The notes under the pieces: model-generated
Database searches by the model: none
Told to the model about the DNA's origin: nothing
What the model saw: only the letters and a program-made list of their open reading frames with translations
Made by a program: the position numbers and the translations under genes
Shown here: positions 1 to 41,280 of the stretch, one piece after another
Numbering within the stretch: the stretch's first letter is position 1
Layout of the letters: each line of letters opens with the position of its first letter
From: a virus
DNA: 41,280 nt
IMG/VR virus record: IMGVR_UViG_3300024290_000008
Location: 1 to 41,280 of that record
Direction: 5' to 3' (one strand)

Positions 1-1
1 T

Positions 2-133
2 GACACGGCGGCGGGGAGCCCCTGCTGCCGGTTCCTCCCGTGCGACCACTGCCGACGGGCGATGGCGCGCATCCTACCGGAGACGGTCGCATCCCTGCTG
101 CAGTCGAAGCTCCGCGAGGACATCGCGTCGTGA
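2..133 (+). CDS. C-terminal end of a Cys-rich protein (5' partial)
   Basis: Frame 2 is open from the window edge to TGA at 131-133. The visible 43 residues carry a Cys cluster (CCRFLPCDHC) that could bind zinc, followed by a basic, helix-forming tail. The stop overlaps the ATG of the HNH gene (ATGA), so the two are probably translationally coupled. The start lies outside the window and I do not recognise the protein. Confidence 0.5.
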   Translation, partial: DTAAGSPCCRFLPCDHCRRAMARILPETVASLLQSKLREDIAS

Positions 134-489
134 TGACCGGGCAGGAGTACTACGAACAGCTGGTGGTCGAGGCCCGTGGGCGTCCGAACCGCCCGAGGTA
201 CTACATCGGCGGACCTCCCGCGCAGCGGATCCGCAACATGGAGAGCAGCCACGAGGGCCGCGCCCGCGAGGCCGGGGTCGTCTGGGACCATGTCGACATC
301 AGGGCGGTCTACCATCAGGAACTCGGGATTTGCGGGATCTGTAAACGCCCGGTCCCGTTCGAGACCTTCACGATCGACCATCGACGGCCGATCAGCCGGG
401 GCGGAACCCATGTTCGAGCAAACGTCCAACTCGCCCACGGGGCCTGCAATTCGAGGAAGGGAAACCGCTGGGATGGGCGCGAGCCGTAA
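133..489 (+). CDS. HNH endonuclease
   Basis: A protein of 118 residues with a C-terminal HNH nuclease motif. A CxxC pair (CGICKRP) is followed by FTIDHRRPISRGGTH, where the DH supplies the catalytic His, and then by NVQLAHGACNSRKG. HNH proteins of this size are common in tailed phages near the terminase and may assist DNA packaging or cut competing DNA. An in-frame ATG exists at 40, but ATG 133 overlaps the upstream stop and gives a more protein-like N-terminus (MTGQEYYEQLVV). I infer function from the motif only; a homing role is possible but no intron or intein is visible. Confidence 0.82.
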   Translation: MTGQEYYEQLVVEARGRPNRPRYYIGGPPAQRIRNMESSHEGRAREAGVVWDHVDIRAVYHQELGICGICKRPVPFETFTIDHRRPISRGGTHVRANVQLAHGACNSRKGNRWDGREP

Positions 490-676
490 GGGGGGACGGC
501 CCAGGAAGCCGGAGTCTGAGCACGCCGTGAGGTTCTCGATCACGATGGCCCCGAACCTCCACGCCCACCTGTGCCAGATGTCGCGCAAGAACGACGTCCC
601 GATCAGCAACATCATCGCCGCCGCCGTCCGCCTCCTCATCTGGCATCGGTCCGTCGCGCCCTCGACCAAAAAGTAA
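473..676 (+). CDS. small ribbon-helix-helix (CopG/Arc-like) DNA-binding protein
   Basis: A protein of 67 residues. After a basic start (MGASRKGGRPRKPE), the segment VRFSITMAPNLHAHL then NDVPISNIIAAAVRLLI has the beta strand plus two-helix pattern of ribbon-helix-helix dimers that bind operators. The ATG at 473 lies inside the end of the HNH gene (17-nt overlap). An in-frame upstream extension exists but reads as out-of-frame HNH sequence, so I reject it. It is probably a local transcriptional regulator; the target is unknown. Confidence 0.65.
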   Translation: MGASRKGGRPRKPESEHAVRFSITMAPNLHAHLCQMSRKNDVPISNIIAAAVRLLIWHRSVAPSTKK

Positions 677-724
677 CACCAAAACCAACGGGGCCATGCG
701 GCGGGGCTAATCTCGCTGCCACAC

Positions 725-1534
725 ATGGCACTCAAGGCGCGCATCTCGAAGCTCGACGACGTCAAGGAGATCGAGCGACCCTTCTACAAGGCTTCCGGCT
801 CCGAGTACGTCCTCGACGTGGACGGCATGGTCCCCGAGGAGGAGCTGACCGAGGTCAACACGAAGATCGCGGAGTTCCGCGACAACAACGTCCGGCTCGC
901 GCGCGAGAACGACTCGCTCAAGGCGAAGTACAAGGACGTCGACCCCGAGAAGTACCGGACCCTCCAGACCGAGGTCGAGAGCCTCAAGCGCAAGACGCCG
1001 GACACGACCGCCGTCGAGGTCCAGATCAAGCAGGCCGTCGACGCGGCGGTCGAGCCGATCCAGACACAGTTGAAGCAGCAGGCCGAGGCGCGCGCCCAGG
1101 CCGAGCAGAAGTACCAGGACAAACTCCTGGAGGACAAGCTCTGGGAGGTCGGCGTGAAGGCTGGCGTCAAGGAGAACATGCGGAAGCACTGGCTCTCCGA
1201 GGCGAAGCCGTTCTTCAAGCTCGAAGCCGAGCAGCTCGTCGGGGTCAAGCGGGACCACGACGGCAAGGAGGTCCCGCTCTACTCGGCGCGACGCGGGAAG
1301 GCCGCAGAGCGCATGACGGCCGAGGAGTGGGCGACCGAGATCGCTCCTGTCGACCCGACGATCTCTGAGTTCTACAAGGGGTCCTCGGGCGGCGGGGCCC
1401 GCAACGACGGGAAGCAGGTCCCGTCGACGGACCAGAGCGGCCGTCGCGTCCTTCCGGACGACCCGACCGTGCTGTCGCAGAACGTAGCGGACATCGCATC
1501 CGGGAAGGCAGTCCCGGCGAGCGCACTGCGTTAA
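725..1534 (+). CDS. capsid scaffolding protein
   Basis: A protein of 269 residues lying directly upstream of the coat gene, the usual place for a phage scaffold. It is highly charged. A long coiled-coil region (about residues 38-145, rich in E, K, Q and A) is followed by a short conserved patch (LEDKLWEVGVKAGVKENM) and a flexible Gly/Ser/Asp-rich C-terminus. Scaffolds direct procapsid assembly by binding the inner face of the coat protein and leave before DNA packaging. No protease domain is visible. The call rests on position and coiled-coil composition. Confidence 0.75.
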   Translation: MALKARISKLDDVKEIERPFYKASGSEYVLDVDGMVPEEELTEVNTKIAEFRDNNVRLARENDSLKAKYKDVDPEKYRTLQTEVESLKRKTPDTTAVEVQIKQAVDAAVEPIQTQLKQQAEARAQAEQKYQDKLLEDKLWEVGVKAGVKENMRKHWLSEAKPFFKLEAEQLVGVKRDHDGKEVPLYSARRGKAAERMTAEEWATEIAPVDPTISEFYKGSSGGGARNDGKQVPSTDQSGRRVLPDDPTVLSQNVADIASGKAVPASALR

Positions 1535-1580
1535 CCACCGCATCAGACACGAAGGACAGTAGCAGGCTGTCCGCGCCCGT

Positions 1581-1595
1581 CCTCCCGGTGGGAGG
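1581..1595 (+). terminator. hairpin between scaffold and coat genes
   Basis: CCTCCC, 3-nt loop, GGGAGG, in the 117-nt gap before the coat gene, followed by more G/C runs but no U tract. It could be a weak terminator, an RNA-stability element or an attenuator that sets the ratio of scaffold to coat. No ORF is credible in this gap. Confidence 0.3.
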
Positions 1596-1651
1596 GCCGG
1601 TCCCGCGCCCCGGGGGGGCTCCCGTGATGCCATCACAAGGAGTCCCCGCCC

Positions 1652-2785
1652 GTGCCCAACGATATCGCTACACTCCTCCCGAAGCTCGTCGCCCGTGGGC
1701 TGATGGCCCTCCGCCAGGAGGCGCGCATGCCCCGACTGGTCAACCGGGCGTACGAAGACCAGCCCGGCAAGCAGTTCTCGACGGTCACGATCCCGGTCCC
1801 GTCCGCCGTGACGGTCCAGGACGTCGTCCCCGCGAACACGCCGCCCTCGACCGCCGACACGGCCCTGACTGAGGTCCAGCTCGAAGTCGACCAGTGGAAG
1901 GAAGCGCCCTTCTACCTGACCGACAAGGAGATGACCCAGATCGACGCGCAGGAGAACTTCCTGCCCATGCAGGCGTCGGAGGCCATCAAGGCGATCGCCA
2001 ACACGCTGGACCGCGCCATCTGGGCGGAGTACGTGAACTTCTACGGGTTCGCCGGGACCCCGGGGGTCACGCCGTTCGCGACCGACACGTCGGACTACAC
2101 CGACGCGCGCCGGGAGCTGAACGAGCAGCTCGCGCCGATGGACCCCCGCTACATGGTGATCAACACCGACGCGGAGGCCAATGCCCTGAACCTCCGGGCC
2201 TTCCAGGACGCCTCGTTCTCCGGCTCGATCGACGGCATCGTCAACGGCCAGATCAACAACAAGCTCGGGGCCCGCTGGATGATGTCGCAGAACGCGCCCG
2301 AGCACACCCAGGGCGCGTCCGGGACCCCGCTGATCGACTTCGGCGCGGGCTACGCGACCGGCGTCAAGACGGTGCACATGGACGGGCTGACCGGTCGGCC
2401 GATCGCGGGCGACCACTTCACCCTCGCCGGGGACACCACGCACTACGTCGTGACCGCCGCGACGGCGCTCGTCGGCACGGACTCGGACGTCTCGTTCGAG
2501 CCTGCCCTGGCCGTGGCCCAGGTCGACAACGCGGCCGTGACGTTCGCGGGCAGCTACGCGGTCAACCTCCTGTTCCACCCGATGGCGATCGCGCTCGTGA
2601 CCCGTCCCTTCGACGGGGCCGACCCGTTCGCGCTCGGGAAGTTCTTCAGCCTGACGGACCCCATCTCGGGGATCGCGCTCCGGCTGGAGGTCACCCGCGA
2701 GCACAAGCGGACGCGGTTCGCCTACGACGTGCTCTACGGGATCAAGACGGTCCGGCGCGAGCTGGGCGTCGTCCTGGCCGGATAG
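1652..2785 (+). CDS. major capsid (coat) protein, P22 gp5-like
   Basis: A protein of 377 residues with a GTG start preceded by AAGGAG at 1637-1642. The N-terminal pattern (LLPKLVARGLMALRQE, then VNRAYEDQPGKQFSTVTIPVP) and the later QWKEAPFYLTDKEMTQID followed by a long helix match the P22-type coat family, which has the HK97 fold. The usual length of that family is about 380-430 residues. A central region (about 220-310) looks like the inserted beta-rich domain. It forms the icosahedral shell. A strong hairpin follows the gene, as expected for a highly expressed late gene. Confidence 0.88.
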   Translation: MPNDIATLLPKLVARGLMALRQEARMPRLVNRAYEDQPGKQFSTVTIPVPSAVTVQDVVPANTPPSTADTALTEVQLEVDQWKEAPFYLTDKEMTQIDAQENFLPMQASEAIKAIANTLDRAIWAEYVNFYGFAGTPGVTPFATDTSDYTDARRELNEQLAPMDPRYMVINTDAEANALNLRAFQDASFSGSIDGIVNGQINNKLGARWMMSQNAPEHTQGASGTPLIDFGAGYATGVKTVHMDGLTGRPIAGDHFTLAGDTTHYVVTAATALVGTDSDVSFEPALAVAQVDNAAVTFAGSYAVNLLFHPMAIALVTRPFDGADPFALGKFFSLTDPISGIALRLEVTREHKRTRFAYDVLYGIKTVRRELGVVLAG

Positions 2786-2810
2786 GCAGTCCGACGGACT
2801 GACACCTGAC

Positions 2811-2832
2811 GGGCGGACCCTCGGGTCCGCCC
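2811..2832 (+). terminator. hairpin downstream of coat gene
   Basis: A perfect inverted repeat, GGGCGGACC, loop CTCG, GGTCCGCCC, 26 nt after the coat stop. A second 6-bp inverted repeat (CAGTCC/GGACTG, 2787-2801) lies just before it. No long U tract follows. It could act as a partial terminator or a 3' mRNA stabiliser. Confidence 0.5.
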
Positions 2833-2866
2833 TCGGCCTTCACCACGACGAGACAGGAGTCCCAGC

Positions 2867-3169
2867 ATGAGCGCGAAGAACGGCGTCTTCAGCCCGAACA
2901 CGAAGACCGATCAGGTCAAGATCGCCTACGGGCAGGTCACGACCACGTCCGCGAACCACAGCATCGACACCGGGCTCAAGGAGATCTACGCCATCGTGGT
3001 CTCCCTCGACGGCGCGCCGGACAGCAACACCGGGGCGGTCTCGGCGGCGGTCCCCGCGAGCGGCGGGACGTTCGTCCTGAAGTCCTTCGACACGGCGGCG
3101 TCGAGCCCGTTCAATCCGGCGGCGTCGTCCTTCGGCGCGAAGGTGAACTACATCGCGGTCGGCCGGTAG
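2867..3169 (+). CDS. small virion protein, possibly capsid decoration
   Basis: A protein of 100 residues starting at ATG after ACAGGAG. It is beta-rich and small-residue-rich (YGQVTTTSANHSIDTGLKEI, ending in VNYIAVGR), without charged clusters or membrane segments. Its place directly after the coat gene is where decoration or head-stabilising proteins often sit. I do not recognise a named family, so the role is inferred from position. Confidence 0.55.
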   Translation: MSAKNGVFSPNTKTDQVKIAYGQVTTTSANHSIDTGLKEIYAIVVSLDGAPDSNTGAVSAAVPASGGTFVLKSFDTAASSPFNPAASSFGAKVNYIAVGR

Positions 3170-3199
3170 CACGGCGCACGCACATCGAGGGGAGCCAGC

Positions 3200-3580
3200 A
3201 TGTCGAAGCAGCTGCCGACCGTCCGGATCGCGCATCCGGGCGGGACCGGGACGATGGTGATCAACGAGCGGGACTACGACGCGACGGTCCACCGGCTCGC
3301 GTCGGAGGAGTCCGGCTCGGACGCCGACGAGCCCGAAGGCGACGAGCCTGAGACCCCGGCAGCGCCCGAGGCCCCGGTGCTGCCGGACCGCCCTGCCGCG
3401 CTGGAGTCGCCGCAGGCGTGGTCATCGTCGTCGGCCGACAGCTGCATCAAGGCGCTCGCGGCGATCGAGGACGTGATGGCCCTCGACGCCGTGAAGGACG
3501 TCGAGACCGGCGCGACGGGGAAGAACCGGAAGACGGTCCTCGACGCGATCGAGCGCCGTCGGAAGGCGCTCCAGGCGTAG
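3200..3580 (+). CDS. hypothetical head-module protein
   Basis: A protein of 126 residues with SD GAGGGGAG before the ATG. The N-terminal 30 residues (VRIAHPGGTGTMVINERDYD) look folded. An acidic, Pro-rich linker (about 35-75) follows, then a helical C-terminal half ending in basic residues (DAIERRRKALQA). Proteins with this layout often occur between coat and connector genes in phages. The function is not known to me. Confidence 0.55.
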   Translation: MSKQLPTVRIAHPGGTGTMVINERDYDATVHRLASEESGSDADEPEGDEPETPAAPEAPVLPDRPAALESPQAWSSSSADSCIKALAAIEDVMALDAVKDVETGATGKNRKTVLDAIERRRKALQA

Positions 3581-3583
3581 CCG

Positions 3584-4108
3584 ATGGCCCTGGTCCTCGT
3601 CGCCACGGCGGCGTCCGCGAGCGCGAACAGCTACGCGACCGTCGCGGACTTCCGGGCCTACATGGAGACGCGCCCTGAGGGCTGGGCCGACACGGACGCG
3701 GCCAACGAGGCGGAGGACCCGGAGGTCGCCCGGGCCCTGGTGACGGCGACCGCCCTGCTGGAGCAGTACGTCGACTGGGACGGCTGGACGTTCTCCAGCG
3801 CGCAAAGGCTCTCGTTCCCCCGGGCGGGCCTGCTGACGCCGACCGGGTTCGCGCTCCCGAGCGACGTCGTCCCGGAGCGGCTCCGCGACGCGACCTGCGA
3901 GCTCGCCGTGCAGGTCATGGCGGGCAACCGGACGCTCGACTCGGAGGTCTCGCTCGCGGGCATCAAGGCGCTCAAGGCGGGCCCAGTGGAGTTGGAGTTC
4001 AAGGAGTCGATCGCGATCCGGCCGATCCCGGACCGCGTCTGGCAGATGGTCTCCCTCTGGGGGAACCTGCTCCAGGGACAGCGGACGATCCCGCTGGTGC
4101 GCGTCTGA
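3584..4108 (+). CDS. head-tail connector / adaptor (phage DnaT-like family)
   Basis: A protein of 174 residues. The opening motif ANSYATVADFRAYMETR, then an alpha-helical core (ARALVTATALLEQYVDW), SFPRAGL, and the late helix RLRDATCELAVQVM match the head-tail adaptor family often annotated as putative DnaT-like. Adaptors of this fold sit under the portal ring. Its position between coat and tail-completion genes supports this. The stop overlaps the next ATG (TGATG). Confidence 0.72.
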   Translation: MALVLVATAASASANSYATVADFRAYMETRPEGWADTDAANEAEDPEVARALVTATALLEQYVDWDGWTFSSAQRLSFPRAGLLTPTGFALPSDVVPERLRDATCELAVQVMAGNRTLDSEVSLAGIKALKAGPVELEFKESIAIRPIPDRVWQMVSLWGNLLQGQRTIPLVRV

Positions 4109-4494
4109 TGGCGCTCGACGACATCGTCCGGTCCGCCGTCGGGATCGCGAACCGGCAGACGGCCGGGCTCCAGGGCACGGTCACGCATCGGATCCGGACG
4201 GTCGACGCGCGCGGCGGCACCGCGACGGCCTCGACGAAGAAGCGGAAGGGGCTCATCGAGGATCGGACGCGGCGGTTCCAGAAGGACGGCGTCGAGGTCG
4301 TCTCGCGGACAAAGCTCACGTTCCTGTCGGCGGTGCCGGTCGGAGACAACGACGAGTTCGTCCTCCCGTCCGGGGAGACCGTGGTCGTCCTCCAGGTCGA
4401 CAAGCTGGTCGACCCAAAGGCGTCAGGCGGGGGCGGGTATCTGACCGAGGTCTGGCTCGGGGCGAACGACCAAGGGATCAAGCGGGGAGTGTGA
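4108..4494 (+). CDS. head closure-like protein
   Basis: A protein of 128 residues starting with an ATG that overlaps the upstream stop by one base. It has a basic N-terminal half and a beta-rich C-terminal half (VSRTKLTFLSAVPVGDNDEF, then VLPSGETVVVLQVDKLVDP). The order adaptor, this gene, HK97 gp10-like gene, tail terminator is the standard head-completion order, and this slot is the stopper or head-closure protein. Named by position and beta-barrel-like composition only. Confidence 0.55.
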   Translation: MALDDIVRSAVGIANRQTAGLQGTVTHRIRTVDARGGTATASTKKRKGLIEDRTRRFQKDGVEVVSRTKLTFLSAVPVGDNDEFVLPSGETVVVLQVDKLVDPKASGGGGYLTEVWLGANDQGIKRGV

Positions 4495-4868
4495 TGCCTG
4501 GAGTCGTCGGGGTCGCCAGCGTCGTCGGGAACCTCTCCAGGACGTCGTCCCGCGTGCGGGCGGCGGGCGGGCGCGCGGTGCGCGCCGTGATGGAGGAGCG
4601 GGTGACCCGGATGAAGGCGCGGACGCCGGTCGACACGGGGGCGCTCCGGGGGAGCGGCCACGCGACCGGGCCGGACTTCTCGGGCGAGACGATCGAGGCG
4701 CGCGCGATCTTCGGGGGGCCTGCGGCCGGATATGCGCCGCCCGTCCACGAGAACCTCCGCGCGGTCCATCCGGTCGGGCAGGCCAAGTTCGTCGAGTCCG
4801 TGATGCTGGAGTCGGAGCGGGAGTTCATGCCCGACGTCGCCGCCCGGATGCGCACGGAGCTGGCGTAG
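4494..4868 (+). CDS. HK97 gp10-like tail completion protein
   Basis: About 124 residues. The segment ARTPVDTGALRGSGHA is the hallmark of HK97 gp10-like tail completion proteins and is followed by AIFGGPAAGYAPPVHEN and a C-terminal helix. A GTG at 4491 is also in frame; I prefer ATG 4494 because it overlaps the upstream TGA as in neighbouring genes. The protein acts at the head-tail junction during tail joining. Confidence 0.78.
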   Translation: MPGVVGVASVVGNLSRTSSRVRAAGGRAVRAVMEERVTRMKARTPVDTGALRGSGHATGPDFSGETIEARAIFGGPAAGYAPPVHENLRAVHPVGQAKFVESVMLESEREFMPDVAARMRTELA

Positions 4869-5294
4869 GTGGTCGACGACGAGATCGCGGGGCGGCTGGT
4901 CGAGAAGTCGGTCGCGGCGCTGAAGACGACGCTCTTCATCGGGGCGAAGGCCCAGCTGCCGAAGCGGGTGACCGGGGCCCCGGCGTTCCTGGTCGTCAGC
5001 TGCTACCAGGGGCGCGACCCCGTCCGGACGCACGACCGGGGGACCCAGACGGCGTATGCCCGTCCCCGGCTCCAGGTCGTCGCGCACGGGGACGAGCCGG
5101 GGGCGGTCTGGGCGCTGGCGATGGCGGCGTATGAGGCGCTCCCCCTCGACGACGACGCGGCGGGCGGGGCGGCGGTCGGCGGCGTCTGGTACCTGCGGAT
5201 CACGCCGCTGCAGGACCCCTGGGAGATGGGGCTCGACGATGCGGGGCGGCTGATGGTCGGGTTCAACCTGGAGACTGAGAAGCGGCCCTCGTAG
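4869..5294 (+). CDS. tail terminator / minor capsid-type protein
   Basis: A protein of 141 residues. GTG follows the previous TAG with no gap. An N-terminal helix is followed by strands FLVVSCYQGRD, TAYARPRLQVVAHG, a helix containing WALAMAAYEAL, then VWYLRITPLQDPWEMGLDDAG and a final strand (LMVGFNLETEKR). This is the pattern of the tail terminator family annotated as phage minor capsid protein. Such proteins cap the tail tube and bind the head connector. Confidence 0.75.
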   Translation: MVDDEIAGRLVEKSVAALKTTLFIGAKAQLPKRVTGAPAFLVVSCYQGRDPVRTHDRGTQTAYARPRLQVVAHGDEPGAVWALAMAAYEALPLDDDAAGGAAVGGVWYLRITPLQDPWEMGLDDAGRLMVGFNLETEKRPS

Positions 5295-5311
5295 GCCGGG
5301 AGGATTGAGCG

Positions 5312-5734
5312 ATGAGTGACGCTGTCGTAGCCACTGGCATTGAGCTTCGGATCGGAGACGGCGCGAGCCCCGAGGGCTTCACCGACGTCGTCCCTGAGCT
5401 GATGTCGATCACGCCCCCGGCCCGGTTCCGGAACCCGCTGGAGACCACGACCCACAACGACGGCGAGGAGTCGCATCTCCTCGGCATCCGTCGCTCGGAC
5501 ACGATCCCGTTCAAGGTGAACTGGATCGTCGACGACCCGATCCACCAGCAGCTCGAAAGCGACTACAACGCGAACACGCAGCGGACCTATCAGGTCGCGT
5601 ACCCGGACGGGACGACCCTGACGTTCCGCGCGGCGATCGAGCGCCTGTCGCCCGTCGAGGCGACTCCGGACTCGGTCAAGCAGCTGGACTGCGCCCTCCG
5701 CAAGGCGGGCCCGGTCACCGTCGCGTTCGCATAA
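5312..5734 (+). CDS. major tail tube protein
   Basis: A protein of 140 residues. It has an N-terminal TGIELRIGDG-type strand and PELMSITPPARFRNPLETTTH, typical of lambda-type tail tube subunits. The central region (IPFKVNWIVDDPIHQQLESDY) and final strands (PDGTTLTFRAAIERLSPVEA) also fit. It stacks as hexamers around the tape measure. It sits between the tail terminator and the tail chaperones, the conserved position. Confidence 0.85.
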   Translation: MSDAVVATGIELRIGDGASPEGFTDVVPELMSITPPARFRNPLETTTHNDGEESHLLGIRRSDTIPFKVNWIVDDPIHQQLESDYNANTQRTYQVAYPDGTTLTFRAAIERLSPVEATPDSVKQLDCALRKAGPVTVAFA

Positions 5735-5752
5735 GGCTGACGCTCGCTCCGG

Positions 5753-5777
5753 GCGCGGGCCTGCCCAGGGCCCGCGC
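5753..5777 (+). terminator. hairpin after tail tube gene
   Basis: A 9-bp inverted repeat (GCGCGGGCC ... GGCCCGCGC) with a 7-nt loop, followed by a pyrimidine-rich stretch (TTCTCTCCCTCTCT). It lies in the 84-nt gap between tube and chaperone genes, where a partial terminator would raise tube protein over chaperones. Function is inferred from shape and place. Confidence 0.45.
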
Positions 5778-5818
5778 GCCGGTCGGTTCTCTCCCTCTCT
5801 CAAGGAAACGGGGCTCAC

Positions 5819-6226
5819 ATGGGACTGCTCACGCGCGAGGTCATCCTCTCGGCCGACGACATCGGCTTCAAGATCGTCCCGGTCCCGGAGTGGGGCGGCG
5901 ACGTCCGCCTGAAGACACTCCGGGGCGACCAGATCGACGCCTACCAGCAATCGCGGCTCAAGAAGGACGGCGGGGTCGACATCAAGCGGAGCAAGGCGCA
6001 GCTCGTCGCGATGGCGAGCGTCGACGAGAAGGGGCAGCGGATCTTCACGCCCGAGGACGTCGAGCGGCTCGCGCAGAAGTCGAACATCGCGCTCGAACGG
6101 GTCGCCAAGGTCGTCGCGGATATGTCCGGACTAAAGCCTGAGTCCCTCGACGCAGCGGGGGAAGGCTTCGGGCCCGACCCGAGCGCGCCTTCTACCACCG
6201 CCTCGCCCTCGCCCTCGGAGGCATGA
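5819..6226 (+). CDS. tail assembly chaperone (lambda gpG-like)
   Basis: A protein of 135 residues preceded by CAAGGAAACGGGG. A folded N-terminal region (EVILSADDIGFKIVPVPEWG, then LKTLRGDQIDAYQQSRLKK) ends in a low-complexity Ser/Pro/Thr tail. Length and position between tail tube and tape measure match lambda gpG. The tail codons overlap a second reading frame (-1) that continues into the next ORF, so a minor fraction of ribosomes should make a longer G-T fusion. It chaperones the tape measure before tube polymerisation. Confidence 0.82.
   Translation: MGLLTREVILSADDIGFKIVPVPEWGGDVRLKTLRGDQIDAYQQSRLKKDGGVDIKRSKAQLVAMASVDEKGQRIFTPEDVERLAQKSNIALERVAKVVADMSGLKPESLDAAGEGFGPDPSAPSTTASPSPSEA
6157..6163 (+). 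promoter_or_regulatory. candidate -1 ribosomal frameshift site
   Basis: GGGGGAA in the chaperone frame reads G GGG GAA. A slip of one base back lets the P-site GGG re-pair perfectly. The -1 frame is open from 6142 (after TGA 6139-6141) and soon reads PERAFYHRLALALGGMTVQE, a protein-like run upstream of the first ATG of that frame at 6223. A second possible slip point is CCG at 6179-6181 (to CCC). The A-site match at GGGGGAA is imperfect, so the exact site is uncertain. Confidence 0.55.
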
Positions 6227-6591
6227 CGGTCCAGGAGATGCTCGTCCGCATGGACGCGGACGAGCTGATCTCCTGGCAGGCGTACGAGCGCGAGTACGGG
6301 CCCGTAGGCGACAAGCGCGCGGACTACCGCGCCGCGCAGATCACGGCGACGCTCAAGAACCTCCCGAGGGCCGACGGGCGCAGGGCGACCCGTCAGGTCA
6401 GCTACGAGGAGGAGCTGCTGAAGTTCGAGTCGAGGACTCCGAAGGCCACGGAGGACGGGCCGGAGCCGGAGCCCGCCTGGAAGGCGCACCGCGCGTCGAT
6501 GCTCCAGTGGGCCGAGACGGACCGGAGGGCCCGCGAGAAGAAGGCGGCGCGCGGCAAGAGGAAGACACCCACGCCACGACCAGGGCGCTGA
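6223..6591 (+). CDS. frameshift extension of tail assembly chaperone (gpT-like)
   Basis: The -1 frame ORF. From its first ATG it has 122 residues, but coding character extends upstream to about 6178, so the real product is probably the gpG-like protein fused to this segment by -1 frameshifting. The motif MTVQEMLVRMDADELISWQA followed by YEREYGPVGDKRADYRAAQI is the conserved T-domain pattern that binds tail tube subunits in lambda-like phages. The C-terminus is very basic. Independent initiation at 6223 is less likely. Confidence 0.75.
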   Translation: MTVQEMLVRMDADELISWQAYEREYGPVGDKRADYRAAQITATLKNLPRADGRRATRQVSYEEELLKFESRTPKATEDGPEPEPAWKAHRASMLQWAETDRRAREKKAARGKRKTPTPRPGR

Positions 6592-6604
6592 GCCCCGGGG
6601 GGCC

Positions 6605-9600
6605 ATGAGCGACGTCAACGTCGGGACCGTCTACGGGATCCTCCAGCTCCGGGACACGAACTGGTCCTCGACGGTGTCCTCGTCCGTCCGCGACATCAAG
6701 CAGTGGGAGCAGGTCGTCTCCGAGGCGACGACGAGCGCCGCCGCGCGGGTCGGGCGCGCGATGACGACCGTCGGATCCTCCGTCTCCCGCGCGGGCCAGA
6801 TCCTCTCCGTCGGCCTGACCGTCCCGCTCGCCGGAGCCGCCGTCGCGGCGACGAAGTTCGCCGCCGACTACGAGGCGGCGATGGTCAAGGTCGGCACCCT
6901 CTCCGAGAACAGCGCGTCGGACGTCGCCGCCATGTCGGAGGAGGTCCTCCGGCTCGCCCCGACCGTCGGGAAGGGCCCACAGGAACTCGCGGAGGCCCTC
7001 CTGGTCGTCACGTCGACCGGGCTCAAGGGCGCGGAGGCGATGGACGTCCTTACGGCGTCCGCGAAGGCGTCGGCCGTCGGCCTGGGGGACACGAAGGACG
7101 TCGCCCGGGCGATCACGTCGGCGGTCATGGCCTACGGCTCCGCGAACCTGTCGGCCTCGAAGGCGGCGGAGGTCCTGTTCAAGGCGGTCAAGGACGGCGG
7201 CGCGGAGGCCGACCAGTTCGCCGGGACCCTCGGCCGCGTCGTCGGCATCTCGGCCCAACTCGGGGTCTCCTTCGAGGACGTCACCGGGTTTATCGCGACC
7301 TTCACCCGGCTCGGCGTCGACGCCTCCGAGGCGACCACGGCCCTCCGGGGGACGATGTCGGAGCTGCTGAAGCCCTCGGCCGCGTCGAAGAAGGCGCTCG
7401 CTGAGGTCGGGGAGTCGGTCAAGACGGTCACGGAGCGGATCCAGAAGAACGGCCTCGCGGCGGGGCTCGCGGACCTGATGGAGAAGCTCAAGGGGAACGA
7501 TCAGGCCCTCGCGGCCATCTTCCCGAACGTCCGCGCCCTGGCGGGCATCCTCGGCACGGCCGGGTCCCAGGCCGACGCCTTCGCGGAGATCGAGAAGCAC
7601 CTGAAGGAGAGCACCGACGAGCTCGGGGACTCTTTCCAGCGGACGACGAAGACGACGGCCTTCACGTTCGCGGCCTTCCGGGCGGAGGTCGAGGTCCTGG
7701 CGATCCGGCTCGGCAACGAGCTGGCCCCGTCCTTCAGGGCCATCGTCGAGGGGGCGAAGCCGCTGCTCGGGATCGCGGAGGCGCTGGTCCGGATGTTCGC
7801 GGCGCTCCCGGACCCGATCAAGGGGACCGCGATCGCGACCGCCGCGCTCGTGGCCATCCTCGGCCCGCTGGGGATCCTCCTGGGCGGCGTGACGAACCTG
7901 ACGGGCAGCGTCGTCACGGCCTACGGCTACCTGACGGCGGCGGGGGCGGCGGCGACGGCCTCGAACGTCGCCCTCGCGGCGTCGAACGCCGGTGTCGGCG
8001 CGTCGGCCACGGTCGCAGCGGCAGGCATCACGGCGATGGAGACGGCCGTCCAGGCCGACCTTTTGGCGACCCTCGCGAACGACCTCGCGGCCTCCGGCAC
8101 GCAGATGGACCTCCTCGCCGGGGTCGCCAACACGGCCGCGATCAGTCAGACCGGGTTCGCGACGGCCACCGAGGTCGCCGGGGCGAGCGCAGCAGCGGCG
8201 GCGACGGAGGTCTCCCTCCTCGGGAGCGCCGTCGCCTTCGCGACGGGCCCCTGGGGGATCGCCATCGCCCTGCTCGGCGGGCTGGCGACAGCGACCTACC
8301 TCGCGGCGACCGCCGAGAGCGACATGGAGAAGGCGGTCCGCGAGAACGCGACCGGGTTCGGGAAGCAGACCAACGCGATGGCCTCCGCCCTGGACACCTA
8401 CAAGGCCCTGAGCAGCCAGACGAAGCTGACCAAGGACGAGGCGAACCGGCTCGACTCCGCGACGCGGACCCTCGCCCAGGCGAGCGGGCTCTCGAAGGAG
8501 CAGTTCGAGAAGGAGGCCAAGGCGTCGGACACCCTGACGGTCGCGTTCCGCGACCAGATCCGCGCGCGCAAGGACCTGTACACGCAGGCGATCAACGAGG
8601 CCCGGACGAAGTGGGCCGAGGCGGTCGAGGCGCAGGCCGCAGCCGAGAAGCTCCTCCACGACACCCTGACGAACCAGCGGGAGACCGTCGCCCCGGCGGC
8701 GGGCCCCGGCGGCGCGCCGGTCGCGCGCGGCATGACCCCGGCGGAGCGGAACAACGAGATCCAGCGGCTCAACGGCGTCCTCGCGGACCTCCGGCGGAAC
8801 ACCGCCCAGGCCGAGGGGGCGTTCACCACGCTGGCCGGGGTGACGGCGAAGTGGATCGACCTCGGGGGACCGGCGGTCGCGGCGACGAAGGGCACGGCGG
8901 ACAGCCTCGACGCCCTCGCCAAGGCCCAGAAGGAGTACGACGACGAGGTCCAGAAGAACGGGCTCGACACGTTCCGCAAGGCGATGGAGCTGCACAAGCA
9001 GTTCGGCAAGTCCGTCGAGGAGGCTGCTGCCGCCTACGGCCTCACGGTCCCCGCCCTGGAGCGGTACCTGACCATCCAGCAGGGCGTCAACAAGTCGCTG
9101 AAGGAGTCCGATGCCGGGAAGTTCTCGAAGTCCGTCCGCGAGCTGGCGACGTCCCTGGGCGAGGCCCAGGCGGCGGGAGCCCCGCTGTCCCTCGTCCTGG
9201 CGGAGTACGGGGCCAAGGCGGCGGACCTCGTCCAGAAGGCCCCGCTGTTCGCTGCGGCCCTGACGCAGCCGATCACGGACCTCGCGGCGGCGTGGTCGAA
9301 CCAGAAGCTCCTCGGGGTCGAGAAGGTCCTGGAGGCCGAGACGGCCTTCAAGGCCCTCAGCTCCGCGATCGCGGCGTCGGGCGGCGACCTGTCGAAGCTG
9401 GACGTCTCCGCCCTGCGGTCGGAGTTCAACGCGCTCGACGCCGGGATCGGCGTCCTGATCGCGACGGGCGCGAAGATCGCCCCGCAGTGGCAGGAGATCC
9501 AGGCCACGGTCGGCGGAGCCCTCTCGCGGATGGACGGGAACCTGAAGAACACCGTGTCGAGCACCCAGGTCCTCGCCCAGATGAACCCGTTCGGGACCAT

Positions 9601-12484
9601 CACGAAGGGCGTCACGGACCTGATCTCCGGCAACGCGAGCTTCGACGCGGCCAGTCAGGCGGTCAAGGACTTCCAGACGGCGCTCGCGCAGTCCGGGTCG
9701 ATCGGGACGATGAGCCTCGGCTCCCTCCGGACGACGTTCAAGACGGTCGAGGAGGGGATCGCCGCGATGCGGCGCGCGGGCCAGCCGATCCCGCAGGACT
9801 GGAAGAACACCGCGCAGGTCGTCGGCGCGGAGCTGTCCCGGATGGGGGACGACATCTCCGGGGTCACGGCGCTGGAGAACGAGCTGGTCAAGGCCCAGGA
9901 GGCCCAGGGCGGCGACACGCTCGCGCGGCGGATCTCCGACATCCAGCGCGAGTTCAAGCAGCGGCGCGACGCCCTGCGGTCCGCCGAGGCGGACACGGAG
10001 GAGTACGGGCGGAAGCTCCAGATCCTCGGGCAGATCGAGGCGCAGGTCACGAAGAACGCCACCGAGGAGTGGAACCGCGCGAACTCGACCCTCCGGGGCG
10101 TGTCGACGGTCCTCGGGATCGTGGCCGAGGGGTTCGGGACGCTCGGCCAGATTGCAGGCGGGTCCCTCGCGGCGGTCGTCAAGGCCATCGGCGGGATCGC
10201 CGTCGCCTGGGACGGAGCCGTGAAGGGGTTCCTGGCCTTCCGGGACGCCCTCCAGAAGAACGGCGGGGGCCTGAAGGGGCTCGGGGCCATGCTCGCCAGC
10301 CAGCTCGCCGGGGGCTTCCTGAGCGGCTTCGCCGGGATCATGTCCGCGACGACCTTTACGTCGACCCTAAAGAACGCGTTCGCCGGGGGCCTGACCGGCG
10401 CGGCCTACGGGGCCGGGATCGGAGCGACAATCGCCGTCGCGATCGGGCACGGCGCGATGGCCGGGGGGATCTGGGGCGCGGTCGCCGGGTTCGCCGTCGG
10501 GGTCATCGTCGGCGTCTTCCGGGGCGCGGCGACCCGCCGGACGATGCATCAGGTCGGGGAGGAGTGGGGCCACGACATCTCCCAGGGCCTCGCCCAGACG
10601 ATCAACAAGGAGGCGAAGGAGCTGTTCCAGGGGAGCCGGGACGCCGCCCAGATCTTCAACCTCGCGGACACCCTCTCGGAGGTCGGCGGGGTCTCGACGA
10701 AGAACTACGCCAAGGCGATCAAGGAGCTGCGCGACACGTTCTCGCAGCTGGAGCTGGGCGTCTTCAACACGTCCCAGGCGCAGAAGGTCCTCAACGACAA
10801 CTTCGGGACCTTCGTCGACCTGACGATGAAGAACGGGGTCGGGCTCATCACGTCGAAGCTCCGGGAGATCGTCAAGCTCGATCGGGAGTTCGGGACGAAC
10901 TCGTCGGCCATCGCCTCGTTCGTCGCGCAGCAGATGGGGCGGGCCTTCGAGGGGTTCAACGCGATCGCGGCGAACTTCACCGAGACCTGGACGGGGACCA
11001 TCGAGGACGCCTCCTCGCAGCTCGACGACCTGACGAACAAGGAGAAGACGCTCAAGGCCGAGATCGGGGGACTCACCAAGCTGGACCAGCTGACCCCGAA
11101 GCAGGCCGCGCAGCTGAGCACCTGGAAGACCCAACTCTGGGACGTCGAGAGCCAGATCCGGGACCTCAACGAGGAGATGGAGAAGGCCGGGAAGGTCTCC
11201 GAGGCCATGATCCCCGGCTCTGCCGAGGAGTTCGACCGGCTCGGGCGGATCGCCGTCGCGACCTTCACAGCGGCGCTCGCCTCCGGGGAGACCGTCGTCC
11301 AGGCGATCGGGGACATCCAGGGCGGGCTCGACTCCCTCCGGAAGGCGACGAACTATGGGTTCACGGCGAAGGGGTCGTTTGCGGACCTGCTCGGCCTGTC
11401 GGACTTCGTCGAGAAGAACCAAGCGGTCGTCGCCGCCGCCGACGGGCTGAACGGGATCCTCCAGGGGCTCCAGAACTCGGCCTTCCTGGACCAGCAGACG
11501 TTCACCGACCTCGGGGACGAGGCCGTGAACCAGTTCCAGAAGATGATCGCCTCCGGCGCGACGACCGATCAGGCGTTCAAGATCATGCAGCCGTCCCTCC
11601 AGACGATCTGGGAGCTGCAGAAGGACTTCGGGTTCGCGGTCGACGACGCGACCCAGGCCCTCCTCGATCAGGCCGAGGCGTCGGGACAGGTCGGGGAGAA
11701 GAACCGGTCGGTCCAGGAGCAGACGCTCGACGTCCTGGAGCGCATGTCGTCGACCCTCGATGCGCTCGCGACAGCCTTCGGGGTCACGCTGCCGTCCGAC
11801 ATCGACAAGACGAAGGGGAGCGTCGGGGACCTGGGCGGGGCCCTCGACGACGCCGTCGCGAAGATCCCGGACAATATCGACATCCCGGTCCGGTGGGGCG
11901 TGCCCCCGATCGACCTCCCGAAGATCCCCACGGTGACGATCCCGGTCAATTACCCGAGGTACCCAGAGGCGTACGGGCCGGGCGGCGAGCCGATCCAGTA
12001 CGCGAGCGGAGGTCCGGTCGGGATGCTCCCCGGCTACGCGATGGGCGGGCCCGTCTACGCGGCCTCCGGGTTCTATGTTCCACGTGGAACAGACACGATC
12101 CCGGCGATGCTCTCGCCCGGGGAGTTCGTGATGCCGAGCCTGCCGACGAGCCGGGTCGGCATCGGGGCGCTGAACTACATCAAGTCGACCGGGACGCTCC
12201 CGACCGGCGGGTCGTTCGCTGCGCCGCCGCCGCCCGCGTCGGGGTTCCGGTCGGTCGTCGCGACCGGCCCGACGGACCAGGGCGGCACGATGGCGACCCG
12301 GCGGATGGAGCTGACGGTCAAGGTCGACCTCGGCGGGGCGACCATCAAGGACGACGTCGACGCCGAGAAGGTCGGGTTCGCGGTGGCCGACCGGCTGAAG
12401 CGCAACGGGGCGCTGCGGACGGCCTGGGGCGACCAGATCGAGGGGATCATCAAGCAGCGGACGCCGCGCGGGAGGGCCTCGTGA
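6605..12484 (+). CDS. tape measure protein
   Basis: A protein of 1959 residues, the largest gene here. The N-terminal part contains the TP901-type tape measure core (FAADYEAAMVKVGTLSEN, then TGLKGAEAMDVLTASAKASA and LGVSFEDVTGFIATFTRLGV). Long Ala-rich helices and coiled coils follow. Hydrophobic Gly/Ala stretches near residues 400-435 and 1265-1305 may help DNA cross the membrane. The C-terminus has the conserved PRGTDTIPAMLSPGEFVMPS motif. The protein sets tail length; using the usual rule of about 1.5 angstrom per residue, the tail would be near 290 nm (inference). A parS-like palindrome is embedded at codons near 1824-1829. Confidence 0.93.
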   Translation: MSDVNVGTVYGILQLRDTNWSSTVSSSVRDIKQWEQVVSEATTSAAARVGRAMTTVGSSVSRAGQILSVGLTVPLAGAAVAATKFAADYEAAMVKVGTLSENSASDVAAMSEEVLRLAPTVGKGPQELAEALLVVTSTGLKGAEAMDVLTASAKASAVGLGDTKDVARAITSAVMAYGSANLSASKAAEVLFKAVKDGGAEADQFAGTLGRVVGISAQLGVSFEDVTGFIATFTRLGVDASEATTALRGTMSELLKPSAASKKALAEVGESVKTVTERIQKNGLAAGLADLMEKLKGNDQALAAIFPNVRALAGILGTAGSQADAFAEIEKHLKESTDELGDSFQRTTKTTAFTFAAFRAEVEVLAIRLGNELAPSFRAIVEGAKPLLGIAEALVRMFAALPDPIKGTAIATAALVAILGPLGILLGGVTNLTGSVVTAYGYLTAAGAAATASNVALAASNAGVGASATVAAAGITAMETAVQADLLATLANDLAASGTQMDLLAGVANTAAISQTGFATATEVAGASAAAAATEVSLLGSAVAFATGPWGIAIALLGGLATATYLAATAESDMEKAVRENATGFGKQTNAMASALDTYKALSSQTKLTKDEANRLDSATRTLAQASGLSKEQFEKEAKASDTLTVAFRDQIRARKDLYTQAINEARTKWAEAVEAQAAAEKLLHDTLTNQRETVAPAAGPGGAPVARGMTPAERNNEIQRLNGVLADLRRNTAQAEGAFTTLAGVTAKWIDLGGPAVAATKGTADSLDALAKAQKEYDDEVQKNGLDTFRKAMELHKQFGKSVEEAAAAYGLTVPALERYLTIQQGVNKSLKESDAGKFSKSVRELATSLGEAQAAGAPLSLVLAEYGAKAADLVQKAPLFAAALTQPITDLAAAWSNQKLLGVEKVLEAETAFKALSSAIAASGGDLSKLDVSALRSEFNALDAGIGVLIATGAKIAPQWQEIQATVGGALSRMDGNLKNTVSSTQVLAQMNPFGTITKGVTDLISGNASFDAASQAVKDFQTALAQSGSIGTMSLGSLRTTFKTVEEGIAAMRRAGQPIPQDWKNTAQVVGAELSRMGDDISGVTALENELVKAQEAQGGDTLARRISDIQREFKQRRDALRSAEADTEEYGRKLQILGQIEAQVTKNATEEWNRANSTLRGVSTVLGIVAEGFGTLGQIAGGSLAAVVKAIGGIAVAWDGAVKGFLAFRDALQKNGGGLKGLGAMLASQLAGGFLSGFAGIMSATTFTSTLKNAFAGGLTGAAYGAGIGATIAVAIGHGAMAGGIWGAVAGFAVGVIVGVFRGAATRRTMHQVGEEWGHDISQGLAQTINKEAKELFQGSRDAAQIFNLADTLSEVGGVSTKNYAKAIKELRDTFSQLELGVFNTSQAQKVLNDNFGTFVDLTMKNGVGLITSKLREIVKLDREFGTNSSAIASFVAQQMGRAFEGFNAIAANFTETWTGTIEDASSQLDDLTNKEKTLKAEIGGLTKLDQLTPKQAAQLSTWKTQLWDVESQIRDLNEEMEKAGKVSEAMIPGSAEEFDRLGRIAVATFTAALASGETVVQAIGDIQGGLDSLRKATNYGFTAKGSFADLLGLSDFVEKNQAVVAAADGLNGILQGLQNSAFLDQQTFTDLGDEAVNQFQKMIASGATTDQAFKIMQPSLQTIWELQKDFGFAVDDATQALLDQAEASGQVGEKNRSVQEQTLDVLERMSSTLDALATAFGVTLPSDIDKTKGSVGDLGGALDDAVAKIPDNIDIPVRWGVPPIDLPKIPTVTIPVNYPRYPEAYGPGGEPIQYASGGPVGMLPGYAMGGPVYAASGFYVPRGTDTIPAMLSPGEFVMPSLPTSRVGIGALNYIKSTGTLPTGGSFAAPPPPASGFRSVVATGPTDQGGTMATRRMELTVKVDLGGATIKDDVDAEKVGFAVADRLKRNGALRTAWGDQIEGIIKQRTPRGRAS
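12076..12091. other. parS: parS-like ParB binding site inside tape measure gene
   Basis: TGTTCCACGTGGAACA is a perfect 16-bp palindrome that fits the bacterial chromosomal parS pattern TGTTnCACGTGnAACA. It is encoded by the codons TAT GTT CCA CGT GGA ACA, six in a row ending in A or T, inside a gene whose codons nearly all end in G or C. The encoded residues (YVPRGT) belong to a conserved tape measure motif, but the codon choice is not explained by the protein. Binding by host or phage ParB is inferred. No parA or parB gene is visible in the window. Confidence 0.7.
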
Positions 12485-13197
12485 GGATGGTCCCCGCCCG
12501 CCGCTCGATCCTCGGGGCCCCGGTGACCGGGTCCGTCGACGCGACCTATCAGGCCGCGTGGCTGACCGACGGGCTCCCGGGCTACCCGGCGAAGACGACC
12601 GGCGACCTGTCGCTGACGGTGACCCCTGCCTCCGCGCTCGACGTCGACGTGGTCGCGGTCTGCCACCACGCGATCCGGGAGGCGGCGGCGATCGCGCTCG
12701 GGGGCTCGCTGGCGTCGACGATCGACACCGAGGCGTGGCCCGCCGACGACATCCCGCACAACTGGTTCCGGCTCCTGACGGTCCCGACCTCGGTCTCCTC
12801 CATCGTCCTCGGCGTCACCGGGAACACCGACCCGGTCATCGTGGGCGAGCTCTGGGCGGGGCTCTCGACGGTCTTCCCGGACCTCCTCCAGGGCCGGAAG
12901 TACACGCCGGAGTCGCCGTTCCCGTGGGAGGGGGAGTTCTCGTCCCTCGCGCCCTACGACCCCGGGGTCTCGGACCAGCGACGCGTGAGTGGGACCGTCA
13001 TCCTGACGGACGACGAGTTCGCGGACCTGGAGGACATCCGGGTCGGCCAGCGCAGGGGGAGCCGCCCGGTCCTCTGGATCGACGACGACGACGTCAACGA
13101 CGCGTGGCTCGCGCAGTTCAGCCTGGAGGAGGAGCACAGCGAGGGGCTCCACATCGTCACGCTGGAGATCACGGAGATCCCGAGGACCCGCTGGTGA
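12481..13197 (+). CDS. distal tail / minor tail protein after the tape measure
   Basis: About 238 residues from GTG 12481, which overlaps the tape measure stop (GTGA) and has GGAGG at 12471-12475. An ATG at 12487 is the alternative. It is beta-rich, with segments such as HNWFRLLTVPTSVSSIVLGV and a C-terminal half containing DQRRVSGTVILTDDEFADLE and VLWIDDDDVNDAWLAQFSLE. Position fits a Dit-type protein connecting the tube to the tip. The family is not recognised with certainty. Confidence 0.65.
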   Translation: MRMVPARRSILGAPVTGSVDATYQAAWLTDGLPGYPAKTTGDLSLTVTPASALDVDVVAVCHHAIREAAAIALGGSLASTIDTEAWPADDIPHNWFRLLTVPTSVSSIVLGVTGNTDPVIVGELWAGLSTVFPDLLQGRKYTPESPFPWEGEFSSLAPYDPGVSDQRRVSGTVILTDDEFADLEDIRVGQRRGSRPVLWIDDDDVNDAWLAQFSLEEEHSEGLHIVTLEITEIPRTRW

Positions 13198-14099
13198 GCA
13201 TCCTGGACACGGTCAACTGGCGGCAGATCCTCCGCGAGGACTTCAGCGGCTACGCGAACCAAGCCGCCTTTGAGGCGGTCTACGGCGTCAGCGCGCTAGG
13301 GGTCTGGGGCCTGACGGAGGGGCCGGACGGCCAGCCCGGGGTCAGCGGCCGACAGACCGGGGTCGGGCTCTACACGAAGCCGATCGCCCCCTCTGGGCGG
13401 TTCTTCAGGGTCACTGCCAGGATCTCCGCGACCCACGCCCGGATCATGACGGCGGTCAGCAACTCGCTGGCCCAGTTCCTCCTCCTCCAGGCGGGGTCGA
13501 CGTCGAACTTCTCGGCCAGCCCGATCCACTGGACGTCGTCGCAGCCGTACCCGAGCCCCCCTGGTCCGCTGACCGATCAGACCCTCCTCGTCCGGGCCGG
13601 GGACCTCTCGACGTCCGGGAACTGGCTGACGAACGTCGCGTTCCTGACGGGCTCGAAGTACGACCTGGACATCAGGGGCGCGTTCTCGACGAAGACTCTG
13701 AGCGGCGGCAGCTACGTCGCCAACGCCGACGGGGTCGTCGAGGTCCGGATGAACGGCGTCCTCGTCGACAGCTTCTCGGGGGTCGTCATCACCGGGGACG
13801 TCTACTGGACGCGCTTCTCGTTTAACCCGCCCGACGGGAAGCTGGCCGCGCTGGTGCTCTACGACGGCTCCACGGCCCCCGGGGGGCTCGACCAGAGCGT
13901 CCCCTGCTGCGCGACGGACGGACAGCCGAGCGGCGGCGTCGGCGGCAGCACGGGGAGCGGGACCGGGACGGCCGGGGACACCCTCGGGCAGAACCCGTTC
14001 GAGTCGTTCCCCCCCATCACGGACGGCTGCACGGCCGGGGGGACGTTCCCCGCGTCGTCGGCGGGCGAGCCGTCGGACGCCGAGGACTGGGCCGCGTAG
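13194..14099 (+). CDS. tail tip / fibre protein with lectin-like beta structure
   Basis: 301 residues from GTG 13194, overlapping the previous stop by 4 nt. The body is beta-strand-rich in a way that resembles concanavalin-like carbohydrate-binding jelly rolls (DFSGYANQAAFEAVYGVSAL at the start; ADGVVEVRMNGVLVDSFSGV and VYWTRFSFNPPDGKLAALVLYD later). A Gly/Ser/Thr-rich linker and a Cys-containing C-terminus follow. It may contact the host surface. Assignment is by composition and place. Confidence 0.6.
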   Translation: MSILDTVNWRQILREDFSGYANQAAFEAVYGVSALGVWGLTEGPDGQPGVSGRQTGVGLYTKPIAPSGRFFRVTARISATHARIMTAVSNSLAQFLLLQAGSTSNFSASPIHWTSSQPYPSPPGPLTDQTLLVRAGDLSTSGNWLTNVAFLTGSKYDLDIRGAFSTKTLSGGSYVANADGVVEVRMNGVLVDSFSGVVITGDVYWTRFSFNPPDGKLAALVLYDGSTAPGGLDQSVPCCATDGQPSGGVGGSTGSGTGTAGDTLGQNPFESFPPITDGCTAGGTFPASSAGEPSDAEDWAA

Positions 14100-16352
14100 A
14101 TGGCGACCCCGAAGCAGCCCGCCGTCGCCGTGACCCTGACCATCCCTCGGGATGCCGGGACGCAGACCGTCCGCGCGAGCACCCGGCCCTTACCGGACGT
14201 CGAGTTCGTCGAGGGCCGGGTTCCGGCGGGCGGCTGGACGGCCATCAAGCGCGAGCTGTCGGACGAGCAGGGGCAGGCGAGCATGGCGACCGGCGGGGTG
14301 ACCCTGACGGACGACGACGGCGTCCTCCGGGCGGCGCTGGCCGAGGACGTGGCGCGGTTCTGCGCGCAGACCGAGGCGCTCGTCACCGTGCGGTCCGAGG
14401 AGGGGCGGCGCGCGAACCTGACGCCACGGCCGCTCCTCCGGGCGCGGGTCGACGTGCCGACGAACGCGCGCGGCGGGAAGTCCAGCCGCTCGCGGCAGGT
14501 CAGCCTCGCGCTCATCGACGCGCTGGCCCCGTACTACGACCAGACGATCCCGCGCGAGCTGTTCCTCCGCGAGGACTTCCCGGACATCGACCGGGCGATC
14601 GAGAACACGCCGATCCCGCTCATCGGTGGGCCGCACTCGGACGCCGGGGCGCTCGACGTCAACGGCAACAGCGCGGAGCAGGGGCTCTGCCCGGCGATCT
14701 TCGTCGGCATGCGGAAGACGGTCGACTTCGAGCTGACCGACACGCCCGCCTTCCTGACGCCGCCGACGATCGTCAGCGCGGCCCCGGATGCCGCGACCGG
14801 CACGACCGAGTTGGCCTACGGCATGACGAAGCTGACGGCCTACGGGGAGACGGTCCTCTCCGAGCCCGCGCGCGTCCTGAACGCCCCAGCCGCGCTCACG
14901 CCGACCGACTCGGTCACGCTGACCTGGGACGCCGACCCGGACGCGACGGGCTTCGTCGTCTACGGGCGGACGAACTACACCCCGGTCCGCCGCCTGAAGG
15001 TGCTCGGGGCGGGCGTGACCAGCTACACCGACACGGGCGTCGACGCGGAGACCTCGCCTGGGCCCCCGGCCATCAATACGGCGCAGGTCATCCTCGACCC
15101 CGACCCGAGCAACCCGGACTCCGGGTTCTTCTGGTACTTCTTCGTCGTCTGCCTGGGGGTCCTGAAGGACTTCGACATCTACGGCAGCGACCTCGCCGTC
15201 GGCCGACCGCCGAAGCGGACGATCCTGACCGAGGACTACGGGATCACGATCCTGCATCCCTTCCAGAGCAGCGGCCCGGTCATATGGCCGCACCCGGACC
15301 CGTGGGTCGAGATCGGCGGGAAGCGGGTCACCGGGTTCTACGCGCGCGGCCCGATCGCGGACCACCACGTCCGGGGGGTCGTGACCTTCGCGGTCTCGAC
15401 CTGCGGCTACGAGGCCGTCGGGGACGGCACCGGCCTGCCGGTGCGCCAGATCTTCCCGCTCCTGGCGCTGTTCCTGAACGAGTTCGTCCTGAAGAACGGC
15501 GGGCTCGGCTACAGCAACGGGGACTGGGGCCCGCTGGAGACCTTCACGGGCGGGACGGAGATCCTCCGGACGTCCCGCTTCACGGCAATGCAGGACCTGA
15601 CGAAGCTGTTCCTCGACAACGACGAGGGCTACATCGGCTCCGTCTACCTGCGGGAGCCGACGACGGTCAGGCAGTTCCTGCAGTGGTTCTTCAACACGGT
15701 CGACGGCTTCGGGTCGACGAGCCACCAGGGGCAGTGGTACCCGGACCTCTACAACCCGTACGCCTCGGTCGACGACGGGAGGCCGTACCGGGAGCGGATC
15801 GAGATCGACCGGCTCGGGGAGGCGGAGCTGGACCGCGACAACGTCGAGCCGAGGGTCCTGTTCCAGTACGCCTGGAACCCGGACCAGAAGAAGTTCCGGA
15901 GCGAGGTCGAGAAGGCCCAGGACGACGAGGCGTACGACAAGCAGAAGGCGCAGCTCCGCGACCGGGGGACGGTCGAGTGCCACTTCTCGCACGACGCGGC
16001 GACGGTCCGCGACGCGCAGCGGCGGCGGGTCCAGCGGCTCCGGTACCCGCGATGGAAGCAGCCGATCGTCGCGAAGTGGACGCCCGCCCTGGAGGACGAG
16101 CCCGGGGACCAGATCCTCGTGACGCACCGCGACGGCGTCGGCGCGAACGGCTGGGAGAACCGGCCCTTCAAATGCATCTCCCAGGAGATCGACCCGAACG
16201 TCGGAGAGGTCCTCCTGGTCGCGTACGACATCGAGCCGCTGCTGACCGGGGCCTTCGCGCCCTCGGGCCTCGGGGACGAGACGACGATGAGCGGCAACCT
16301 GGGCGACGAGGAGTCGTCCGCCCCGCCTCCTGTAGGAGCCTTCCGCGTATGA
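14100..16352 (+). CDS. large tail protein (hub/Tal-like) with fibronectin III-like domain
   Basis: 750 residues, starting immediately after the upstream TAG. The N-terminal 220 residues are beta-rich. A fibronectin III-like domain occupies about 225-325 (PPTIVSAAPDAATGTTELAY, then SVTLTWDADPDATGFVVYGR). The C-terminal half is large, aromatic and charged (for example WFFNTVDGFGSTSHQGQWYP) and ends in a linker. Size and place third after the tape measure fit the tail hub or tail-associated protein of siphoviruses. I see no peptidase or lysozyme motif. Confidence 0.7.
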   Translation: MATPKQPAVAVTLTIPRDAGTQTVRASTRPLPDVEFVEGRVPAGGWTAIKRELSDEQGQASMATGGVTLTDDDGVLRAALAEDVARFCAQTEALVTVRSEEGRRANLTPRPLLRARVDVPTNARGGKSSRSRQVSLALIDALAPYYDQTIPRELFLREDFPDIDRAIENTPIPLIGGPHSDAGALDVNGNSAEQGLCPAIFVGMRKTVDFELTDTPAFLTPPTIVSAAPDAATGTTELAYGMTKLTAYGETVLSEPARVLNAPAALTPTDSVTLTWDADPDATGFVVYGRTNYTPVRRLKVLGAGVTSYTDTGVDAETSPGPPAINTAQVILDPDPSNPDSGFFWYFFVVCLGVLKDFDIYGSDLAVGRPPKRTILTEDYGITILHPFQSSGPVIWPHPDPWVEIGGKRVTGFYARGPIADHHVRGVVTFAVSTCGYEAVGDGTGLPVRQIFPLLALFLNEFVLKNGGLGYSNGDWGPLETFTGGTEILRTSRFTAMQDLTKLFLDNDEGYIGSVYLREPTTVRQFLQWFFNTVDGFGSTSHQGQWYPDLYNPYASVDDGRPYRERIEIDRLGEAELDRDNVEPRVLFQYAWNPDQKKFRSEVEKAQDDEAYDKQKAQLRDRGTVECHFSHDAATVRDAQRRRVQRLRYPRWKQPIVAKWTPALEDEPGDQILVTHRDGVGANGWENRPFKCISQEIDPNVGEVLLVAYDIEPLLTGAFAPSGLGDETTMSGNLGDEESSAPPPVGAFRV

Positions 16353-17269
16353 CCACGACCCGACGCCTCCTTCTCGGCGCGACCGTCGCCGCCCTGCTGG
16401 CCCTGTCCTCCGCCGCCGTCGAGGCCGCGTTCACGGCGCTGTGCGGAACCGGGGTGAGCTGCGCCTATCAGGCCGGGGACAAGTTCGGCTACCAGACCGT
16501 CGAGAAGATCCGGCAGAACTTCAACGCGCTCGTCGCCGCCCCGTACATCACGAAGACGGCCGACTCGAACCTGACGGGCGAGTTCGCGATGTCGTCCCTC
16601 GCGACGGGGCTCGTGAAGAACACGACGACGACGGGCGTCCCGTCGATCGCGTCGGCAGGGACCGACTACGTCTCGCCGTCAAGCACGGAAACCCTGACCA
16701 ATAAGACGCTCAACGCCGAGGGCACTGGCAACGTGCTGACGGTCGTCGAGAAGAAGGATTTCCCGACGGCTCTATGCACGGGGGCAGGGGCTTACGAGGA
16801 GGGCGGCTGGAGCTACGCGGCGGGGGGCAATCCTGACGCGGCGACCAACGCCTGCCACTTCGGGACGAACACCATTTTCGGCTCGGTCGAGTTCCTGGAC
16901 AGCTCAACGGCCTACTACCACAACAAGCTCTGGCTCCCGTCCGACTGGACCGGGGCGGTCGACGTCCGGCTCGCCTGGAACACCGCCGCGACGACCGGGA
17001 ACGCGAAGTGGCAGATCCAGACGACCTGCGTCGCGGCAGGCGAGACCCTGGACCCCGCCTGGAACACGGCGTCGACGGTGACGCAGGCGGCGCAGGGGAC
17101 GACCCTGCTAATGAGCGTCGCGTCGATGACGGGGATCACGACGACCGGCTGCGCGGCGGGCGAGTTGATGTTCTTCCGCGTGCTGCGGAACCCGGCCGAC
17201 GCGGCCGACACGCTCGGGGCCTCCGCCTTCCTGGTCGAGGTCGAACTGACATATCGGAGGGCAATGTGA
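16349..17269 (+). CDS. virion-region protein with an N-terminal signal peptide
   Basis: 306 residues; ATG overlaps the upstream stop (ATGA). The start MTTTRRLLLGATVAALLALS followed by SAAVEAAF is a clear Sec-type signal peptide with likely cleavage after VEA. The mature part contains YVSPSSTETLTNKTLNAEGT, a pattern common in phage tail fibres, and a C-terminal domain with several Cys and beta strands (VRLAWNTAATTGNAKWQIQT). Export of a fibre-like protein is unusual. It may be a surface-acting protein, or the hydrophobic start may serve assembly. Confidence 0.65.
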   Translation: MTTTRRLLLGATVAALLALSSAAVEAAFTALCGTGVSCAYQAGDKFGYQTVEKIRQNFNALVAAPYITKTADSNLTGEFAMSSLATGLVKNTTTTGVPSIASAGTDYVSPSSTETLTNKTLNAEGTGNVLTVVEKKDFPTALCTGAGAYEEGGWSYAAGGNPDAATNACHFGTNTIFGSVEFLDSSTAYYHNKLWLPSDWTGAVDVRLAWNTAATTGNAKWQIQTTCVAAGETLDPAWNTASTVTQAAQGTTLLMSVASMTGITTTGCAAGELMFFRVLRNPADAADTLGASAFLVEVELTYRRAM

Positions 17270-17271
17270 CG

Positions 17272-18609
17272 ATGAAGTTGTGCACGGTCTGGCTCCTGTT
17301 CCTCGGGCTCCTGAGCGCCCCCTGTGCAGCGCAGCCGTTCGTGATCCACGAGGACCCGCAGAAGGCCATCTACGCGGATCCGAGCGAGTTCGTCGATCCG
17401 GACCTGCAATGTCACTGGCGCGCGCCTGGGATCGGCTTCATGCCGGGGATGCCCGCGCACACGCACGCCAAGCTGAAGTGTCCCGACTACGCGGAGATCG
17501 GCGGCTGGCCGTTCACCTGCGACCTGACGATTACCCTGTTCAATACGACCGGGCAGATCAACGCGGGCAACATCACCGGCCCGGCGAACGCCAAGGTCGT
17601 CATGGATACCGCCTACCCGCTCGTGGGGGATGCCGGGGTCAAGGTCTTCACCGGCAAGGTAACCTACAACCTCGCGGACAGCGGCCTGAAGGTACACGGT
17701 TGGCAACCCATCGGCCTGCGGACCGTCACGGACTACACGAACCGCGACATCCTCGTCCAGGGCGTCGATCGCCCGGTCTACTCGGTGGTGGACCTGACGG
17801 CACCGGAGAGCCCGCCCGGCGACGGCACGGGGATCCGCACCCGCGTCAGCTGCCAGATCACGGACGCCTCCGACCCTGAGGACCTGGGGCATGACCGCTG
17901 GCAGGCGAACCGGCTTGAGTTCCTCCAGATCCTCCCCGTGCTGGGCCCGGTCACGCCGGGGACCTCGTGGACGCTGCTGCCGCTGGCCTACAACTACGCG
18001 GCGACGACCGGGCTCCCGCCGGGGACGTTCGAGGAGCGCCTCGACGCCGACCTGCACAACGGCATCCCCGGCACGTTGCTGCTCAGTTCCACGCATGGGG
18101 ATCAAGTCTCGATACTGGACAAGTTCTCTGTTCCCGACGGTGTGCCAGACGGCCCGCACACGCTCTTGATCCGTTGGAACCGCCAGAACATGGGCGGCGA
18201 CAAGGAACTCGACTCGCTCGTGAAGTTCAACGTGACGGTCGGCCCTGGAGGCGTCGCGCAGCCGCCGAACACCGCGCAGATGAACGGTGTTTTCGGGACG
18301 GCTCCGTCCCCGCCGCCGCCGACCGGCCCTGTCGGCCTGACGCTGACCGTCGACGGGGCCAGCGCCGCGACGGTCGCCGCAGGCCAGCCCTACACGCTCG
18401 CGGCCGTCGTCAACACGGCGCGCTGCCACAGCGTCACGCTCGACGGCGTCCCCTGGACCTCAGGGACCTGGACCTTCAGCGGGTCCCCTCTGATGGGGAC
18501 CAATGACGTCCAGGCGAGGACCACCGCGACCAGCCGGACCCACACGCTGTCGGGATCGGGCCTGAACTGTAAACCGAGTCAGGTGAGCGCGTCTGTCACC
18601 GTGCAGTAA
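17272..18609 (+). CDS. secreted protein with signal peptide, function unknown
   Basis: 445 residues from ATG 17272. GTG 17266 is an alternative with better spacing to GGAGG at 17256-17260. The N-terminus MKLCTVWLLFLGLLSAPCAA is a signal peptide; the APC ending could even suggest a lipobox, but the Cys context is weak. The mature protein is beta-rich with Cys residues in the C-terminal Ig-like segment (GLTLTVDGASAATVAAGQPY to the end) after a Pro-rich linker (SPPPPTGP). I do not recognise a catalytic motif. Confidence 0.65.
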   Translation: MKLCTVWLLFLGLLSAPCAAQPFVIHEDPQKAIYADPSEFVDPDLQCHWRAPGIGFMPGMPAHTHAKLKCPDYAEIGGWPFTCDLTITLFNTTGQINAGNITGPANAKVVMDTAYPLVGDAGVKVFTGKVTYNLADSGLKVHGWQPIGLRTVTDYTNRDILVQGVDRPVYSVVDLTAPESPPGDGTGIRTRVSCQITDASDPEDLGHDRWQANRLEFLQILPVLGPVTPGTSWTLLPLAYNYAATTGLPPGTFEERLDADLHNGIPGTLLLSSTHGDQVSILDKFSVPDGVPDGPHTLLIRWNRQNMGGDKELDSLVKFNVTVGPGGVAQPPNTAQMNGVFGTAPSPPPPTGPVGLTLTVDGASAATVAAGQPYTLAAVVNTARCHSVTLDGVPWTSGTWTFSGSPLMGTNDVQARTTATSRTHTLSGSGLNCKPSQVSASVTVQ

Positions 18610-18648
18610 ACACACGTTTCCCATATCAGGGAGGGAGAGAGACCGGCT

Positions 18649-19050
18649 ATGGCTATTCAACTCGCAGTGGCGACTCGGAACTCACGGCTCGACGCGATCG
18701 AGACGGAGATCGGCACGGCCCCGATCCTGAAGCTCAGGACGGGGGCGCAACCGGCGAACTGTGCAGCGGCAGATTCCGGGACCGTCCTGTGCAGCATCAC
18801 CCTCCCGAGCGACTGGCTCGCCGCCGCCGCGAGCGGCGCGAAGGCAAAGTCCGGGACGTGGCAGGGGACCGCCTCCGGCGGCGGCGGGACCATCGCGCAC
18901 TTCCGGATCTACGACAGCGGCGGATCGACCTGCCATCTCCAGGGGTCCGTCGGGCTCGCCTCCGGGGATCTCCAGCTCGATAACAACGTCGTCGCGGACG
19001 GCCAGACGATCACCGTGACCTCGTTCACCCTGACGGACGGCAACGCGTAG
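18649..19050 (+). CDS. small virion protein
   Basis: 133 residues, SD GGGAGAGA. An N-terminal helix (VATRNSRLDAIETEIGT) is followed by PILKLRTGAQPANC and a beta-rich, Gly-rich body (GGTIAHFRIYDSGGSTCHLQ; ITVTSFTLTDGNA). Proteins with this exact layout recur in tail-fibre regions of phages; they are probably virion components. The precise role is unknown. Confidence 0.6.
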   Translation: MAIQLAVATRNSRLDAIETEIGTAPILKLRTGAQPANCAAADSGTVLCSITLPSDWLAAAASGAKAKSGTWQGTASGGGGTIAHFRIYDSGGSTCHLQGSVGLASGDLQLDNNVVADGQTITVTSFTLTDGNA

Positions 19051-19052
19051 CC

Positions 19053-19613
19053 ATGTCCCGCCAGTACTGGTCGGAGACGATCACCTGGGCGACCGCGAGC
19101 GGGACGCCCGTCACGAACACGACGACGGAAACGATCATCTTTCCGAACATCACCATCCCGGCCAACTACATGCAGGACGGCCGGAACGTCCGCCTGCGGG
19201 CGTTCGGCCAGTGGTCGACCGGCACGGGGCCACCGACCCTGATCTTCGGGCTCCGGTGGGGCGGCGTCGCGGGGACGCTCCTGTGCAAGACGGCGGCGTG
19301 CACGCTCGTCGCGAGCGTCACGGCGGCGGCGTGGGACCTCGACATCCTGCTGAGCACCCGCACGAACGGGTCGAGCGGGACTATCATGGCCAACGGCGTG
19401 GCGAGCGTCTTCGCCGGGGTCGCGGGCACGGTTGCCTCGGCCACGGGCGAGGGGCTCCTGACCCCGATGACGAACGGCGGCGTCCTGACGCCTGCGGCGG
19501 CGACCTGCGACCTGACGGTCGACACGGCGCTCTCGCTGACGGCGACCTGGAGCGCGTCGTCGACGTCGCACACGCTGACGGGGCTCAACTACACGCTGGA
19601 GAGCATGAACTGA
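19053..19613 (+). CDS. beta-rich virion protein
   Basis: 186 residues. Rich in Thr, Ser and Gly with repeated strands (NITIPANYMQDGRNVRLRAF; PPTLIFGLRWGGVAGTLLC; DTALSLTATWSASSTSHTLT). This is the composition of a trimeric or jelly-roll fibre or receptor-binding protein. It sits in a run of similar genes, and its stop overlaps the next ATG (TGATG). No enzyme motif seen. Confidence 0.6.
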   Translation: MSRQYWSETITWATASGTPVTNTTTETIIFPNITIPANYMQDGRNVRLRAFGQWSTGTGPPTLIFGLRWGGVAGTLLCKTAACTLVASVTAAAWDLDILLSTRTNGSSGTIMANGVASVFAGVAGTVASATGEGLLTPMTNGGVLTPAAATCDLTVDTALSLTATWSASSTSHTLTGLNYTLESMN

Positions 19614-20119
19614 TGAAGAACGTCGACGGGACGCTGGGGCCGATCTGCAACCACTGCGGCGGGTACGGGTTCACGAACTCGATCGGGAAGACGAGCCTCG
19701 GGTGCCCGTACTGCCTCGGCTCCGGCGTCGACGAGCGGAAGGTACTGGAGGCGCGCCTCGCCGGGATCGAGGACCGGCTGGCGCGTCTCGAACAGGGAGG
19801 CAGGTATGGCAACCACGAAGGATCGCCCACCCAACCAGAAGGATCCGGTGAAGGTCGGGGACGGGATGGGCTCATCGGGGGCGACGGCGGCGCGCTTCAG
19901 GAGCCTCGCGTGAGGTCGTTGAGGGAGCGGCTGACGTTCGCGGCCCAGTTTTGCGGGGGCGAGGAGGGCGAGGCCGTCGAGGAGGCGATACGGATCCTCG
20001 ATGCGGCCGAGGTCTGGGCGGAGAAGGTGCGCACGCTCCCGGACTGGAGCATCATCCGCGCCGGAGCGGAGCAGATCCTCCTGGACCTCCTGCCGACGCC
20101 TGCCAGGGAGGCCGTGTGA
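19613..20119 (+). CDS. zinc-ribbon protein, C-terminal part overlaps two small genes
   Basis: 168 residues if read to the first in-frame stop. The N-terminus has a DnaJ-like zinc pair: CNHCGGYGF and CPYCLGSG, followed by a coiled coil (ARLAGIEDRLARLEQ). Codons from about 19800 to 19909 in this frame end often in A or T, while the +1 frame there looks coding. Past 19910 this frame looks coding again. So only residues 1-62 and the last 69 are convincing. The full-length protein may be a read-through of what are functionally separate genes. Confidence 0.5.
   Translation: MKNVDGTLGPICNHCGGYGFTNSIGKTSLGCPYCLGSGVDERKVLEARLAGIEDRLARLEQGGRYGNHEGSPTQPEGSGEGRGRDGLIGGDGGALQEPRVRSLRERLTFAAQFCGGEEGEAVEEAIRILDAAEVWAEKVRTLPDWSIIRAGAEQILLDLLPTPAREAV
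19806..19913 (+). CDS. 35-residue protein encoded in an overlapping frame
   Basis: ATG preceded by GGGAGG with ideal spacing. The product begins MATTKDRPPNQKDPVKVGDG and ends with FRSLA. Third codon positions are nearly all G or C here, unlike the other open frame in this stretch, so this is the likely coding frame. Its stop overlaps the next GTG (GTGA). It is hydrophilic; function unknown. Confidence 0.5.
   Translation: MATTKDRPPNQKDPVKVGDGMGSSGATAARFRSLA
19910..20119 (+). CDS. 69-residue helical protein (alternative start within the zinc-ribbon frame)
   Basis: GTG 19910 has AGGAG at 19899-19903 and overlaps the 35-residue gene stop. The product (RSLRERLTFAAQFCGGEEGE, then AIRILDAAEVWAEKV, ending in TPAREAV) is helical and soluble. 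The same frame is open from 19613, so this could instead be the end of the zinc-ribbon protein. Function unknown. Confidence 0.45.
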   Translation: MRSLRERLTFAAQFCGGEEGEAVEEAIRILDAAEVWAEKVRTLPDWSIIRAGAEQILLDLLPTPAREAV

Positions 20120-20781
20120 CGACCGGGACGATCGCCTACTGCTCGCGCGAGGACCAGATCTACCCGGGGTTTGCGGCGCATCTCGCGCGGCTCTGCCAGC
20201 AGCACCCGGACGCGAAGGTCCTCCACGCGATCACGAACGACATCGCGGACGGCCGGAACCAGTGCGTCCGCCAGATGGAGGGCGACTGGCTCTGGTTCAT
20301 CGACGCCGACATGCTGTTCGCCATGAACACGCTCGACCGGCTGCTGGCGCACAACGTCGACCTCGTCCAGGTCCTCTGCGCGCGGCGGCACCCGCCGCAC
20401 CAGCCGATCATGTGGCAGGACCACGCGGGGCTGATCAACGCGACGCCGCGCGGCGTCCCCGGGCTGACGGAGGTCCAGAGCCTCGGGGCGGGCGGGACGC
20501 TCTACCGCCGCCGGGTCTTCGAGGCGATCCCCGACCCCTGGTTCGAGGGCGTCCTCGGGCTGGAGGACACGTGCCTCGCGCAGAAGGCGCGGCTCGCGGG
20601 CTTCACGCTCTACGTCGACACGTCGACGCCGGTCGAGCACACGACCCCGATGCTCGTCGCCTGGGAGTACGTCAACGGGCGCTGGGGGCTCCGCTACACG
20701 TCGATGAACGGACAGCAGCTCCACATCGCCGTGAAGACCGACTCGAAGATCGTCAGCCCCTACGAGGTCGTCGGGCGATAG
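20116..20781 (+). CDS. GT-A type glycosyltransferase
   Basis: 221 residues from GTG 20116, overlapping the upstream stop. The opening IAYCSREDQIYPGFAAHLAR, then LWFIDADMLFAMNTLDRLLA, carries the DxD metal- and sugar-nucleotide-binding motif of GT-A enzymes. Later GAGGTLYRRRVFEAIPDPWF and GLEDTCLAQKARLAG resemble the acceptor region (with a GxED-like base). No membrane segment. Set among tail genes, it may glycosylate virion proteins or host surface sugars. Substrate unknown. Confidence 0.75.
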   Translation: MTTGTIAYCSREDQIYPGFAAHLARLCQQHPDAKVLHAITNDIADGRNQCVRQMEGDWLWFIDADMLFAMNTLDRLLAHNVDLVQVLCARRHPPHQPIMWQDHAGLINATPRGVPGLTEVQSLGAGGTLYRRRVFEAIPDPWFEGVLGLEDTCLAQKARLAGFTLYVDTSTPVEHTTPMLVAWEYVNGRWGLRYTSMNGQQLHIAVKTDSKIVSPYEVVGR

Positions 20782-21489
20782 ATGGCGCACACCCGCGTCT
20801 CCATCAAGGCGCGCACGCAGAGCGCGAGCAACCCGATCACGACGGCCATCACGGTCCCCGTCGGCTGTACCGTGATGGTCGTCCTGATGAACGTCATCGC
20901 GGGCAGCGTCCGCACGGGCGCGCTGACCTGGGGCGAGTTTACGCTGTCGACGCCCGCGCAGTCGCCGCAGATCGACGTGACGGCCCCGGAGGCGAGCGCG
21001 GAGCTCTGGTATCTGCTCAACCCGCCGACCGGGGTCTCGAAGACGCTGACGATCCCGAACGGGTTCGCGCGGACTATCTTCTACACCGTGGAGGGCGGGT
21101 CGGCGGCGGCGGGCGGGACGAGCGCGTTCGACGCCTCGAACGGCGGGCACGCGACCGCCGTGAACCCGACGCCTGGGGCGATCACGATCACCGAGGCAGG
21201 CGAGGCCGTCTGGGCCATCGCGGCCGGGGGCTGGACGACCTGGGCCCCGTCCGCGCAGGTCGGGACGATCATCGCGAACACGGATGACGGCGCGACGGGC
21301 GGGGGAGAGCAGTACGCCCTCAACCCGGCGATCGGGTCCTTCACCCTGAGCTGGACCTTCGGGACGTCTGACGACTGGGGGTCGGTCGTCGCAGCCTTCA
21401 AGGAGGTCCCGCCGCAGGTCCTCCAGGACTACATGGGCGTGGACTGCGCCTCGGCGGGCGTGATCTCGGTGGGGGAGAAAATCCGATGA
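20782..21489 (+). CDS. beta-rich virion protein
   Basis: 235 residues starting right after the glycosyltransferase stop. Thr-, Ser- and Gly-rich strands (TTAITVPVGCTVMVVLMNVI; GSFTLSWTFGTSDDWGSVVA) suggest a jelly-roll decoration or fibre protein. The last 30 residues differ in composition and overlap the next gene start. The many Ser and Thr make it a plausible substrate for the neighbouring glycosyltransferase, but that is inference. Confidence 0.55.
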   Translation: MAHTRVSIKARTQSASNPITTAITVPVGCTVMVVLMNVIAGSVRTGALTWGEFTLSTPAQSPQIDVTAPEASAELWYLLNPPTGVSKTLTIPNGFARTIFYTVEGGSAAAGGTSAFDASNGGHATAVNPTPGAITITEAGEAVWAIAAGGWTTWAPSAQVGTIIANTDDGATGGGEQYALNPAIGSFTLSWTFGTSDDWGSVVAAFKEVPPQVLQDYMGVDCASAGVISVGEKIR

Positions 21490-22526
21490 AACGACGACTC
21501 GTCCTGGTCCTCGCGCTGGCGCTCTGTGCGTCCCCCTGGCTGCGGTCGCAGGGCCACGGCCATCCGCAGGCTCCGGCATCGGCGCGGTATCTCGGGGTGA
21601 ACTACACCCACTGGCTGATCGGGGCGAACTGCGACCTGACGAACCACGGCATCCTCGCGACCTACAAGGACCCGGGCGTGCGCGCGACCGTCCAGGGGCA
21701 GCTCGCGACGATGCACGCGCAGGGCGTGACCTCGCTGCGGTTCATGATCTGGTACGGGCTGACGCCCGCCGAGTCCTGGGGACAGGTCCAGGTCGGGGCC
21801 GACGGCAAGCTCTCGAAGACGCTGGAGACGAACCTCTCGCGGTTCTTTGCGGACGTGCAGCACGCCGGGTTCGCGCGGCTCTCGGTCAGCTTCGGGCCGA
21901 AGGGGTCGATCGGGCCGCAGTTCACCAACTACGACCCGGCGCAGCTGCCGCTCGACTGGGCGCTGCTCGTCCAGGTGCGCGGGCTCCTGAAGGCCGCAGG
22001 GATCCCGGACACGCGGGTCGACCTGCTCAACGAGGGCTCCCCGAACATCTACGGGCGCAACGGGCCGAACTACGACGCGAACCTGACCAGCTACCTCCAG
22101 GAGATCTATCGCCGGTACGTCGACGCCTACGGGACGGCCGACGTGACGGTCTCGGCCGTATCGGAGGACCCACAGGCGCTCCCGGCGCTCCTGACGATCC
22201 TCCAGGGCTCGGGCCGTCCGATGCCGGTCTGGTACGAGGTCCACGCGTACATGTGGTGGTACCAGAGCCTCGCGCAGGGGATCCACGACGCGCTCGCCCA
22301 GGACGACGCGGCCCTGTCCTCGGCGGGCCTGACGACGCAGACGCTCTCCCTCGGGGAGACCTACTACGGGACGTCGGAGGTCGCCACCGGGGCCCTGAGC
22401 TACCTCGCCGGGACGACGCGCCCGCTCTCCGAGGTTATGACCTGGGCCCAGACGGTGAACCCGCCCTGCCAGCCGATGAACGTCTCGCCGCCGTACAACG
22501 TGACCGCGCTGGAGCCGCTGCGGTAA
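21486..22526 (+). CDS. exported TIM-barrel glycoside hydrolase
   Basis: 346 residues. N-terminal signal peptide MKRRLVLVLALALCASPWLR. The body has the (beta/alpha)8 pattern of clan A glycosidases: TSLRFMIWYG (strand 2), LSVSFGPKG, VDLLNEGSPN with the likely acid/base Glu183 after Asn (strand 4), WYEVHAYMWW, and SLGETYYG with likely nucleophile Glu291 (strand 7). It probably cleaves a host capsule or other glycan outside the cytoplasm. Exact GH family and substrate cannot be set by eye. Confidence 0.72.
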   Translation: MKRRLVLVLALALCASPWLRSQGHGHPQAPASARYLGVNYTHWLIGANCDLTNHGILATYKDPGVRATVQGQLATMHAQGVTSLRFMIWYGLTPAESWGQVQVGADGKLSKTLETNLSRFFADVQHAGFARLSVSFGPKGSIGPQFTNYDPAQLPLDWALLVQVRGLLKAAGIPDTRVDLLNEGSPNIYGRNGPNYDANLTSYLQEIYRRYVDAYGTADVTVSAVSEDPQALPALLTILQGSGRPMPVWYEVHAYMWWYQSLAQGIHDALAQDDAALSSAGLTTQTLSLGETYYGTSEVATGALSYLAGTTRPLSEVMTWAQTVNPPCQPMNVSPPYNVTALEPLR

Positions 22527-23203
22527 TGGGCCTGATCTGGAATGCGACGTTCGAGAACAACAACGCCAGCGAACTGTCGGCGGCGCTGACGGCTGGCTTC
22601 ACGATCTCGTCCGCTCAGGCAGACGCGAGCACGTACTCGCTGAAAGTGGATAGCACGGCTGCGGTGGGTGCAGAAACTATTCTTAAGGATGGACTGAATT
22701 ACTACACCATCTTTTCGCGCTGCCGACTCTACGTGGACCACCTATCCACGCCCGGGGTGATACGCGATGCGCCATTTCTAGTGTGGCGTGACCAGTCAGA
22801 TAACGTAATCGCCTATGTACTTCACAGAGCTCTAACGACTGGTTTTGGCGGACACCGCTTGTTCATCGTGAACCAAATAGGTGGGACCTTTACCTCAGAG
22901 TTGGGTTTCAACGCGGCAGAGTGGACCACTATTGAAACCAAGTTAGTGATCTCTCCGACGGTGGGCCTCTTTCAACTACGATTTGTGTCTGCAGGGATAG
23001 TATTCACTTCCACATTGTCTGCGCAGGACACAGGGACGTCTCCAGTCAAGAGTCTGAGAAATGCAGGCGGCGGCTTCACGGAATTTCAAATCTACACCGA
23101 CAACTGGCGGGTGCTCGACAACATTTATCCAGGTGACGGCGAGCCGATCGCCCCACGGAACAACCTTCGACCGCGCGCCTTCGCACCGGGGTTGGCTCGG
23201 TGA
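22526..23203 (+). CDS. lectin-like fibre protein with atypical base composition
   Basis: 225 residues; ATG overlaps the upstream TAA. Begins MGLIWNATFENNNASELSAA, and later VDSTAAVGAETILKDGLNYY and WTTIETKLVISPTVGLFQLR, a concanavalin/LamG-like jelly roll as in receptor-binding proteins. From about 22640 to 23110 codons often end in A or T, quite unlike the flanks, which suggests recent gain by recombination. The end returns to high GC. Confidence 0.65.
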   Translation: MGLIWNATFENNNASELSAALTAGFTISSAQADASTYSLKVDSTAAVGAETILKDGLNYYTIFSRCRLYVDHLSTPGVIRDAPFLVWRDQSDNVIAYVLHRALTTGFGGHRLFIVNQIGGTFTSELGFNAAEWTTIETKLVISPTVGLFQLRFVSAGIVFTSTLSAQDTGTSPVKSLRNAGGGFTEFQIYTDNWRVLDNIYPGDGEPIAPRNNLRPRAFAPGLAR

Positions 23204-25050
23204 GCTTCAAGGCACTCCGATCGCCGCGTATCGCCAACACGCTCGGGAACCCGCGCGATGTCTCGGGCTCACTGGCCTCCAGCCTGGAGGACATGGCACT
23301 CTCCGCCGTGGCCACGGTGGCGATTGCGGCCACGCTGGCAGCGACACTCGGTGCGGCGACGCTCTCGGCTGCTGGCACTGTCAGCGTTAGTGGCACCGAA
23401 GCCTCGACCCTCGGCGCGGTCACGAGCGCGGCGGCGGGCACGGTCTCCGTCTCCGGGACGCTGGCGAAGACCCTGGACGCGGCGACGGCGAGCGCGGCGG
23501 GCACCGTCAGCGTCTCGGGGACCCTTGCCTCGACGCTCGACCCCGCGACGCTGAGCGCCGCAGGCGCGGCGAGCGTCAGCGCGTCGCTGGCCGCGACCCT
23601 CGACGCCCTGACCCTGTCCGGCGCAGGGACGGTCGAGGCGGGAGCGGACAACGGGACGCTCGCCGTCACCCTGGACGCCCTCACGCTGGCCGGGGCGGGC
23701 ACGGCGGACGTCGCGGCGACCCTCGCGAAGACCCTGGACGCGGCGACCCTCGCGGCGGCGGGCTCCGTCTCGGTCTCCGCGAGCCTCGGCTCGACCCTCG
23801 ACGCCCTGACGCTCGGCGGGGCGGGGACCGTCTCGGTCACGGGCACCGAGGCGTCGACGCTCGCCCCCGTCACGCTGAGCGCCGCCGGGTCCTCGGCGGT
23901 CGCCGGGACCCTGGCGAAGACCCTCGACGCCCTGACCCTGGCGGGGACGGGCACCGCGTCCGTCTCGGGGACCGAGTCCTCGACGCTGGACGCCCTGACG
24001 GCGGCGGGGGCCGGTACGGTCTCCGTCTCCGCGACCCTCGCGAAGACTCTCGACGCGGCCACGCTCAGCGCCTCGGGGTCGGCCAGCGTGACGGGGACGC
24101 TCGCCGCGACCCTCGCCCCGGCCACGCTCGCCGGGACCGGGGCGGCGGCGGTCTCCGCGACGCTGGCCTCCACGCTCGACCCGGCGACCCTGGCGGCGTC
24201 AGGAGCGGCAGGCGTGGCGGGAAGCCTGTCCGCGACCCTGGACCCGCTGGCGGGCTCCGGGGCGGGTGTCGTCGCGGTCTCGGGGTCCCTGGCCCGGACC
24301 CTCGACGCGGCCACGGCGTCCGGGGCGGGCACGGTCTCCGTCAGTGCGAGCCTCGCGGCGACCCTCGACCCGGTCACCCTCGGCGGGGCTGGGACGACGG
24401 GGGTCGTCGGGTCGCTGGCCGTCACGCTCGCCCCGGTGACGTCGAGCGCCGCCGCCGCCGCTGCGGTCGCGGGCGCGCTCGCCTCGACCCTGGACCCGGC
24501 GACGGCGTCGTCGTCCGGGGCCGTCGCAGTCGCCGGGACGCTGGCGACGACGCTGGACCCCCTGACGCTCGCCGCGTCCGGGTCGACGACGACGGCCGTC
24601 TCGGGGACGCTCGACGTCACCCTCGACCCGCTGACGGCCCAGGGCGCGGCAGCGGCCGGGGTCGCCGGGACGCTGGCCGCGACGCTCGACCCGCTGACGG
24701 GGGCGGGCGCGGGGACGGAGGACGTCGGGGCGTCGCTCGACGTCGCGCTGGCCCCGGTCGACGCCGCCGGAGCCGGGACGGTCTCGGTCTCCGGCGCGCT
24801 GGACCGCGACCTGGACCCGCTGACCTGCGACAGCGCCGCCGACCTCGCCGTCGTCGGGTCGCTCGCGGTGGACCTGGACCCGCTGACGTGCGACGCTACG
24901 GGCAGCGTCTCGTCCGTCTCGACGATCGACCTCACGGCGTCGGAGGTCCGGGTCCTCGTCCTGTCGGCGTCAGAGCGGCGCGTGATCGACCTGTCGGCGT
25001 CCGAGGTTCGCGTGATCGAGTTGCTGGGGAGCACCGAGGGCGAGGAGTAG
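23200..25050 (+). CDS. repeat-built tail fibre or surface protein
   Basis: 616 residues from GTG 23200 (GTGA overlap). After about 30 residues it consists of some 26 copies of a unit near 21 residues: TLDAATLSAAGTVSVSGTLA and variants, made almost only of A, G, S, T, V, L and D. Each unit would give short beta strands, so a beta-solenoid or stacked-repeat shaft is likely. The C-terminus changes to a shorter repeat (LSASEVRVIEL-like). The DNA repeats make length change by recombination likely. Confidence 0.65.
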   Translation: MSFKALRSPRIANTLGNPRDVSGSLASSLEDMALSAVATVAIAATLAATLGAATLSAAGTVSVSGTEASTLGAVTSAAAGTVSVSGTLAKTLDAATASAAGTVSVSGTLASTLDPATLSAAGAASVSASLAATLDALTLSGAGTVEAGADNGTLAVTLDALTLAGAGTADVAATLAKTLDAATLAAAGSVSVSASLGSTLDALTLGGAGTVSVTGTEASTLAPVTLSAAGSSAVAGTLAKTLDALTLAGTGTASVSGTESSTLDALTAAGAGTVSVSATLAKTLDAATLSASGSASVTGTLAATLAPATLAGTGAAAVSATLASTLDPATLAASGAAGVAGSLSATLDPLAGSGAGVVAVSGSLARTLDAATASGAGTVSVSASLAATLDPVTLGGAGTTGVVGSLAVTLAPVTSSAAAAAAVAGALASTLDPATASSSGAVAVAGTLATTLDPLTLAASGSTTTAVSGTLDVTLDPLTAQGAAAAGVAGTLAATLDPLTGAGAGTEDVGASLDVALAPVDAAGAGTVSVSGALDRDLDPLTCDSAADLAVVGSLAVDLDPLTCDATGSVSSVSTIDLTASEVRVLVLSASERRVIDLSASEVRVIELLGSTEGEE

Positions 25051-25054
25051 CTAC

Positions 25055-25465
25055 ATGGCCGAACCGTTTGCGATCACCGCCGCGTCCGGAGCGTTCTTCC
25101 TCGGGGAGGACAAGATCCTCCGGTTCACGCTCATCGGGTCGGGGAGCATCGCGGGCTACAAGCTCGCGTTCGTCTTCAAGGACAAGGACAAGGTCTCCGC
25201 CCCGGAGCTGCTGCGGAAGGACAACGTCGCGATCGGCGGGGTCGTCATCACGGACGCCGCCGCCCGGAAGGTCGAGGTCACCTTCAGGGACGTCGACACC
25301 GACGGGAGCGGGAGCGGGACGGACCGGTTCGTGCCGAAGGGGTCGACCGACGAGAAGGTCGTCCCGTACTTCGGGAGCCTCAAGCGGCTCGACGACGACC
25401 TGGAGACGGTCCTCGCCTGGGGGACGGTCGAGTTCGCCGTCGCCTCGCAGGTACAGGAGCCCTGA
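25055..25465 (+). CDS. small beta-rich tail-region protein
   Basis: 136 residues. Strands such as LRFTLIGSGSIAGYKLAFVF and KVEVTFRDVDTDGSGSGTDR suggest an Ig-like or baseplate-fibre adaptor fold, similar in style to N-terminal domains of siphophage baseplate proteins that treat host attachment. It follows the repeat fibre and precedes the sensor-like gene by 2 nt. No specific family recognised. Confidence 0.55.
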   Translation: MAEPFAITAASGAFFLGEDKILRFTLIGSGSIAGYKLAFVFKDKDKVSAPELLRKDNVAIGGVVITDAAARKVEVTFRDVDTDGSGSGTDRFVPKGSTDEKVVPYFGSLKRLDDDLETVLAWGTVEFAVASQVQEP

Positions 25466-25467
25466 CG

Positions 25468-25974
25468 ATGCCCGGCTACATCCCGCACGGCATGTGCCTG
25501 CTCTGGGAGCCTTGGCTCCTCTGGCTGACGGTCGCGGCGGACCTCGTCATCGGGGCGTCCTACATGCTGGCGATCAGCCCGGTCCTCGTGCTGCTCCGTC
25601 GTCGGGAGTACGGGGCGCTCCGCTGGTTCTTCTACTGGTTCGCGGCCTTCATCGCGCTGTGCGGACTGACCCACTTCGACGACGTCCTGAACGTCTGGGT
25701 CCCGGCCTACTGGTACGCGATGGTCGTCAAGGTGTGCACGGCCCTCGTCTCCGCGACGACGGCGGGCCTGCTGATCCGGCACCGCCGCGCGATCGCGGAC
25801 TACCCGACCCCAGCGGAGTTGGCCATGAAGAACGAACGACTCCAGCACGACGCGGACGCGCTGCGGAAGGCCATGACGGTCCTCGGGACCGAGTACGCGA
25901 TCAAGGCCAAGCACCTGGAGGGGATCGCGAGCATCGTCTCCCGGCTGGAGGCACTGTCGGAGCGTGCCTCGTGA
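25468..25974 (+). CDS. ethylene-receptor-like three-helix membrane sensor domain with coiled coil
   Basis: 168 residues. Three membrane helices (about 17-43, 52-73, 80-102) open with PHGMCLLWEPWLLWL, as in bacterial histidine kinases with an ethylene-receptor-type N-terminus. Without gaps it lines up with plant ETR1: Asp25, Tyr32, Ile62, Cys65 and His69 fall at the same numbers (AAFIALCGLTHFDD); Cys65 and His69 are the copper ligands there. Ile35 and Pro36 of ETR1 are changed. A coiled coil (107-168) follows and the protein ends without kinase. The next gene, a PAS protein, overlaps by 4 nt. Role in the phage unknown: signal decoy, receptor or modified holin are options. Confidence 0.75.
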   Translation: MPGYIPHGMCLLWEPWLLWLTVAADLVIGASYMLAISPVLVLLRRREYGALRWFFYWFAAFIALCGLTHFDDVLNVWVPAYWYAMVVKVCTALVSATTAGLLIRHRRAIADYPTPAELAMKNERLQHDADALRKAMTVLGTEYAIKAKHLEGIASIVSRLEALSERAS

Positions 25975-26429
25975 ACGTGATCCAGCGCGCCGAGCTCCAG
26001 CAGCAGCTCCGGGACTCGGTCCAGGAGATCCGGCAGGCCGAGATCCAGACGGCCGCGCGGATCGCGGCGATCGGCAAGCATCTGGTCGCCGTCGAGGGCG
26101 TCATCTCCGTCGACGTGGAGTCGCGGATCGTCTTCGCGGACGACGTCATGCACAAGATCGCCGGGTACACGCCCCCGGCGCTCCAGGGACGCCCGCTGAC
26201 CGACCTCCTCGGGGAGACCCACCGGGACGCCTACCTCCAGATCCTCAAGGACTACGTCGAGAGCGGCGAGATGTCCCGGAGCTGGGAGGGTCCCCTGGTC
26301 TTCCCCCTGCGGTGCGCGGACGGGTCCGAGCGGCCAATGATCCTACGGGCAAGCCAACAGGAGGCGCTCGGGCGACATATCCTGCTGCTGCAACTCCGCC
26401 CCATCGGGACGGCCAGTGAGCCCACATGA
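25971..26429 (+). CDS. stand-alone PAS domain protein
   Basis: 152 residues from GTG 25971, overlapping the sensor gene stop. An N-terminal coiled coil (about 1-40, LQQQLRDSVQEIRQAEIQ) is followed by a PAS fold (about 43-146): GVISVDVESRIVFADDVMHK, IAGYTPPALQGRPLTDLLGE, then FPLRCADGSERPMILRASQQ. In bacterial kinases a PAS domain often follows the ethylene-receptor-type membrane domain and coil, so this pair looks like one sensor split into two genes, lacking the kinase. It may pair with the preceding protein through the coils (inference). Confidence 0.75.
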   Translation: MNVIQRAELQQQLRDSVQEIRQAEIQTAARIAAIGKHLVAVEGVISVDVESRIVFADDVMHKIAGYTPPALQGRPLTDLLGETHRDAYLQILKDYVESGEMSRSWEGPLVFPLRCADGSERPMILRASQQEALGRHILLLQLRPIGTASEPT

Positions 26430-26718
26430 CCCGCTGCAGCAGGACGGGGTCTGGACGAAGTTCGCGGAGCTGGTCGTCCGGCAGACCGAGTCCAACAACC
26501 GCCGCATCGACGCCCTGGAGACCCCGAAGGGGTTCTCGGGGGAGTGGTCCCGGTTCCTCATCGGGCTCGCCATCTCGGCGCTGCTCGCCTGGGGCGTCGT
26601 CCAGGCGAAGCTCGCCGTCTACGAGACCCAGATGGGGTACGCGCTGGAGCGCATCGGGCAGCTGGAGTCCCTCGTCCGGGACCTCACGCGCGAGATCGAC
26701 CGCTACCACGGGAAGTGA
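26416..26718 (+). CDS. single-span membrane protein with coiled coil (holin- or spanin-like)
   Basis: 100 residues from GTG 26416, overlapping the PAS gene by 14 nt. About 44 soluble residues, one membrane helix (FLIGLAISALLAWGVVQAKL, about 47-66) and a C-terminal coiled coil (RIGQLESLVRDLTREIDR). Such proteins are common just before phage lysozymes and may be holin partners, XhlA-like proteins or inner-membrane spanins. An ATG at 26426 opens a shadow frame and is rejected. Confidence 0.6.
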   Translation: MSPHDPLQQDGVWTKFAELVVRQTESNNRRIDALETPKGFSGEWSRFLIGLAISALLAWGVVQAKLAVYETQMGYALERIGQLESLVRDLTREIDRYHGK

Positions 26719-26744
26719 ACCCTGAGCCGAAAGGACCTGACGCC

Positions 26745-26900
26745 ATGCTGCTCATCCTGGTCGTGATCCTCCTCGTCCTGCTCCTCGGCGGCGGCGGGGG
26801 CTACTACGTCGGCGGGCCGCAGGCCGGGCTCGGGGGCCTCGGGCTCGTGCTCCTGGTTCTCCTGCTGCTGTTCCTGCTGGGCGTCATCCCGAGGCGCTGA
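26745..26900 (+). CDS. 51-residue two-span membrane protein, DUF3309-like, holin candidate
   Basis: Starts at ATG with AAAGGA upstream. Two very hydrophobic helices (LLILVVILLVLLLGG and GLVLLVLLLLFLLGVI) are joined by a Gly-rich turn (GGGGGYYVGGPQAGLGG), ending with basic residues. This matches the small DUF3309 type of membrane proteins. Placed directly before the lysozyme, it is a good holin candidate. Confidence 0.65.
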   Translation: MLLILVVILLVLLLGGGGGYYVGGPQAGLGGLGLVLLVLLLLFLLGVIPRR

Positions 26901-26905
26901 TCGCC

Positions 26906-27361
26906 ATGAACCTGGACCGCCTGAAGACGAAGCTCGACGCCGCCGAGGCCCGCCGGGTCCGCGTCTACGACGACCGGACGGGGAAGGACATCGTCCCAGG
27001 GACGCTGGTCCAGGGGCACCCGACGATCGGCGTCGGGCGCGCGCTCGACGTGAACGGCCTGTCGGGCGACGAGATCGAGTTCCTGCTCGACAACGACATC
27101 CGGCGGCGGCAGGCGGAGATCCTCCGCGCGCTCCCGTGGTGGTCGACGCTCGACGACGTCCGGCAGGAGGTCGTCTTCGAGATGGAGTTCCAGACGGGCC
27201 TCGGCGGGCTCCTGGGGTTCCACGACGCGCTCTCCCACATGAAGGCGGGTCGGTTCGAGGACGCCGCGCGCGAGATGCTCGACAGCCACGTCGCGCGCGA
27301 CGTTGCGCCCGGTCGGTGGCGACGGATGGCCGAGGAGATGCGGACAGGGGTGTCAGCATGA
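26906..27361 (+). CDS. endolysin, T4-type lysozyme (GH24)
   Basis: 151 residues. Catalytic pattern E14 ... D23 ... T40, with the same E-to-D spacing (9) as T4 lysozyme: AAEARRVRVYDD then GHPTIGVGRALD. The C-terminal lobe shows VVFEMEFQTGLGGLLGFHDA and ARDVAPGRWRRMAEEM, typical for GH24. It cleaves the MurNAc-GlcNAc bond of peptidoglycan. An insertion of about 8 residues separates D23 from the TIGVG motif compared with T4. No signal peptide, so it needs a holin. Stop overlaps the next ATG. Confidence 0.85.
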   Translation: MNLDRLKTKLDAAEARRVRVYDDRTGKDIVPGTLVQGHPTIGVGRALDVNGLSGDEIEFLLDNDIRRRQAEILRALPWWSTLDDVRQEVVFEMEFQTGLGGLLGFHDALSHMKAGRFEDAAREMLDSHVARDVAPGRWRRMAEEMRTGVSA

Positions 27362-29058
27362 CGCGCTTCGGGGAGTCGACGGTCCTGGACGACGGGCGGC
27401 TCGTCGTCGCGCCCTGGGCCAAGCGGGGCGTCTACATCGGGGAGACGTTCTTCGACGGGCCGCAGATCCGGTTCCCGGACGCGGGGATCGACGCCCTCGG
27501 CCGGGTCTGGGTCATCGGCAAGGACCAGGAGGGCAAGGGGGCGTTCGTCCTCTGCGACGCCGTCGGGCTCTGGTGGCCCGTGACGATGACGGTCGGGGGC
27601 TGGCCGGTCGCCCCGACGGTCTACGGGAGTCGGACGATCCTGCGCGCCGACGGCGAGGGCTGTCGGATCGCCTTCACGGTCAGCGCCGTCGAGTGGCGCT
27701 GCCTAGCGGTCCGGTGCGAGGGGACGCGCGTCGAGATGGCCGAGGTCGGGCGCGGGACCATCGCGAGCGGGGAGGGCGGGAACGGGATGCGGGACTGGGA
27801 CCCCGACGGGAACCCTCGGCCCGTCATGCCGCTCGACGAGCGGGTCGCTGGGCATCTCCTCAGGATGCACGTCACGGCGGGCGACGTCGCGATCGGGAGC
27901 GCCCTGGACCTCGACGGGGCCGTCGTCCTGCTCAAGGGCGGGGCGGTCGGGACGCTCCTCCAGAGCGGCTCGAACCACGAGACGCTCCGGCTCTCCCCGA
28001 ACGGGCGGCACTGGACCGGGATCCAGTACGTCGGGTCCCGGATGGTCGGCGGCGACGTCCCGGATGCGGTCCCCCCGCTGGTCACGGTCACGAAGATCGC
28101 GCCCTTCAAGACGCGGGCGCACGTCGGCTGCTTCTTCGCGGACTCGAAGCGGTACCAGACGGACCCCCCGGCTCCGGGCTCGGTCTCCGTCCTGGTCGAG
28201 GAGCGGCTCGCCTCGTCGCGCGGGGTCGTCCTGGCGCGACTCTCCGACGAGACGAACGTCGACCTGCTGGCCGAGTGGCGCGGGCGCTGGGCCCAGGTCC
28301 GGGGCATCTACGTCACGTCTGAGCGTGGGCCCCTGCGGGCGGAGGCGGCTGCGGCCAGGGCCCGCATGTCGTCGCTCGGCGTCGCGCTGCGGCCGGTGAT
28401 CTCCTACACCGGGCCGACGCTCCCGGCCGACCTGTCCGGGATCGACGTCGTCGGGGTGGAGTGGTACCTGAAGACCGACGGGGAGACGGTCCAGCAGGCC
28501 GAGCCACGGTGGCGGGCCCAGATCTCGCTGGCCGGGGGCAAGCCGCTCGCGCCGATGCTCGGGATGTTCGACCGCACGGGTCAGGTCTCGGAGGCGCTCT
28601 GGGGCGCGTGTCTGCCCCGCTACGAGGCGCTCCTCCGCGAGCTGGGCGACCGGGTCCGGTTCGTCCTCGGCTTCTCTTGGGGCCGTCCGGGGGGCCTGAG
28701 GGACCATCCGGCGCTCCGCCCGTGGATGGCGGCGCTCGCGGGGGCCTACACGCCGCCGTCCTCGGCGCAGCCGGACCCGCCGCTCGTCACGATCACGGAC
28801 TACAATCCGCAGGCCGGGGCGCATCCCCTGACGGTCCGGGCCGTCCGGGCGCTCAGCGGCGGACCGGCGACGACGCTGACGTGGCGGATGCGGCGGGAGG
28901 GCGCGACGGACTGGACGCCGGTCGCCGTCAACCCGGCCACCGACCCGGACCACAGCTTCGTCTTCCCCTCGGCGGGCAGCTACGAGATCGGGGTCGACGT
29001 CGTCGGCCCTGGCGGCAGCAACGGCACGGTCACTCCACGGAAGGTGAGGGTCTCATGA
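27358..29058 (+). CDS. large multidomain protein with C-terminal PKD-like domain
   Basis: 566 residues; ATG overlaps lysozyme stop. The N-terminal 280 residues carry repeated short beta sheets (LDDGRLVVAPWAKRGVYIGE; IDALGRVWVIGKD), possibly a propeller. The middle (about 300-460) has alternating strands and helices, with WAQVRGIYVTSE, PVISYTGP and IDVVGVEWYLKTDG, resembling a TIM-barrel glycosidase but without a clear catalytic pair. The last 90 residues look like a PKD/Ig fold (FPSAGSYEIGVDVVGPGGSN). Probably virion-associated or secreted and sugar-binding. Confidence 0.6.
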   Translation: MTRFGESTVLDDGRLVVAPWAKRGVYIGETFFDGPQIRFPDAGIDALGRVWVIGKDQEGKGAFVLCDAVGLWWPVTMTVGGWPVAPTVYGSRTILRADGEGCRIAFTVSAVEWRCLAVRCEGTRVEMAEVGRGTIASGEGGNGMRDWDPDGNPRPVMPLDERVAGHLLRMHVTAGDVAIGSALDLDGAVVLLKGGAVGTLLQSGSNHETLRLSPNGRHWTGIQYVGSRMVGGDVPDAVPPLVTVTKIAPFKTRAHVGCFFADSKRYQTDPPAPGSVSVLVEERLASSRGVVLARLSDETNVDLLAEWRGRWAQVRGIYVTSERGPLRAEAAAARARMSSLGVALRPVISYTGPTLPADLSGIDVVGVEWYLKTDGETVQQAEPRWRAQISLAGGKPLAPMLGMFDRTGQVSEALWGACLPRYEALLRELGDRVRFVLGFSWGRPGGLRDHPALRPWMAALAGAYTPPSSAQPDPPLVTITDYNPQAGAHPLTVRAVRALSGGPATTLTWRMRREGATDWTPVAVNPATDPDHSFVFPSAGSYEIGVDVVGPGGSNGTVTPRKVRVS

Positions 29059-30575
29059 CGGCGCGCGCATCCCTGGTCCTCCTGATCGCCACCCTGTCGG
29101 CCTGCGGCACGCACATCGCGCCCAGGCCGACGCCGACGCCAGCGCCCTCGACGCTCGACGTTGCGAAGGCGACGGCCACGTGCGAGCGGATCTGGCAAGA
29201 GGAGCTGCTCCGCCCGATCGACCGGGGGCCCGGCTCCGGGCTGGACGGCTGTCTCCAGGAGCAGCGCGGAGGGCGTGGGGAGGCCCAGATCCGGGCCGAG
29301 GTCAAGGCGAGCAAGGAGTGGGCCGAGGTCCATCGGCCGAAGCCGGTCCCGACCGTCCGCCCGGGGCGCGTCTTCCTCTGCGGGGACCACGGGCTCTGCG
29401 ACGGGGCGGGGCGGCACTACTACGGCGGGGTCAACATCTTCTGGGCCGCGTGGGGGCTGAAGAACGACAAGGTGCGCCTCGACGCGGCGCTCCAGGACGT
29501 CGCCCCCGGGAAGCACGACCTCGCGCGGGTCTTCGGGCACATCACGGGCCCGTCGCCCTGGTGGGACGACCGGCACCACGACCTGACGCAGCCCGGGGCC
29601 GTCGACAACCTCGGCGCGACGATGGACTACCTCCGGGCGTCCGGGCTCCGGACGTGGCTCGTCGTCTTCGCGGACGTCTCCTACTCGAAGCCGGTCCGGT
29701 CGACGATCGTCGACAACGTGATCGCGATACTGCGGTCCCGGCTGGACGAGACCTTCCTCGTCGAGATCGTCAACGAGGGGCTCGCGCTGAAGCCGACCCC
29801 GTTCCCCCTCGCGGAGGCCCAGGAGTACGCCAGTCGGATCAAGGCGGCGTTCCCGGCGACCCTGGTCGTCGTCACGTCCCCGGCGAGCGAGTCCTGCGCG
29901 GACCTCCGGGCCGTCTCGGTCGGGGACCTGTCGGCCCCGCACTACTCGCGGTCGACGTCCGGCACCAAGGGGGTCTGGACGCCGTCGACGCAGCCCTGGA
30001 TGGGCGACACCCAGCCCCGGTTCTGCGGCGGGCGCGTGACCCTGGACGGGGAGTCGATCGGGATCGGGTCGAGCGTCAACTCTGACAACGACCCGGTACG
30101 GCTGGCGATGGCGCGCGCGGTCGGCGCGGGGGCGGGGAACACGGGGGACATCCTCCAGAGCGCCGCCGGGGTCTACGGGCGGGTCGCGTTCAAGGACCAG
30201 CCGGGGTTCATGGAGGCCCAGGAGGCGGTCCGGCAGATGCGGGCGCTCATCAACACGAAGCCGGACCTCGCGGACTGGAGCCGGGGCAAGTCGACCGACG
30301 GGCCCTGGGGCGTCCGGGACTTCCCGGTCGACAAGCTCGGGATCAAGGGGACGCTCTCCCGGTTCTACTGCGCCTGGAGGGGCCAGGACTCCTGGTGCGC
30401 GGCCCTGGACGTCCGGGCGACGACGACGCTGACCGCGAAGGGCGGGGTCGCCGTCTCGGTCCGGCCCGGGCAGGCGGCGCTCACCGAGGTCGACGGGCGA
30501 CGCCTGTCGGCGGGCCAGTCCTTCACCCTGACGCCCGCCACGCCGGGGGCCGTCGTCATCGGGAGCGCCCCGTAG
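29055..30575 (+). CDS. lipoprotein with TIM-barrel glycosidase-like domain
   Basis: 506 residues; ATG overlaps upstream stop. N-terminus MTARASLVLLIATLSACGTH ends in a lipobox (LSAC) with lipidated Cys, then a Pro/Thr linker. The central domain has barrel strands RTWLVVFADVS, FLVEIVNEGLAL with likely acid/base Glu241, LVVVTSPA, and VTLDGESIGIG with possible nucleophile Glu333. A C-terminal beta domain (about 425-506) follows. It suggests a phage-made glycan hydrolase anchored to the host envelope. Substrate unknown. Confidence 0.7.
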   Translation: MTARASLVLLIATLSACGTHIAPRPTPTPAPSTLDVAKATATCERIWQEELLRPIDRGPGSGLDGCLQEQRGGRGEAQIRAEVKASKEWAEVHRPKPVPTVRPGRVFLCGDHGLCDGAGRHYYGGVNIFWAAWGLKNDKVRLDAALQDVAPGKHDLARVFGHITGPSPWWDDRHHDLTQPGAVDNLGATMDYLRASGLRTWLVVFADVSYSKPVRSTIVDNVIAILRSRLDETFLVEIVNEGLALKPTPFPLAEAQEYASRIKAAFPATLVVVTSPASESCADLRAVSVGDLSAPHYSRSTSGTKGVWTPSTQPWMGDTQPRFCGGRVTLDGESIGIGSSVNSDNDPVRLAMARAVGAGAGNTGDILQSAAGVYGRVAFKDQPGFMEAQEAVRQMRALINTKPDLADWSRGKSTDGPWGVRDFPVDKLGIKGTLSRFYCAWRGQDSWCAALDVRATTTLTAKGGVAVSVRPGQAALTEVDGRRLSAGQSFTLTPATPGAVVIGSAP

Positions 30576-30590
30576 GGCGAGGAGCCAGCC

Positions 30591-31214
30591 ATGCCTGAGG
30601 AGAAGACCGGCAGCGACATCACGTTCGCCGGGGTCAAGATCGGGAGCGCCCCGAAGTGGGCGATCGGGATCGCGGTCATCGCCGGGGTCGCGGTCTGGGG
30701 CTACAGCATGGTGGCCCGGCCCGAGCTCGCCGCGCTGACGGCGGAGCAGGCCCGGGCGAACCTCCAGGCGTCGATCGACGAGTTCGGGCGGCACTACGCC
30801 GAGCAGCCGGAGTCGAGCGCGACGCTCCTCGACGACGCCCGGGGGAAGCTGGTCGTCTCCCGGTACGCCGACGGGTGCCTCCTGATCGCGCGGTCGGCCC
30901 CGGCGAAGGCCGGGCGGACGAAGCTCGTCGTCGACCTGCTCTCGAAGGACCCGGACGGCGTCCCGCACGCGCACAACCTGATCCAGTCGCTCGTCGAGCC
31001 CGTCGAGGCCCGGGGGCAGTGCTACGCCCCGCTCCAGCACCCGTGCACCCAGAGGCCGAACGGGGCCTGCTTCGACTCCTGGTACGGCCAGCGGCAAGGC
31101 TGCATGATCGAGGTCTGGCGACGCTGGAGCGACGGATGCCAGCAGTCCCAGTGGCTCGACACCTGCCACGGGTCGTTCGTCGGGATCCCGCGCTGGTCGA
31201 ACTGCGTTCATTGA
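30591..31214 (+). CDS. membrane-anchored Cys-rich protein
   Basis: 207 residues. A short cytoplasmic start, one membrane helix (APKWAIGIAVIAGVAVWGYS, about 20-39), then a soluble domain outside. The last 70 residues contain seven Cys in patterns like CYAPLQHPC, NGACFDSWYG, GCMIEVWRRWSDGC and LDTC, so disulfides in the periplasm are likely. I do not recognise the fold. Located among exported proteins late in the operon; superinfection exclusion or lysis roles are possible but unproven. Confidence 0.6.
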   Translation: MPEEKTGSDITFAGVKIGSAPKWAIGIAVIAGVAVWGYSMVARPELAALTAEQARANLQASIDEFGRHYAEQPESSATLLDDARGKLVVSRYADGCLLIARSAPAKAGRTKLVVDLLSKDPDGVPHAHNLIQSLVEPVEARGQCYAPLQHPCTQRPNGACFDSWYGQRQGCMIEVWRRWSDGCQQSQWLDTCHGSFVGIPRWSNCVH

Positions 31215-31224
31215 GGAGGAAAGC

Positions 31225-31623
31225 ATGTCAGAGGGACAAAAACCAGGAGCAGTGCCGGAGCCGGACCCGATCCAGCCGCTCCCGGTCACGTTGATCGGCG
31301 TCCGCTCGGAGAACTCAGGCGCACCGATCGTCGACGGACAGGTCATCGCCACGCCGGACCATCAGCCGAACCTCGTGGTCCAGGTCATCACGCCGCTGCT
31401 CGCGGTCGTGATCCGGTTCACGAACGCCTACCTGACCGCGATCGTGGGCCTGCTCGTCGGCGGACCGGCGACCGGTCTGGTGACGGCGGTCGACCTGTAC
31501 CATCTGGTCCTCAAGTGCGCGTCGCTCGCGCTGTTCGGGCCCGTGGTGGCGCTGCTCAAGGACGTCATCACGATCCTGACCGGCCTGGAGCGCAAGTTCC
31601 CGATTGCTACGGGCAACGTCTAG
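31225..31623 (+). CDS. membrane protein, possible holin-like
   Basis: 132 residues with SD GAGGAGGAAAGC. About 50 hydrophilic residues are followed by hydrophobic spans: VQVITPLLAVVIRF, AYLTAIVGLLVGGPATGLVT and VLKCASLALFGPVVALL. Two or three membrane helices are likely. Function unknown; its place near lipoproteins suggests an envelope role. Confidence 0.55.
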   Translation: MSEGQKPGAVPEPDPIQPLPVTLIGVRSENSGAPIVDGQVIATPDHQPNLVVQVITPLLAVVIRFTNAYLTAIVGLLVGGPATGLVTAVDLYHLVLKCASLALFGPVVALLKDVITILTGLERKFPIATGNV

Positions 31624-31654
31624 TCATTCGGAGTCGATTGGAAAAGGGGAGACC

Positions 31655-32230
31655 ATGATCACACGGAAGATCCTCGTCGGACTGGCCCTCGCGGGCCTCG
31701 TCGTCACGTCGGTCGGATGCAGCGGGAACAAGACCCCGAAGACCGCGCCGGAGCAGGCGCAGGCGATCGGGAAGCTCGGGTACAAGGCGCTCGCGGGCGT
31801 CGAGGTCATCCAGCGGACGGTCGCGTCCCTGGAGGCCGCGCACGCGCCCGGGGTGACGGAGGCGCGCGCGGCGGAGGTCATGAAGCTCTCGTACGTCGCG
31901 GGGGGCGAGGGCCAGAAGCTCGCAGACCTCCTCGACGCCTACGTGAAGCTCGTCGACGCCTCGAAGCAGATCGAGATGCAGGGCCAGATCTCGACCGCGA
32001 TCGCCGGGTTCCTCGACGCCGTTGGGAAGATCGGCCGGGTCGACCTCGGCGGCGCGACCGGGCAGATCGTCCAGCTCGTGACGAACGTCGTGACGACCGT
32101 CGACCAGCTCAAGGCCGCGCTCGCAGACCTGAAGGCCGCAGCCGTCCACTCGGTCCTCGACGCGATCGCGCGGCTGGTGCCGGAGTTCCAGACGCCGCAC
32201 GCGCGGACCTCCGCGCTCCTGGCCCGCTAG
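31655..32230 (+). CDS. small lipoprotein
   Basis: 191 residues; SD AAGGGGA. N-terminal MITRKILVGLALAGLVVTSV then GCSGN forms a lipobox (SVGC). The mature part is entirely helical and Ala-rich (AEVMKLSYVAGGEGQKLADL; TTVDQLKAALADLKAAAVHS). It could be an outer-membrane spanin-like or envelope protein, but o-spanins are usually shorter and Pro-rich. Confidence 0.62.
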   Translation: MITRKILVGLALAGLVVTSVGCSGNKTPKTAPEQAQAIGKLGYKALAGVEVIQRTVASLEAAHAPGVTEARAAEVMKLSYVAGGEGQKLADLLDAYVKLVDASKQIEMQGQISTAIAGFLDAVGKIGRVDLGGATGQIVQLVTNVVTTVDQLKAALADLKAAAVHSVLDAIARLVPEFQTPHARTSALLAR

Positions 32231-32276
32231 TCGGGCCGCTTCGGTTCACTCGGTTCGGTCAGTCGGAGGGAGACGC

Positions 32277-32573
32277 ATGAAGATCCAGGACGTCGTCGAC
32301 GGACTCGCGGCGGCAAACGCCGTCGCGGGGCAGGTCCAGCCGCTCATCCCGATCGTGGAGTTCGGGCTGAAGCAGCTGTTCGCCCTGTTCAAGAAGGACA
32401 ACCCGAACGCCACGGAGGAGGACTTCGTCGAGCACCTGCGGACCCAAGGGATCGCGGTGCAGGGGTTCTCGTCGGACTGGCTGACGGCGCACGGCTACGT
32501 GCAGATCGGGGGCGTCTGGACGAAGCCCGAGGCCCCCGAGACGCCCGCGCAGCCCCCCGACCCGGGGGTCTGA
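32277..32573 (+). CDS. hypothetical protein, last gene of the late operon
   Basis: 98 residues; SD GGAGGGAG. An N-terminal helical half (IPIVEFGLKQLFALFKKDNP) and a C-terminal part with GYVQIGGVWTKPEAPETPAQ, Pro-rich at the end. No motif recognised. It is followed by a 198-nt gap with hairpins and the first tandem promoter, so it likely ends a transcription unit. Confidence 0.5.
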   Translation: MKIQDVVDGLAAANAVAGQVQPLIPIVEFGLKQLFALFKKDNPNATEEDFVEHLRTQGIAVQGFSSDWLTAHGYVQIGGVWTKPEAPETPAQPPDPGV

Positions 32574-32645
32574 CCAGGAACCCTCGGGCGGCGCTGTCCT
32601 CAGGCCGTCCGGGGGAGTCGTGCGGGGGGAGGCGAGCTGCTGGGA

Positions 32646-32666
32646 CGGAGACTGCCCCGGTCTCCG
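32646..32666 (+). terminator. candidate terminator of the late operon
   Basis: CGGAGAC, 7-nt loop TGCCCCG, GTCTCCG, inside the 198-nt gap 32574-32771. No U tract follows. The rest of this gap is GC-rich without a convincing ORF until the promoter at 32735. Confidence 0.4.
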
Positions 32667-32717
32667 ATGCTCGCGCTCCCCCCCTCGGCGTTCAGCAGTC
32701 TACACCCGCCAGAAAGC

Positions 32718-32734
32718 CCCCACAATCAGTGGGG
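32718..32734 (+). terminator. hairpin abutting the first tandem promoter
   Basis: CCCCAC, loop AATCA, GTGGGG, followed at once by TTGACA. It could end transcription coming from the late genes and so insulate the promoter. Confidence 0.4.
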
Positions 32735-32764
32735 TTGACATACAAAGAGGATTTGACATACAAT
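32735..32764 (+). promoter_or_regulatory. tandem TTGACATACAA promoter element 1
   Basis: TTGACA at 32735 and TACAAT at 32759 are spaced 18 bp. A second TTGACA (32753) directly abuts the -10, so the 11-mer TTGACATACAA occurs twice. The ATG of the next gene is 7 nt after the -10, so its mRNA should be leaderless. Confidence 0.75.
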
Positions 32765-32771
32765 CCTGGGT

Positions 32772-32981
32772 ATGGAAACACGATGCTTCTTCCGCGCCTG
32801 TAAGAACCCGGTCGCCTACGAGGTCACGAAGCGATGGAACGGCAAGATCGTCCACGCCTGCGAGGACCACCGGCCCGGCCAGCGCGGGCTCTGGATGCCG
32901 CTGGCCTCTGGGCCCTCGGCCCCGGCCCCGTCCGGCCGCCGGTACTCGAACGACTTCTACGCGGTCGTCCCGGTCAAGTGA
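32772..32981 (+). CDS. small zinc-finger protein from a leaderless transcript
   Basis: 69 residues. Cys and His spacing (C5, C10, then VHACEDH with C and H three residues apart) suggests a one-zinc treble-clef knuckle. No SD; the ATG sits where transcription should start. The stop overlaps the methyltransferase-like GTG (GTGA). Function unknown. Confidence 0.6.
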   Translation: METRCFFRACKNPVAYEVTKRWNGKIVHACEDHRPGQRGLWMPLASGPSAPAPSGRRYSNDFYAVVPVK

Positions 32982-33694
32982 GCGGCCTCGACTTCTCGAT
33001 CGGCCGCCCGCTCCGGGTCCTCGCTGCCTGCGAGTTCTCCGGGAAGGTCCGCGAAGCCTTCCGGCGGCTCGGGCACGACGCCAAGTCCTGCGACCTGCTC
33101 GCCGCCTCCGACGGGAGCCCCCACCACATCCGGGGCGACGTCCTCGACGTACTCGACGACGGCTGGGACGTCCTCATCGCCTTTCCCCCCTGCACCTACC
33201 TCTGCTCGTCCGGTCTCCACTGGAACACGCGGCGACCGGGCCGCGCCGTCCTGACGGAGCAGGCCCTCGCATTCGTCCGTCAGCTCCTCGGGGCCAAGGT
33301 CCCCCGGATCGTGCTGGAGAACCCGGGCGGCTGCATCAGCACGCGGATCCGGCGGTCGACCCAGATCATCGAGCCCCACCAGTTCGGCCACGACGCCAGG
33401 AAGGCGACCCACCTGTGGCTCTCCGGCCTCCCGTCGCTCGTCCCGACGGCCTACGTCCCGGGAAAGTTCGTCGGGCTCTGCGGGCATCCCCGCTGGGTGC
33501 GCGACCTCGGGCCGACCTGCCCGGTCTGCGGGGCCCCGAAGAAGCGGGAGGTCTGGGCGAACCAGACCGACGGCGGCCAGAACCGCCTGCCGCCGTCCGC
33601 CGACCGCTGGGCCCTCCGGAGCGAGACCTATCAGGGGATCGCGGACGCGATGGCGCTCCAGTGGGGCGGGGTATTGACATACAACCACGTTTGA
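32978..33694 (+). CDS. cytosine-methyltransferase-like protein (phage family)
   Basis: 238 residues from GTG 32978. An SAM-site-like start (RPLRVLAACEFSGKVREAFR, then GHDAKSCDLLA), a motif IV-like FPPCTYLCSSG with catalytic-type Cys, and a motif VI-like RIVLENPGG match short phage relatives of C5 cytosine methyltransferases. Also GHDARKATHLWLSGLP and a C-terminal Cys pair (CPVCGAP). It is shorter than typical C5 enzymes and lacks a clear target-recognition domain. DNA modification for defence evasion is likely. Its stop codon lies within the next promoter. Confidence 0.72.
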   Translation: MSGLDFSIGRPLRVLAACEFSGKVREAFRRLGHDAKSCDLLAASDGSPHHIRGDVLDVLDDGWDVLIAFPPCTYLCSSGLHWNTRRPGRAVLTEQALAFVRQLLGAKVPRIVLENPGGCISTRIRRSTQIIEPHQFGHDARKATHLWLSGLPSLVPTAYVPGKFVGLCGHPRWVRDLGPTCPVCGAPKKREVWANQTDGGQNRLPPSADRWALRSETYQGIADAMALQWGGVLTYNHV

Positions 33695-33702
33695 CATACA
33701 AT
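33674..33702 (+). promoter_or_regulatory. tandem TTGACATACAA promoter element 2
   Basis: TTGACA 33674 and TACAAT 33697, 17-bp spacer, with a second TTGACA at 33691. It overlaps the end of the methyltransferase gene, whose TGA is inside the second TTGACA. Transcript has an SD leader before ATG 33731. Confidence 0.75.
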
Positions 33703-33730
33703 CCTCTCACGTTAACACGGGAGGGAGATC

Positions 33731-33853
33731 ATGAACGCCAACGGACAGGGACTCATCGCGCTCGGCCTCGTCGCCGGGTTCATCGCCGCCGTCTCGACCT
33801 TCGCGGGGATCGTCGACTGGGTCGTCACGCTACTGCCGACCGTCGCCCGGTAA
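33731..33853 (+). CDS. 40-residue membrane peptide
   Basis: ATG preceded by GGGAGGGAG. Product begins MNANGQGLIALGLVAGFIAA and continues with a second hydrophobic stretch (GIVDWVVTLLP) before ending VAR. One long or two short membrane helices. First gene after a promoter, so expressed early; function unknown. Confidence 0.55.
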   Translation: MNANGQGLIALGLVAGFIAAVSTFAGIVDWVVTLLPTVAR

Positions 33854-33889
33854 CCGGCTCACCCCATCCAGCACAGGAGACCAGAAACC

Positions 33890-34129
33890 ATGCCACAGAC
33901 CAGACCCACCATGACCCGCGTCGCGGGCTACGAGCTTGACGCGCTCCTCGGGCGGACCTTCGTGACCCTCGCGGACGAGGTCCCGTTCATGGTCACCCGC
34001 TACCAGCCGGACGAGGGGCTCGGCGGGACGCTGACCCTCCGGTGCGTCGACGGGCTCGACGGCCGGACGAAGATCGACGTCCTGACCTTCTCGCGCGCGG
34101 TCCGCTCCGGCGCGATCACGGAGGCGTAG
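33890..34129 (+). CDS. hypothetical early protein
   Basis: 79 residues, SD AGGAGA. Beta-rich: ELDALLGRTFVTLADEVPFM, then TLTLRCVDGLDGRTKIDVLT. No motif recognised. Part of an early-type operon from promoter element 2. Confidence 0.5.
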   Translation: MPQTRPTMTRVAGYELDALLGRTFVTLADEVPFMVTRYQPDEGLGGTLTLRCVDGLDGRTKIDVLTFSRAVRSGAITEA

Positions 34130-34134
34130 GGCCC

Positions 34135-34332
34135 ATGAAGACCCGATTGACGCCGCGCGACGTCACCGTTTCGCACGAACCTCCGGACGGCTACTGGATC
34201 GACCTTCCGTTCGGATGGATCATGCCTGGGGGAGAGCACGGTATCGCCGAGGACACGAAGCGCCGCGCGCTCGCCCGCGTGAGCGAGGCGATCCGATGCG
34301 AGTGCGCGCGATGCAACGCGCCTGTGAAGTGA
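34135..34332 (+). CDS. small protein with C-terminal Cys cluster
   Basis: 65 residues. YWIDLPFGWIMPGGEHGIAE, then a helix and CECARCNAPVK at the end, which could bind zinc. Function unknown. 5 nt after the previous stop. Confidence 0.5.
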   Translation: MKTRLTPRDVTVSHEPPDGYWIDLPFGWIMPGGEHGIAEDTKRRALARVSEAIRCECARCNAPVK

Positions 34333-34340
34333 GGCCAGCC

Positions 34341-34574
34341 ATGACACCGAAGACCGTCACCGTCACCGTCGAGGTCTCGGAGCAGGACTACCGGGACATG
34401 ATCGAGGGGCTCCGCCAGGACGGGACTCCGCTCCGTGGACGGCCCCTGGTCGGGGTCCAGCGGCTCGTCTCGACGACTGCTCAGGACGAGTACCGCGAGA
34501 TGTCCGCCGAGGACTGGCGGGAGGTCGAGGCCGACCACGCGCTCGACGAGGACCGGCTCGACGATAGGGATTGA
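34341..34574 (+). CDS. small acidic protein, C-terminus shared with a later gene
   Basis: 77 residues. Starts MTPKTVTVTVEVSEQDYRDM and ends EMSAEDWREVEADHALDEDR then LDDRD. The same tail, nearly unchanged, ends the gene at 34829. Its TGA stop is inside the TTGACA of promoter element 3. Function unknown; the paired tails point to module duplication. Confidence 0.55.
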   Translation: MTPKTVTVTVEVSEQDYRDMIEGLRQDGTPLRGRPLVGVQRLVSTTAQDEYREMSAEDWREVEADHALDEDRLDDRD

Positions 34575-34600
34575 CATACATCCGGCCTTTGACATACAAT
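34571..34600 (+). promoter_or_regulatory. tandem TTGACATACA promoter element 3
   Basis: TTGACA 34571, second TTGACA 34589, TACAAT 34595; spacer 18 bp. The preceding gene ends in the first TTGACA. The next good start, ATG 34650, has AGGAG at 34638; a TTG at 34605 in the same frame could be a near-leaderless start. Confidence 0.72.
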
Positions 34601-34649
34601 CCGTTTGTCGGTCGGGAATGACCCCGGCGACGATCCCAGGAGCGACCTC

Positions 34650-34826
34650 ATGAACGACGCGACCCTCGACCAGTTTCGGACTCTCGCGGAGGCCCTGATC
34701 GGGCGCGCGGACTGGGAGTGGGTCGGCCCCCATCTCTCCCAGCGGATGTTCGGGATCACGCGCGAGCGCGCGGAGTCCTTCGCGAAGGCCCACGGGGGCG
34801 TCGCCCGGAAGATGGAGGGGAGGTAG
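34650..34826 (+). CDS. small early protein
   Basis: 58 residues: MNDATLDQFRTLAEALIGRA, then DWEWVGPHLSQRMFGITRER and a basic end. Helical, soluble. SD AGGAG with 7-nt spacing sets the start. Function unknown. Confidence 0.5.
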   Translation: MNDATLDQFRTLAEALIGRADWEWVGPHLSQRMFGITRERAESFAKAHGGVARKMEGR

Positions 34827-34828
34827 CC

Positions 34829-35149
34829 ATGCCGCGGATCATCTACCCTGAAGTCCGGACGGTCACCGAGGAGTGGGTCGTGGGACAGGCCCACGACCTC
34901 CTCGTTAACGACGCGCTCGAAGCCGAAGCCCTCAGGGTCGGCGCGGAGAACGTCCCCGACGGCTACTGGCCGGAGATCGCCCGCCCGTCCTACGACGAGG
35001 CGTACGAGATCCTCGCGGACTCCGGGGTCGTCACCTTCGCGAGCGACGACCTGGACGACGCGCGGTTCTGCGAGATGTCCGCCGAAGACTGGCGCGAGGT
35101 CGAGGCCGACCACGCGCTCGACGACGACCGGCTTGACGACCGCGATTGA
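34829..35149 (+). CDS. small acidic protein, partner of the duplicated tail
   Basis: 106 residues: MPRIIYPEVRTVTEEWVVGQ ... YDEAYEILADSGVVTFASDD, ending EMSAEDWREVEADHALDDDR then LDDRD, the same C-terminus as the gene at 34341. Stop TGA lies inside promoter element 4. Function unknown. Confidence 0.55.
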   Translation: MPRIIYPEVRTVTEEWVVGQAHDLLVNDALEAEALRVGAENVPDGYWPEIARPSYDEAYEILADSGVVTFASDDLDDARFCEMSAEDWREVEADHALDDDRLDDRD

Positions 35150-35174
35150 CATACAGACTCGTTTGACATACAAT
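35146..35174 (+). promoter_or_regulatory. tandem TTGACATACA promoter element 4
   Basis: TTGACA 35146 and TACAAT 35169, 17-bp spacer, second TTGACA 35163. ATG 35182 is 7 nt after the -10: leaderless. Confidence 0.75.
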
Positions 35175-35181
35175 CCAGAAC

Positions 35182-35445
35182 ATGACGATCGCGACCCACT
35201 TCATCCGACACACCGACGCCCGGGGGCACCAGTCAGGGCTCCCGGACGAGCCGCTCTGCGACGCCCACCTGACCGAGGCCCCGGCGCGCTACGGGCTGAC
35301 CCTCCGGGGGAACCGGCTGGTCTCCTCGCGCGGCCGGACCTCGGGGTTCGTGCACCGGCTCGCGGCCGACCGAACCATCCCGTGCGAGCGGTGCGAGCTG
35401 GCGACGATGCCCGCGATCCTCTCGGCCGACGACCTCCCGTTCTGA
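35182..35445 (+). CDS. small zinc-finger-like protein from a leaderless transcript
   Basis: 87 residues. Possible zinc ligands in LCDAHL and IPCERCEL, separated by a basic stretch (GNRLVSSRGRTSGFVHRLAA). No SD; ATG at the expected transcription start. First gene before the AAA+ ATPase, 38 nt away. May bind nucleic acid; unproven. Confidence 0.55.
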   Translation: MTIATHFIRHTDARGHQSGLPDEPLCDAHLTEAPARYGLTLRGNRLVSSRGRTSGFVHRLAADRTIPCERCELATMPAILSADDLPF

Positions 35446-35483
35446 TACGGTTCACAGACCAGCGACGACAAGGAGCCATAACG

Positions 35484-37058
35484 ATGACCCAGACCTCACA
35501 GCGCGACGCGCTCGACCTGTTCTCCCGCTACCGGTCGGTGGCGACCCCGCTGCTTGCCTACACGACCCCGGACGCCCCGGCGAGCCAGCTCGCGATCCAG
35601 GATCAGCTCCAGAAGGACGACGCGACGGACTTCCCGGGCGAGCCGAAGTCCCCGGTCCTCGCCTACGACGTGATCCGGGGCCTGACCTTCGTCAACGAGG
35701 AGGGGAAGCAGGCGCTCAAGGCGATGGGCGTCGCCCCCGGCGGGATCCTGAACCCGGCCTCCGTCCTGGAGACGCTCGCGGCGAAGGCCCCGCCCCGGAC
35801 GCTGACCTTCTTCCACAACGCGCACCTGTTCTGGACCGGCCCGGACAAGGCGCAGTTCCTCCAGGGCGTCCTGAACTGCCGGGAGCCGTTCAAGACGAAC
35901 TGGCGGACCCTGGTCCTGTTCCAGTTCGGCGGGGCGGTCCCGATGGAGCTGGAGCGCGACGTCGTCCCGATCGAGGAGGCGCTGCCGACCCGCGAGGTCC
36001 TCGCGGAGAAGGTCCAGTCGCTCCTGAAGGCCGGGAAGCTCGACCCGGCCGACGAGCCGACCCTGGAGAAGGCGACCTCCGCCCTCGCGGGCCTCTCCCT
36101 GTTCGCGGCCGAGCAGGTCACGTCGGTCTCCCTGCGGACGACCGGGATCGACATCGAGTCCATGCGCGACCGGGCGCGGCACCAGATCCGGATGACCCCG
36201 GGGCTCTCCGTCGAGGACGGCGGGCAGACCTTCGAGGGGCTCGGCGGGCTGTCGAACATCAAGCGGTTCTGCTCGCTCATCCGGCACGGCGAGGAGCCCC
36301 CGAACCTGATCGTCTTCATGGACGAGATCGAGAAGCAGATCGGCGGGGCGAACGACCTGTCCGGGATCTCGACCTACTATATCGGCCAGATCCTCCAGGA
36401 GATGGCGGACACCAAGGCGACCGGGTTCATCTCCTACGGTCAGCCCGGGACCGGGAAGACGGAGATCGCCAAGGCCCTCGCGCGGGAGCTGGACTCGTTC
36501 GTCATCCGGATCGACCTCGGGAAGATGAAGGACAAGCTCCAGGGCCAGTCCGAGGCACGGCTGAACGCGGCCCTCCGGGTCATCCGGGCCGTCGGGCAGG
36601 GGCGGGTCACCTGGAACGCGACCTCGAACGGGCTGACGAACCTCCCCGGCGAGCTCAAGTCCAGGTTCTCGCTCGGGACGTTCTTCTTCGACCTCCCCAC
36701 GGCCGAGGAACGGGCGTCGATCTGGAAGATCCACGAGGCCGCATGGCACCTGACGCCGGAGCACCTGAAGGCGCGCCCGGACGACACGGACTGGACCGGC
36801 CGCGAGATCTACTCCTGCTGCCGGAACGCCTACCGGCTCCGGCTGACGCTGCGGGAGGCGGCGGAGTTCATCGTCCCGATCGCCCGGTCGGACATGGAGA
36901 CGATCACGCTGCGTCGGCGGGAGGCGCACGGGCGGTACATCAGCGCCTCGTACCCGGGGACGTACCGGGCCCCGGGCCTGAAGACGGAGGAGGCCGAGGC
37001 CGAGGTCCTGGTCCCGGCGCGCGCGATGCGGTCCCTCGGGAAGCTGAAGGAGTCGTAA
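35484..37058 (+). CDS. AAA+ ATPase, Ycf46-like, Walker B placed before Walker A
   Basis: 524 residues; SD AAGGAG at 35470-35475. N-terminal domain of about 240 residues, then FEGLGGLSNIKRFCSLI. A Walker B-like LIVFMDEIEK (D280, E281) precedes Walker A GQPGTGKT (319-326; K325). Then RIDLGKMKDKLQGQSEARLN, sensor-1-type Asn382 (NATSNG), Arg394 finger-like (KSRFSLG) and FFFDLPTAEERASIWKIHEA. In ordinary Ycf46/FtsH-type AAA+ proteins the DEIEK block follows the GESEAR block, so here the domain is rearranged. With the next two genes it forms a known phage cassette. Likely remodels a protein or nucleoprotein target; unknown which. Confidence 0.8.
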   Translation: MTQTSQRDALDLFSRYRSVATPLLAYTTPDAPASQLAIQDQLQKDDATDFPGEPKSPVLAYDVIRGLTFVNEEGKQALKAMGVAPGGILNPASVLETLAAKAPPRTLTFFHNAHLFWTGPDKAQFLQGVLNCREPFKTNWRTLVLFQFGGAVPMELERDVVPIEEALPTREVLAEKVQSLLKAGKLDPADEPTLEKATSALAGLSLFAAEQVTSVSLRTTGIDIESMRDRARHQIRMTPGLSVEDGGQTFEGLGGLSNIKRFCSLIRHGEEPPNLIVFMDEIEKQIGGANDLSGISTYYIGQILQEMADTKATGFISYGQPGTGKTEIAKALARELDSFVIRIDLGKMKDKLQGQSEARLNAALRVIRAVGQGRVTWNATSNGLTNLPGELKSRFSLGTFFFDLPTAEERASIWKIHEAAWHLTPEHLKARPDDTDWTGREIYSCCRNAYRLRLTLREAAEFIVPIARSDMETITLRRREAHGRYISASYPGTYRAPGLKTEEAEAEVLVPARAMRSLGKLKES

Positions 37059-37068
37059 CGGCAGCGAT

Positions 37069-37097
37069 TTGACATACAATCTAGACTGACATACAAT
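37069..37097 (+). promoter_or_regulatory. tandem TTGACATACAAT promoter element 5
   Basis: Full 12-mer TTGACATACAAT at 37069-37080, then CTGACATACAAT at 37086-37097; TTGACA to second TACAAT spacer 17 bp. SD GGGAGG then ATG 37118. Confidence 0.75.
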
Positions 37098-37117
37098 CCA
37101 GGGAGAGGGAGGACACG

Positions 37118-37531
37118 ATGTCACACGTCACGAAGGTCGGCGGGATCTACTGCCAGGAGGACCAGCTCGACCTCCTCGACACGGCCGCGACGGTGCGCGG
37201 CTGCGAGCTGAGGCTCGGGCAGGAGCAGTTCAAGGCGTATTTTTCGGAGCAGAAGTGCGTCCACGCGATCCGGGTCAGGGGCGCGGGCCGCGACACCTAC
37301 GAGATCGGCCTGACGCGCAGGCCGACCGCCCAGGGCGGCTACGAGCTGAGCTACGACCCGTACAACGGCGGGTTCGGGCTGGAGGCGAAGATCGGACCGG
37401 GCGCGGGGCTCCTGAAGAAGGAGTTCGCCGCGCTCGTCGCGGAGCGGCAGCTCCAGCGCGAGGGACACCGGGTCCGCCGCGTGGTCGAGGAGGACGGCTC
37501 CGTCGCGGTCTACGCGATGGTCGCCGGATAG
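37118..37531 (+). CDS. Ycf35-like (DUF1257) protein
   Basis: 137 residues. MSHVTKVGGIYCQEDQLDLL at the start, then CVHAIRVRGAGRDTYEIGLT, ELSYDPYNGGFGLEAKIGPG, and QLQREGHRVRRVVEEDGSV match the DUF1257/Ycf35 pattern known from cyanobacteria, plastids and phages. These genes travel with Ycf46-like AAA+ and DUF2997 genes, as here. Biochemical role unknown. Confidence 0.78.
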   Translation: MSHVTKVGGIYCQEDQLDLLDTAATVRGCELRLGQEQFKAYFSEQKCVHAIRVRGAGRDTYEIGLTRRPTAQGGYELSYDPYNGGFGLEAKIGPGAGLLKKEFAALVAERQLQREGHRVRRVVEEDGSVAVYAMVAG

Positions 37532-37543
37532 CGGGACCGTACT

Positions 37544-37573
37544 CCCGACGTACTCCGTTTGGAGTACGTCGGG
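37544..37573. repeat. perfect 13-bp inverted repeat between Ycf35-like and DUF2997-like genes
   Basis: CCCGACGTACTCC, loop GTTT, GGAGTACGTCGGG. A partial GTACTCC copy lies just before it (37539-37545). No U tract follows, so it may be a regulator site, RNA switch or GC-rich terminator lowering expression of the downstream genes. Confidence 0.65.
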
Positions 37574-37612
37574 TCGGACTCAGACAAAACCAGCGACGAG
37601 AGGGAGACGACG

Positions 37613-37813
37613 ATGAAGGAGATCAAGGTGCTCTGCAAGAACGACGGGTCCGTCCAGGTCTCGACGACGGGCTACCGGGGGAAGGCGTGCCGTCAGGCGA
37701 CGGCGAAGCTCCTCTCGGTCCTCGGGGCCGACGTCCAGGAGACGGTCGACACGGCGGAGGCGGCGCTGCCGGTGGAGCGCGAGGAGGGGAGCCGTGTCGA
37801 GCAGCAGTCGTGA
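37613..37813 (+). CDS. DUF2997-like protein
   Basis: 66 residues; SD GAGAGGGAG. MKEIKVLCKNDGSVQVSTTG, then YRGKACRQATAKLLSVLGAD, matches the DUF2997 pattern (MKEIxVxIxxDGxVxVxxxG, xGxxC). It accompanies Ycf35-like proteins. The stop overlaps the next GTG start by 20 nt. Confidence 0.72.
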   Translation: MKEIKVLCKNDGSVQVSTTGYRGKACRQATAKLLSVLGADVQETVDTAEAALPVEREEGSRVEQQS

Positions 37814-38102
37814 GCTGAAGGTCGTCGTCCGCGACGGCGGGGACTTGTCGTTCATCTACGACGACGCGCTCGCGTCCCTCTGCAACCTCGGGGCAGAGGT
37901 CGTCGTGACGACGAGGGCAAGCAACGTGGAGCCTGCCCCGATGGCCGGGAACGGCGTCGTGCCGACGACCTCGGGCTGGATCGCGGACATGGCCCCCTCC
38001 GGGGGGCCGGTCCTCCGCCGTCCGGACGGGACGCCGTTCCTGACGCGCCAAGAGGCCCTTCAGGCCGAGCACGAGTGGCTCAGCGAGCACCTGGGGCTGT
38101 GA
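37794..38102 (+). CDS. conserved phage hypothetical protein
   Basis: 102 residues from GTG 37794. The C-terminal part SGWIADMAPSGGPVLRRPDG and LTRQEALQAEHEWLSEH is a pattern I associate with small phage proteins of unknown role. No catalytic motif. The end overlaps the next ATG by one base (TGATG). Confidence 0.55.
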   Translation: MSSSSRELKVVVRDGGDLSFIYDDALASLCNLGAEVVVTTRASNVEPAPMAGNGVVPTTSGWIADMAPSGGPVLRRPDGTPFLTRQEALQAEHEWLSEHLGL

Positions 38103-38617
38103 TGCCTCGGTTCTCTGTTGAACTCACCAGGACGACGCGGCACCGAGTCGAGGTCGATGCTCCGTCCGTCGAGCGAGCACGGCTCCTGGCGCAGCCAGCC
38201 GTGCTCGCGACAGGGGCTCCTGCGAACATCGGGGAGTTCTGGACGGTCGTCTCAATCGCGCCCGTCCGTACACGGGTACTCCGGACCAGGACGGACGGGA
38301 CGGAGTACGAGGTCCTCGCGGTCAACGGGAGCCGCTCGACGCCGGGGCAGATCCATGAGATCCGGCGCGACCGCGCGACAGGAGCTGTCCGCTGCACCTG
38401 TCGGGGGTTCTCGTCCCATAAGCATTGCTGGCACATGGACGCCTACCGTCACGACGGGTCGCCAGTGGTCCGCAGCGGCCGGAGCTACGAGACGCGGCAG
38501 CAGGACATCTCGCCGGTCACGATGGTCCCGGACGACTCGAACCCGGCGCTCCTCAGGGCGCGCGACCTCTCCAGAGAGACCGGACGGACGGTTCGCGCGA
38601 TCATCTTGAGGGATTGA
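38102..38617 (+). CDS. SWIM zinc-finger protein
   Basis: 171 residues. N-terminal ubiquitin-like strand pattern (RFSVELTRTTRHRVEVDAPS) and a central SWIM motif CTCRGFSSHKHCWHMDAY (CxC ... CxH). SWIM domains bind DNA or proteins. The C-terminus is Arg-rich. Its stop lies inside promoter element 6, like other genes in this region. Confidence 0.68.
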   Translation: MPRFSVELTRTTRHRVEVDAPSVERARLLAQPAVLATGAPANIGEFWTVVSIAPVRTRVLRTRTDGTEYEVLAVNGSRSTPGQIHEIRRDRATGAVRCTCRGFSSHKHCWHMDAYRHDGSPVVRSGRSYETRQQDISPVTMVPDDSNPALLRARDLSRETGRTVRAIILRD

Positions 38618-38643
38618 CATACATCGACCGTTTGACATACAAT
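38614..38643 (+). promoter_or_regulatory. tandem TTGACATACA promoter element 6
   Basis: TTGACA 38614 and TACAAT 38638, 18-bp spacer, second TTGACA 38632. ATG 38650 lies 6 nt after the -10: leaderless. Confidence 0.75.
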
Positions 38644-38649
38644 CGGTTC

Positions 38650-38811
38650 ATGTCCAACGAAGCCCCCAAGCGCCCCGAGGTCGGTCAGGTCGTCTACGTG
38701 CGCGGCATCGCCTGCCGCATCGTGGCGGTCCTGCCGATGCGGACGATCGACGTGACCTCGCTCGACGGCCGTCAGTCCTTCCGCCTCTCGGGGCTCTACT
38801 GGGCCGACTAA
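38650..38811 (+). CDS. 53-residue protein from a leaderless transcript
   Basis: MSNEAPKRPEVGQVVYVRGI, then IACRIVAVLPMRTIDVTSLD and FRLSGLYWAD: a small SH3-like beta barrel pattern. No SD upstream. Function unknown. Confidence 0.55.
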   Translation: MSNEAPKRPEVGQVVYVRGIACRIVAVLPMRTIDVTSLDGRQSFRLSGLYWAD

Positions 38812-38829
38812 CGCAGGAGACCAGCGACC

Positions 38830-39768
38830 ATGAGCAGCAGACCTACGCCAGCGACCTCGTCGCTCAACCTTGACCGGCTCCCAGACGTCAACGCCGCGAC
38901 GATCGGGATCCTCGTCTCGATGGGGCACTTCACGAACGCCCGCAAGGTCGACACCGACATCGTCCAGACCGACGGGGAGAAGAACCTGTTCTCGCTCCGC
39001 AAGCGGCTCATCGACTGCGACGAGCTGCGGGCCGTCAACCGGGTCCAGGACCGGATCCTGACCTTCATCTACGCGGTCTCGGTCCCCTCGTTCCTGAAGC
39101 CGGGGATCCATCTCCTCCCGATCGGGCTGGTCCGCGAGTCGGACTCCCGCCTGACGGAGTTCAGGGACCAGCTCGCGTCGGCCGTCGGGGACCTCGTCGC
39201 CGTCTGGCCGACCAGGGTCGAGGCGATGCGGTCGCGCCTAGGGGACCAGTTCAGGATCGACGACTACCCGACCGTCGCGGAGCTGGAGGCGATGTTCTCG
39301 GTCTCCTGGCGCTACCTGAACCTCGGGGCCGACGACCGGCTGCAGACGATCTCGCCGGAGCTGTTCCGGCAGCAGGCCCAGGAGATCGCGGACGCGACGC
39401 AGGAGACCGCCCGGGAGATCCGGTCGCTCCTCCGGACGCAGGCGCTCACGCTCGTCTCGACCCTCCGGGACCGGCTCCTGGCGACGAAGGCCGAGACGGG
39501 GAAGCCCGGGCGGATCCACGAGTCGACCCTGGAGAACCTCCGGCAGTTCCTCTCCTACGAGCCCCACCGGAACGTGACCGGGGACCAGACCCTCTCGCGG
39601 CTGATGGCCGAGATCCGGACGTCCCTCCACGGCGTCGACATCGAGGCGGTCCGGGACGACCAGGACTTCCGGACGCGCCTCGGAGAGCAGATGTCGCAGA
39701 CCGTCGCGGCCCTGGAGGCGGTCGTCCGTCCCGGCGAGCGCGCGATCCGGATCAGGGGGGCGGCGTGA
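38830..39768 (+). CDS. 312-residue conserved phage protein (DUF3150-like)
   Basis: Start preceded by AGGAGACC. Segments MGHFTNARKVDTDIVQTDGE, KPGIHLLPIGLV, DDYPTVAELEAMFSVSWRYL and a long helical C-terminal part resemble phage proteins of the DUF3150 type that occur with AAA+ and Ycf35-like genes. No catalytic motif seen. Function unknown; family assignment from memory of pattern. Confidence 0.55.
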   Translation: MSSRPTPATSSLNLDRLPDVNAATIGILVSMGHFTNARKVDTDIVQTDGEKNLFSLRKRLIDCDELRAVNRVQDRILTFIYAVSVPSFLKPGIHLLPIGLVRESDSRLTEFRDQLASAVGDLVAVWPTRVEAMRSRLGDQFRIDDYPTVAELEAMFSVSWRYLNLGADDRLQTISPELFRQQAQEIADATQETAREIRSLLRTQALTLVSTLRDRLLATKAETGKPGRIHESTLENLRQFLSYEPHRNVTGDQTLSRLMAEIRTSLHGVDIEAVRDDQDFRTRLGEQMSQTVAALEAVVRPGERAIRIRGAA

Positions 39769-40109
39769 CCGCCCCTCCGTTCGAGCGGACGGTCTGCGCC
39801 TGTCGCCGCTGCGTCCAGTGCTGCGACCGCCCCGGGCAGCTGATGGCTGGCGACCTGGAGCGGATCGCGGAGCACCTGGGCCAGCCGGTCGAGGCGGTCC
39901 GCGAGCGGTTCACCGAGGGCCGGGGCGCGGTCGTCCTGGACCCGCTCGGCGGGGTCAGGCGCGTCCCGTCGATCATCCCGAAGGTCGTCCTCGGCCGGTG
40001 CACGTTCCTGGACCGGGCGACCCAGCGGTGCGGCGGCTTCATCCAGGAGCCCTGGGTCGAGAACGTCGTCGGCGCAGCCGAGGTCGCCTTCCTGGAGGCG
40101 GTCGAGTGA
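39765..40109 (+). CDS. YkgJ-like Cys-cluster protein
   Basis: 114 residues from GTG 39765. CACRRCVQCCDRPGQ near the start, GDLERIAEHLGQPVEAVRER, then GRCTFLDRATQRCGGF fit the YkgJ family, whose Cys residues bind zinc or iron-sulfur. The protein is short and lacks the usual last Cys group. The role in the phage is unknown. Confidence 0.7.
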   Translation: MTAPPFERTVCACRRCVQCCDRPGQLMAGDLERIAEHLGQPVEAVRERFTEGRGAVVLDPLGGVRRVPSIIPKVVLGRCTFLDRATQRCGGFIQEPWVENVVGAAEVAFLEAVE

Positions 40110-40336
40110 GCGCCCCGGGCTGGTTCAGGCTCGGGGACTTCCCGTCGGCCGTCCCGCTGCGACGGGTCTGCTGGCGGAAGGAGCGGCATCAGACGATCGG
40201 GGCGGCGGAGGCGCAGGCGCGGAGCCTGACGCGCCGAGGGCTCGACGGGGACGGCGTACGCGGGTACGCGTGCCCGTCCTGCGGGGGGTTCCATGTCGGC
40301 CACCCTCCGGGCGCGGACAAGGCGTGGAAGCGATGA
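40106..40336 (+). CDS. small zinc-ribbon protein
   Basis: 76 residues from GTG 40106. The core VRGYACPSCGGFHVGHP has CxxC and HxxxH ligands, typical of small phage zinc proteins. The N-terminus is basic. Likely nucleic-acid binding. Confidence 0.6.
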   Translation: MSAPGWFRLGDFPSAVPLRRVCWRKERHQTIGAAEAQARSLTRRGLDGDGVRGYACPSCGGFHVGHPPGADKAWKR

Positions 40337-40509
40337 CCCAGCAGCAGGCGACGGAGTGGCTGGAGCGGATCGTCGAGGACGGGGTCAACCTCACGCCCTG
40401 GGAGGAGGACTTCGTCGCGTCGCTGAAGGACCAGCTCGCGCGCGGCCGTGCGATGTCCGACCGACAGGCCGAGATCGTCGAGCGCATCTACACGGAGCGG
40501 GTCCCGTGA
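40333..40509 (+). CDS. 58-residue conserved phage protein
   Basis: MTQQQATEWLERIVEDGVNL, then TPWEEDFVASLKDQLARGRA and MSDRQAEIVERIYTERVP: entirely helical. Similar small proteins occur in phage early regions. Overlaps both neighbours by 4 nt. Function unknown. Confidence 0.55.
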   Translation: MTQQQATEWLERIVEDGVNLTPWEEDFVASLKDQLARGRAMSDRQAEIVERIYTERVP

Positions 40510-40859
40510 CGATCTGGGTCGTCTTCGGGACGACGGGCGAGTACTCCGACCGGAGCGAGTGGCCGGTCGCGGCGTTCTTCCACGAGCAGGCCGCGCAGCG
40601 GCGGGTCCTCGACTGCCAGGAGTGGCTCCTCGCGAACGGCTGCGCGCGCCGCGCGAACGACGACGGGATCTACCGGCCCTCCGGGGGTCGCTACGCGGCG
40701 CTGGAGAACCCGTACGACCCGAGCATGGGCATCGACTACACCGGGGTCCGGTACTACATCGCGGAGATCCCAGCCGTCGGGGACCTCCCGGACCAGGAGG
40801 TCCTCGAACGCTGGCAGGGCGAGATCGCGGCGACGCGGGCCCTGAAGGTCCGCGCCTGA
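40506..40859 (+). CDS. hypothetical early protein
   Basis: 117 residues from GTG 40506. WVVFGTTGEYSDRSEWPVAA opens an alpha/beta fold, with many aromatic residues (GIDYTGVRYYIAEIPAVGDL). No motif recognised. Function unknown. Confidence 0.5.
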   Translation: MTIWVVFGTTGEYSDRSEWPVAAFFHEQAAQRRVLDCQEWLLANGCARRANDDGIYRPSGGRYAALENPYDPSMGIDYTGVRYYIAEIPAVGDLPDQEVLERWQGEIAATRALKVRA

Positions 40860-40865
40860 CGCGGT

Positions 40866-40877
40866 TTGTATTACAAT
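40866..40877 (+). promoter_or_regulatory. single degenerate copy of the 12-mer, -10-like
   Basis: TTGTATTACAAT matches the TTGACATACAAT repeat at 9 of 12 bases. No upstream copy 17-18 bp away. It may be a weaker promoter or operator. It is followed by the palindrome GACCTCGGAGGTC (40878-40890), which contains the SD of the next gene. Confidence 0.45.
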
Positions 40878-40897
40878 GACCTCGGAGGTCTGACAGC

Positions 40898-41134
40898 ATG
40901 GCGAAGCGCAAACCACAGCCCCGGGTCGGCGGACCCCGTGCGGCGTATCGACCGAAGACGCGCCGGGTCCCGCTCCGGCTCTCGGAGGGCGGCTTCGACA
41001 TCCTGGAGCGCGGGACCGAGGAGACCGGGCTCTCGGCCTCGGACTACGTCGAGTCGAAGCTCCGAGGGGAGGATCCGAGGAAGGTCGCGGCCCGCCTGAC
41101 GCGGGAGGAGCAGGCGAGTGAAGCCCTCGCGTAG
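40898..41134 (+). CDS. ribbon-helix-helix-like regulator
   Basis: 78 residues; SD GGAGG at 40884-40888. Basic N-terminus (MAKRKPQPRVGGPRAAYRPK) then RRVPLRLSEGGFDILERGTE and LSASDYVESKLRGED, the strand-helix-helix pattern. The palindrome covering its own SD suggests autorepression (inference). Confidence 0.6.
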   Translation: MAKRKPQPRVGGPRAAYRPKTRRVPLRLSEGGFDILERGTEETGLSASDYVESKLRGEDPRKVAARLTREEQASEALA

Positions 41135-41280
41135 CCTGCACGCCCGGGCGGTCGTCTACGCCGTGATGGTGGGGGTCGTCCTCGTCTCGGTCGTCGTCGC
41201 CCTGTCCGGGATCCTGACCCATGCCTGGACGACGACCGCGCTCGCGATCACGACCCTCGGGATCGGAGTTGCGGGACTGA
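41118..41280 (+). CDS. membrane protein (3' partial)
   Basis: GTG 41118 with GGAGGAG upstream. 54 visible residues: MKPSRSLHARAVVYAVMVGV, a membrane helix (VVLVSVVVALSGIL), and a second hydrophobic stretch running off the window edge. Function unknown. Confidence 0.5.
   Translation, partial: MKPSRSLHARAVVYAVMVGVVLVSVVVALSGILTHAWTTTALAITTLGIGVAGL

Follow-up and report, generated by a model that had tools for sequence, protein, structure and literature searches.

A chromosomal-type parS sequence within the tape measure gene of a GC-rich phage and its recurrence in other phages

Introduction

Why would a phage gene whose codons nearly all end in G or C turn, for six codons in a row, to A and T, and in doing so spell the site at which bacteria load their chromosome segregation protein ParB? 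The question is raised by an IMG/VR virus record of 41,280 bases, analyzed here at full length (the window), with a GC content of about 70%. Its genes follow the order of long-tailed phages (scaffold, P22-type coat protein, connector genes, tail tube, chaperone, and tape measure). The record is probably incomplete, and the absence of par genes and an integrase reported below is therefore provisional. A preliminary description of this DNA had pointed to a parS palindrome in the tape measure gene, to the codons that encode it, and to a conserved peptide motif as its home; here, we ask what the site is, what maintains it, and what may read it.

Results

A perfect parS match in unusual codons

The features under discussion are as follows.

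6605..12484 (+ strand): tape measure gene, 1959 aa, assigned from PHROG matches and its translation; the palindrome lies near its 3' end, in motif GFYVPRGTDTIPAMLSPGEFVMP
12074..12091 (+ strand): codons TAT GTT CCA CGT GGA ACA (Y V P R G T), which hold the palindrome in frame
12076..12091 (no strand assigned): parS-type 16-bp perfect palindrome TGTTCCACGTGGAACA, C/G allele, identical to Pseudomonas aeruginosa parS2/parS3 (PMC4368675)

Fifteen PHROG matches, the best at 3e-51, identify the tape measure gene. The palindrome agrees with the chromosomal parS consensus TGTTNCACGTGNAACA at 14 of 14 fixed bases with no mismatch, just as the preliminary description had claimed, and is by its sequence a chromosomal-type parS. 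Composition predicts about 2e-5 exact parS matches in 41 kb at 70% GC (hand calculation, 41280 x 0.15^8 x 0.35^6). The nearest second candidate in the window, at 22860, carries three mismatches and was dismissed as chance level. A 16-bp palindrome in itself was likewise rejected as evidence, as the window contains three other perfect ones (20442-20457, 27288-27303, and 29699-29714), all GC-rich and without relation to parS. A run of six A-ending codons (GQKPGA) also occurs at 31234-31251, near the 5' end of the gene at 31225, and probably reflects ordinary 5'-end codon bias. Because palindromes of this length and a six-codon A-ending run both recur in the window, the remarkable feature is parS identity and codon deviation combined.

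That deviation is extreme. The tape measure gene has 1960 codons, of which 97% end in G or C and 3.1% in A or T, and outside the six codons at the site it never has four or more A/T-ending codons in succession. The gene uses GTT for one of its 135 valines and CGT for one of its 76 arginines, both at this site. Given the amino acids, the joint probability of the six codons is 7.6e-10 as a product of codon frequencies, or 4.6e-10 with the six site codons removed from the usage table. When the gene was reshuffled synonymously 3000 times, the closest approach to parS was three mismatches, a distance reached 13 times, and no reshuffle came within two; the real gene has zero. These values, a codon probability of about 1e-9 and 0/3000 reshuffles, point to selection on the DNA word rather than on the peptide. 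Because very rare codons spell parS, it is almost certainly the word, and not the VPRGT peptide, that is under selection and kept as DNA.

The peptide is common and the word is not

Using a codon-neutral pattern for VPRGTDT[IVM]PAM, we recovered 47 viral stretches that encode this motif, and the VPRGT peptide is thus common in tape measures. The earlier statement that VPRGT is conserved there holds for the peptide and does not extend to the DNA word: among these homologues, which were not chosen for the word, exact TGTTCCACGTGGAACA occurs in one of 47, an AT-rich gene (L136), against 0.107 cases expected from the homologues' own codon usage. No other parS was found anywhere in the whole records of the 47. 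Three GC-rich homologues (L128, L162, and L172) encode VPRGT in GC-rich codons without the palindrome (in L172, GTG CCG CGG GGG ACC), and the proposal that the motif offers the site a stable home is consequently abandoned. The preliminary description had suggested comparing synonymous codons in homologues and had regarded VPRGT in GC-ending codons without a palindrome as evidence against its reading; this is literally what that comparison returned. As evidence against function, however, the pattern is weak, since even closely related phages differ in where parS has been gained or lost (see below). Because the peptide is common, the word is not, and the 47 records hold no other parS, the site is best read as a gain in the phage's own lineage and not as an old feature of tape measures.

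A search of IMG/VR for close relatives of the tape measure and capsid found none. In bacterial genomes, the tape measure motif with GC-ending flanks was not found. There, TGTTCCACGTGGAACA followed by GAYAC occurs at nine loci, all with readings unlike the tape measure motif; four of five genomes searched from these loci carry 2-12 parS sites.

These comparisons bear on the simplest alternative, that chance or a short AT-rich recombination patch produced the word, since VPRGT can encode parS. The peptide is indeed common in tape measures, AT-rich phages can reach the word through codon choice (as the 0.107 expected and one seen among 47 illustrate), and rare words surface when many windows are inspected. 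Nevertheless, the probability given the amino acids is about 1e-9, the patch stops exactly at the palindrome, and an A/T-ending patch would still need luck of roughly 1 in 32 to form it. Together with the control counts below, where parS stands far above control palindromes in phages generally, this makes an origin without selection very improbable.

parS words are enriched in phages and track host groups

In IMG/VR, TGTTCCACGTGGAACA is present in at least 120 stretches, versus one for the same-composition palindrome TTGTCCACGTGGACAA. Among the 50,697 phage records of INPHARED, the T/A allele TGTTTCACGTGAAACA occurs exactly in 286 records (824 strand matches, or 412 sites) and TGTTCCACGTGGAACA exactly in 58 records (67 sites), counts that are inflated by RefSeq/GenBank duplicates and include some short contigs without annotation ("Listeria phage LM") that may derive from the host. 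Two composition-matched control palindromes were found in 0 and 0 of the same 50,697 records, and the chance expectation is about 0.5 sites per 16-bp word in 2.3 Gb (hand calculation, 2.3e9/4^16). Most parS-bearing records have a single site. Isolated virulent phages with a site include Listeria P100, Pseudomonas KPP25, and Arthrobacter, Microbacterium, and Gordonia phages. This enrichment, together with the codon probabilities of 4.6e-10 to 7.6e-10, supports the earlier claim that the DNA word itself is selected.

The alleles sort by host in INPHARED. The C/G allele TGTTCCACGTGGAACA is found in Pseudomonas phages and equals the Pseudomonas host parS consensus (PMC7022226), and the T/A allele TGTTTCACGTGAAACA is found in Listeria, Microbacterium, Arthrobacter, Gordonia, Bacillus, and Lactobacillus phages. 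At the two free positions, phage parS words nearly always have the T/C and A/G choices of chromosomal parS (138 of 145 in one locus set). Exceptions to the host sorting are RaK2-like Klebsiella phages and uncultured microviruses. Hosts of the RaK2-like Klebsiella phages are not known to have a chromosomal ParABS. The phenomenon is also patchy, because Mycobacterium is not among the top host names for either allele though mycobacteriophages are numerous in the collection.

In other phages, the same word lies in unrelated genes and in intergenic DNA. A role of the six codons in RNA structure, translation pausing, or the folding of the tail protein would account neither for this distribution nor for the parS match itself. 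The site is predicted to form a 6-bp hairpin (loop ACGU), and ribosomes can be slowed by rare codons, yet regional folding energy is ordinary (z = -1.10), and we consider an explanation of this kind scarcely credible.

Sites are gained and lost among related phages

In phages of Arthrobacter globiformis, parS lies in the capsid maturation protease gene, where it encodes a linker peptide (D)VSRET in the codons GAT GTT TCA CGT GAA ACA/G, exact or with one end mismatch. Within the region read, BruhMoment has three such sites and AWGoat, SilentRX, and Wilde have none. In Ranunculus, the protease gene has two and the portal gene a third, and Odyssey395, Pointis, and MellowYellow have one each. In the alignment, the sites fall at several different positions, where sequences that lack one mostly use GC-ending codons. 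Similarly, homologues of one Microbacterium phage gene, obtained by a protein search independent of parS, carry an exact parS in seven of the 11 chosen, with T/A, C/G, and mixed alleles at non-homologous positions. In both the Arthrobacter and the Microbacterium phages, the sites read as linker peptides in rare codons.

Across high-GC genes of IMG/VR, the codon probabilities of in-frame parS words range from about 1e-5 to 1e-10; as the word was the basis on which these loci were chosen, only their recurrence and position are informative. One portal-like family (L284, L363, L301, L279, L292, L315, and L349) has parS at the same place (VSRETHGP), in rare codons of GC-rich genes, and is nearly absent from isolated phages. 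From these sequence comparisons, parS in phages is seen to turn over: sites have come and gone repeatedly, both in structural genes and in other genes, which would reflect selection for the DNA word. In a GC-rich phage, an in-frame parS lies just 5' of a DNA polymerase A-like motif (L061:9548-9563; VPRGTNVFVWSDWSQIEARIV).

Host ParB is the probable reader

The window has no match to ParB_N (PF02195), to the ParA-type AAA_31 (PF13614), or to phage integrase (PF00589) in its 41,280 bases, a record that may be incomplete; at that scope, the parA and parB of a phage-encoded ParABS were not found. Chromosomal parS is usually near oriC and parAB, a setting that is typical and not defining, and here the site stands in a virus record without a ParB_N or AAA_31 match. 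A ParB_N match is missing from 34 of 37 parS-bearing virus records, and an integrase or AAA_31 match was found in none of 23. With ParB_N undetected in most carriers and no ParA-type match among 23, the reader of phage parS is probably host ParB. We rejected integrase rate as a signal of lifestyle, as the difference between 0/23 and 3/47 in the comparison set is too small.

P. aeruginosa parS2/parS3, which equal TGTTCCACGTGGAACA, showed the tightest ParB binding among the sites tested, and parAB with a single such parS stabilized an unstable plasmid in that system (PMC4368675). Myxococcus xanthus parS is TGTTCCACGTGGAACG (PMC3899335). ParB is loaded onto DNA at parS, where it forms a CTP clamp, and then spreads (PMC12704722). 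In Caulobacter it covers about 2 kb around a single site, and in B. subtilis about 10 kb (PMC5815017).

A different reader would be a regulator, from either the phage or the host, or a partition protein of the phage whose gene is on a part of the genome that is missing here. This record, a linear fragment, may lack genes, and in one virus locus (L375) the asymmetric TGTTTCACGTGGAACA occurs 13 times, in several cases directly preceding an open frame in an operator-like arrangement. Against this, all 14 fixed parS positions match, the free positions are chromosomal-like in 138 of 145, alleles track host groups, ParB_N is undetected in 34 of 37 carriers, and the site is deep in a structural gene, away from a promoter. 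We regard another reader as improbable.

Discussion

Overall, we propose that the word at 12076-12091 is a functional host-chromosome-type parS that selection maintains at the DNA level within a structural gene, in a phage whose 41-kb record yielded no parA, parB, or integrase, and we put the probability of this reading at roughly 0.78. It is favored because of parS identity, extreme codons, enrichment versus controls, repeated gain and loss, and the match between allele and host, the last drawn from the hosts of other phages, such that the ParB of this phage's own host may prefer another allele. The presence of this site in many isolated phages suggests that they make use of the host segregation protein ParB.

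We suggest that host ParB would recognize the site during infection, close as a CTP clamp, and spread along the phage DNA. The phage genome would then bear a ParB complex like an extra chromosome origin, on which ParA and SMC could act. The infecting genome might thereby be held, placed, or segregated with the nucleoid, and would not be lost if the host divides or goes dormant before lysis. We give this use (retention, placement, or segregation) about even odds, and prefer it to ParB titration because of the analogy with phi29 and Spo0J.

Titration itself would make the site a decoy: replicated phage parS would draw ParB and SMC off the host origin, disturb segregation and the cell cycle, and free resources. 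Perfect palindromes are the class bound tightest in P. aeruginosa (PMC4368675), many carriers are non-integrating, even a single site per genome is multiplied into many by late infection, and some small phages have up to six sites (inovirus L386). Most records, in contrast, have a single site where a decoy would favor clusters, and the phi29 precedent is one of retention. We think the decoy unlikely, though it is the main alternative use.

That precedent is the closest known relative of the retention model. As described in PMC9437464, the phi29 genome is carried into the Bacillus spore by Spo0J (Meijer et al. 2005), and we find two exact parS words in the phi29 relative B103. The window phage resembles this system at the sequence level, with no partition genes of its own detected and a host-type parS on its DNA. 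It differs in that its host is probably GC-rich with no evidence of sporulation, its site is in the tape measure gene, and no Spo0A-type regulation has been shown. Plasmid prophages such as P1 and RedRock likewise have a centromere site on phage DNA, but encode ParA and ParB with their own, different sites, whereas the window phage has neither detected and its site is host-type. Mycobacteriophage RedRock, for example, encodes ParABS, and its own site consists of 8-bp direct repeats (PMC7157519). Relative to the chromosomal ParABS sites of P. aeruginosa (parS2/parS3, the identical allele) and M. xanthus, the phage site is the same 16-bp palindrome; however, it is single, in a structural gene, and has no parAB or host origin nearby. 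Arthrobacter, Microbacterium, Listeria P100, Gordonia, and Pseudomonas KPP25 phages also have exact parS, often in in-frame rare codons, in other genes and with other alleles.

Our search of the open literature returned no report of host-type parS in phages beyond phi29 and Spo0J, and the exact word TGTTCCACGTGGAACA only in ParB papers. The use of host Spo0J by phi29 is known, and a parS of host type placed within a structural gene, on a phage where no par genes were detected, would be a new form of it; a general enrichment of host parS in phages appears undescribed in the searchable open literature. We lean slightly toward the view that host parS has arisen again and again in many unrelated phage lineages, most of them lacking an integrase and par genes, and is kept there, often in frame in structural genes, to recruit ParB-ParA-SMC, as a general and unrecognized strategy. 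If so, the core ParB-parS centromere of the host would be a common phage target well beyond phi29 and Spo0J, and the parS sequence would also indicate host group. It would open questions of ParB loading on infecting DNA, of genome carriage through division or dormancy, and of ParB titration. Isolated Arthrobacter, Microbacterium, Listeria, Bacillus, and Pseudomonas phages with or without sites make the idea testable now. Likewise, phage genes would carry a DNA message over their codons, which matters for the interpretation of phage codon usage.

Finally, several observations lie beside this argument. The 5.9-kb inovirus L386 (PQ006149) has six exact TGTTTCACGTGAAACA, at 635, 662, 1414, 2857, 4096, and 5628, that are mostly intergenic, and uncultured microviruses of the same collection also carry the parS word. 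The TGTTTCACGTGGAACA copies of L375 span 80-7625, and L350 has eight at 5824-8610; these arrays, with several copies just 5' of open frames, resemble operator arrays or partition regions. Within the window, a gene at 25468-25974 (+) encodes a small membrane protein that matches the ethylene-receptor N-terminal domain ETR1_N (Pfam PF25487, 1.3e-22), which is unusual in a phage, and the right half encodes a DNA methyltransferase (32834-33694, phrog_757) and an AAA ATPase (35133-37058, PF00004).

Follow-up and report, generated by a model that had tools for sequence, protein, structure and literature searches.

Why would a phage carry the membrane sensor domain of an ethylene receptor, with no kinase attached, just ahead of its lysis genes? 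The question is raised by a locus in the 41,280-base IMG/VR virus record IMGVR_UViG_3300024290_000008, the whole of which was analyzed and is called the window here. The window encodes tailed-phage proteins, including a scaffold, head-tail adaptor, tail completion protein, major tail protein and a 1959-residue tape measure. Further genes recorded in it were one at 23200-25050 for a 616-residue protein whose degenerate, SVSGTLAATLDPATLSAAGT-like repeats are each about 20-30 residues long, with a 652-residue mirror open frame on the opposite strand; one for a 508-residue protein at 29049-30575 with an apparent lipoprotein signal and, by eye, a glycoside hydrolase-like stretch, which had no Pfam match and is odd content for a phage; and one for a 641-residue protein at 35133-37058 in which Pfam recognized an AAA ATPase core (AAA, 3.4e-11).

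The window protein is a free-standing ETR1_N domain

The gene at 25468..25974 (+ strand, ATG start, TGA stop) encodes a 168-residue protein that matched the ETR1_N family (Pfam PF25487) with an E value of 1.3e-22 and 80.3 bits against a cut-off of 27. An AlphaFold2 model built from a 27-row alignment placed helices at residues 15-45, 49-77 and 81-104 followed by a 53-residue coil (115-167), with a mean pLDDT of 92.8, in agreement with the three-helix ethylene-binding fold proposed in a preliminary description of the locus. Charges flanking the helices fit an N-out/C-in orientation, a topology drawn from charges alone with the three helices taken from AlphaFold2. No useful match for the fold was obtained among solved structures, and the protein matched no holin family in PHROGs or Pfam.

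The protein was aligned with ETR1. It retains C10, D25, Y32, I62, C65, G66, H69 and K88 (equivalent to ETR1 K91), and the copper ligands Cys65 and His69 are in register with those of ETR1. The preliminary description had reported a gap-free alignment with Asp25, Tyr32, Ile62, Cys65 and His69, both copper ligands among them, at the same numbers as in ETR1; the numbering was borne out by the alignment and residue table, whereas the full-length alignment contained gaps. ETR1 depends on seven residues to bind ethylene (D25, Y32, I35, P36, I62, C65 and H69; PMC6586836, PMC11819568), which are reported by Wang et al. (2006) as well. Five of them are present in the window protein, which falls short of the full set by the loss of I35 and P36 (the local sequence is A35-I36-S37-P38). 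By profile match, the window gene encodes a true ETR1_N domain, of the membrane sensor class.

The sensor gene heads a five-gene lysis block

Five same-strand genes, arranged head to tail, span positions 25468-27361 and encode in order the ETR protein, a PAS protein, a one-TM coil protein, a two-TM protein and a lysozyme. The sensor gene is preceded by a Shine-Dalgarno-like AGGAG, and its stop codon shares 4 bp (GTGA) with the start of the next gene (25971..26429, + strand, GTG start, TGA stop), which encodes a 152-residue protein with an N-terminal coil and a PAS domain (PF00989, E = 3e-7; sensory_box TIGR00229, E = 3.4e-8). Codon-position GC was 0.63/0.46/0.94 for the ETR gene and 0.73/0.42/0.92 for the PAS gene, close to the values of the tape-measure gene, suggesting that both are real genes. 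The end of the PAS gene is overlapped by a third gene (26416..26718, +) for a 100-residue protein in which a hydropathy scan found a single TM segment, at about 48-66, alongside a charged coiled coil, and for which Pfam and PHROGs gave no family match. The fourth gene (26745..26900, +) encodes a 51-residue, weakly DUF3309-like protein with two TM segments by profile and hydropathy scan, a candidate small holin. The block closes with a T4-type lysozyme of 151 residues (26906..27361, +), which matched T4 lysozyme chains with an E value of about 2e-9 (phmmer) and a PHROG endolysin at 5.4e-5. Its alignment to T4 lysozyme begins at residue 14, and no TM or signal segment was found ahead of the lysozyme fold; since the enzyme shows no export segment of its own, some product of the block probably lets it out.

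These results uphold the coordinates of the sensor-PAS pair (25468-26429, by reading-frame ends and start and stop codons), its coupling to the lysis genes, and the reading of a sensor chain that ends after the coil with an overlapping gene supplying coil plus PAS and no kinase, as given in the preliminary description. A kinase domain was absent by Pfam from the genes at 25468 and 25971 and from the later block genes scanned. No phage homologue of the PAS protein was found. Plasmid relatives were considered and turned out to be generic PAS proteins only. In a comparison with FixL by eye, the PAS protein appeared to have no histidine at the heme position.

Kinase-less ETR1_N proteins recur in unrelated phages

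We compared the window with 50,697 phage records by tblastn and scanned IMG/VR with a pattern requiring C65 and H69. The tblastn search matched only Maribacter phages Molly and Colly, where the proteins are annotated 'hypothetical protein'. Colly1_63 (QQO97348.1) has 289 residues and is ETR1_N by profile (3e-16); its best structure match in BFVD was A0A8E4UZR7, of the same length (289 residues; E 2e-4). An AlphaFold2 model of the Molly protein was good over the ETR1_N part and poor over a low-confidence, beta-rich C-terminus. The gene order in both phages is 1TM coil-ETR-amidase endolysin. The pattern scan of IMG/VR returned 14 loci, with seven free-standing lineages: L008, L012, L013, L014, L015, L016 (L017 encodes the same 128-residue protein and was counted with it) and L020. 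Together with the window and Molly/Colly, these make nine free-standing phage lineages. L019, where ETR lies about 24 kb from the nearest lysozyme, was counted apart, and L026, on a 350 kb contig, was left out of the phage count for the bacterial neighbors of its ETR locus. That the contigs of L008, L012, L014, L015, L016 and L020 and the 245-kb L010 contig belong to phages is confirmed by their terminase genes. The recurrence of a kinase-less, free-standing ETR1_N in unrelated phages is the new result of this work.

Longer receptor-type proteins were found on the contigs of L009 (= L010), L011 and L021. In L010 (5974-7445; IMGVR_UViG_3300045256_000050, 245 kb; the region is identical in L009) a complete ETR1_N-HisKA-HATPase kinase gene overlaps a response regulator gene; this viral contig, as large as a jumbo-phage genome and bearing a terminase gene, encodes a whole ethylene-receptor-type two-component system. 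In L011 (5950-7065; IMGVR_UViG_3300001199_000001, 279 kb) an ETR1_N-HWE kinase gene overlaps the next gene, whose product is ParB-like by eye. L019 (5965-6657) encodes a 231-residue protein in which an ETR1_N with all seven binding residues is followed by a stretch like a histidine-kinase dimerisation helix, with no ATPase domain; it is a possible decoy.

Two features recur in the gene neighborhoods of the phage copies. A profile-recognized endolysin or holin lay within about 2 kb of ETR in five of the nine lineages, where 1.1 were expected (P about 0.002, under a rough null of one lysis locus per contig and a 2 kb limit, both set after the loci had been seen), and eight of nine had a small protein with one TM segment, in most cases also a coiled coil, adjoining ETR or two genes off. 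The orders were amidase-ETR-coil/TM in L014; Phage_holin_4_1-ETR-coil in L015; N-acetylmuramidase, lipoprotein, 2TM, ETR and TM coil in L013; ETR-TM coil-3TM-lipoprotein in L012; ETR-TM coil in L008; terminase-ETR-TM coil-portal in L016; and ETR-1TM in L020. Stop and start codons of neighboring genes overlapped by 1-4 bp in the window, L008, L012, L014, L015 and Colly. For the one-TM partner, the charges that follow the TM segment are consistent with an N-out/C-in orientation in five loci (L008, L012, L013, L016 and Colly); the window protein of this kind comes after PAS rather than directly after ETR, and its charges do not point clearly to one orientation. No profile-recognized lysis enzyme was found near ETR in L008, L012, L016 or L020. 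Other holin or holin-like genes were present in some loci, namely a recognizable holin in L015 and holin-like TM genes in L012, L013 and the window. A reading of L012 6190-6624 as a peptidase-M15 was unsupported by a profile check, and a search for endolysin families over whole contigs yielded little, its first-look filter having missed even the known L014 amidase. The L013 block also holds genes for a ParE-type toxin and a putative helix-turn-helix antitoxin between muramidase and ETR (1527-2222, - strand).

The pairing with PAS did not recur: among the phage relatives searched, ETR+PAS was found nowhere outside the window. The preliminary description had tied its proposal to persistence of Cys65/His69 and of the gene pair in relatives; both residues were present in every tabulated relative, the ETR+PAS pair was unique, and what recurs in other phages is ETR1_N with a small one-TM/coil protein. 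When close relatives of the window, L014, L015 and L016 proteins were sought in IMG/VR, nothing came back beyond these contigs themselves and the L016/L017 pair, and a C-terminal alignment lacked any stretch conserved enough for scanning. In a tree of ETR1_N sequences, 10 of 36 inner branches were well supported and many branches were long; the phage copies did not form one clade, with at least two changes forced, and the placement of any single phage row is unsafe.

The copper site is conserved and the ethylene pocket drifts

We next compared residues across the free-standing phage lineages and receptor-type copies. C10, Y32, I62, C65, G66 and H69 were present in all nine phage lineages. For C65 and H69 this is circular in L013, L015, L016 and L020, where the scan pattern demanded both, and not circular in the other five (the window, Molly, which was found by tblastn, L008, L012 and L014); L008, L012 and L014 were also recovered by an N-terminal pattern that ignored C65/H69, and L008 and L012 by a helix-3 DNA pattern as well. 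D25 was N or G in five lineages (L013, L014, L015, L020 and Molly), P36 was missing from six and the helix-3 lysine from five, whereas D25, P36 and K91 were kept in all 16 receptor-type sequences compared (14 cell-genome and two viral-contig kinase copies). All seven ETR1 binding residues were kept in L008, L012 and L019. At the level of sequence, the phage copies keep the copper site while ethylene-pocket and output positions drift.

Cellular relatives are mostly kinases, and some are split

The 17 nearest genome relatives were alphaproteobacterial, with ETR1_N inside frames of 308-489 residues. The one near relative scanned, L038, combines ETR1_N with an HWE kinase and has no PAS match. AzoEtr1 of Azospirillum does have PAS (PMC11819568). 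The preliminary description had ascribed a coiled coil, PAS and kinase to bacterial histidine kinases of this type, an architecture of which L038 lacks the PAS match. ETR1_N occurred in 20 of 289 alphaproteobacterial genomes, mostly in kinase-sized frames. Among small-frame cases, a free-standing ETR1_N gene immediately precedes that of a membrane histidine kinase in L056, L057 and L058. It overlaps the kinase gene in L056 (3893-6776) and in L057 (3891-6485), where the kinase is dCache-like, and the partner in L058 (3896-5775) is a CHASE3 kinase. Two other small frames were rejected, L055 as broken from a kinase frame and L059 as a frame at the edge of its contig that contains an internal stop. 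Splitting of ETR1_N is thus a cellular habit too and not phage-specific; the phages stand out by the lack of a kinase and by the lysis genes in the neighborhood.

A proposed role for the sensor domain in the lysis module

We hypothesize, at roughly even odds, that ETR is a copper-type membrane sensor recruited into the phage lysis module as a holin-like or lysis-timing part. Its recurrence beside lysis genes and its LysF1a/LysF1b-like anatomy (see below) favor such a role. Phage lysis timing responds to membrane energy. In the proposed scheme, an ETR1_N sensor domain would have lost its histidine kinase and joined the lysis module. The 168-residue protein would sit in the inner membrane with three helices N-out/C-in, as lambda S105 and other type I holins do, would dimerize through helices 1-2 and could hold Cu(I) at C65/H69, a site that may be a sensing or a structural element. 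Its cytoplasmic coil may contact the coil of the co-translated PAS protein, that of the one-TM protein, or both, and together they could time lysis in the manner of a holin or an antiholin. The trigger would be a change either in the PAS domain or at the membrane site, where copper, redox state, membrane energy or a small hydrophobic ligand might be read, and the resulting shift in assembly would let the lysozyme reach the cell wall. Control by ETR of the 51-residue two-TM protein or another holin is slightly more likely than ETR itself forming the hole. In favor of a lysis role are the recurrent lysis-block position, the one-TM coil partners, the start/stop overlaps and the relaxed D25/P36/K91; against it are the absence of a holin-family match, a PAS partner found only here and the presence of another holin in L015 and of holin-like genes in L012, L013 and the window, beside which ETR may be an accessory. 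That unrelated phages independently took up a kinase-free copper sensor domain as a lysis switch reading copper, redox or a membrane-soluble signal is a more tentative proposition, which we hold to be doubtful.

A kinase-less decoy or modulator would account for the locus differently: the phage ETR, with PAS, would dimerize with a host ETR-type kinase or replace the subunit of a host split receptor, and the position beside lysis genes would be incidental, that of a late-operon moron. The bacterial split receptors suggest that a free ETR1_N subunit could be swapped in trans, the window protein keeps K88 and D25, phage proteins targeting two-component systems exist, such as PIT4 (PMC10714779), and the large viral contigs of L009/L010 and L011 carry whole ETR kinases. 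This reading is nevertheless unlikely, and less likely than a part in the lysis module, given the recurrent lysis-block position, the relaxed output residues in most phage copies and a recurring partner that is a membrane coil protein, not PAS; moreover, an ETR1_N target was present in only 20 of the 289 alphaproteobacterial genomes. Of the options raised in the preliminary description, a lysis-module part, holin-like or gating, fits the recurrence best, and the decoy gained no specific support. We think it similarly improbable that ETR serves superinfection exclusion or is another membrane moron with no part in sensing or lysis, in which ETR1_N would be no more than a scaffold of three helices. 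Exclusion or moron roles are common among phage membrane proteins this small, and the phage copies are orphans and very divergent, but a scaffold needs no invariant C10, Y32, I62, C65, G66 and H69 at 20-40% identity, nor does it explain the recurrence in lysis blocks.

A true ethylene or olefin receptor that times lysis in plant- or alga-associated hosts would fit the retention of C65, H69, D25, Y32 and I62 in the window and of all seven residues in L008, L012 and L019, and the bacterial AzoEtr1 and SynEtr1 can bind ethylene (PMC11819568). We regard it as quite unlikely. The window lacks I35 and P36, each of which is needed in ETR1, and D25, whose loss abolishes ethylene binding in ETR1 (PMC11819568), is N or G in L013, L014, L015, L020 and Molly. 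Ethylene sensing is weakened as an explanation by these losses in the window and by the relaxed D25/P36/K91 in most phage copies; nor is a kinase or receiver output linked to the sensor in 25468, 25971 or the later block genes scanned.

If the lysis-module reading is true, the lysis decision gains a chemical input and the ethylene-receptor fold a kinase-free role, and, since Maribacter phages Molly and Colly are in culture, the idea can be tested directly. A limited literature search found no lysis protein that carries a domain for sensing a ligand or a metal and no paper joining phages with the ethylene-binding domain, an absence that is no proof of novelty.

Comparison with known systems

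The ETR1_N domains of ETR1, SynEtr1 and AzoEtr1 share with the window protein three TM helices, Cys65/His69, Asp25, Tyr32, Ile62, the helix-3 lysine and a cytoplasmic coil after helix 3. The window protein differs from them in being free-standing in a phage lysis block, with no kinase in the chain and with I35/P36 lost. The bacterial split operons (L056-L058) likewise place a free ETR1_N gene before a membrane partner gene; their partners carry HisKA/HATPase, whereas the phage partner is a small membrane coil protein, or coil plus PAS in the window. Colly1_63 is also a free-standing ETR1_N with a one-TM coil gene and an amidase endolysin adjoining, and differs from the window protein in its length of 289 residues with an extra C-terminal part, in D25N and P36S and in having no PAS gene. 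In the paper describing Molly, the amidase is the only lysis gene named, and no holin is named (PMC8776804).

Type I holins have three TM helices in an N-out/C-in orientation (PMC9671378). The ETR1 fold presumably has this arrangement as well. The window protein resembles those of lambda (S105) and P2 (Y) in its three TM helices, likely N-out/C-in, and in its adjoining endolysin, and its setting is that of a type I holin, a lysis cassette whose endolysin shows no export signal; it differs in having no holin-family sequence match and in its conserved metal-type site. In F1 mycobacteriophages, the multi-TM LysF1a is followed by an ATGA-overlapping gene for LysF1b, a one-TM N-out/C-in charged helical protein, and efficient lysis needs both (PMC13056207). 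The phage ETR pairs have a similar anatomy, a multi-TM protein with a one-TM charged helical protein in the lysis cassette, although LysF1a contains only two TM helices and its description makes no mention of ETR1_N.
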